Shown: in pieces, positions 1-64,000 of the stretch
Position numbering within the stretch: the first letter of the stretch is position 1
Layout: each line of letters starts with the position of its first letter
Translations under genes and position numbers: made by a program
Source of the DNA: Agelas oroides
Lineage: Eukaryota; Porifera; Demospongiae; Agelasida; Agelasidae
Direction: 5' to 3'
Assembly: GCA_949130485.1 (NCBI GenBank)
Contig: OX422186.1
Coordinates: forward strand, 10,041,771 to 10,105,770
Length of the DNA: 64,000 nucleotides
The notes under the pieces: generated by a model
The model's input: only the letters and a program-made list of their open reading frames with translations
The model's database searches: none
Told to the model about the DNA's origin: nothing

Positions 1-351
1 GTGAATAATAGTCATGGTGTAATGAATGCTGTTAGTCTTGTCCCCCAGATCAACTTTTTAGCTTATGCCCTGCTGCCCCGTTTAAAAATAGGGTCTGGAA
101 TCTTTCCATATGGCAGTCAGTAACTAATTGCAAACTTGCCACATTGTCAGTATAATATGGAACCCACAAATATACAAGCGTGATGATGAGAAATTTGATT
201 GGTGAGCCGGATATCTTTGTTTTTAGGCTCCAGTTTTCCTGATGAAAGAGTCCAGACACATTTTCAAGAGGGCCACACGGCACACGCTAAAAATTCGGTT
301 TGGGGGTGAGACAAGCATACAGGTGTGTGCTCAGATTGTAAGGTTGGTGCT

Positions 352-1012
352 AATAGACCTTTCCACTAACATCACAATTGTGCGGAATACGTGACGTCAC
401 GTCTGGGGTGCCTCTGAAGGCTTGCTGGGGCGAATTCTCCATTGCTATATACGGGAACGTAGCCTACGTTCAGACGGCTGCTGCCTTCGCGTACAGGGGA
501 ATCCCAAGCTGCCTAGACGCCGACCTAGAGTTCCAGCATCGGCCTTTTCAACAGTGGTAGTTTGAACTCCGTGCGACTTTTTTCGACACCGCCGTGGAGC
601 TGTTAGATGAACGTGTCTTGTGTGCATCCAACGGTTTGTGGTGGCTACTAAGTGTCTACTAACATCGTAAGTTCTGGTTGAGTATAACTTGCAGCGGTTT
701 TAACTAGCTCTACAGCTCCGCTCGCCGATAGTAATCCCTCCTGTACACCTGGTGGTAGCCGACCGCTCTGTCCAGTGTCAAACAAGTCGGACTGAGTTCA
801 AACTACCACTGTTGAAAGGCCGATGCTGGAACTCTGGGTCGGTGTCAAGGCAGCTCGGTATTTCCCCTGTACACTAAGCAGCAGCAGTCTGAACGTAGGC
901 CATGTTCGCATAAATAACAATGGAAAATTCGCCCCAGCAAGCCTTCTGAGGCACCCCAGACGTGACGTCACGTATACTGCATTCCACTGCGCCCTAATGG
1001 GAAAGGTCTATT
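352..1012. mobile_element. Foldback element with long inverted arms
   Basis: The left arm from AATAGACCTTTCC (352) to about 570 recurs inverted from about 797 to GGAAAGGTCTATT (1012). Both arms carry ACGTGACGTCACGT. No transposase ORF is present, so it is a non-autonomous MITE/foldback. Short ORFs here are arm shadows. Confidence 0.85.
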
Positions 1013-1097
1013 AAATTAGAAAGTGACACCCACTAGCTTCTTGTGCAGTTCAGAAAGAAACATCATTATCAGTACTGTACATGCTTTCTGTACTCAC

Positions 1098-12579
<11,482 letters not shown>

Positions 12580-13453
12580 CCTTCGTATCTGGAGAACATC
12601 CGAAGCAGACCATGAAAAATGAGGCGATAGCTCAGAGCATTAGGCTTTTAGCTTATCAGCACCTGCGCAGAGTTGTGAGGCTTCTACGCCCAATCGCCAA
12701 AACGGAAATGTTGGCGAGCCCCACCCCCTATACTGGCTTGTTATGTCAGCAAGTAATGCTGCAGTGGCATTTTGCCAACTATTCAAAGATTAAAGACAAA
12801 GATAAATATGTGCACTCATAAACTTGTTGCGGAGACAAGAAACTGCTAACTAGCTGTCATCTCTACACCACCCAGAAACCAGTCATAACCATTCACACAA
12901 AGAGATTGTGTGTAAATGTGGCAAACAAAAGAGATTGTGTGTAAATCAATCTATGTGTCACTTGTGTGTGTGTACACAACCAGCCTAATAAGGCTTATGA
13001 GACACAATGTGGATGACATTGTACTGCAAGCAATCAAAAACTGGAGGCGGAACGGCCTGGGAACAAGGCTACAGTGTCGTGGTGTTGTTATAGCCAGTCT
13101 CGTTCCCAGGCCTCACCCAGTCTATCATCCTGGGCAGTGGCTGGCCATGGAATGAGGCTAGTTCACAGCACCCTGCCAGGATTCTTGAATTACCACTTAG
13201 TGAGTACATGGAATGTCAATTTGTTCAAAGCCCATTTCAGGGGTGGGACGCTAATGCATATTGGTGCTAAGCTCACTTCAAAGAGGGCTCAAATAGTCAC
13301 AAAATATCAAAGGTCAGCATATCATGTTTCTCCCACACACAACAAGTTTGATACATTACAAAAAAACAACAAACGAACTCCACTCAACACTAGTTAATAA
13401 CTACATAGCTAGTTGTAAATAGTACATTGAAATATACAAATTGCAAACAGAAG
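12580..13453. other. Intergenic space between genes A and B
   Basis: Between gene A's ATG and gene B's poly(A) region there is no supported gene. It holds one degraded CCTGGG-type repeat at about 13093-13156 and a low-identity tandem 'aaagagattgtgtgtaaat' at 12898-12950. Promoter elements for A must lie in the first part, but I recognise no TATA box. Confidence 0.6.
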
Positions 13454-13459
13454 TTTAAT
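13454..13459 (-). terminator. Candidate poly(A) signal of gene B (ATTAAA variant)
   Basis: ATTAAA on the minus strand about 150 nt downstream of the gene B stop. This is the commonest variant signal; I saw no nearer AATAAA. Confidence 0.4.
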
Positions 13460-13609
13460 TACTAGTAAAAGAAAACCCATATGGGTGAAAGTGTTTGTAC
13501 ACACTGGATGACCTGCCTGGTAAATCTCTAAGTCTTTATCTATGAAGAGTGCATAGTTACCAGCACTGAAACTACCGTATGAAATCTTGTGGTGCATTAT
13601 ATACATAGT

Positions 13610-16600
13610 TCACTTTGGCTCAGGTGACGTGGTGATCTGGATGGTAGGCACACTGCCTTGTGTGCCCAAACTCAGCTGAAGATTTCCATCGCTTGCCCTC
13701 CTCCTTCGTCCATCTTCAGTAGGTTTCATTGGCACTGAAAGTGTTGCACTTGGCTTTGAGGGCTCTTCAACGTAGGGGTTTGACTGCTGCTGCTCTAAGT
13801 ACAGCAAGTGCATACTGGTCGGGCGATCACGAGGTGGCCTCTCATGGCAGGGGGAGGAGGAGCTTAGGAGAGACTGGTGCCCATGGAGCTTCTTGGAAGG
13901 TAGGGGGCTGCCTTGGAGTGAAGCGGATGCACTGCTGGAAGGTGGCTTTTCAGTTTCTTGTAGCTGTGAATCAACAGAGAGCTGGCTTCTTCGTCTTGAT
14001 GGCAGAGGAGAAACATGGAGAAGGTCCTTGGAATCGGACGGCTCCATTTTGTAGTATGGCTTCTCTGTGTCAATCTGGAGAACGATGTACGGATCTTTCC
14101 CCTCATTGAGCAGCAGCGTATCAAACTTGGCTCGTAACTGTGAGAAAGAGGGTCTCTTTCTTGGCTCCTCATTCCAGCATTCCAGCATTATGTTGTAGCT
14201 GCACACAAGAATGATGATAATAAATAAACACAGCTCTGGACCTAGATGCTGTTTAACGCAGGCCTTGTCCACTTGTGTTAACTATAGGGCTTCATGTTTT
14301 AATGCTGTAGCTACATGGATTTGGTACCAATTCCCACAACAGTGGTATTTTCCCCCTTAATTTCTCAGCCAATAAGAGTGACCAAGACACTATTAGTTGC
14401 AAAACACAGCAGGGGGTGGGTGGTTACCCTGCATGCAATAGATCACATGGTTCACACATATGTATATACTACTTGCGGTAGCCTCATACCCAGGCTGTGT
14501 GGCGTGCAAACAAGGTTATGATGAGTGTAGCCTCATACCCAGGCTGTGTGGCGTGGGAACAAGGTTATGATGAGTGTAGCCTCATACCCGGGCTGTGTGG
14601 CGTGGGAACAAGGTTATGATAGGTGTAGCCTCATACCCAGGCTGTGTGGCATGGGAACAAGGTTATGATAGGTGTAGCTTCATACCCAGGCTGTGTGGCG
14701 TGGGAACAAGGTTATGATGAGTGTAGCCTCATACCCAGGCTGTGTGGCGTGGGAACAAGGTTATGATGAGTGTAGCCTCATACCCAGGCTATGTGGCGTG
14801 GGAACAAGGTTATGATGAGTATAGCCTCATACCCAGGCTATGTGGCGTGGGAACAAGGTTATGATGAGTGTAGCCTCATACCCAGGCTGTGTGGCGTGGG
14901 AACAAGGTTATGATGAGTGTAGCCTCATACCCAGGCTGTGTGGCGTGGGAACAAGGTTATGATGAGTGTAGCCTCATACCCAGGCTGTGTGGCGTGGGAA
15001 CAAGGTTATGATGAGTGTAGCCTCATACCCAGGCTATGTGGCGTGGGAACAAGGTTATGATGAGTATAGCCTCATACCCAGGCTATGTGGCGTGGGAACA
15101 AGGTTATGATGAGTGTAGCCTCATACCCAGGCTGTGTGGCGTGGGAACAAGGTTATGATGAGTGTAGCCTCATACCCAGGCTGTGTGGCGTGGGAACAAG
15201 GTTATGATGAGTGTAGCCTCATACCCAGGCTGTGTGGCGTGGGAACAAGGTTATGATGAGTGTAGCCTCATACCCAGGCTGTGTGGCGTGGGAACAAGGT
15301 TATGATGAGTGTAGCCTCATACCCAGGCTGTGTGGCGTGGGAACAAGGTTATGATGAGTGTAGCCTCATACCCAGGCTGTGTGGCGTGGGAACAAGGTTA
15401 TGATGAGTGTAGCCTCATACCCAGGCTATGTGGCGTGGGAACAAGGTTATGATGAGTATAGCCTCATACCCAGGCTATGTGGCGTGGGAACAAGGTTATG
15501 ATGAGTGTAGCCTCATACCCAGGCTGTGTGGCGTGGGAACAAGGTTATGATGAGTGTAGCCTCATACCCAGGCTGTGTGGCGTGGGAACAAGGTTATGAT
15601 GAGTGTAGCCTCATACCCAGGCTGCGTGGCCTGTACGAAGCTACACTCACACTGTTCCCAGGCCATGAAGCCTGGGAACAGTGTTACACCTGGCCTGTCA
15701 CTGCACTGCTTCATAGTGGTATTTGAAACTAGAAGAACTAACCTACCTACCAGGTATTAACATCCAATCAGCTATACTTGGTCATTATAAAAGATATGTG
15801 GACTTATTACAGTTCTCTTTCAGGGGGAGGGGGGCAACATACACTTCTGGTGAGCAGTTGTCTGGCTTTTCCATTCTGTATCCGCTCTTCAGCAGTGACA
15901 GCAAATCCTCATTCTGTACACTCGGGTAGGGGAACCCACCTGGTGGAGGGGATGGAGGGGAGATGGGGTGGGAGTGAGGTGGGGTGGAGGGATGGTGGGG
16001 AATGTGGTAGGAAGGTGGTGAGGTGAGGAAATGGGAGGAAATGGGTGTGAATGATCGAGGTGGAGGATGGTGGGTGGAGAAATAGGGAGTGAAGGGATGG
16101 TGGGTGGAAGAACAAAAGACATGGGATGTCCCCAAAAATGTACACATTGACTAATTGAAGTCAGAGTGGGCTATCTACGTAATTCATCAAAGGCTGAGTT
16201 CGCTTTCATGCTTGACTGTGGTTTTTCTAGGAACACACCCTACATGCAGGAAATATATGCCCAGGTACACCCGCTACAACATTTGTACATCCACTACACA
16301 GTACATGTACCCAGGTATATACTCCACTATGTACAGGACATCCACTACACAATACATGTACCCAGGTATATACTCCACTATGTACAGGACATCCACTACA
16401 CAATACATGTACCCAGGTATATACTCCACTATGTACAGGACATCCACTACACAATACATGTACCCAGGTATACACTCCACTATGTACAGGATATGTATCC
16501 AACATTATACGCAATACAGGACATGTGTACTTTGGGGGTAAGATACCTGATATGTGCATGGAATGCATGATTTGTTTTTTGGGCTAGACCACCCGGCTCT

Positions 16601-19600
16601 GAGCCCTTCATTATTTACATGCAAGTAGGAGGTGGAGAACAAAGGAATGGAGGAGGTGAAATTTAGGAGGGAGGAGGGATGAGAGAGAAGAGAGGGAGGA
16701 GAAATGAAAGAGAAGAAGGAAGGATGGTAGCTACACCCACCCAGAGTCCCTATCTCCCACAGCGCCACTCCGTAGGCCCACACATCGGAGGTGCTGGTAA
16801 ACTCTCTGTTGACTATGGACTCAATGGCCATCCATTTCAGAGGCACACGTCCTTTGGTGTTCTGCACATAAACCTCCTCTGTCTCCCTGGACATGCCAAA
16901 GTCGGTGATTTTCAGTGCCTTTCCCTCACCGATGAGAACATTTCTGCAGGCCAGGTCACGATGCACAATGCTGAGGCTGGAAAGATACTCCTGTGGTGAT
17001 GGAAGAAAAATGCTACTCACACTCGAAATATTAATATGAATGAGCCTCAGACCTATAGCGCAACTGTGAGAGAGCCTCACAGTGGTCAGTCAAGTGTGAG
17101 ACATGATGATTATTTTTGAATGCATAAAGCACTGAATGATCAGACTAGATATGGTTGCTATATAGACAGAAGAGAAAGCACCATTCCAGAGGCGATCTGG
17201 TAGGCAAAGGAGATGAGGTCCAGTGGAGAGACGTTCCCAAGATCCAGGTATGGATTCTCCCTATCTCCCACTTCCTCCTCTGTGTACTGCAGAACAAAGG
17301 ATAAAATAGGAACGTCATACACAGGGTAGAGCACATTGCTGATCATTTGTGTAAAGTTTCTTGATGCAAAGTGTGACTTCCTCTAGAAGCCAGACCGTGC
17401 TGCAGATCTCTCTGAACAAAGCTATATACCTAGCCTACAGTGTTGTGTGGTGGTCTTATTCCCAGGTCACCACCCAGCTTTTGTTGCTTGTTTGTGCCAT
17501 GCATGGGAAAGAACCTGGAAATGCAGTTAGTAGAGGGTAAATAATTACTGTGTTTTTTTTCCTCCAAAAATACATAAAAAAGAGTTTTCCTTTTAGCAAA
17601 AACACTTTGTGATATTCCACTTTTCAACTAATGTAAAGGTGCCTAATTTACAGGGTCAGCCCCATTTTACATTACTAGGATAAGCCACACTGCTATGAAA
17701 GAGAGATAGATTCGAAAACAATTCGGAAGAAGTTCTTGTTTCACATTTCATGGAGATGTTTAAACTCGACCTCACCAGCTTCCTGTTGGTGCGCAGGTAC
17801 ATCAGGAGGTCCCCATATTTCATGTACTCTGTGATGAGACAGAGCGGCTCCTGGATTGTGACACAGCCAATGAGCGACACCACGTGAGGGTTCTGTCCCT
17901 CTGACACCTTCTTCATCATATCAATCTCTCGGAGGAAATCTCGCCTCTCGCTGCCCTTTGCGGACACTACAAAAGGCATGAAAAGTTTCTTGATCAATTG
18001 GCAGACATTGCAGCAATTAATAAAACGTGTCTCTCCTATTTAGCAATATATGTGAGGGTTAGTGTGCTGAAAAATTGAAGGAATAAGGTGTGTGAAGACA
18101 ATGAAGGACATACAACTGGTGCCATAATGCGTATTAGCCTTTCTCCATGACCGTACACATCATGATGACATCATAATAACCTGATTTCCTCTTTTTAGTC
18201 AACTATTTCACCCTTTATGCATCATTTAATAGGACTACAGTTTGGACCAAAATCATCAGCCAAGTCCATCTCTAACACTCTCCCAAATTTTCTGAAAAAT
18301 CAACCCAAATAGGAGATTGTTGCTATGAAGTACCCTTGTGTACCACAGTGTGCTAGTGTCTCAATACTAAGTAAGCCCTCAAAGTTAAATGGGACACATT
18401 AGTACCGTATTGAAAATAAATATTCCAAGCTGTTGAACAAAATTGTAGATTCCGTGGTTTCATGTTTTTGTGGAAACATAGAATTCCTAATGGTTGTTAG
18501 GTGGTGAATATTTACATCTTTACAAACTTACCAACCGTCTCGGTTAATGCGATTAACGTGGGCGCTAGTGAGTGTAAAAATTCCTGGACCTAGTCTGGGC
18601 TAAATGCTGACAATAGATTTATAACAATGTGATACTTCTAGGAGGAAGTCACTGTAAATTACACCCACACTGATAAAGAAGAAAAACAACCTACGTTTGT
18701 TATCAAGAACACTCTGTGTAAATAAAGCTTTCCATTGACCTAACCACAACAACCCAAGCTGGTTGAGATAGCCAAGTACTGATTCACGATATTTTACAGT
18801 GATTCATATAGTATACTGAATATGTACTGATAGTATACTGAATATGTACTGATAGTATACTGAATATGTACTGATAGTATACTGAATATGTACTGATAGT
18901 ACACTGAATATGTACTGATAGTACACTGAATATGTACTGATAGTATACTGATAATATACTGATAGCTAACCTGACCAGCTAAAACATTCAGTCCTAATCA
19001 ACTTACACTTTAGCAGTTTGATGGCAACTGCAGTGCAAATTGCACTCTTCATTGATGGATGAACTTTGGGGTTCACAATGGGACCTCGGATGATTCCCCG
19101 ATACACCTCTCCAAATGCCCCCTCCCCTAGACAATCCTCAATTATTACATGGCTAGGGGGAATTTCCCACTCGTCAGTGGTGATTGCAACGTTGTTGACT
19201 CGTACAGATTTCTTCGGTCCAATGTTAAACATGGGGTCGTGGCAGGGTTCCTGAAGTGTGATGTGTGTGTGTGTGTGCATGTGTGTGCGTGCATGTGTTA
19301 TAAGTGTTTACCAGTGGCGGTGGAAGATACATCAGATTAGGGGGGCTGAATGATGAAAAATGCATCTAGGGGAGTCTGGGGGCATGCCATTTTTGGCTCA
19401 AAATGTTAGCAGAATCTGTAGTAACTGTTGTACTGTATTCTGCAACCAATCAAGCTACCAGAGGATGCCTACCATGTACCAGAGGACGCCACATTCTGCA
19501 ACCAATCAAGCTACCAGAGGATGCCTACCATGTACCAGAGGATGCCACATTTATGTTGCGACTACATGTACGCACAGGTTAGATTATACATGTGTGCCAT

Positions 19601-22600
19601 TCCCCATGGGCACTCAAGCAGTGGGAGTGAGATAGTGCCAGCATTCAGAACGATGAATCAGGTATTAGCATAAAAGAAACGAACCTCAACTGGATGTGTG
19701 TAATCACATGGATTTGTCTCATACCCAGCAAAGGAGGGGTAAGATACCTATCATTTCGATGTATGCTATTATTTTTCCTGGCAGAGAAATTCTTTTGTAG
19801 CTAATTGAATCATCTTGTCTTTGGTTAGACCACCCAGATTCTGAGGCCTCCATATAACAACTAACAAAAACAAAAAGTACTATTTGTAATAGAAGTACAA
19901 TTACAATTCACAAGCTGCTTTTTCTCTTCCTGAACTTGCGTAAGGAAGATGATAGAAACTGGGCTGTAGCATTGGCTAGTAACCCCCTGTACTGCAGATT
20001 GTTACTGAAGTTGACACTGGAATGTGTCTCAAATTGCTCATGTTAGCCAATGATCTCATTAGCTCAGTGGTATATGGGACAGGCCATTATGTGGTTGGCT
20101 GTTGCGGTTGCCACAGCCAACACAAAGATAAGAGACTCCCCCCCACACCCATGCAGGGTGGAGAGCCAGTTCCGAGTACAGGAATGCTAGTTGGTGGTGG
20201 GTGTTAGCCTTGTTCCCAGGCCACTCCCAGATTCTATCTTACAGTCTGCGATTTTTCTCCACTGGCTGCAAGCTCAATCAAATCTGTGAGTGGCCCAGAG
20301 CCTGGGAATGAGGCTAGGTGGGTGGTAGCCTCATTCCCAGGCCCACGCACCAGAGCCTGGGAATGAGGCTAGGTGTCATTCCCAGGCCCACGCACCAGGG
20401 CCTGGGAACGAGGCTAGGCGGGTGGTAGCCTCATTCCCAGGCCCACGCACCAGAGCCTGGGAATGAGGCTAGGTGTCATTCCCAGGCCCACACACCAGAG
20501 CCTGGGAACGAGGCTAGGCGGGTGGTAGCCTCATTCCCAGGCCCACGCACCAGAGCCTGGGAACGAGGCTAGGCGGGTGGTAGCCTCATTCCCAGGCCCA
20601 CGCACCAGAGCCTGGGAATGAGGCTAGGTGGGTGGTAGCCTCATTCCCAGGCCCACACACCAGAGCCTGGGAATGAGGCTAGGTGTCATTCCCAGGCCCA
20701 TGCACCAGAGCCTGGGAACGAGGCATTCCCAGGCCCACACACCAGAGCCTGGGAACAAGGCTAGGTGGGTGGATGAAGCTAAAACTGTGTTGCATAACTA
20801 ACACATGCAATCTCAACAGATGTAGATTGCGAGTTTAGTCAAAAGTCACCTCAGCAATCTTCTCAAGTTGCCTCTTCCTCTTCCTGAGCTTGTGGTACAG
20901 GCATAACACTGTTACTATGGCAACAATCAGCAGTGCTGCTCCAAGGAGAGAAGCAATGGCTCCACCTGCCAGCCCACCAACACGTGATTGCTGCTCAGTG
21001 ACTGTGGGTGGATGCAGGAAACTATAGTAAACTACAGTAAATGCAAGTATTGCCGTAAACATTGTGTGCTAACATAAAGTGAACTTGCTTACATCTACAC
21101 TCTTTACCAATACACTATACACTAAGTATTATGTCATCAACAATACCCAGGTTTGCAGTTGTGGGTGTGGATGATGGGGAAAGCATGTGCAGTGAGGATG
21201 GTGGCACCTCATTCACCATACAGCTGATGTTACCACCAAGTACCTTCTCGCCCCACTCTGGCAGCAGCTGCATGTAAGCATGTGTGTGCAGAAGTCAGGC
21301 AGCACTTGGTTCTGTAATTTTGCAAACACTTGTTTGTCATGCAAATTTTTCGGGTAAGTGGAAAAGTGCAGAAGTCAGGTAACCCATGTTTTGATGTGGT
21401 ACCTTAAGTGCTTTACTGATTGAAAACTGGATACTCTGTCCAACTTCACAATCATGCAAATTCTTCTGTAGTAACAGTTAACAATGCTTAATAGATCATG
21501 TTAGCCAGGCTCCAGTAAACGGATAAATCACTACCTAATGAAGTTCTTCCTCTTGACCACAAATGTCAGTAGGTTAGATATTCCACTACTGAGAGCCAAA
21601 TTAAAGTCAAGCACTTAAATATGCCAGTATGTAGAGTCCTATGGCACCACTGCATGATTACCATAAACTTGTATCTCAAGCTTGGATCCTCTTGTCGTTG
21701 CAAGCCACCAAAGATGTAGGAGTATGTACTGTGCCCCTGCAGCAGAAGATAAAATATTGTACAACTGACAATTGTTGATAACAAAAGAAACAGGTCTGAC
21801 ACCAAACACACCTCTTCTGCTGCAGCTACATGTGCAACTCTCAGTGAAGAGTTGTACCCCACTACTGCTGCAGTGTCTCCACTTCTTGTGTCAACGAACA
21901 GTGAGATGAGTGTAAACAGGACAGGATTCTCTACCCCAGCACACGACAGTCGCACAGACCAACTCATGTTGACACTAAAGGTGCCACCAGAATCCCATTC
22001 ACTGGAACACTGCAACTCAATGGCAGCTATATGATGACAGATATATAATGCCACACAAGCCGATTAAAATTACTATCCAACTGATTCATTGGGACTATGC
22101 AATGAGCTATCAGTACATTATATTCTGCATCATAGAAAGTATTGAGATAAACTGTAAACGCATTGGGAAGGTTTTGTGTCAGAAGTAATTTTCATGCCAG
22201 AAGCATTATGCTTGTAGCTGTGTCACAAAACCTATCACCTTTGCTGTTACATATGCATACACAATTTTACAGATGCTATGCAGACTAACCGTCATTGTTT
22301 CTTGGTATGATGTAGGGCTTAGTCCAGTTACTAGGCACAAATTCGTTGTGAGCTCGCATCTGCAAGAGAATAAATATCTGCAATAACTGCAACATTTCAG
22401 ATTGTAGTATATAGCTATTATTAGCTCACTTGGAAGTAGAGACAGTGAGAATTGCCACCTGCGAGGAAAGGTGTTCTCCAAATGGTTGCTGACCAGTTGT
22501 CCTATTAATTTTGGTGTGTGTACAATGTTGCACTTATATATGGACTATTAGATGTTTGCAATATCATGAATGGCCAGAATATCATGCTTTTTTGGAGCAA

Positions 22601-23849
22601 AGAGAATGGTTACCTGACATCGTGTTTGTGAGTTGCTCTGGGGACTTTCTTCTGGCTCCAAAGGTTCTGGTCCAATACAAACTTGGTATTGAACTATCTG
22701 CCTGCCGTTTATCACCGCAGGAGGGTCCCATGTGAAACCCAATTCTATTTCATTCTGAGTAGTAAACCTGTGAGACTTAACAGTCAGATTTCTGATTGCA
22801 CTAGGGGCTGGTGATGTAGTATCTTCTACGCATGGATAAGTATAGAGCGCAGGTACATAGAGTAGGTTGCTTTCATTCCAGTGAATTTGAAACTGTGAAG
22901 GTCAATTGAGAAAGGTTTATACAACATACTAATAGCAACATTCATAATTTACATGTAGCTTATAAAGGAATTGAGATGTTATGAGGCGAAAATAGAGGAA
23001 AGTGAAAAAGGCCGGCAGCCACCGGGAGTTGAACCCAGGACACCTGGCTTGAGCCACCAGTGCTCTGCCACTGAGCTACGGCAACAGGACAACCACCAGC
23101 CCTCACAATCCTCTATATGTACTGCACAGGTGGTACTGAATGCCTCAGTCGTACACCCGGCAGCCACTCAGTATGTGCCATCAGAACTCCGTTAGAGGTC
23201 GACCGGAAAATTCTCTCCATCAGGAAAGAATCCATGCTGAGTGGTTTTCTCACTCTAAATACTCAGAGCATCTTGCTTCACGCTGGAAATAAAGGAATTT
23301 AGATGTTATGAGGCGAAATTTTTTTCACTTTCCTCTATTTTCGCCTCATAACATCTAAATTTCCAGTGTGAGGCAAGATGCTCTGAGCATTTACATGTAG
23401 TTTAGTTGTAGTGTGTCATAAAGGTAGAGTTCTTGAGAATTTATGTAGCTTACATCAATCCTGTACTTGAGATGCACATTTGTACGAGGTAAAAATTGCC
23501 CATTAACCATGTATGTATAGGTCGTTTGGTTTACCTGGAGATTAGAGAAAGAAATATTTTACAAATCAGCTCAAATGTGCTTACCTAATTTCTTAAACTT
23601 CAATTATAAACTAACCGCTTGCATGCGTAGTTCGTCAGAACCAAAAAACTTTTCAGTTCTTTCTTTAACTTCTATATCAATCAGGCGTGTTAGCAGTGTA
23701 AACTTGGCAATAGTTTCCCTGTAAACTATGTTGGGTGGCAGTATCCAGGTTGTATTAAAGGAGAAATACTGGTAGGAGTCCCAGAGCCTTGAGCACATAA
23801 ACTGAATACATCTAGGATTAACTGTACAAGGGGGGAGGAGTGTGTGTGT

Positions 23850-23880
<31 letters not shown>

Positions 23881-24687
23881 GGGGATAAGAGAAAACAAGA
23901 AACAAATGAAAATAAGGGTTCAGTAGGGTACTTGTCCATCCTCCCACAGGTGTGTCAGACCAAAAATATCCATTTTTTGTGATGCTATTGCCAGATGATC
24001 CTATCCTCTTACCTGTGTTAGGGACATTTGCAGAGGCTGTCTGTTTGTGTTTGAGTTTATTTTATTATAAGTATACGATATAATTTTAGTTTTGTATAGA
24101 GTGCATATATGTTAACTGCAGCTGTTTACTCAGTGGTGGCTATAATTGTTTAGGTGGTTCAGATGCTAGTCATCAGGAGAGTTCCCTTTCCGATCATCGT
24201 AAGACCATGGGTTTCGGTCCCTTTAAACTCCTGACCCTAATCACTACAGAAAGGGCGGGACCACTCCCCGCCTGAAGCTTTCTTACAGGAGTCCAGCACT
24301 TGGTTTAATTTGGAATACCTGGGCATCCTTAGTTATATTGAGTGTACCTGATGTTGACCATGATGACACTTTTCTCTAGTTTGTTGAACTAACATAGCCT
24401 GTGTCAAGTTGGCAGGGTTTTTTTTAAATTATAGTTTACTGATCCATATACAGAAGTTTTCTGTCTTTTGGTTACATCACTTCCTCAGTTTGTTGTTAGT
24501 AAACACAAGTAGGTTGTTGTTTACTGTGATAAGCGTCTAGACTTACTACATTACCAACTACAACAGAATTACACCCACAACTATAGCTACAGGCTCCTGT
24601 CAGCTGCTTTTAACTTACCTTTGTAGAATAGGGTGTTGTGTGTGTGTGTGTGTGTGTGTGCGTGTCCGTGTGTGTATGTGTGTGTGC

Positions 24688-24718
<31 letters not shown>

Positions 24719-27683
24719 TGTGTGTGTGTGTGTGTGTGTGTTGGGAAGGAGAGGAAGGAGAGGTTCATGTATCTATCACAGACACACAAAGAGCGTAAGA
24801 GCTTGCTTGCAGCTGAACATTCAACTCACATCTTGACACCATGTAAGAACCAGTTTTGGTTTCTGCATAGTTGTCTTCCCCAACTGCATATACCTATAGA
24901 AGAAAACAATATGCTAGCTACTGAGTAAATATCTGGAGTTTGACAATGTTTCATTACATACACACCTTGACACGATAACTGCAGCCTTGTATAGGAAGGT
25001 CAGAAGCATAACTTCTTGCCATAACTGTATGGTTGTTTGTCTTCTGCGTGCACACATGTAAATAGCACATACAAATACCTTCAGCACAATGCACATGTAA
25101 TGTGCAGTTTATCACAGTAAATATAGTAACCTTTTCCAACTTTAAATGCAACAAGAAATCATAAATGTATCACCACAACTCACCGGAGGTAGTAAGCCAG
25201 ATATATAGGAGTGGGTCCTACATATCATAACGTTAACATTTGAAGCAGGTATAACCTCCACCCGATAGTAGTCCAAATACTTCATATCTAGAGTACAGTA
25301 ATAAATGTAGCTTACTTAAAACACTCTGCAATTGATGCATGCATGCATGCTCACTGTCTGGGTGGTTCCATGTGACTTTCAGAATTGCATGTAAAAAAAA
25401 TCCAATCCTCTGGTCTTCCTCATCTATCACATCTAGGTTAATTGCAGGGTTAGGAATCTTTCTTGGATCTGGAAAAACAAGTAAAGATTAACCTTAATTG
25501 CTGTAGTTGTTAAAGTAAATTTGGTTTTGGCATTTGGGTTACCAACAACATTACTTCATCTACTGTCACAATCCTAAATATTACATCACAGTGAGAAACT
25601 GCAGAATATTTAGGTGGAGTATATATATACAAAACTTAAAACTGGAAACACATGGGTAAAGCATAAAAGAAACTGGAGAATGCATGCACAGGTTGAGCGA
25701 TATTGCAGCAAATTATAGACCAGCCCACCAGACCTAAACTAACACATCTCTGTGATCACATAGCTTAAATACACTTGCCTCCGTACACTGTGATGTTTAG
25801 CGTGGGTGAATAATCAGAGGATCCATGTTTATTTGCAACAGAGAAAGAAACAGACACTTCTCTGCATATGTAGGCGTTCAGGTTGAGTGGCTCCTCGGGG
25901 TTGGTCTAGAAAGGATGTGACAGGTAGCTTTAGCATGCAGGCAGACCATCTGTCTACACACGTCAACAGCTACACAAAGTTGTACACAACAGTTTAAAGA
26001 TGTATACCTATAATTCAATAAGAAGTACAGCATGACTTAATGCTACAATATGTAAGAAATTCTGTGATTCTCCCATTTAAGTACTTTGTCTTTGTAAGTA
26101 AGCTTAGTCACTATCTGAGTTTGCTTTGTAAAAACTCAGATAGTGGCTACATTAATAATACAGTGAGTGAGAAGTGTACCAGTTGAATGTAGGTCATGTT
26201 GCCAGACCGAATGTCCTGGACCCTGAATATCACACTGGTTGGTCTACCCTCACTTCTGGTAGCTGGGCTGTCATGCTCTGGTATTGCCTGGGTTAGGTCA
26301 ATGATATATACACCTGCCGTTGTGGAGTCTTCAGGGATATGTAGCTCTGGTGGGGCAACTGGACTCACAGGGGATTTGCTGTCTTGAAATTGAAAGAGAA
26401 AGTGGCAGAGTTAGTGTACTCCTCATGTGATTGAAGCATATGAATACTTACAATTACTTGATCTGAGGTTATTACTGTAGAGTTCGCACCCCTCATTGCA
26501 CACTGCTTTGCTCTGTACAATAATAATATTTCACCAACACATAATGAGTTAGTGTACAATGCAGAGTTACATGTTATATAAGGTTTGTGGAAAGAAAAAA
26601 ATTCAAGCTGAATGAAGCACACTTATCAACTCACGCATTTAGTACTGCAAGTATCCAGGGAACATAGCTTGCCAATGCATGGAATGAGTTTGCCTTTTTC
26701 TTCCTCACATTCTGCAAACTGAGAGAGAGTATTGTAGTAAAACCTGAAAGTGTAGATCTGCATGTGTCAGGATGACTTGTAACTTACACATGCTCTTTTA
26801 CAGTTTCTTGTTTGTTGAAACTCTGTCTTACTCCACAGAAAGCACCCTCTTTTACACTCATGTAACTATAAGACGTGAGGAAAATTAATTGCTAGATCCG
26901 AGACAGCAAAAACATAGTGTCACTGTTTTACTTACTTGCTGATAGGAAGAACAGTGCTTCGTTTTTTGCACTTTGATCACAAAGTAAGGCCACACGGAAA
27001 GAGTTGTATTCTTCCATTCCCGAATGGTTTCCACCTTAAGTTAAGAGTGCACCAAGAGTGGAAACAACATCTGTACCAGTACACTTTCTCTACCACATGA
27101 ATTGCAATATATGATATAATATCAGGAACAACAACTTAAAAGTGTCTACACCCAAATCAAAATCTCCCTGAAATATGGCAGGCGCCTAGATGTTATGCAA
27201 AGTCACTCACTAGACGCAAAATGCAGTTTGGCCAATCCAAGGCAACCTCAACTGTAGTCTCGTGTGGGCTAGATGTTATGCCACACGAGACCATAGATAC
27301 GAGACCATAGATGATATACCTCCCGGCCTTCCTGGGAGGACTATGGTGAGACTACCTCAGCTGCGCTAGGGTGGTGTGTGCTATAGCTAATATGTTTTTA
27401 TTACCCCAAGGCTTTCACTTTCAATGCAGGTTAAATGACAGCGCATCTTGGCAAGGGCCTCTTTCTCGGTAGTAGATACTGGTTGTGACGCATAGGCGGG
27501 TACAACACACTTCTCTGGCTCTTCTCCGCTGCCACTAGCATCCTGTGGCTGAAATTGATGGCCTCCACTAGCATCCTGTGGCTGAAATTGATAGCCTGCA
27601 CTGTATCCAACGGCTGTCAAAACTAACAGCAGGAACCTTAGAGAAGGTACGACTCTTCTGATCCACTGCATTCTCGACTGCAT
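13610..27683 (-). CDS. Gene B: complete receptor tyrosine kinase with Fn3 ectodomain (26 exons, 1344 codons)
   Basis: Exons: 27405-27683, 26936-27034, 26788-26865, 26635-26718, 26452-26512, 26180-26382, 25779-25905, 25355-25468, 25184-25287, 24966-25040, 24830-24893, 23616-23821, 23454-23534, 22614-22892, 22430-22501, 22290-22359, 21812-22026, 21662-21736, 21147-21267, 20850-21001, 19007-19250, 17776-17966, 17182-17286, 16741-16990, 15843-15939, 13610-14198. They sum to 4035 nt in one frame. Rough layout: signal peptide 1-30, Cys-rich region to about 200, Fn3 domains from about 201 to 802, membrane helix about 810-836, kinase about 888-1180, then tail. Kinase marks seen: GEGAFGEV at 895, VAIK lysine at 931, HRDLACRN at 1043, DFGMSR at 1063, [16 protein letters not shown] and [11 protein letters not shown] single activation-loop Tyr (EEVYVQ) is present. 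The tail carries SNPYVEEPS. Predicted role: a membrane receptor signalling by tyrosine phosphorylation; the ligand is unknown. Exon 7 uses a GC donor. The RTK class cannot be assigned from the motifs alone. Confidence 0.92.
14479..15632. repeat. 49 bp minisatellite, about 23 copies
   Basis: Unit begins 'tagcctcatacccaggctgt' and continues 'gtggcgtgggaacaaggtta'. Paired variants ('ctatgtggcg' and 'gagtatag') recur at about 14790, 15030 and 15425, showing multi-unit duplications. Located in the last intron of gene B. Confidence 0.95.
16280..16500. repeat. 51 bp minisatellite, four copies
   Basis: Unit 'ccactacacaatacatgtac' plus 'ccaggtatatactccactat' plus 'gtacaggacat', in a gene B intron. 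51 is a multiple of three, so false repetitive ORFs appear on both strands. Confidence 0.93.
18812..18962. repeat. 22 bp minisatellite
   Basis: 'tgaatatgtactgatagtat' units, about seven, ending 45 bp before the donor of the gene B juxtamembrane/kinase exon at 19007. Confidence 0.92.
20208..20772. mobile_element. Tandem cluster of short CCTGGGAATGAGGCTA foldback units
   Basis: About ten alternating 'tagcctcattcccaggccca' and 'agcctgggaatgaggctagg' segments, each pair a small hairpin. It lies 78 bp downstream of the gene B transmembrane exon, within its intron. Confidence 0.9.
20850..21001 (-). other. Transmembrane exon of gene B
   Basis: The exon reads about 27 uninterrupted hydrophobic residues (core [20 protein letters not shown]) followed by a basic stop-transfer stretch KLRKRKRQ. 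It enters in phase 1 and leaves in phase 0 (donor GAG/GTGACT). The first half is a Gly/Ala small-residue pattern ([10 protein letters not shown], then LLGAA), a helix-packing motif type that could favour dimerisation. It sits between the last Fn3 exon and the juxtamembrane/kinase exon, as expected for a type I receptor. Confidence 0.92.
23015..23085 (-). other. tRNA-like sequence, probable SINE head
   Basis: On the minus strand the sequence has a good A box (TAGCTCAGTGG) and B box (GGTTCAACTCC). It can fold into acceptor (6 of 7 pairs), D, anticodon (CTGGT/GCCAG) and T (CTGGG/CCCGG) arms. The anticodon loop GGCTCAA lacks U33, so a working tRNA is unlikely. It is embedded in a repeat block (22966-23400) with inverted 'gatgttatgaggcgaaa' arms, which suggests a tRNA-derived retroelement in a gene B intron. 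Confidence 0.6.
23842..23884. repeat. (GT)n followed by poly-G
   Basis: Short GT run ending in about 20 G, 20 bp upstream (minus-strand sense) of the gene B exon 23616-23821. The C/CA-rich strand may serve as its polypyrimidine-like tract. Confidence 0.9.
24631..24741. repeat. (GT)n microsatellite with CATG interruptions
   Basis: GT-rich run with 'gcatg' and 'ccgtg' breaks in a gene B intron. Confidence 0.93.
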
Positions 27684-27798
27684 TGCTGCAGCTACAACCG
27701 CCGACGAGACGTAATGAAATTCATGGAGCGCAGTCTGGTACCGTACCAGATGGATTAGGTCTGGGAACGAGACTTAAGGAAGAGCACCCCCACTGACC

Positions 27799-28568
27799 TT
27801 AGCCTCGTTCCCAGGCTCCTCCGCTCCGGAACGCGATATTGAAGTTGTACACGCGTACGCGGAGAGAGCCTGGTATTTATTCTCACGTGAGAACCCTCAA
27901 AGATAGAACGGAGGTAGAACGACCTTAATTGCGCGTGGGCGTACCCGAGACTCAGAACAGGAAAAAGAGTGAAGGTAGCGGCCAACTTACTACATGTATC
28001 TAGTTATCGGGGGTTGAATATCATACACACCGAGCGTTGAACGCACAGTTGGTTGAAAAACGCGCAAAACGTTGCCTTTCTGTTTTAGTCCTATTTCGGT
28101 TACGTCATGCCTACGTAGAATAGATACCAGGCTCTCCACGCGTGTACAACTCGCGTTCCGGGAGAGCCTGGGAACGAGGCTACACTGACCTTAGCCTCGT
28201 TCCCAGGCTCTCCAGAACGCGAGTTGTACACGCGTGGAGAGCCTGGTATCTATTCTACGTAGGCATGACGTAACCGAAATAGGACTAAAACAGAAAGGCA
28301 ACGTTTTGCGCGTTTTTCAACCAACTGTGCGTTCAACGCTCGGTGTGTATGATATTCAACCCCCGATAACTAGATACATGTAGTAAGTTGGCCGCTACCT
28401 TCACTCTTTTTCCTGTTCTGAGTCTCGGGTACGCCCACGCGCAATTAAGGTCGTTCTACCTCCGTTCTATCTTTGAGGGTTCTCACGTGAGAATAAATAC
28501 CAGGCTCTCTCCGCGTGTACAACTTCAATTTCGCGTTCCGGAGCGGAGGAGCCTGGGAACGAGGCTAA
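27799..28568. mobile_element. 770 bp near-perfect palindrome in the B-C intergenic space
   Basis: The left arm from 27799 ('ttagcctcgttcccaggctc') to about 28185 is repeated inverted to 28568. The same conceptual peptide start (MAATFTLFPVLSLGYAHAQL) is therefore read on the minus strand at 27985 and the plus strand at 28388. The centre is itself a hairpin of 'gcctgggaacgaggcta'. It starts about 115 bp upstream of the gene B ATG. The mirrored ORFs are arm shadows, not genes. Confidence 0.9.
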
Positions 28569-28669
28569 CTGACCTTGCAGCAGCCAGCCAGGTAGGGGGG
28601 TCTGGAGGCATGCCCTCCCAGGAAATCATTGCAAAAAGCATTGAAATGATGTTAACTGTAGCTGTTTAA

Positions 28670-28675
28670 TTTATT
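28670..28675 (-). terminator. Candidate poly(A) signal of gene C
   Basis: AATAAA on the minus strand about 240 nt after the gene C stop at 28913, just before the large palindrome. Confidence 0.55.
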
Positions 28676-28912
28676 TCAAAAGTAATTACAGTATTTTGTT
28701 TTGCGGTTTACACAGCAGCCATATACAGTGATACAGAAGTTACACCAGTGAACACATGGGGGTAACTAACTTAAGGCTCATTCCCAGACTAGCAGACTGG
28801 GAACCAGACTGTAAAATGTACAAAATGAGTGATTCAAATAGCAATGTCAAGAAAATTAAAAGTTTGCATAATTTGTGCAGCACATAGTTCTTACACATCA
28901 GAACTGAAGTTC

Positions 28913-31900
28913 TTATCGTGCAGGTGTTTGCCCATTGCATTTAGTTGAAGGTTCATCAGTGTAAGGATTTGAATGTTGGTCATATTCAGGAGAGGTGATT
29001 TTCTCGGGACGGAACATTGAAACAGGCACCCCGTTGACCGCAGTTTGAGCTGGCTGTTCGACTACCACTGGAACTGTAACCTGGTTTCCAGGTCTTGGTA
29101 TCGGCCTGGATGGAAGCTGATCGGCATATGGGGACTCTTCTAGCTCTGGCTCTGTTGGTCCACCCACATCCCTTTCCTCTTCTATGGGCTCTTCTGTCAG
29201 TTCAGGTGGCCTCCTCGGGTTTGCCACTGTATTGGAACTGGGTTGGGTCATCTGGGAAGGGGACTCAACATACGGGTTGGACGGTTTTGGTTTGAGTGTC
29301 TCCTTCTCAGAATCCTTCTCCTTGATCTGCTCTATGCTGGCAATGCTCCCTTCAGAACTGGAACTGCTGCTGCTTCCATCTTTCGTTTCCTCCTCCTCTT
29401 TCACTAAATAGTATGGCTTCATCTCGTCAACTTGAAGGTCAATGTAAAGGTCATCTTTTCCAGCAAGAATGAGAGTACCAAATTTCGTCCTCAGTTGTGA
29501 GAATGTGGGCCGATCCTGCGGATCCTCGTTCCAACACTCCAACATAATCTCATACCTGCAGGTATAGTTAGACGTGTTACTGTACTCTGCAAATGGCAAA
29601 AGCTAACAAGCAAGTTTATATCAAGCTATGCAAACAGTAAAGCTATCTCTTAGGTAGGTACATTAACAGAAAAACTTACGCAAATGGTCCAGCATTCTTC
29701 TATAACTTAGCTGAAACCATTTCTACTTGAAACAAATGCTGGCATATTTTAACTTCATTACATGCTTATGGGGAAATGAATAATACACATGCTAAACGTA
29801 CACTTCAGGTCCACAGTTGTCTGGCTTCTCTAAGCGGTAGCCCTGCTTGAGCATCATGAGAAGATCTTGGTTGGGAATGGTGGGATAGGGAAAACCACCT
29901 GCAAGTGGAAAGTGAAGGGAGAGGGAGATGAGGGAGATAAGGGATGAAAGTGACTGTCACAGTTATTTTCAATTGGTGTAGTTACCTAGCGTGCCAATCT
30001 CCCACAGTACCACTCCATATGCCCACACATCAGAGGAAGCTGTGAACTCCCGAGAAATGATCGATTCAATGGCCATCCACTTGAGGGGAAGTCGTCCTTT
30101 GGTTTTCTTCACGTACACCTCCTCCACCTCCCGTGACATGCCGAAGTCCGTGATCTTCAGCTTCTTGTCTTGGCCAAGGAGGATGTTACGACAGGCCAGA
30201 TCGCGATGGACAATGTTCAAACTGGCAAGGTACTCCTGGAACAAGGAAGTTTTTTTTTTTGAGGTAATATGTACACTAGCATTTAATGCAGCCATGCAAC
30301 ATCACAGAATGTTTGTATGCAGTGGTGAGATGTGTAAGTCCAAGTCATAGAACACAATCTGCTTGTTTGTGGGTAGCTATAATTAGGGTGACAGCTCATA
30401 GCGTGTGGTTGGTGTTACTGTTGATTTCAACTCCCTTTGAACACAAGACTAGTTCCTCGTGCCTAGGTCAAATGCCACCTAAGTGGGGACGACTACAAGA
30501 CTTAATTATCAGCCACAAACCTACTTATGGAAGTCAATGAAATGCACACTGTGTACTAGCCTTGTTCCCAGGCCCCGCCCAGCTTTCTGTCGCTTGCAGT
30601 ACTGGGTGGGGCCTGGGAACGAGGCTAACTGTGTACCACTTCAGTGTTCAAGAGAGCCAAATCAACAGTATGTTTTAGGGAGACTACAGCATAGTTCCAC
30701 TTCCTGGAGTTGTTTGTGCCCTGATGTTTTTTTTTTTATCTGCCTTGGCACTTTGCAGGTATCACGCTAGTGAAAGTCAGTTGAACATTGTGGGGGTAAG
30801 TCTGAGCAGAACAGCAATGTGTGGTTAGCCAAGGCTTTGACACAGTTCCACTTCCTGGAGTTGTTTGCGCCGTGATGTTTTTTTTTATCTGCCTTGGCAC
30901 TTTGCAGGTATCACGCTAGTGAAAGTCAGTTGAACATTGTGGGGGTGAGTCTGAGCAGAACAGCAATGTGTGGTTAGCCAAGGCTTTGACACAGTTCCAC
31001 TTCCTGGAGTTGTTTGCGCCGTGATGTTTTTTTTTATCTGCCTTGGCACTTTGCAGGTATCATGCTAGTGAAAGTCAGTTGAACATTGTGGGGGTGAGTC
31101 TGAGCAGAGCAGCAATGTGTGGTTAGCCAAGGCTTTGGGATAGTTCCACTTCCTAGAGTTGTTTGTGCCCTGATGTTTTTTTATCAAAATATTATCTCCT
31201 CTGGCACTTGCAGGTACCATATCAACTGTGGTATCATACTCTTGCTAAGCTTATCATTGTTGGTGTATACGTATTGCGTGTAATAACATGTGGTAGTAGC
31301 CAAAACTTGAAAGTGAGTACTATTAAAGATGTAGTATGTACCAAGTTATTCCGGCTTTGTGTGTGTATTGTATTATGGACGCCTCTCTAATCAGGAGTCA
31401 CTTGAACCAGGTCCCAGCCACTCTAGCCTCATATGTACCAGAGGAAAGATACGAGGCTATATGCTCCACCCAGAGGAAGATGTTATCCACAAGCACTAAC
31501 AGTTCAGTCACACAACACAATGGCCGACTTGCATAATGACGTCACGTACGAGGGCTGGGGTAAAACACTTCAGCAGCTGGCCATAGAGAATGTATAGGGA
31601 ATTCCAAACGCGTGTTGAGAAGATCCATCGCTACACGGAAAGACTGATCGTCTCCATGCGCTAATATTTGCTACCCGAAGAGTTGGTGTATTCACAAGTG
31701 AGTCCGATGGCCATATTGCATACAGTGCGCGGCGTTAATTGACTGGAAAGCCGCTGATGGTTCAGCTGATGATGTCTACCAATATGCTATTTCTGGAAAC
31801 AGCTAAGACCTCTGTCTTGAAACTATTTGTAAGCCACCTTTTTTTTATATTGTGTATAATATTTCTGTTTTGTGCAATGGGGCGGGTGGGAAGGCAGGAA

Positions 31901-33328
31901 TAAACCAGATTTACAGCTGAATTTGTATGGTTTAATTAGTTGCAGCTGCTGGGATACTCTTGTACTTCATGTGGGTATGCAACTTTTTCTTGGAGAGAGT
32001 AACCAGAGAGTAGACTGTGTAGCCTCTTTCTCAGGCCCCCACCCAGCTTTCTGTTGCTTGCTGTATGGTGGTAAGGGACAGAAGCTGGGTGGGACATACA
32101 TGGGAATGAGGGCTACTGAGACTGTGTAGCTGAAGGTTTGCAGCAGTGTATCACATGTAGCATTGTTCCCACCAGACTTTCTCAAAGTCAACGTTTTGAT
32201 CATTTTACAGCACGGAGAAGGCATGGGAGATTTTCACATGATTGTTATGAATTGCTGACGGAGGCAAAAGGGTCAAGAGTCCCCTCCATACACTTTCACA
32301 GGGCTATAAATTGATGTTCTCCTTAGATGCCGATGAAGGCGACCATGAACTGTGCAGTGTGTAGACCCAAGAGACAATCCTTGGAGAGCTGCTTCTGTCC
32401 AAGAAGGAGCACAACTGAACAACTGTACTACCATTTTAGTCTTATTATATCTCCAAAACATGGCATGGCACAATGTGGCTGAACCATGGCTAAATCATGG
32501 AGGAGTGCATGTATGTGGGTAGGGCAGCGGGTTCTGCGCCTTCTACATGATCTATTCAAGTGAAGTAAGTTATCTCTGACGCTGACTCTAACTTGAGGTA
32601 ACTGCAAGGGCAGTTGTAGCGATTATAATTGGGACTCTTGAGCGCCGTGTGTAGCTTTGCATGCTAGCAGAAACGTCCGAAGCGCATAGAAACTATTCAG
32701 AGGATAGAACATTCTGCTGTGGTCAATGCATGCAAAAAGAGCGACAAAGTTTTACCCCAGCCCTCATACGTGACGTCATTATGCAAGTTGGCCATTGAGA
32801 TCAACTGGAGGTCCAACCTCCACATTACCCTCAGCCCTCAGCCATGTTTCTCAGCAACCTCCACTGCTCCTTGCCTACAGCCCACAACATGCTCTGTGTG
32901 ATTCTGACACTTCTAACTAACTATTCATCATGGGAATGTACATACATATACTACATACCATGCCACTTGCAATCTGGTAGGCAAACTGAATGAGGTCATT
33001 GGACTCCAGGTCTCCAAGGTCAGGGTACAGATCTTCTTCCTCCTCTTCTTCCAGTGCTGCTGGTTTGGGATCCAGGTGAGAATACTCATTCTTAGCCTCC
33101 TGTTGTTTTTGTGCAGAAGATAATAAGCAAGGACATCATAACAACGAGGTGAACTATGTTGTTGTGCGTTAGTATCATACGATTGTATGTATGTATGGCA
33201 GATACCAGGTATGGAGCAGGTGTGGGTTTGTCTTGAGTCAGCTCAGACCGTGGTGCCACCTCCACCTCCACACTTTCCAGCTGTGCCTCTGGGGGCAATA
33301 GGTGAGAATATTCATCCCTTGCCTCCTA

Positions 33329-33365
<37 letters not shown>

Positions 33366-33809
33366 AATCGAGGAATAATGTCTGTGTGTACTGAACTCAC
33401 ATTAGTCAGGGTTTCATACGGGGGGGGGGGGGGGGGGGGGGCTGGAATTCTCTCCCCCCCCCCCCCCCCCCCCAGAAATCTTGAAATTGAGTATGGTTAT
33501 TATATTACATGTTACTGAATTCAAAATTTTCCTGGGGAGGGATGCCCCCAGACCACCCTAGTAGGCACGCACACATTTCACACGCTACTATCATCCTGCT
33601 ACCATCCTGTTTCCCCCCCCCCAACTCAAAATCCTGTATGAAACCCTGTTAGTCACTAATGTGTATGTGTGCAAGGTTAACTGCATGTGAAGCATATCTG
33701 TCAGTCAGTCTGCCAGTCTGTCTGTCTGTCTGTCTGTCTTGTCTGTCAGTCAGTCTGCCAGTCTGTCTGTCTGTCTGTCTGTCTGTCTTGTCTGTCAGTC
33801 AGTCTGCCA

Positions 33810-33847
<38 letters not shown>

Positions 33848-36800
33848 GTGCATGTTTGTGTGCATCTATTTGTCTGTCTGTCTGTCTGTCTGTCGTCTGT
33901 CTGTCTGTCTGTCTGTCTGTGCATTTCCTCACCAAGTAGGGTGCAGCTGCCCCCTCTTGATCTGGTCCTTGCTGTTTCACCTGGGCTTGCTCCATTTTGG
34001 TCTGCTCCACTTGGGCTTGCTCCACTTGCACTTGCTCCAGAATAATCTGCTCCAACTGTGCCTGCTCTTGTACCTGGGCTTGCATGAGCTTCTCTCTGCG
34101 CTTCATGCGATTTGTCTGCAAAGCAGAAGAGCATTAATAGCATTTGGTACCCACTTTAGTATATCTTCCATAAATTTGCACGTTGATCATCTTTGCTACT
34201 TTTACTCTGCAGAAACTTTCATGGAGGAAAGAGAAAGTCCTCTTCACCTTCTTCCTGTTGGAGCGGAGGAAGCTGAGGAGGTCTCCAAAGGGAACAAACT
34301 CAGTTATGAGACACAGTGGCTCCTGTAGTGTAACACATCCCACCATGTTCACAATGTGTGGATTGTAGCCCTCTGCTATCTTCTTCATCATGTCAATCTC
34401 TGACAGAAAGTCGGCCTTCTCCTTTCCCGAGGCTGTCGCTACACATGGGAAATCATTGTATTTCATAACTAGCAGTTCTCTTTGTAAATGTACAAGCAGT
34501 TTTGAGAAGCTTTACAGACATCTGGGTATTAGCAACACTTTTAATCTGTAATTTAAACTTCCACATCTCCATAAAAGCTAAGTGAGTTTTTACAAACATG
34601 GCCTAACTCACGTTTCAGAAGTTTGATGGCTACAGGAATTCCAATGGTATGCTTCAGCACAGCAGAAATTTTGGGGTTGCGCAGGGGTCCCTTGATAATC
34701 CCCTTGAACACCTCACCAAATGCCCCCTCTCCCAGCTTATCCTCTACAATCACTTCACTAGCCGGCACCTAAACAAACCAAAGGATGATTACTGGTGTGT
34801 AGTACTGTGTGTGTACATACAAGGTTTCTTGGAGTGGCACTTCACTTTAGCCTTAACTATCTCATGACCACATCATAGACACTGGGACACCAGTACATCA
34901 TGACATCACAATGACATCATCTCACGACCACATCATAGACACTGGGACACCAGTACATCATGACATCACAATGACATCATCTCACGACCACATCATAGAC
35001 ACTGGGACACCAATACATCATGACATCACAATGACATCATCTCACGACCACATCATAGACACTGGGACACCAATACATCATGACATCACAATGACATCAT
35101 CTCATGACCACATCATAGACACTGGGACACCAGTACATCATGACATCACAATGACATCATCTCATGACCACATCATAGACACTGGGACACCAATACATCA
35201 TGACATCACAATGACATCATCTCATGACCACATCATAGACACTGGGACACCAATACATCATGACATCACAATGACACGTTAAAATAGAGCAAAAGGAACT
35301 GCATAAAATGTCCTGAAGCATAACGATATAGCCGTATGGTTATTATGGCCTCAGTCTCATACCTCCCAGTCGTCCAGTAGTGGCTCCATCCCCTCTATCT
35401 TGGCCAGAGGAATGAAAGATGGCTTCCGGGGATCCTTCCCCAGCATGACTAGGTTCTGAGGCTCTTTTTCCTATGTAGGGAGGTGTGTGTGAGCATGTAT
35501 GCATGTGTGCATGCGTGTGTATGAGAGAGTGACATGGCTTGCTATGTCATGGAATGCCCACCCAATGGTAGCTGGTGATAAGTAATAGTGCCATCTTCTT
35601 TCCATCTTGTCTAGCTTACATTTGCTCATGTTCCTATTGTATAGGCTTTCACAATTTAAGTCAAAAAACGTGCATGTGGAATGGAGGGGAGAGTCAGTTT
35701 GTGTATCGTATAAACACATACTAGTTTGAGGGGAGAGTCAGTTTGTGTATTGCGTAAACACATACTAGTTTGAGGGGAGAGTGTATCGTGTAAACACATA
35801 CTAGTTTGAGTGGAGAGTCAGTTTGTGTATCGTGTAGACACATGCTAGTTTGAGGGGAGAGTCAGTTTGTGTATCGTGTAAACACATACTAGTTTGAGTG
35901 GAGAGTCAGTTTGTGTATCGTGTAAACACATACTAGTTTGAGTGGGGAGTCAGTTTGTGTATCGTGTAAACACATACTAGTTTGAGGGAAGAGTCAGTTT
36001 GTGTATCGTGTAAACACATACTAGTTTGAGTGGAGAGTCAGTTTGTGTATCGTATAAACACATACTAGTTTGAGGGGAGAGTCAGTTTGTGTATCGTGTA
36101 AACACATACTAGTTTGAGGGGAGAGTCAGTTTGTGTATCGTGTAAACACATACTAGTTTGAGGGGAGAGTCAGTTTGTGTATCGTGTAAACACATACTAG
36201 TTTGAGGGGAGAGTCAGTTTGTGTATCGTGTAAACACATACTAGTTTGAGGGGAGAGTCAGTTTGTGTATCGTGTAAACACATACTAGTTTGAGGGGAGA
36301 GTCAGTTTGTGTATCGTGTAAACACATACTAGTTTGAGGGGAGAGTCAGTTTGTGTATTGTGTAAACACATACTAGTTTGAGGGGAGAGTCAGTTTGTGT
36401 ATCGTGTAAACACATACTAGTTTGAGTGGAGAGTCAGTTTGTGTATTGTGTAAACACATACTAGTTTGAGGGGAGAGTCAGTTTGTGTATCGTGTAAACA
36501 CATACTAGTTTGAGGGGAGAGTCAGTTTGTGTATCGTGTAAACACATGCTAGTTTGAGGGGAGAGTCAGTTTGTGTATCGTGTAAACACATACTAGTTTG
36601 AGTGGAGAGTCAGTTTGTGTATCGTATAAACACATACTAGTTTGAGTGGAGAGTGTATTGTGTAAACACATACTAGTTTGAGGGGAGAGTCAGTTTGTGT
36701 ATCGTATAAACACATACTAGTTTGAGTGGAGAGTCAGTTTGTGTATTGTGTAAACACATACTAGTTTGAGGGGAGAGTCAGTTTGTGTATCGTATAAACA

Positions 36801-39800
36801 CATACTAGTTTGAGTGGAGAGTGTATTGTGTAAACACATACTAGTTTGAGGGGAGAGTCAGTTTGTGTATCGTATAAACACATACTAGTTTGAGTGGAGA
36901 GTGTATTGTGTAAACACATACTAGTTTGAGGGGAGAGTCAGTTTGTGTATTGTGTAAACACATACCAGTTTCCTCTTGAACAGCCATGACTTGATGCAAA
37001 CAATGCACAGGAGTACCAGCAGAACCATCAGGACTATCAGGATGAAGGCACTAACTGAGAGTGAAGATCCGAGAATGACAGGGAGAAGAGATCTTGCTGT
37101 GTGTGTGTGTGTGTGTGTGTGCATGCGTGCGTGTGTGCAAAACACAGTTGAAGGAGTACACTAGGAGGATGTGTGATGTGTGTGCACATTATGTAAGTTG
37201 ACAGGCATATCAAACATACGTGGTACTACAACAGGGAGGATCATGGGGTCACTCCAGGGTCCGTTATCATGATTAATGTCAACTTGACGTCGACTTCTTG
37301 TACTGTTTGCTGCACTGGTTGAACGCATCTGTGAGGGTTAAGTGTTATAAATGATCATGGAAGCAGGTAGTGGGTGTGTATCATGTGAAATGAAGGTCTC
37401 GGGCGAGTATAGTAGTAGATGAGTAGTCTATGCATGTATGAGTATACGTGAGCAGTCAAAAGTAAGGTTGGGTAAATGTGCGAATGAGGTAGTTATAGTG
37501 AACCATGACAATTAGTGTCATGTGAGCATACAGTGACAACACGATGGAATTGGTAAAAGGAATGGGACAGTTGGTAAAGGAAATGATTTCCAATTGAAAG
37601 TACTCACCTGTACCACTATTGTTATGTTATCCATATTTGCAGTTTCAACATCAACAGCAAAATCAGCATTTCCAGTAACACCCCCCACCTGTTGAAACAA
37701 ACACCACATGATATTACTAGGCAGCAACTCCAGTAACATGATACTAATTCTCTCATCTAGTAAACACGGCATGTACACAATTACTACAAATTGGTGTGTA
37801 GAAAACTACTGGAGTGTGAAACGAGAGTACTAGTTGCTTGACCACTGAATTTCATGTGTTTACCTCAAATGTATTGTTTACCTCAAATGTATTGGGGGGT
37901 GATGGAGGAGTGTCAAATTGGTCGAGAGCTTCTCTTCCCACCCAAGACTGATATGTAGTCACAGCATCCGCAAGCTCGGTGGAGCTATCAGGCACCTCCC
38001 ATTTCAACTCCACCTCCCCAGACACCCTCGACAAACCATTCCCAAGTGAGACAACCCTAATGTTTGCACTGATTACAGCTGTTATGTTCCCGGGTGATGG
38101 TAGGAGACGTATGCGGCGTATCTGGATTGCATCACTCCAGTTGCCTTCGAGATCAAACTCACCTATTGCACGCATCTGGGGCAAAGAAAAATTGTGGCTC
38201 TCATGTCATTGTCAAGTAGTTACACATTTTGTTATAGTAACTAAATTAGGAGATCATCCATCCCTGTTCACTAGCAAAGCCCCATATAGTTGTGGTGACT
38301 GTCTAATGATATGTATGAACGTCATGCTGTTATAAATTATACATGCTAAATGAGAATGAGAGTTCCAACTCTTAAAACTAAGGTATATATCAGAGCTAAC
38401 CCTCCCTGCTTTTGCATGTGATGGGGGCATGGAAATAAGGTGAAGATTTTACTTGGCCATGCATGCACTTTCTACCAAGGTCTCATGCGATTTCCTGTAC
38501 CTGTACAAACACATCAAGACTGTTGTTCTGCAGATCAAAGTTTTCATCAATGACAGTTGAGACCATGCTCTCCTGAGAACAACAAACAAGCAAACAAAAA
38601 TTAAGTCTATACATATCTACCAGATAATTCTTATTCCTTGCTTGACAAGACAGTGGATTGCACACAGTGACAACAGAAGTAGTTATCAAGTGTTTAGGCC
38701 ACCAAGTCCCTGAATGTCATAGGCAAGACCATTGGCGGTTTCAGAGCTGCGAGGTTACCCGGGCAGGCGATACGCGCGGCGGAGCCGCTACGAGTTTCCG
38801 TAAGCAATAACCACAATTGACCAGAATTTTACCAGGGCATTGCCAGTGGGCAAGGCAGCAACTTTCAACGAGCCCTGATTGCTTGATTTGCTTCTTGTGT
38901 CAGCTTTTGCGAATAGCAACTAGCTTCCAATATGTACATGTATACCCATAAAACTTTTGTGCACTGAATCATCACTTCCAGGAGAATAACCAGATGAAAT
39001 TACACATTTAAATGTAGCACACTGTACAGGCCATCCAGTACCACTCTAGGTATACAGTATATTACATTCACACCTCAAATGCTTTATATCCACTTGGATT
39101 CTCATTTAGCTTCAGTGGCCTCTCTCCAACCCATAGGTGGTATCCAGTCACATTTCCAAGGACAACACTGGGTGGAGTCCACATCATTCTGGCTTTGATT
39201 GTTACCATTGGTCCAGTTGCTCCTGATGTTATTACATGTGAAATGTTGCTCACACGAATACCTGTCATAACATCAGGTGGAATTGTGGAGATGCGTATTT
39301 CTACTGTAGTCCAGTCATTAACGGCATTACCAAGTTCAGTGCGAGCTCGCATCTGTGTGTATGTGACAGATTTAAAGGCAAGGTAGGGGCAATTCTGATT
39401 ACATATTATAATTCTGACCAGGATATATGCCATTTACACGTACAATTAAAGGGAAATGTCGACAGAACATCTGGTTATGCTATACTCTGGTCATGCCATC
39501 ACTACCAGAGTGTCTTTCTGTCATGTTCCATTGTTTCCCTCAGCTCCACTTTACAAACTACCGTATTTCTTTGAATCGACGCCGCCCTCGAATAGTAGCC
39601 GCACAACCCGAAACTCTTGAACGAAATTAACTCCATCCTTGAATAGTAGCTGCGGCTAGTAAACGTGGCACGTGTACACAGTATATGCACGTGTGAATGA
39701 TTTCTGACGATGGTCACCACTAGCGCTAGGACTGTTTGTGTTATACGAGCCGTTCCCACGGGTGACAGCAAGACTGAGAGGCTGCTCATACTACTGACAG

Positions 39801-40184
39801 CGTCTAGCAACCATCACCGTCTCACTCGTATGTACCTTATCCAGCCGTCGTTGATGTTTCCAAAGAAATAAACGCCGCCCTCGAATAGTAGCCACCCTCG
39901 AATAGTAGCCGCACAAAACGAGCAGCGAAATAAACAGTAGCCGCAGCGTCTGTTCAAAGAAATACGGTACATTGTACAACTTACCTGACTAATTATTTCT
40001 GCAAATTTAAGTGAAGCTAGTAGTGTCAATCAAGCACAAAAAATTGAGCCAAATTCCTCCCCTAGCACGTACAAAACATTATCCTTACTTGCAGGTACAC
40101 AGTGAAGATTGACTCATCGGTAGTGAACATTGCTGATTGTGAAGAATTTCTGGCAGATGCCTGTATGTGAGGGTATATCATAAA

Positions 40185-40248
<64 letters not shown>

Positions 40249-43200
40249 CTATGAAGCCACACATGCACTCATGCACACGCCAGACAGCCCAAGTGACCTG
40301 CCTTTTGTGGGTTGGGCCTGCATTTTCCATGACAGACCCCCACTTACCCGCTAACTCTCCTTAAAAACCCGCCTTATGCAGTAGCTCGCTAGCTGGCCTT
40401 CCATTTTGTTTTATCGTTTGTATTACTGGGAACAGGGTCTAGTAAACACACAGTTTGGAGTCTGTGTATACCCATATACCTAGATTTCACCATATCCAAG
40501 TACCATATACGTTGAAATTTTTGCGGGATTTGGTACGTGTGCCGCACACTAGCACACACCTTGGAAATGTGGAGAATAGAACAGCTGGTCTCTAAATATT
40601 GATGCGTGAAAAACTGTTTACCCTCCCCTCCCCCTCCCCATTTACTGTGTGCATGAGCAGCCTCATTCATGTCATATTATATAAACCATGGCATGTCTGA
40701 CACACACACGTGCACACACACACACACACACGTGCACACACACACACACACACACGCACACGTGCGTGGTGTACGTAGATTCAAGGATATGTACCTGAAT
40801 TGATGGTCTTTGAACGGGAGGGTTCTCACGTGGAAGTAGAGCTCTGCGACCTAACCAGACATCATAATTCTGCAACTCCCCATATGGAACTTCTGGTTCA
40901 GTCCAGGTGAAATTCACTATAACAATTACTGTCTGTCCTCCAGTTACAGTGACACGTTGCCCTGTCACTCTAAGATCTGTAATGTTATCTGGCGGAGGGA
41001 CAGGGGTCTGCACCATGATACAATTAGCAGAAATTGTTGGAGTGGGTTGGCGAGTTTGCGAATTATAGACAACTGTCACCTATACAAATAGAAAGAGGGA
41101 GACAAGTTATGTGCAGATGTATTATAACAGCTGATAAACGGAGTACGTAAGGTGTGTGTGTGTGTGTGTTGTAATAGAGCAGAGTGGAAGATTTCAGTGT
41201 ACCATGTATACTGATGCGTTCATTACAGGTACACATATCAACCACATGCAACTCTCACCGTGAGTCGGTATCTGTCATTAGTCCTGGTCAGGGGAACTAC
41301 TTGGCCAATATGTTCATAGCTGTATTTGTCCTGTTGATATGAGCACATCAGCAGTTATACACCTGAATATGATGATTTTCACGGAAAAGTTTTCTCCACA
41401 TACAATAGAATGAATGAATATCAAGTAACCAGTAGCTAACAAGTGTAGGAGGACCTGGCATGTCACAAGGTAAATGGACAAGTTTGTCCTCATTTGTGTT
41501 CTTTCATGGCTACAAAACCAGAAAATGTTCGAGTTTCCTAAGCCTCATTTGCCGTGCAGCCTGGGAATGGAGATAACCACAATCCTTCTTTGCCAACGAT
41601 GTACCTCACATGTGACAGAATTGCACGAGGGAGACGATTGGGTTGTAAAAAACCTGGGAGTCTAATTGCTCTGGAGCAAAAAAAAGGCTGGGGGACCACA
41701 GTATAATTACTTTCAGTCTCATTAGGTGTTTGCCATGTAGTTACCTATTACAATGAGTGTGCCTGTCATGCAAGTAGTATATGTACAAGCAAACCAGTAG
41801 CTTTAAAAGTGTAACCACATCTATCAGTTAGCTAGTCTTTAATCAGGTCTACAATCCTGGTACTACAAGTAACCCAGTGACTCTCCCTCTCAACCAAACT
41901 CTTAATTGGGGGCTTGATCTAGGCTAGTAGACCAAACCTCACAGGATCTTCATTTTCAGAAAACTGTATACCATAATAGCTAGTTGTATCCACTCATGGC
42001 CCCAGTGCTTATAGAACTTAACTCACCATTGTACCTATCATGGCCGTAGCAAGCGGTTGGGCTGGTCGGGTTTTGGCCCGACCACTTTCTTGCCGACCAA
42101 ACTTGCTCATGCGCACTTGAATACACGTGAAGTTGTACATATAAGAACTATATAGTTAGCCGAGCCATCTTGGAAAACGGCTGCCCCATCATCGTACAAA
42201 TTTCACTGACAAAAGGCAACGTTGCGTTAGGATTTTCAGCCATTTCGGTTTTACTCGATGGCCATTTGTTTACTGCGACGAAGCCTGTGCTGCCTGCAGC
42301 AGCGCAGCTGGCCAACATGTTTTCGCCTGACTGCTACACGTGCACGCAGCTAAGTTCACCCACGGATTCTGAAATCTGACTCTCGTTCTCCAGGCCTCGT
42401 CCAGCTTTCCCTCGTTTGCACCTTCAAATAGCTTGCTACGGCCCTGCCTATGTGTGAAAGTAGTAACCCATAACAATAGAAAATACAAAAATAACACCTG
42501 GGTGCGGTGCCTACAATAACCAAACTTAAACCACTTCTGTTTGAACACTGGTTCATAAGCTCCCAGTTTAGTATAATAGTTTCATCAACTGGACTACCAT
42601 GACTATCATAGTGACACAGGATTGCTTTAATAGGTTCTTAAGGTATATTGACTTAATAGTTCAACCGTTAAGTAAACTATTAGCTAATAGTTTGGAGGTA
42701 TAGTTAAGGACCTTTGCCATACTTGCCCATGCTTGTTGGTAAATGAGTAATAATTTTTTCACATGTTTTAGTTATACATGTAGTACGCAAGTCTAATTTT
42801 GCACCTTGTGGTGTCATTGCTAGCTAGTACTTACATTTCTTGCAATAACCCGATCAGGCGGAAATGTTCCAGGTCGAGGTTTTCCCTGTGGATCTATCTG
42901 GAATAGATCCACCCTAAAGTTGTTCACTACAGAGAGAAATGCCTCAGAGAAATCCACTCTCCATCTGAAGGTATAAATGTAATTCCCTTGTACTCTGTTG
43001 AAAACTCTTGTGCATGTAGTATGAATATGCGTGGAATTTGGAGTTGGATCTGCAGAGAAAAGATACCATTGGAGAATTACTAATGATCTATGTCTAAGCT
43101 CAATTTAAATTTTGGTGTGAAAAGTTTTATGTGGTAGAGCTGTGCAGCAGGATAAGCATGCAAGGGGTTATTGACATTTGCCATGATATTCTCCAACCAG

Positions 43201-46200
43201 TATACTTCGCTAGACAGTTTACCCAAGGCGCAGTCAAGGCTAAACTGTCTAGCGGAGTATATCGTGTCTCTACTCAGAGTATAGGTAGTACATCCAATTT
43301 ATACCACATTGAGACAGTAAACTAAATTATTCTGGTACAACATGCAAGTTTGTGCAAACTATTTAAGAGTATATGATTGTTCACACTTCAGCTTGCATAA
43401 ATAAAAATACCACATCCTTAGCTTCTGTAACTGACAAAGATTCTGAGGTTTTGTGATGGCTTTCATGACCGTAATCATGGTAGTAGGTACTTTATACTAT
43501 TTTATGATTTTATTGTTTTTGTAATGTAAAGGGTAGATGTGTTATATGTATAGTGGTTGCTTACAAATGCCAGTATGGTCATTCAACGTTCATAATTCTC
43601 CAAAGCTTCATATCCAAGCCATTTAACGGCTTGGGATTGAGGCTAAATTATTAAAAGTTGTTCATGTGCTTGTATTTATATGGGGGCATGTAATGGGGGC
43701 GTGGTCAACGGTTCAGACTAACTAACCACAAGGCGGTTACACGGCAGTAGACTACAGCTGCAAAACACAAACAGAAAACAGAGACACTTAACGCGCTCTT
43801 CACAGCAAGAACTACCTAGTACGAGTGGTTATGCATATGCGGTCAAATTTTGTAAACTCAAGGTAGCCAATGAATTTTAATGGTTTCCATGCATAGGAAC
43901 CACTGAGATGCACTGAAAGCCATAGTCTGACTATCCACGCAATCAAGAGTGACGAACGATACTCCAGATCAATAGTTTTTAATTTACTCAAGGGCCATAC
44001 AGAGAGTTTTGTTGCAAGCATCGTTCAATTTTTGAGAAATAGCCCCTTTTTCAGTAAAACTGTACACACCTCACAAAGTTTTGCCTCTGTAAAATTACAA
44101 CAGTCAACAATATTAAAAAATCAGCTCTGTCAGTCCCTGCATTGTCCATCGTGCAGTATGTTGGTAACTAGGTCTCTTCGGATCCATACCTACTGAACAC
44201 TATTTTTGGATAAAACAAAAAAAAAGATACTCGACAGCACTAATCGCATCAGTTTAAAGTCCATGGAGAGTTCTCCATGCGTTATGAATAAACTAACTGG
44301 CTCTCAGACATGCAGACTCACAACTGGGAATACTTATGGAGTGTGTTGCTTGACGGTCACCATCTCGCCTGGGGTTCACCTGCACCTGTTCATATGAAGA
44401 AGAAAATTGGTCACCCAGGACAAACAAGTTAATACATCCGTGTAGCTGATGAGGCATGTTATTAGCCAAAACAGGTCCTGCACATTGTGTGACTTTGCTT
44501 AACACCTTTTTCATGGAGATGTGGTTCAACGATGGTTCAGTATTTGGTAACATACTTGTACAATCAATGTACCCATACCCTAGCCTCGTTCCCAGGCCTT
44601 CCCACCGTCCAGTTTTTGATCGCTTGCAGTATGCAAAAACGGAGGGGGAAGGCCTGGTCTATTTCATCACGTGAATGACGTTTTGTCTACCTCGGTAGAC
44701 AGAGGGAGGGAGGGGTCCCCGATCGAAAAAATGAGCTTGAGGCCTTATCTTGTAGTTTCTGCCCCAAGTGCTGGAGTTTCGAACGTTCACGAAGTGAAAA
44801 CCTGTTTCAAAACGAAGAATGCGTGCGTGAAATGCATTCTTTTGATCGGGGACCCCTCCCCCCCTCTGTCTACCTAGGTATAGACACAGCATCATTCATG
44901 TGATAAAATGGGCCAGGCCTTCCCCCTTGGTTTTGCACACTGCGAGCGATCAAAAACTGGATGGTGGGAAGGCCTGGGAATGAGGCTACCCATAACCCCC
45001 TTCTCCGTAAGAAAAGTAGGCCTGGATGTTATACAAAGCACCCATGCGAACAAATTTCTATGGTAGTGGCCCCATAGACCAATCTAGAATATGTTGTCAT
45101 GGAGATTTAACTACTGTCTCAATAAAAACAGGCTCTAAGTATACGTTAGGCCTTGTTCCTTGTTTCGCATATACTACCAAGTGGCAAAGCTGCATGCAGT
45201 AGTGTCCATGTGCTTCAAGATCCTCCATGAGTCTCAATAATGTGGAAAGAAAACCGTTTGCTGTAGTAGTGGTACTAGAACTTCATAATGCACCTATCAA
45301 TGTTATGCCTCACCACCCCCCACCCCCCTACGGGGCAAATGATGGGGATTATGTGGGGATTTCACTGAAGAAGGTGCCCCTATAGTTGGGAATTTGATTA
45401 CCTCTGAAGACGAATCTCCAGTAATCTCCCACCTTCTTTGAGGGGATTTGATCACAGGGTCTACCCCACTATAGGGGCAATTGACATTATTAGTCCAATC
45501 CCCACCTTGTCCCACTATGGCCTGGTATGGGGGTGGTGGGGCATAACATTGATAGGTGTATAATCTTCCCAATGTTTTGAAGACATTTTTGGCATTCTAA
45601 AATACTAAAAAACAATGAGCAATTTAAAGAGTCCTTCCTGAATATAGGTCTCAGGTTCACAAAAATATGACTTACAGTGATGGCATATGAGCACATGGAA
45701 ATGGGTGGGCTGTTAGGCTCTCTGGCTTGCAGTGTAAAACTTGTTGCATTCTGTGGACAAAACACCATCACCATTCGTATAAACACTTGATACAAATTGT
45801 TCCCAGTTTAGTAAATATGCACCATAAACTGCAATCAGTGCCTGTAATAACTCTTCTAGGGTAAGTATACTCCCCTTATTTAGCACCCTCCTCCATTAGG
45901 AACTGCTTCCATAAGTGCATGCACTTATTAAACCAGAGTCTATGGTAATTATCCCATGCCCACGTGAGGGGAAAAGAAAGGGCCTAGTTTCAGTCATTTG
46001 TGCATGTACTTAACCTGAACAAACGCATGACTGTTAATTAAACCTGAGCATTGTTTGAATGGTTGAAACCCTCAGGCCTTTCACTAATGTATGAATTAAC
46101 TCTTACTGGTCCTGCAGTGAAGACAGCTGTTGTTCCACATGCAGCATTGCCCAAAGAATTGGACAGTGTGATGGTGTAGTTAGTAATCAACTCATAGTCT

Positions 46201-49200
46201 GCAATAAAATAAAAATTATATTTAATAATACTTATGGGTGTGGCTTCCACTCTGTGTAGCAATATAATAGCATGCATGGTTGCATTGCAGTTTCATGTAC
46301 AAATCAAGATCTATATCGTCAGTTTGTCTGTCTGTCAGCCTCTTTGTCATCAAAAATATAGAAAAATCACTCAAGCAGGCAATTTAAATGGCTTTAGAAT
46401 CCATACATGTGATAGTCAGAATGTGTATATTGTGCCATGTGTACTCACTATAGGTGCACCATGGCACTAACGAATGTTTTGATTTCTCTTGCCTGGCAAT
46501 TCATTCACATTACATGAGTCCATTAATTCACATCTTTGGGAGCATAACTAATGATCTTCTATAGTTGCTCAGAAATGTGGCATAGAAATCCTGTTGCTAT
46601 GGAAATGGTACTATATTCATAGGTGACTAAAATCTGGTTTAAATTTTTTTTTTTTGCATATAGCTACCATGAAGTAGTGATTGTCCCTGTGTTTGTTAAC
46701 TGAGTAGTGAGCTCCTAGATAGATCCCTACACATCCCACTTAATATCGAGGGAAGAACCTATTACCAAGGTGATGGCTGCCAATCATTCATCTATCTGAC
46801 TTACATACCAGCTTTGTACTTTAGCAAATTGTCTATTAGTAAAGGAAATACTAACAACTAAATGACAGTCACTGTATATAGTTTCATAATATACGCCATA
46901 TGGCAAACCATAATCACAAAGCAACCACTGCATACTTAAGATGATGCTATCTCTACCCAGCCGAAGACAGGTTTCTGCTATCACCACCAGAAAAGACAAC
47001 ATGCTTTATAGCATGAGGTTCTGATAGTGTCCTTAAATGGGTATACATATACCAGAGATTAGATGAAGCCATTGGTGTGAAGGATCTTGGCCATATATTA
47101 TTGGCTGTATTCTCAAGTCATTCCTGTCACGTATTCTGGGTAATGCATGAGCATGGATGGTGTGCAGCTGGTAGCCAGGCCCGGGCATATATATACAAAG
47201 CTAGCTATCACCCAATTGTCTGTTTTCCTCTTGAAAGTGTTTACTATGTTGTCCTGTCTGATGTCAGGTGTACTACCTCTGTGGTGTCCTTAACTCAGGG
47301 AGTATATAGTTGTAGTTACCATCTGGTCTCTCCCATACAAGGTTAACAGTGTAATGCTGGAAGAATCCCCGCCTCTCGTCTGGCACTGCAGAAATGTTGA
47401 ATTCACTGAGCTGCCTTGGAAACTGGGTACCATTACCTGGGTAGAGGAGAGTGGCAAAAGAGAGGAGAGACTATAGAAATTTACACAGTGTAATATTGTG
47501 GGAGAATTTACAAGTGAAGAGAGAGACCACATTTTTTACTTAGCTACAGTGGGTGTATAGGAGGAGTTGTGCTTGTTTTGGGTGAAAGAAATCTTATGGG
47601 ATATCTGCAAGCCAGTTGTATATTGGCTACTGGAGCACTATAGATCCCAGCAAGGGACAAGCTTGATAAGCAAAGCAGTGTATACATAGACTGAACATGA
47701 TCCAGTTACTCCAAGGCCATGAATATGGATTATAGCTACATGCATGCAGAAAGCCTCATGAAAGCAGATCCATTTTGTTGTGAAGTACACCAATTAGAGC
47801 AGACACTCAGTGACACCTGATGGTCCTCAAACTGACCATAATAGAACTCTAGTGCTTAGCTTTCCTGTACAGTCCATGAGAGATGAAAAGTCAAGCTGGA
47901 CGTTCACTTGTCATCAGTAGTGCTAATCTAAAATTGAGATCAATTGTGTCTGTAGCTTTGCAGAGGCCCCCCGGGGGGCCAAAAACATGACATACAAAAA
48001 CTAATTATGTGGACTTGGGGGCGAGAGTAGGACACGGTTACCAAGCCTCGTCACACTTTGCAGCACTTATTGTACAGTGAGATTCTTTGTCATGGTCAAA
48101 CTGAGTGTATAGATAGGCAACAGTGACATGGAAATGTAAACTCTATGTATAGATTATTTACCAGTGCAAGTAAACAACAAACAACTTAACTCAGTGAGCA
48201 AACAACTGGCTATACAAACATACTTAGTGATCTACCAGATAATCTCCCACACATGTAGTCATTATCTCTCTCCAACATGAATACTGAAAGCAAGCTAACT
48301 TTAACTTGCCACTACAAATATCAAGAGAATGAGCCAAAAAAGGTGAGTCTGGTGGGAAGAACCAATGCTCAAGCAGGGCATAATCCTTTGTTGCTATGTT
48401 ACAAGCTGAGCCACTCATCAGGGCATAATCCTTTGTTGCTATGTTACAAGCTGAGCCACCCATCAGGGCATAATCCTTTGTTGCTATGTTACAAGCTGAG
48501 CCACCCATCAGGGCATAATCCTTTGTTGCTATGTTACAAGCTGAACCACCCATCAGGGCATAATCCTTTGTTGCTATGTTACAAGCTGAGCCACCCATCA
48601 GGGCATAATCCTTTGTTGCTATGTTACAAGCTGAGCCACCCATCAGGGCATAATCTTGTTGCTATGTTACAAGCTGAGCCACCCATCAGGGCATAATCCT
48701 TTGTTGCTATGTTACAAGCTGAGCCACCCATCAGGGCATAATCTTGTTGCTATGTTACAAGCTGAGCCACCCATCAGGGCATAATCCTTTGTTGCTATTA
48801 CAAGCTGAGCCACCCATCAGGGCATAATCCTTTGTTGCTATGTTACAAGCTGAGCCACTCATCCTGGTGTGATACTAAGTTTGGGTGGGCACTTTCTGGA
48901 ATGTTTAGTAACACTCAGAGGATTTTCACAGATCAATATAACTTTGACCTCTAATAACCTACTGCAGGAAGTTTAATCATCAGAAGCCCTTTAGAAGCCC
49001 ATTTGTGACTGCTGTGGTCTAAGTGTGATCACAGATACAACTGTGGCTTCTCAAGGAAGTTTTTGAGTGTTAATTGTATGCTTGTGGCAAGAGTTGACTG
49101 TACATGTTCAGTGTAGGAGGTGTATCCTGTGCTATAACTGTCCATATCACCACATATGGTGTTGTGAACTGTAATGAGGAGTTGGTGTTTAAAGAACTTG

Positions 49201-52200
49201 GTGCAGTCAGAGTTCTTAACCACAATTGAGTTGCAATTTGATACATGAACAGACATCTGCTCAGAGTTGTTATAGCAACCAGACATGCTATTTACTATCT
49301 AGCAGAAACCAGAAATATGGTTCCAGTCTCCATGACAACTCAGTCATGACCAAGTTGTTTCTGCACTCTGCCCTTAGTAGAAAACTTAGAAACTAGTCAC
49401 ATCCAATAATGATAGCTGTAGCTACATAGTCTCATACCCAACTAGTCTTTGTGTACTACCGCAAGCATTCAGAACAGTCAGCAGTTTGCTATAACCGAAA
49501 TGCTATGAATTCAATTGTGTGGCTTGCCTCCGGAGACTCTGATGGTGGTTGCTGGTGAGTACTCAGAGAGGCCTCGATGAGTGGCAACAGCAAAAGAGAC
49601 ATTCACCACTCTGTTGGCAAAAGTCTCTAGATTTAGTTTGAGTTGACGCTGCAAAAGAAAGTTGGATGGTCAGAAAACACCAGTGCATTATATAATACAT
49701 TCAAGTGTTTAATGTGCATTGAGTATTTACTGCTACACACAAGGCGACTGAGTGATATGTATTTCATCAGTGCAACACTTACAATCCAGAAGTAACTGTA
49801 GTTACGTGGTGTAACATCAATATCCTCCACTCGGAAGAGCAGAGTAGAAACGAGTCTTGTTACTTGAGTCCCACTAGGGGGTGTTACATTTACACAGTGC
49901 TGGGTGGGGAAGAGGTCACTTTGGGAGAGCAGTGGAGGGGCATCCGGGTTGGCTGTTGAAGGGTACACTAAAATGTTTGGTGATAAAGAAAGGCTTATGT
50001 AAGGATACTTTCATAGTTCTAGGTTACTAGCATAAGTAGTCACTAAATGTGCACTAGTATTCCAATCTGCATCTCTGTAATGCAAGGTCACCTTCATTGA
50101 TAAGATCATCATGTTTAGTGCATCCTGTGTTGCAAGGTTTTTTTACACAGCTCAGTCCACATGGTGGTGCATATTGAGCCCTACACAGACATGACCCTGA
50201 ACTTCTACAGAAAGGATCGTCGTATGTACGACACTCTGTCCGACAATTACTTCGCTGAAATAAAAGCCAGACACATAAAGTTAAAAACTTGACTCTGCAG
50301 TCTATTACCTTTGGCTGCAAGTTTTCAACTTACACAAGTGTTACCGCACTGGTCAGAAGAAGTGCCTGAATACCTTGTTAGACAGCCTCGTTCACATTCC
50401 AGAATCTATGAAAAAAAGGTTACATGAGGGCAAAATTTGGGCAAACTGATTTGGCAGACTAGTAGGGATTATGTATACTAGCAAGAATATAAGAAGCACA
50501 GTGTAAAATATACAAGTTTCATACCACACGATAACTGTATCGACCACAGTCCCGATCACTTCCAGATCTTGGTATCAGGAAAGAGTCAGGCACTACATTC
50601 CAAACTGGATAGCCAGCAAGTACCTGTGATATTGATAAATAAATGATGGATCAGGCATTCATGTGACCATTACTAGCTACAGGCCAGTTCTCCAGAACAG
50701 AGCTCAGTGAAGTCAAGCAAGTGGTTAACCAGAAATCACATAAAGGAGGTTAAACACCTGTGTCTGTACAAACATTGAATGAGGTGGTTAAAGTTATTTT
50801 GTAAACTTGAGGTGGAAGCACATTAAGAAGTAGATTCATAAAATCAATATGAGAGGCAATGGTCACACATGCAACACTGACTAATGCAAGTAGTGTAATA
50901 GGTAGACAAAACCTTGCAGGTGTGTCCCTGTTTCGTGTTTCAGAACACACTTGCACTCCAATAACATTAGCTACTTGTGCTTTGAGGCGGCTAATTCAAT
51001 CTGTGCCAGTCCTTAGTCTAAACTCCACTTGACATACCACTGTAGGAGCACCTTTTAATTTGCCATTTTAAATACTTTACAGTCACATTTGTAGATGATG
51101 TTGTGACCAAGGATGTTTGTAGTGGTAGTTATTGTTGCTTGCAGCATGGGGAGAGAGAGCTTGGGTAAACTTTATCATATGAGTGACATTAAGGGAATGT
51201 GAGGTAGACACGCCTGACATGCACAGGAACTATACACAGCCATAATATAATAATGTGGGTTGATCCACAGACGTTAACACCGTCAAAGCCACAAATATTA
51301 TGTGCAAACTTGAGTAATAAGCTCCTAGACCTTCTATGCATGTGTCTCAATAATTAGGGAAGAAAAAGGTGTTACTTAATAGTGATGGCTACCAAATAGT
51401 ATGTGTTGTTTTTGTACACAATTACTTCCACATATTGGCTGTAGCACCAATACTAGCCAACAGACCTATAGGGTGTGATGTTGCGTCCCGAGTACAAAAT
51501 TCATTATCATACTTGCACAATATACCATCCTTAGGAGGCATTAGTGATTCAAGTATTCACTTCACAAAGGGCTGCAAACTTGAGCCATTGAAATACTGAC
51601 ATGGAATTGTAAAACTGACTGGTATGAGGTAATGGGACACAATATTGCATCTCTCATAGCAAAACATGTAAGCATATAACTGCATGGTGTCTGTAAACCA
51701 GGCCAACAACTGACTGGTATGAGGCAAAACATGTAAGCATATATCGCAAAATCGGGAAATTAAGCACCGGTGCCTATTTTCGAAATTAGCAGCCAGAATC
51801 ATATTTTCAAGGGGTGCTTATTTTCATGGGGTGCTAATAAACACATGTGATTTTTTGTTAGCGTGCAGTTGTGTGGGAATGGATTAGCTGTGATATATTT
51901 TAGGCCTAGAGTTTCTTTTTCTGCTAATTTCTGTCCAATGTTTATAGCTTTTCTACATCCAGAGATACAGTCAGCGATCGATCAATGTGAGAGGTTTTTG
52001 CTAATTCCTGGATTTGTATCTCCTGCTGATAGCTTGCTTACAATCAGAGATAGACACTGGCGAAAATTAGCCGCTACGTTCGAAAAAGCCAAATCAGCAA
52101 ATTCACTTCTGTTTGTACGGTAAAGGTGGGTGCCTATTTTTGTACCATACAACATCGCATTTATAACAAAAATAGGCACCCCACATGGGTACTTATAAAT

Positions 52201-53561
52201 GCGATGTGGTTGTTGTGATCAAAATAGGTGCCTATATTCATGGCCTATTATCCTGATTTTACAGTAACTGCATGGTGTCTGTAAACCAACAACTCATGGT
52301 TGAGAGATGTTTATTCACCTCCCATCTACTGCTATACCCGGTAACCATGACTCAGAATCTACTATGGCACAATGCACAATATAAATTTTAAAAAACTGAT
52401 GACTTACCCGCTGTTCAGAGGATGACAATGTGCCAATCTGCAACAGATAAGTGGGACAGAAATTACATTGTGCCATTGCATTTGGATCATTTTGTGCACT
52501 TATTATCATTCATGGAACCATAAATCCTGTCTCTCTTACTAAACTCTGATATTTTTAACTGTGTTAATAGTAACCTGATCAGCAACACACGCAGCATGGC
52601 ACAGTGCTCTCTGTCTCAACTCCTCTTCCGTCCCTGTAACTGTTGAAGGGGACACAACATCCTCTGGAAGCATGCAGCTGGGAGCATCGGGCAGCATAGG
52701 TGTAGGTGTTGGTGAGGCTGAGGGTAGTGGTACAACCGTACTTGATGATGCAGATGCAACCATACTTGATGATGCCGTGGATTGTGATACAACTGTACTT
52801 GAGGATGCTGAGGGTAGTGATACAACCGTACTTGATGGGACTTGCATTGTGTCATCACCACTACCGTCATAGGTAGGTGGAAGGGTAGGTGATGCTGAGG
52901 GTGGTGATGATACTGAGGGTACTTGCATTGTGTCACCACCACTACCATCATAGGTAGGTGGAAGGGTAGGTGATGCTGAGGGTGGTGATGATGCTGAGGG
53001 TAGTGATACAACTGTACTTGATGGGCTCAGTACTTGCATTGTGTCATCACCACTACCGTCATAGGTAGGTGGAAGGGTAGGTGATGCTGAGGGTGGTGAT
53101 GATGCTGAGGGTACTTGCATTGTGTCACCACCACTACCATCATAGGTAGGTGGAAGGGTAGGTGATGCTGAGGGTGGTGATGATGCTGAGGGTAGTGATA
53201 CAACTGTACTTGATGGGCTCAGTACTTGCATTGTGTCATCACCACTACCGTCATAGGTAGGTGGAATAGGTGCAGGGGTAGGTGATGCTGAGGGTAGAGA
53301 GGATGCTGATACAGCCGTGCTTGATGATGCTGAGGTTAGTGGGGCAACCGTACTTGATGGTGTCACTACTTCCATTGTGTCACTGACGGTATAATCATAG
53401 TCTATCATCGTCATCATATCACCAGATCCCATGGCGCCGGCGGCACGAGCAGGCCGCGGTTCTCCCAGCCAGACATAGTCGTAGGTATCGTCAGATAGGG
53501 CAGATTGCAACAGCAGGCAAAGCAGAACTAGGACGGTGAGATGCAAGTGTTCTCTCCGCAT
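28913..53561 (-). CDS. Gene C: long receptor tyrosine kinase with mucin-like N-terminus, Fn3 array and large kinase insert (about 30 exons)
   Basis: Exons: 52575-53561, 52408-52437, 50525-50623, 50334-50405, 50092-50254, 49783-49967, 49528-49648, 47320-47436, 46107-46198, 45676-45750, (tentative 44361-44385), 42835-43049, 41259-41330, 40795-41079, 40089-40160, 39074-39352, 38501-38572, 37864-38175, 37608-37688, 37220-37328, 36966-37054, 35363-35470, 34612-34768, 34248-34438, 33933-34115, 33206-33325, 32959-33099, 29986-30235, 29802-29898, 28913-29555. Phases join throughout; the tentative exon fills a needed phase 0-to-1 gap and is weak. The start is the ATG of [20 protein letters not shown]. 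The ectodomain has Ser/Thr/Pro repeats, a Cys-rich region and about six Fn3 domains. Kinase marks: [48 protein letters not shown]. The tail has SNPYVESPS and SNPYTDEPS. About 1813 codons, depending on the tentative exon and on which of two tandem donors is used at 37864/37882. Confidence 0.88.
30557..30627. mobile_element. Minimal CCTGGG foldback element
   Basis: 71 bp hairpin from 'tagccttgttcccaggcccc' to 'ggggcctgggaacgaggcta' in a gene C intron; shortest intact family member seen. Confidence 0.85.
30690..31215. repeat. About 150 bp tandem repeat, 3.5 copies
   Basis: Units contain 'agttccacttcctggagttg', 'ctgccttggcactttgcagg' and 'gtgaaagtcagttgaacatt', in the gene C intron between the catalytic-loop exon and the kinase insert. 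Confidence 0.9.
31519..32797. mobile_element. 1.28 kb TIR element with TGACGTCA arms
   Basis: 'caatggccgacttgcataat' and the following 'gacgtcacgta' recur inverted at 32755-32797. No transposase frame was seen inside, so it is non-autonomous. It occupies the gene C intron next to the kinase insert. Confidence 0.78.
33420..33475. repeat. Poly-G tract followed by poly-C tract
   Basis: About 20 G, then 13 bp, then about 18 C: a potential hairpin or G-quadruplex in the intron between two kinase-insert exons of gene C. Confidence 0.9.
33711..33921. repeat. (CTGT)n microsatellite
   Basis: CTGT repeats with periodic 'cagtcagtctgc' breaks, stopping about 12 bp from the donor of the gene C exon at 33933. 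Confidence 0.94.
34859..35275. repeat. 60 bp minisatellite, seven copies
   Basis: Units start 'ctcatgaccacatcatagac' and contain 'catcatgacatcacaatgac'. In the gene C intron before the Gly-loop exon. A unit of 60 bp keeps a frame open but it is not coding. Confidence 0.95.
35684..36965. repeat. 44 bp minisatellite (about 29 copies) abutting the gene C transmembrane exon
   Basis: Units read 'gtttgtgtatcgtgtaaaca', 'catactagtttgaggggaga', 'gtca'. The last unit runs straight into the exon donor at 36965/36966. On the minus strand each unit contains AAACTAGTATGTGTTTACAC, one base from the real junction AAACTG/GTATGTGTTTACAC. Confidence 0.95.
36966..37054 (-). other. Transmembrane exon of gene C
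   Basis: The exon encodes [20 protein letters not shown] then [10 protein letters not shown], a clean single-pass helix with a basic cytoplasmic flank. It enters in phase 1 after an exon ending VVVP and leaves in phase 0 into the juxtamembrane exon 35363-35470 ([11 protein letters not shown] to LLDDWE). Its donor (AAACTG/GTATGTG) directly abuts a minisatellite whose units resemble the donor itself. Confidence 0.9.
37220..37328 (-). other. Membrane-proximal Fn3 exon of gene C with a furin-type site
   Basis: The exon starts [17 protein letters not shown] and continues to [15 protein letters not shown]. It aligns with the final Fn3 strands of its paralogues ([12 protein letters not shown] in [14 protein letters not shown] earlier in C), but has an extra loop holding RSRR, a match to the R-X-K/R-R proprotein convertase consensus, next to an NST glycosylation sequon. 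Confidence 0.7.
39561..39967. mobile_element. MITE with CCGTATTTCTTTGAA ends
   Basis: 'ccgtatttctttgaa' at the left and its inverse 'ttcaaagaaatacgg' at the right, flanked by TA. The interior repeats 'cgccctcgaatagtagccgc'. TA target duplication fits a Tc1/mariner-type non-autonomous element. In a gene C intron. Confidence 0.82.
40186..40245. repeat. (TG)n microsatellite
   Basis: About 30 TG units in a gene C intron, 25 bp upstream in the transcript sense of the exon 40089-40160. Confidence 0.94.
42042..42443. mobile_element. TIR element, GGCCGTAGCAAGC ends
   Basis: 'ggccgtagcaagc' and inverse 'gcttgctacggcc' bound about 400 bp without a transposase. In a gene C intron. Confidence 0.72.
43201..43261. 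repeat. Short hairpin, TATACTCCGCTAGACAGTTT family
   Basis: 'tatacttcgctagacagttt' and its inverse 'aaactgtctagcggagtata'. The same hairpin family is at 54180-54240 upstream of gene C, with one half left at 63010-63050. Confidence 0.75.
44581..44988. mobile_element. Foldback element of the CCTGGG family, about 408 bp
   Basis: 'tagcctcgttcccaggcctt' to 'aaggcctgggaatgaggcta' with matching inner arms ('ccagtttttgatcgcttgca' against 'tgcgagcgatcaaaaactgg'). In a gene C intron. Confidence 0.88.
45291..45558. mobile_element. MITE with CACCTATCAATGTTATGCC ends
   Basis: The 19 bp end is repeated inverted at 45540-45558, and the interior is also partly self-complementary ('cccctatagttggg' and 'ccactatagggg'). 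Gene C intron. Confidence 0.82.
48375..48862. repeat. 45 bp minisatellite, about 11 copies, expanded only in the gene C copy
   Basis: Units 'gggcataatcctttgttgct', 'atgttacaagctgagccacc', 'catca'. The matching place in gene D (58440-58480) has one unit. Confidence 0.94.
51744..52264. mobile_element. TA-flanked non-autonomous element present in gene C but not gene D
   Basis: Element ends 'tcgcaaaatcggg' and 'cctgattttacag' are imperfect inverted repeats. The empty site in gene D reads 'gcatataactgcatgg', and in gene C 'gcatata' and 'taactgcatgg' flank the insert, giving a TA target duplication. The interior has its own 'aaaataggcacc' repeats. Confidence 0.82.
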
Positions 53562-54992
53562 GTTTGATACGATTAGCGGCTGCTTCACTTCTTCTTTGTT
53601 TCGTGTTATTAGCTAGCTATCAAATCCAGGGTGCAGTAATACTTCAAGATCAGATTCAATGGTTTGTGAAATGTTGCTGTTCTGGGATGCGTTACAGCGA
53701 CAAGCGACCGCTTCCATACACGCCGGAAATCGGCTCCGGATGTAGCAAGACGCCCGCGCCGCGCCCTCAGTTCTCTGGTTTCGCCTCCAAGGTCAGGCTG
53801 TATGCATAATAGTATGTCCCTACCTGATGATTAGTCCTAGATGGCAAATGTGTGCGAACAGCATTCCAGTGTGCTATGTGAATGTATCGTATGACATTCC
53901 CTGCATGTAAATGATACAGTGACTAACTTGTTAATTATGACATTGTAGCAGGGTGTTGGGGTTGTTGCAACCTACCCGACCCACTTCAACCATGATATTG
54001 TGACTAGCTTACTAGTATATACAGTCATATATTAACTACATCACATCACTTTGTAAGTATTTCATTGGATAAATAGAGGTATAGTTTACGCAAGCTTTGC
54101 ATGATGTTATAGCATAGTTTACTCTCTCAATGTAGTGTAAGTTGGATATACTACCTATACTCAGACTATAAACACAACATACTCTGCTAGATAGTTTACC
54201 CTTGGCTGCGCCTCAGGTAAACCATCTAGCGGAGTATATTTGTTTTTATACTTCTCGTAATAAATGTCAATTAAGCGTCCTACTTCTGGAGGGCAAACAC
54301 ATGATAAGAGGCAGCTGCACAGTGGATCTTTCACTTTGAGAGAAGCAGCTTCTTTTATCTTTTGGCTGGTGGTAAGGAATTGATGTAGCGCTTCCTTGCC
54401 TGTATCAGTTTGCACACAACTGCAAAGAACACACACCCCGACTCTTGCCCTCCTGATGTGAAGCCACGCCCCATGAAAACCATCTATAGGTATGGTAGGT
54501 ATGTCCATAGGTACTAGAGTGCCACTCCACTATCTATGGTATGTCTAATACTTAAATCTTGAAAGTCCTCATAACTGCAGTGTCAGCATGCTGCCTATAG
54601 AAACCAAAATGTATGAGATCTCCATTCATGAACAATCAATGAACCACATCTCCCTTAAAAATAGGCCTAGATGTTATACAAAGTCACCCACTCCGCAGGA
54701 CGCATTTCGGCTAATACCAGGCCTCATCAGCTGCATGCATACGTATGGCACCATGACCAACATGAAACATGAAGTAATTCAGTTACATAATTTCGCACTT
54801 GTGGTCAAATTCTTAGTTGAGACTATTGAAGAAGTTTATCCTCACTCAGTTCCCAGTCCTGGCCTAGATATTTCCAGCATGCATTACTTGCAGTATATGG
54901 TAATAAAGCAGGAAGGGCTCAGAAAAGCTGCTGGTGCAAAAGCCTAACTGGGAACAAGGCTGAGCACTGATTCGTGGACATACCCCACCTAT

Positions 54993-55055
<63 letters not shown>

Positions 55056-55292
55056 GATGCATGCATGCAGTTTAGGGGTGCAGTATTCCCATGCATTCAC
55101 CATACTATAGCTAGCAAGAGTGCATCTAGACCAGCTGGCTATACAAATGCTGTTAACATAATTTGGCTACTGTTGAGGTAAGTAATCTAGTTGTACTAAT
55201 TAATCCTCCCAGACCTCTAACCCCTGACATCAAATGACTACGGATACCAAATAGGGTACCAACAAGGCAATACAATGTACGTTTCTTCAAGC
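53562..55292. other. Intergenic space between genes C and D
   Basis: Contains the upstream flank shared with gene D, a hairpin (54180-54240), a degraded repeat with a conserved open stretch (54161-54508, including RRARVGVCVLCSCVQT), a block inverted relative to copy 2 (54546-54757), and the CA run at 54990-55052. No supported gene. The conserved open stretch is broken by a frameshift in copy 2 (63064-63325), so it is probably repeat-derived. Confidence 0.65.
54990..55052. repeat. (CA)n microsatellite
   Basis: About 30 CA units; the homologous tract near 63833-63893 in the second copy is interrupted by 'tgcacgcacgtg'. Confidence 0.94.
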
Positions 55293-55298
55293 TTTATT
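55293..55298 (-). terminator. Poly(A) signal of gene D
   Basis: AATAAA on the minus strand, about 180 nt after the gene D stop. It supports the coiled-coil exon being the true last exon. Confidence 0.65.
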
Positions 55299-55473
55299 AC
55301 ACAACATGACAGTGTACTAATACGACATAAGGTACTAAATATGTGTGCATGTATGAGAAGCTATGCCAAATATTTCCGAGCGGGTAGCTAAGTACATGTG
55401 TGTATGTGCTGCTGATCATGATGCATGGTGGAAATATACTTCAGCAATTGTGTAACAGCAAGTGAAAATTGGA

Positions 55474-55925
55474 TTACTCATGTAAATGTGATGACAAGAG
55501 TCTTGTAATGTTGTCAAGCTTTTGTTGAATGCTGGTGAGTCTATTTTCCAGTGAAGACACTTGTTCATCCAACCTGAGAAGAAGAAAAGATATTGGAGTC
55601 TCACACAATGGGGTAAATGTTAGCTACAAAAGAGGCACCGACAGTCTATACAAAACACTTCTCGCCCTCCCTCTACTTGCATACTCTGTGAGGATATTTA
55701 CATATTCGGGGGATATTGCCCACTCAATTTTGCAATACATACAACATTTTAGTTAGCTGATCATTCATTGGTTGGATTGATTCTTTCACATGATTATCCA
55801 TACTCACTTTTCTTCTAGTTTTTTTACTCTTCCTTTGAATGTGTCCTCACTCCTGTGTAGGTCCCCACCACACTCCAGCTCTAACAGCTTCTCAGTACTG
55901 CCACCCTTCTCCAAATACACTGATA
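55474..55925 (-). other. Coiled-coil C-terminus of gene D (exons 13-14)
   Basis: Exon 55808-55925 ends DTFKGRVKKLEE and joins in phase 2 to exon 55474-55573, which gives KLDEQVSSLENRLTSIQQ followed by KLDNITRLLSSHLHE and a stop. Hydrophobic residues fall at 3-4 spacing (V, L, L, V, L, L, I, L, I, L) with one stutter. Such short Leu/Ile heptads usually make dimers or trimers. The upstream part holds one Cys (LELECGGD) that could crosslink chains. A multimeric secreted product is inferred. Confidence 0.85.
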
Positions 55926-58900
55926 CTGCATATACAGAGAAAGATATTGCATGGTGACTTTCTGATCTCCAAAACCTTATAAAGACCTTTGTCAAGGAAA
56001 ACAGATTCAGAGATTTAAAGGTGTAACAATTATGTAACACACTAGAAAAATATTTACTATATTGGAGCAAGGTTGGATGGTCGAGGATATTGATTTGTAT
56101 TACAGTTCTATAATTATATGTGCTCAGGTACTAAAGCCTTGGCCCTTTGTGTTCCAGATCCCTATTGTCAACTATATCATGGTAAAATAATGTGCCAGGT
56201 TGGGATTACCTTTTTCTGGAGAGTTTGTTGCATTGAGTTTGAATCCCTCACACTTATCATCTAGTGGTAATGTCAGGGGCTCACTCCAGTTACTGGATAG
56301 AAACTCATTGTGGGATCTCATCTGAATTGAGAAATTGCAAGACAGCCACATCACTATATGGTGGGTGTACTTAGCTAAGACATGATGGCTGTTATATATA
56401 CATGTATAATTGCAATCTTACCACAAGGTAGAGGCAATGTGTGCTTTCATTCACGTCCAAAGTAACATTGACAGATGCAGAGTTCACAATGGCCTGTAGA
56501 GAAAAGAGTTACAAAATATCCTGGCATTATTGCAACAATGAAATATATATTATGCACTAGCTATAGTAACATAATACCTAGAAAAGCGAGAGAGAGAAAT
56601 CTATGCAACAATTTTTTTCAGTGATCTATTGGGATTCAAGCATGCAAGCTTACAGGAAATCTTTGTGTATGCACTTGTCCATCTCTGTCTCCTTGATCAG
56701 GCAAGTTCTCTCCAATGCGAACCTCATACTCAGTGATCAGTCCGTTTGCAGTGGTAGGAGGCAACCAAGTTAGTGTCAAGAGGAGTACTCCTGATTTATG
56801 AAACTCTAGTTCACTGACTGAGATGTTCGACATGGAAGCTGGGGGTAAGGATTGACTGTCTATCAAGCAGCTCTGGATGCGGGGTACATTTCTCCAGAAA
56901 TATTGTGCTTTCTTTTCTGTTCTGACCTGAAGGTAGATACATAGGCAACATGCAATGTGTCGTATAGGTAATGCATAAACACATTTAAGTTCAAATGGTA
57001 ATATTTGTACTTCTGTTGAGCATAGTAGCTTACTTGCACTTCATATTTGTATGTGTTGCTCCGCTGTGGTCTGAAGGGTGCCAGTGTAAGACTGTACTCA
57101 AATTTGTCATCCTGCATAAGATAATGGGAGCATTATAAACTCTTATTAAACTGGAACAAGAGCATGCTTACATTGTGTAAACATTTTAGGATCCTTTCTC
57201 AAGAATTCTCTCCTATTATGCTGGTCCTTCCCAATTAGCATTGATACTCTTTTGTGTGCATTTGTCACTAAAACTGGAGGATGTCCAGTGTACGAGATAT
57301 AGTCTCTAAATTGACAGTTGGTTTTATGCCGGAGGGACATGCCCCCCAGTATACTGACAGACTAGAACTGGATGCACAGCTCACTTGTATGATGTGCAGC
57401 TGTTGTCTATACAAGCTAAGTGACAAAGACTATTTGCTGCAACAATGTATACAGACATGATTTCTATGGAAAGAATCCACTCTATTGTCATTCTCAGGCC
57501 TCGGCAGTGTCCGTTACTTACAGTATGTGATCTATGAGGCCTAGGAATGAGGCTAGTCTGTTCTACATACAAGCAGCTCTACACCTACCTCAGTTTGTAC
57601 TGTGTGTGTGCTATAATGTCTGATGATGCCAAAGGCTCCACAAAAACGTGAGTCCTTCAGCGTTGGAGTGATGACAAAGTGTCTGATTGTTTCCAGCACT
57701 TGGGTGAAGTTGGGAAGGGTCCATATGACAGAAATACTGAAATTTCCCTCCCGATCCCACACTTTAGAGCACTTGAGGGACACTTGTGGAGCAGGACCTG
57801 GCACTGAAATCACAACAATAGAACACTAGTTCCTTAGGTGTACACGTTTCCCTAAATCACATAGTGACCAGCATAATCAATAGAACACCAGTGCTTAGCT
57901 TCCTTCATGCAGTAAGTAAAGTCAATGAGAGATGGAAATCAAGCTGGATGTTCATCATGAGCTAGCCTGCTTGGTCTCAGTAGCGCTATTTACAGTCAAA
58001 ATCATGTGTGCCTAGAGCTATATAGGGGTCCTCGGGGGCCAAAAACATGACATACACCACAACATTATTATACATGCACATGGAGCCCAGATAGGACACA
58101 ATTACCAAGCCTCATTACTTCACTACACTTGGCATCATTATTGTAAAATGAACTCTGTGTAGATACAGAATTAAGATAATTATTTTATCCAAGCAAGAAA
58201 ACAACAAACAACTCAACTCAGTGAACAAACAACTACCTATACAAACATACTTAGTCATCTACCAGATAATCTCCCACACAGCCATGCATGTAGTGATATG
58301 ATCCTAGTAGTACTGTCTCTTCCCCACATAAATAGCCTTTTGTGGTGATACATGCAACTAGCTTGCTTCTACAAATATCAAGGAGATGAGAGAGAAGAGG
58401 TTGGTGTGGTGGGGAGAACCAACAACTAATCATGCACAATACTTTGTTGCTATTACAAGCTGAGCCACCAATCCTGGTGTGATACTAAGTTTGGGCGAGT
58501 ACTGAAATGTTTACACTCCACCAAAAAGAGGAGTATACCTTTGACCTCTAATAACCTGTTGCAGGAAGTTAATCTTTAGAAGCCCATTTGTGACAGCTAC
58601 AAGTTGTGGGTGATCACAGATACAACAGTGGCTTCTCAAGGAGGGTTAATTGCATGCTTGTGACATTCACAACTCAGTGCAACTGTACATGATGCACGTA
58701 GGATGTGCATCCTGTGCTATAACTGTCCTTATCACCACATATGGTGTTGTGAACTTGGTGTTAGCTGTTTTAGGGACTTGGAGTCAGAGTTCTTGAGTTA
58801 CAATTTACACAGCAGCTGTTCAGGGTTGTTATGGCAACCAGACATGCTGTTTACTGTAGTAGGAATTAGTGGTACAGACTGAGAAACTAGAAATATGGTA

Positions 58901-61900
58901 TCCATCTCCATGACAACTACTGAGCTAGATCATGATCAGGTGGTTTTATGCTCTGCCCCTAGACAAGAATTTAGAAATTAGTTGTCATATGTGCAACCAT
59001 TTAGCAATGGCAGAATAGATATTCTCATGTCCAGCCAGCCTTTTGGTATTACCAAAGGGCATAAAAACAGTCCATTCGTTTGCTGTAACCAAACTTAGCA
59101 TTCATATGTAATATCGGCCTTGTTTTCTGGCTCTTTTTTGATGAGAGAGCCTAGAAACAAGGTTGGTAAATTAAATGCTGCCCTGTTTATGAATTCAATT
59201 GTGTGGCTTGCCTCCGGAGACTCTGATGGTGGTCACTGGTGAGTACTCAGAGAGGCCTTGAGGTGTGGCAACAGCAAAAGAGACATTCACCACTCTGTTG
59301 GCAAAACTCTCTAGATTTAGTTTGAGTTCACGCTGCAAAAGAAAGTTGGATGGTCAGAAAACACCAGTGCATTATATAATACATTCAAGTGTTTAATGTG
59401 CATTGAGTATTTACTGCTACACACAAGGCGACTGAGTGATATGTATTTCATCACCACAACACTTACAATCCAGAAGTAACTGTAGTTACGTGGTGTAACA
59501 TCAATATCCTCCACTCGGAAAAGCAGAGCAGAAACGAGTCTTTTTACTTGAGTCCCACTAGGGGGTGTTACATTTACACAGTACTGGGTGGGGAAGAGGT
59601 CACTTTGGGAGAGCAGTGGAGGGGCATCCGGGTTGGCTGTTGAAGGGTAGTACACTAAAATGTTTGGTGATAAAGAAAGGCTTATGTAAGGATGCTTTCA
59701 TAGTTCTAGGTTACCAGCATAAGTAGTCACTACAAAATGCACCCGTATACTCAAAAGTATGCATGTGTGTTAAATGTTCCAATCTGTATCACTGTAATGC
59801 AAGCTCACCTTTATTGATAAGATCACCATGCTTACTGCATCCTGTGTTGCAAGGTCTTTTTGCACAGCTCAGTCCACATGGTGGTGCATATTCAGCCCTA
59901 CAGTGACACGTCCCTGAAGGGTTGCATGAAGGATCATTGTATGTACGACACTCTGTCCGACAATTAATTCGCTGAAATAAAAGCCAGACACAAAAAGTTA
60001 AAAACTTGACTCTGCAGTCTATTACCTTTGGCTGCAAATTTTCAACTTACACAAGTGTTACCGCACTGGTCAGAAGAAGTGCCTGAATACCTTGTTAGAC
60101 AGCCTCGTTCACATTCCAGAATCTATGGAAAAAAAGGTTGCATGAGGGAAAAATTTGGGCAAACTGATTTGGCAGACTAGTAGGGATTATCATGCAGTAT
60201 ACTAGCAAGAATATAAGAAGCACAGTGTAAAATATACAAGTTTCATACCACACGATAACTGTATTGTTGACAGTCCCGATCACTTCCAGATCCTGGTATC
60301 AGGAAAGAGTCAGGCACTACATTCCAAACTGGATAGCCAGCAAGTACCTGTGATATTGATAAATAAATGATGGATCAGGCATTCATGTGACCATTACTAG
60401 CTACAGGCCAGTTCTCCAGAACAGAGCTCAGTGAAGTCAAGCAAGTGGTCAACCAGAAATCACATAAAGGAGGTTGAACACCTGTGTCTGTACAAACATT
60501 GAATGAGGTGGTTAAAGTTATTTTGTAAACTTGAGGTGGAAGCAAAATCAATATGAGAGGCAATGGTCACACATGCAACACTGGCGAATGCAAGTCCTGC
60601 AGACCATTCTTGAGATATCGAAGTTTTTAGGCCAACTTCCGGTTGATGACGACAATGACGAAAAATCTCAATTGAACGCGGCTATAGCCTTGCTTCGCTC
60701 GGAATTAATGAAATTTTGTATCACCCAAGCATATACCAGGGGGTAGGGCAGAGAAAGTTGGGGGGGCTCCAGCCCTTCCCAGAACCCCCATAAAACCGCC
60801 ACTGTCACACATGCAACACTGGCTAATGCAAGTAGTGTAACAGGTAGACAAAACCTTGCAGGTGTCCCTGTTTGAATTCATGTTTCAGAACACACTTGCA
60901 CTCCAATAACGTTAGCTACTTGTGCTTTGAGGCAGCTAATTCAATCTGTGCCAATCCTTAGTCTAAACTCCACTTGACATACCACTGTAGGAGCACCTTT
61001 TAATTTGCCATTTTAAATACTTTACAGTCACATTTGTAGATGATGTTGTGACCAAGGATGTTTGTAGTGGTAGTTATTGTTGCTTGCAGCATGGGGAGAG
61101 AGAGCTTGGGTAAACTTTATCATATGAGTGACATTAAGGGAATGTGAGGTAGACACGCCTGACATGCACAGGAACTATACACAGCCATAATATAATAATG
61201 TGGGTTGATCCACAGACGTTAACACCGTCAAAGCCACAAGTATTATGTGCAAACTTGAGTAATAAGCTCCTAGACCTTCTATGCATGTGTCTCAATAATT
61301 AGGGAAGAAAAAGGTGTTACTTAATAGTGATGGCTACCAAATAGTATGTGTTGTTTTTGTATACAAATACTTCCACATATTGGCTGCAGCACCAATACTA
61401 GCCAACAGACCTATAGGGTGTGATGTTGCGTCCTGAGTACAAAATTCATTATCGTACTTGCACAATATACCATCCTTAGGAGGCATTAGTGATTCAAGTA
61501 TTCACTTCACAAAGGGTTGCAAACTTGAGCCATTGAAATACTGACATGGAGTTGTAAAACTGACTGGTATGAGGTAATGGGACACAATATTGCATCTCTC
61601 GTAGCAAAACATGTAAGCATATAACTGCATGGTGTCTGTAAACCAGTTAGGCCAACAACTCATAGCTATACCCAATAACCATGACTCAGAATCTACTATG
61701 GCACAATGCACAATATAAATTTAAAAAAACTGATGACTTACCCGCCGTTCAGAGGATGATAATGTGCCAACCTGCAACAGACGAGTGGGACAGAAATTAC
61801 ATTGTGCCCTTGCATTTGGATCATTTTGTGCACTTATTCTCATTTGTGGAACCATAAAACCTGTCTCTCTTACTACACTCTGATATTTTGCATGCAACAA

Positions 61901-62603
61901 CTGTGTTAATAGTAACCTGATCAGCAACACACGCAGCATGGCACAGTGCTCTCTGTCTCAACTCCTCTTCTGTCCCTGTAACTGTTGAAGGGGACACAAC
62001 ATCCTCTGGAAGCGTGCAGCTAGGAGCATCGGGCAGCATAGGTGTAGGTGTTGGTGAGGCTGAGGGTAGCAGTACAACCATACTTGATGATGCAGATGCA
62101 ACCATACTTAATGATGCTGTGGATTGTGATACAACTGTACTTGAGGATGCTGAGGGTAGTGATACAACCGTACTTAATGGAGTCAGTACTTGCATTGTGT
62201 CATCACCACTACCGTCATAGGTAGGTGGAAGTGTAGGTGATGCTGAGGGTGGTGATGATACTGAGGGTAGTGACACAACTGTACTTGATGGGCTCAGTAC
62301 TTCCATTGTGTCATCACCACTACCGTCATAGGTAGGTGGAAGTGTAGGTGATGCTGAGGGTGGTGATGATGCTGAGGGTAGTGGTGCAACCGTACTTGAT
62401 GGGCTAACTACTTGCGTCGTGTCACTGAAGGCATAATCATAGTCTATCACCGTTATCATATCACCAGATCCCATGGCGCCAGCGGCACGAGCAGGCCGCG
62501 GTTCTCCCAGCCAGACATGGTCGTAGGTATCGTCAGATAGGGCAGATTGCAACAGCAGGCAAAGCAGAACTAGGACGGTGAGATGCAAGTGTTCTCTCCG
62601 CAT
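55474..62603 (-). CDS. Gene D: secreted Fn3 protein ending in a coiled coil; kinase-less paralogue of gene C (14 exons, 775 codons)
   Basis: Exons: 61917-62603, 61742-61771, 60249-60347, 60051-60122, 59809-59971, 59467-59654, 59212-59332, 57589-57803, 57034-57111, 56654-56926, 56422-56493, 56210-56321, 55808-55925, 55474-55573. They total 2328 nt in one frame with a stop, and an AATAAA lies about 180 nt downstream. Residues 1-21 are a signal peptide ([20 protein letters not shown]), then a Ser/Thr/Pro region with two YDGSGDD repeats, the Cys-rich region, three Fn3 domains (the last with STHCLYLV and MRSHNEFLSSNWSEP), and a C-terminal heptad coiled coil at about 732-772. No hydrophobic membrane segment or kinase exon follows Fn3. 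The first seven exons are near-copies of gene C; exons 13-14 have no match in A-C. Predicted secreted and oligomeric. A soluble decoy, co-receptor or ligand role is inference. Confidence 0.88.
60596..60805. mobile_element. About 210 bp insertion specific to gene D copy
   Basis: Relative to gene C (50860-50900), gene D has an extra block flanked by two copies of 'cacacatgcaacactggc' plus 'aatgcaagt'. One side ends 'aaaaccgccactg', inverse CAGTGGCGGT, which also begins a repeat at 19313. The interior reads an apparent ORF across the junction, but it is not a gene. Confidence 0.75.
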
Positions 62604-63859
62604 GTTTGATAGGATTAGCGGCTGCTTCTCTTCTTCTTTGTTTCGCGTTATTAGCCAGGGTGCAGTAATACTTCAAGATCAGATTCAATGGTTTGCGAAA
62701 TGTTGCTGTTGAAACTTCTGGGATGCGACACGCAGGCAGCGATACCCAGTGACCGATTCCATACGTTTATACACGCCGAAAATCCCGGCTCAGCAAGACG
62801 CGCGCGCCGCGCCCTCAGTTCTCTGGTTTCGCTTCCTGTATGCATAATTATAGTATGTCCCTACCTGATGAGTAGTCATACATGTGCGAACAGCATTCCA
62901 GTGTGCTATGTGAATGTATGACATTCCCTGCATGTAAATGATACAGTGACTAACTCGTTAATTATGAACATTGTAGCAGGGTGTTGGGTTGTTGCAACCT
63001 TATGGGACTTTTGGCTGCGCCTCATGTAAACCGTCTAGTGGAGTATATCTGTGTTTATACTTCTCATATAGATGGTTTCCAAATGTCAATTAAGCGTCCT
63101 CCTTCTGGAGGGCAAACACATGATAAGAGGCAGCTGCACAGTGGGTCTTTCAATTTGAGAGAAGCAACTTCTTTTATCTTTTGGCACTGGTGGTAAGGAA
63201 TTGATGTAGCGCTTCCTTGCCTGTATTTGCACACAACTGCAAAGAACACACACCCCGACTCTTGCCCTCCTGATGTGAAGCCACACCCCATGAAAACCAT
63301 CTGTAGGTACGGTAGGTATGTCCATAGATACTAGAGTGTCACTCTACTATCTATGATATTTCATGTCATCAAGGTGCCATACGTATGCATGCAGCTGATG
63401 AGGCCTGGTATTGGCCGAAATGCGTCCTGTGCAGTGGGTGACTTTGCATAACATCTATAGGCCTATTTTTAAGGGAGATGTGGTTCGTTGATTGTTCATG
63501 AATGGAGATCTCAGTACATTTTGGTTTCTGGGCAACATGCTGACACTGCAGTTATGAGCACTTTCAAGATTTAAGTATTCAACATGAAACATGAAGTAAT
63601 TCAGTTACATCATTTTGCACTTGTGGTCAAATTCTTAGTTGAGACTATTGAAGAAGTTCACTTAGCCTCACTGAGTTCCGACCAGTCCTCACCTAGATAT
63701 TTCTAGCATGCATTACTTGCAGTATATGCATGGTAATAAAGCAGGAAGGGCTCAGAAAAGCTGCTGGTGCAAAGGCCTAGCTGGGAACAAGGCTGAGCAC
63801 TCTTACTGATTCGTGGACATACCCCACCTATCCACACACACACACACATGCACGCACGT

Positions 63860-63896
<37 letters not shown>

Positions 63897-64000
63897 GATG
63901 CATGCATGCAGTTTAGGGGTGCAGTATTCCCATGCATTCACCATACTATAGCTAGCAAGAGTGCATCTAGACCAGCTGGCTATACAAATGCTGTTAACAT
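62604..64000. other. Upstream flank of gene D
   Basis: Counterpart of 53562-55160. No gene supported. Holds degraded repeat (63060-63325), the inverted block (63365-63579) and a CA-rich run at 63833-63893. The first 200 bp upstream of the ATG closely match those of gene C, so the two genes may share promoter logic; no TATA box recognised. Confidence 0.6.

Follow-up and report, generated by a model that had tools for sequence, protein, structure and literature searches.

Gene D and its predicted product

Gene D occupies the minus strand of the window, the 64-kb stretch of DNA that was analysed (positions 10041771-10105770 of contig C4, in a genome of 259.3 Mb and 141 contigs), whose numbering is used for all coordinates unless stated otherwise. 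It runs from an ATG at 62603 to a stop codon at 55474 and, as an earlier note on this DNA had claimed, forms a closed frame, its 14 exons joining into 775 codons followed by one stop. All splice sites are of the GT-AG type with the sole exception of the GC donor of exon 7 (intron 7), and the same GC is found in the neighbouring receptor gene C. Exon 1 (61917-62603), which departs from exon 1 of C at 34 of the 687 bases aligned, encodes a signal-peptide-like start, judged by eye, and a Ser/Thr/Pro-rich stretch. It is followed by a Cys-rich region (exons 2-5, within 59809-61771: 61771-61742, 60347-60249, 60122-60051 and 59971-59809), whose first exon has just 10 codons, and by a first Fn3-like domain, Fn3-1 (exons 6-7, within 59212-59654: 59654-59467 and 59332-59212). 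Two further Fn3-like domains comprise exon 8 (57589-57803), at which the half apparently derived from a second coil gene, D2, begins, and exons 9-12 (within 56210-57111: 57111-57034, 56926-56654, 56493-56422 and 56321-56210), the last of which exits in phase 1. A home-made gene finder recovered 13 of the 14 exons exactly, giving exon 8 a different donor and adding one extra exon, a recovery that is circular since the program was trained on D itself.

The C-terminal end of D likewise agrees with the earlier description of a heptad coil in two exons, a stop and an AATAAA. Exons 13 and 14 (within 55474-55925, minus strand: 55925-55808 and 55573-55474) encode a cysteine, the coil and the stop codon, and the AATAAA (TTTATT on the plus strand) lies at 55298-55293, 176 bases 3' of the stop. 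The coil is not a product of chance. Its a/d score was reached by none of 20,000 residue shuffles, and among 1,035 open-reading-frame fragments of at least 35 aa in the six frames of the window the only one scoring above 0.70 was the one that holds exon 14 (0.82). AlphaFold2 modelled exon 14 alone as a single helix with a mean pLDDT of 96. The main part of the register places V/L/L/L at the a positions and L/L/I/I at the d positions, with a Glu at one a position among the 35 scored residues. The coil also contains an R-LxxI-Q site, a near match only to the trimer motif R-hxxhE of PMC3653964, having Q where the motif has Glu. A search of the PDB with the two coil exons gave weak matches only, 43 in number with a best E of 0.14, including coils of GCN4 and of trimeric adhesins; these carry no weight for the oligomer state. 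The product of D is predicted to oligomerise through its C-terminal coil, perhaps as a trimer, and an inter-chain disulfide could possibly form at the cysteine preceding it.

The proposal that D carries three Fn3 domains held in part: exons 10-12 alone match Pfam fn3 weakly (E=0.003, 18.1 bits, under the curated gathering score of 25 bits), whereas Fn3-1 alone is unmatched. Residues 230-775 searched together did not match fn3 at E<=1. When eight Fn3-like segments of D and the receptor family were searched singly, three matched fn3, all under the cut-off, while the other five, D's Fn3-1 included, gave no fn3 match in Pfam; a composite of receptor gene F and array-unit exons reached E=0.0006 and 20.4 bits, and a segment of receptor gene B E=0.05 and 14.2 bits, both under 25 bits. 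The name Fn3 is therefore partly supported and is used here as a soft label. Residues 230-775 had no match in the PDB at E<=1, and residues 210-775, compared with 5.8 billion sequences, had none at E<=0.001 among the 8,000 candidates scored.

Neither D nor the DNA separating it from C gave a kinase match. Scanning 62700-53600 for hydrophobicity yielded five stretches. One, at 55052 in the interval separating D and C, is a CA repeat; four fall within D introns 2 (two stretches), 3 and 7, and their best donors score -2.0 to 1.7, as against 4.0 to 7.4 for the 13 donors of D under a donor model trained on D. The idea that D conceals a membrane or kinase exon is thus rejected, in keeping with what the earlier note had reported. 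Having no membrane segment that leads into a tyrosine kinase domain, D does not count as a receptor tyrosine kinase.

The receptor cluster and a second coil gene

Gene C lies beside D on the same strand. Its exons 1-7 (49528-53561), the apparent origin of the D head, are followed by an Fn3-2-like exon (47321-47437) encoding a domain missing from D, a membrane segment (36969-37091) and the kinase exons (29408-34768), which when joined match PF07714 with E=6.3e-76. The membrane exons of both B and C are entered in phase 1, the very phase in which exon 12 of D exits, as had been claimed. The kinase exons of B are 65-81% identical to those of C in three pieces, and in both genes a membrane segment precedes the tyrosine kinase domain, as in receptor tyrosine kinases. 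Among the best 60 of 597 matches of the C kinase to solved structures, an EGFR entry came first, followed by RET and FGFR kinases; these matches identify it only as a tyrosine kinase, nothing finer. NCBIfam returned only weak bacterial kinase models for the joined C kinase.

Searched against the genome at E<=1e-20, the C kinase exon gave at least six matches (150 of 628 candidates scored), all in one stretch of C4 at about 10.03-10.18 Mb. Within this cluster, A, B and C lie on the minus strand and E, F and G on the plus strand. Our gene-finder models of A, B and C are rough, that of C being devoid of the membrane exon. Exon 7 of D had seven genome matches at E<=10, all within the receptor cluster, and exon 10 had weak matches outside it as well (best E=0.006). 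The cluster also holds a second kinase-less stretch, in which an ectodomain copy of G, 81-95% identical, runs into an F-like array of four units of Fn3 exons spaced 2.4-3.2 kb apart; the array closes with a membrane-like stretch that is directly followed by a stop, and no kinase match was found in the G-copy/array stretch.

Across the genome, the coil exons 13 and 14 of D each match well at two places, in D itself and in D2; a third match to exon 13 has E=2.1. D2 lies at genome positions 10114581-10106085, so that its last exon begins about 0.3 kb outside the window edge. The gene finder's models of D2 were poor; the gene was built by hand as 17 exons open for 680 codons, encoding a signal-peptide-like start, Cys exons, Fn3-1 and Fn3-2, followed by counterparts of D exons 8-14. 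Exons 2, 3, 6 and 7 are backed by homology (E 3e-5 to 0.003), as is the first Fn3-2 exon, while exons 5, 9 and 10 were chosen by phase and splice site only; the model has no counterpart of the 10-codon exon 2 of D. The D2 head shares 59 of 196 residues (30%) with that of D. D2, whose head has diverged, would be the older secreted member of the cluster.

The junction in intron 7 and the divergence of the two halves

The front half of D, from the signal peptide through the Cys-rich region to the first Fn3-like domain, was said to be that of C, and exons 1-7 do match C exon for exon, with 197 of 223 aligned residues identical over exons 2-7 (88%). Exons 8-14 match D2 instead, with 309 of 321 residues identical (96%). 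The homology partner switches at 57875/57879 (minus strand), within intron 7 of D, which is D2-like on the exon 8 side and resembles intron 7 of C on the exon 7 side. Two matched segments flank this point: 47840-55159 (C) corresponds to 57879-64000 (D), and 54758-57875 (D) to 63580-66680 in the same numbering (D2). The left copy (47840-57875) thus takes in exons 7-1 of C together with a portion of its intron 7, the DNA upstream of C and D exons 14-8. The right copy (57879-64000) continues past the window, where it forms the 3' half of D2, up to genome position 10108450. The region upstream of D (62604-64000) is homologous to that upstream of C (53562-55159) over about 1.4 kb, with a piece of some 230 bp inverted between them.

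With both parents still present, one for each half, and a sharp switch point, D has the hallmarks of a chimeric gene, and it appears to have arisen by a tandem duplication that joined the front of C to the back of D2. The duplicated segment would have extended from intron 7 of C to the D2 intron preceding the exon-8 equivalent, and its duplication would have set the upstream DNA, signal peptide, Cys-rich region and Fn3-1 of C ahead of the last two Fn3-like domains and the coil of D2. Since both broken introns are in phase 1, the fusion joint is in frame. The same breakpoints leave Fn3-2 outside the share of D, which accounts for the lack of the first Fn3-2 exon: by tblastn (E<=0.5) this exon was present in A, B, C, D2, E, F, G, the partial G copy and the four array units, and absent from D. 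The earlier suggestion that the coil had replaced membrane and kinase in D is accordingly not supported, because the 3' half of D is a copy from D2 and the junction lies within intron 7 rather than 3' of exon 12. A de novo swap of kinase for coil inside D is rejected in view of D2; if such a swap ever occurred 3' of exon 12, it did so in an ancestor of D2.

The upstream DNA of D being that of C, D probably uses a copy of the C promoter and is probably expressed in a C-like manner. Across the upstream DNA and on through exon 7, the C and D copies are 85-100% identical per 150-base window, save the inverted piece (37-77%), whereas their intron 7 parts are 69-82% identical in such windows and 66-71% by BLAST. 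This difference indicates a history of more than one step, for which the simplest reading would be that the 5' part later underwent gene conversion.

Between D and D2, exons 8-14 differ by 22 substitutions in 968 bases with no gaps (dN 0.017, dS 0.046, dN/dS 0.37), as compared with 96 substitutions in 2,073 bases and 147 gap columns in noncoding DNA. The coil exons differ at 2 of 218 bases, and the stop is kept. Between D and C, exons 1-7 give dN 0.050, dS 0.072 and dN/dS 0.70, and the Cys region with Fn3-1 gives dN 0.063, dS 0.060 and dN/dS of about 1.05; these ratios do not demonstrate constraint on the head and would also fit its relaxation. With noncoding divergence as the clock and half of it placed on the D branch, neutrality predicts 5.8 frameshifts (exons 2-14, exon 1 being left out for its repeat-number changes) and 2.0 stops, about 8 in total; none was observed (joint probability 0.0004), although gene conversion from C or D2 would upset this clock and weaken the test.

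Exon 5, in the Cys-rich region, stands out in the comparison of D with C, having been singled out after inspection of seven exons. It differs at 21 of 163 bases (12.9%), more than introns 1-6 (102/1,749, 5.8%; p=0.001), introns 3-6 (17/456, 3.7%; p=9e-5) and the neighbouring introns 4 and 5 (12/203; p=0.027). The differences amount to 13 residue changes against 2 synonymous codons, with the cysteines retained. Diversifying selection and an older patch spared by conversion both fit this pattern.

Possible roles of gene D and related systems

The gene described in the earlier note, closed, secreted as judged from its sequence, carrying the N-terminal region of C and a coiled-coil end and lying beside C, is thus the one found here. 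Its product would be a secreted oligomer bearing the head of C. Given this head and the C-like upstream region, D would most likely share the sites of action of C, being a soluble and multivalent partner that either competes with C for one ligand or clusters C through bound ligand. A soluble decoy receptor would be secreted with the binding region of its receptor and would lack the signalling part; D has a signal-peptide-like start by eye, a head in common with C and no kinase match, and it would be a candidate decoy provided that its head binds the ligand of C and blocks it. We regard it as fairly probable that D is a chimera whose secreted, presumably oligomeric product serves as such a partner of C.

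The divergence data bear on two other accounts. D could be a recent by-product of duplication devoid of any selected function, its frame still open through youth or through conversion from C and D2. The ratio of dN to dS near 1 in its head would agree with this, as would the patchy identity with C, which suggests conversion; however, the absence of any frameshift or stop where noncoding divergence predicts several, and the near-identity of the D and D2 coil exons, speak against it, and we hold this account to be unlikely but deserving of some weight. Alternatively, D and D2 could be ligands, that is, secreted oligomers which bind the heads of the cluster receptors homophilically and activate C, perhaps within a recognition system. 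Membrane and secreted members do lie together in the cluster, exon 5 differs more than the introns do, with 13 residue changes against 2 synonymous codons, and a precedent exists at the Botryllus fuhc locus, where the secreted gene fuhc-sec adjoins the membrane gene fuhc-tm (PMC3691228). Nevertheless, exon 5 was picked post hoc and departs from introns 4-5 with p=0.027, an older unconverted patch would yield the same pattern, and fuhc-tm is described there as a membrane protein with three Ig domains, unlike the proteins of this cluster. A homophilic role of D is possible; the account as a whole seems to us rather improbable. Its most far-reaching form, a recognition locus in which repeated unequal duplication builds secreted oligomers by adding a portable coil tail to receptor heads, with D signalling to or blocking C head-to-head and exon 5 under diversifying selection so that the pairs stay distinct, is offered as speculation with little likelihood.

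Two more accounts can be set beside these. The phases would permit exon 12 of D to be joined to the membrane exon of C, and mixed transcripts are reported for fuhc (PMC3691228), so that D might merely supply 5' exons to read-through transcripts spliced into the membrane and kinase exons of C. Yet D owns coil exons, a stop and an AATAAA, and D2 retains both the coil exons and the stop, which renders this very unlikely. The order of the segments (rest of C, copy, copy, rest of D2) is also what would be expected had two haplotypes of one C-to-D2 segment been placed end to end in the assembly, and most BLAST pieces of the two copies are 84-97% identical. Such an artefact is nevertheless the most improbable of the accounts considered, as the surrounding 164 kb contain no N, the intron-7 parts are only 66-82% identical, one piece is inverted and a contig path through both copies would require a junction-spanning read.

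Chimeric genes can arise by tandem duplication when the breakpoints fall inside two neighbouring genes, and soluble receptors are a known class. Tandem duplication is reported to create chimeric gene structures in Drosophila yakuba (PMC5460883), and secreted/membrane gene pairs are likewise already known (PMC3691228). The structure of D resembles the former in its apparent mode of origin and differs in that a receptor kinase gene and a secreted coil gene from a single cluster acted as donors, with a product predicted to be a soluble oligomer. It resembles the fuhc pair in that a secreted gene adjoins a membrane gene at one locus, whereas D is a chimera bearing the kinase receptor's own head. 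None of the titles listed in searches of the open-licence PMC literature named this cluster or described the fusion of a receptor head to an adjacent coil gene whose two parents both persist; the excerpts of PMC8662651 and PMC6485061 contained nothing on this cluster.

The D locus thus offers a near-complete record of how a soluble multivalent receptor head may arise by one duplication, since the two parent genes survive and the breakpoint and the phase match of the introns can still be read, and D would be a natural counterpart of engineered receptor traps. It also provides candidate partners for the receptor kinases of the cluster, D for C and D2 perhaps for another receptor. Soluble decoy receptors are secreted and possess a receptor-type binding region lacking the signalling part, osteoprotegerin for RANKL being an example. 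D would resemble osteoprotegerin in these respects, its secretion being predicted, and differs in being fused to a coil gene. Matrilin-type proteins are secreted, multidomain and end in a short coiled coil preceded by Cys, an arrangement that D would share, although its other domains are unrelated.

Cys-rich exon 5 of genes C and D

Comparison of receptor kinase gene C with gene D, the neighbouring gene predicted to encode a secreted coiled-coil protein, covered the Cys-rich exon 5 (window 50254-50092 in C and 59971-59809 in D), in which 21 of 163 bases differ, as against 102 of 1,749 in introns 1-6. The exon 5 differences amount to 13 residue changes and two synonymous codons, and the cysteines are conserved between both genes.

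Repeats and an inverted piece around genes B, C and D

Intron 7 of C contains a 45/90-bp tandem repeat (window 48374-48863), each strand of which reads as a long open frame; single units of this repeat match approximately 40 bp in D intron 7. Sequence comparison also revealed a ~230-bp piece upstream of C (54541-54770) and of D (63356-63585), lying in opposite orientations in the two copies with 91% identity. Long tandem arrays also lie in genes B (14478-15633; offsets of ~49-98 bp) and C (35684-36971; offsets of ~80-88 bp), both outside the exons identified.

A second kinase-less stretch in the receptor gene cluster

A second kinase-less stretch (OX422186.1:10152566-10171722; loci L007, L008 and L026) consists of a copy of the receptor G ectodomain joined to four Fn3-like units resembling those of gene F, spaced at 2.4-3.2 kb, and terminates in a membrane-like segment with a stop directly behind it.
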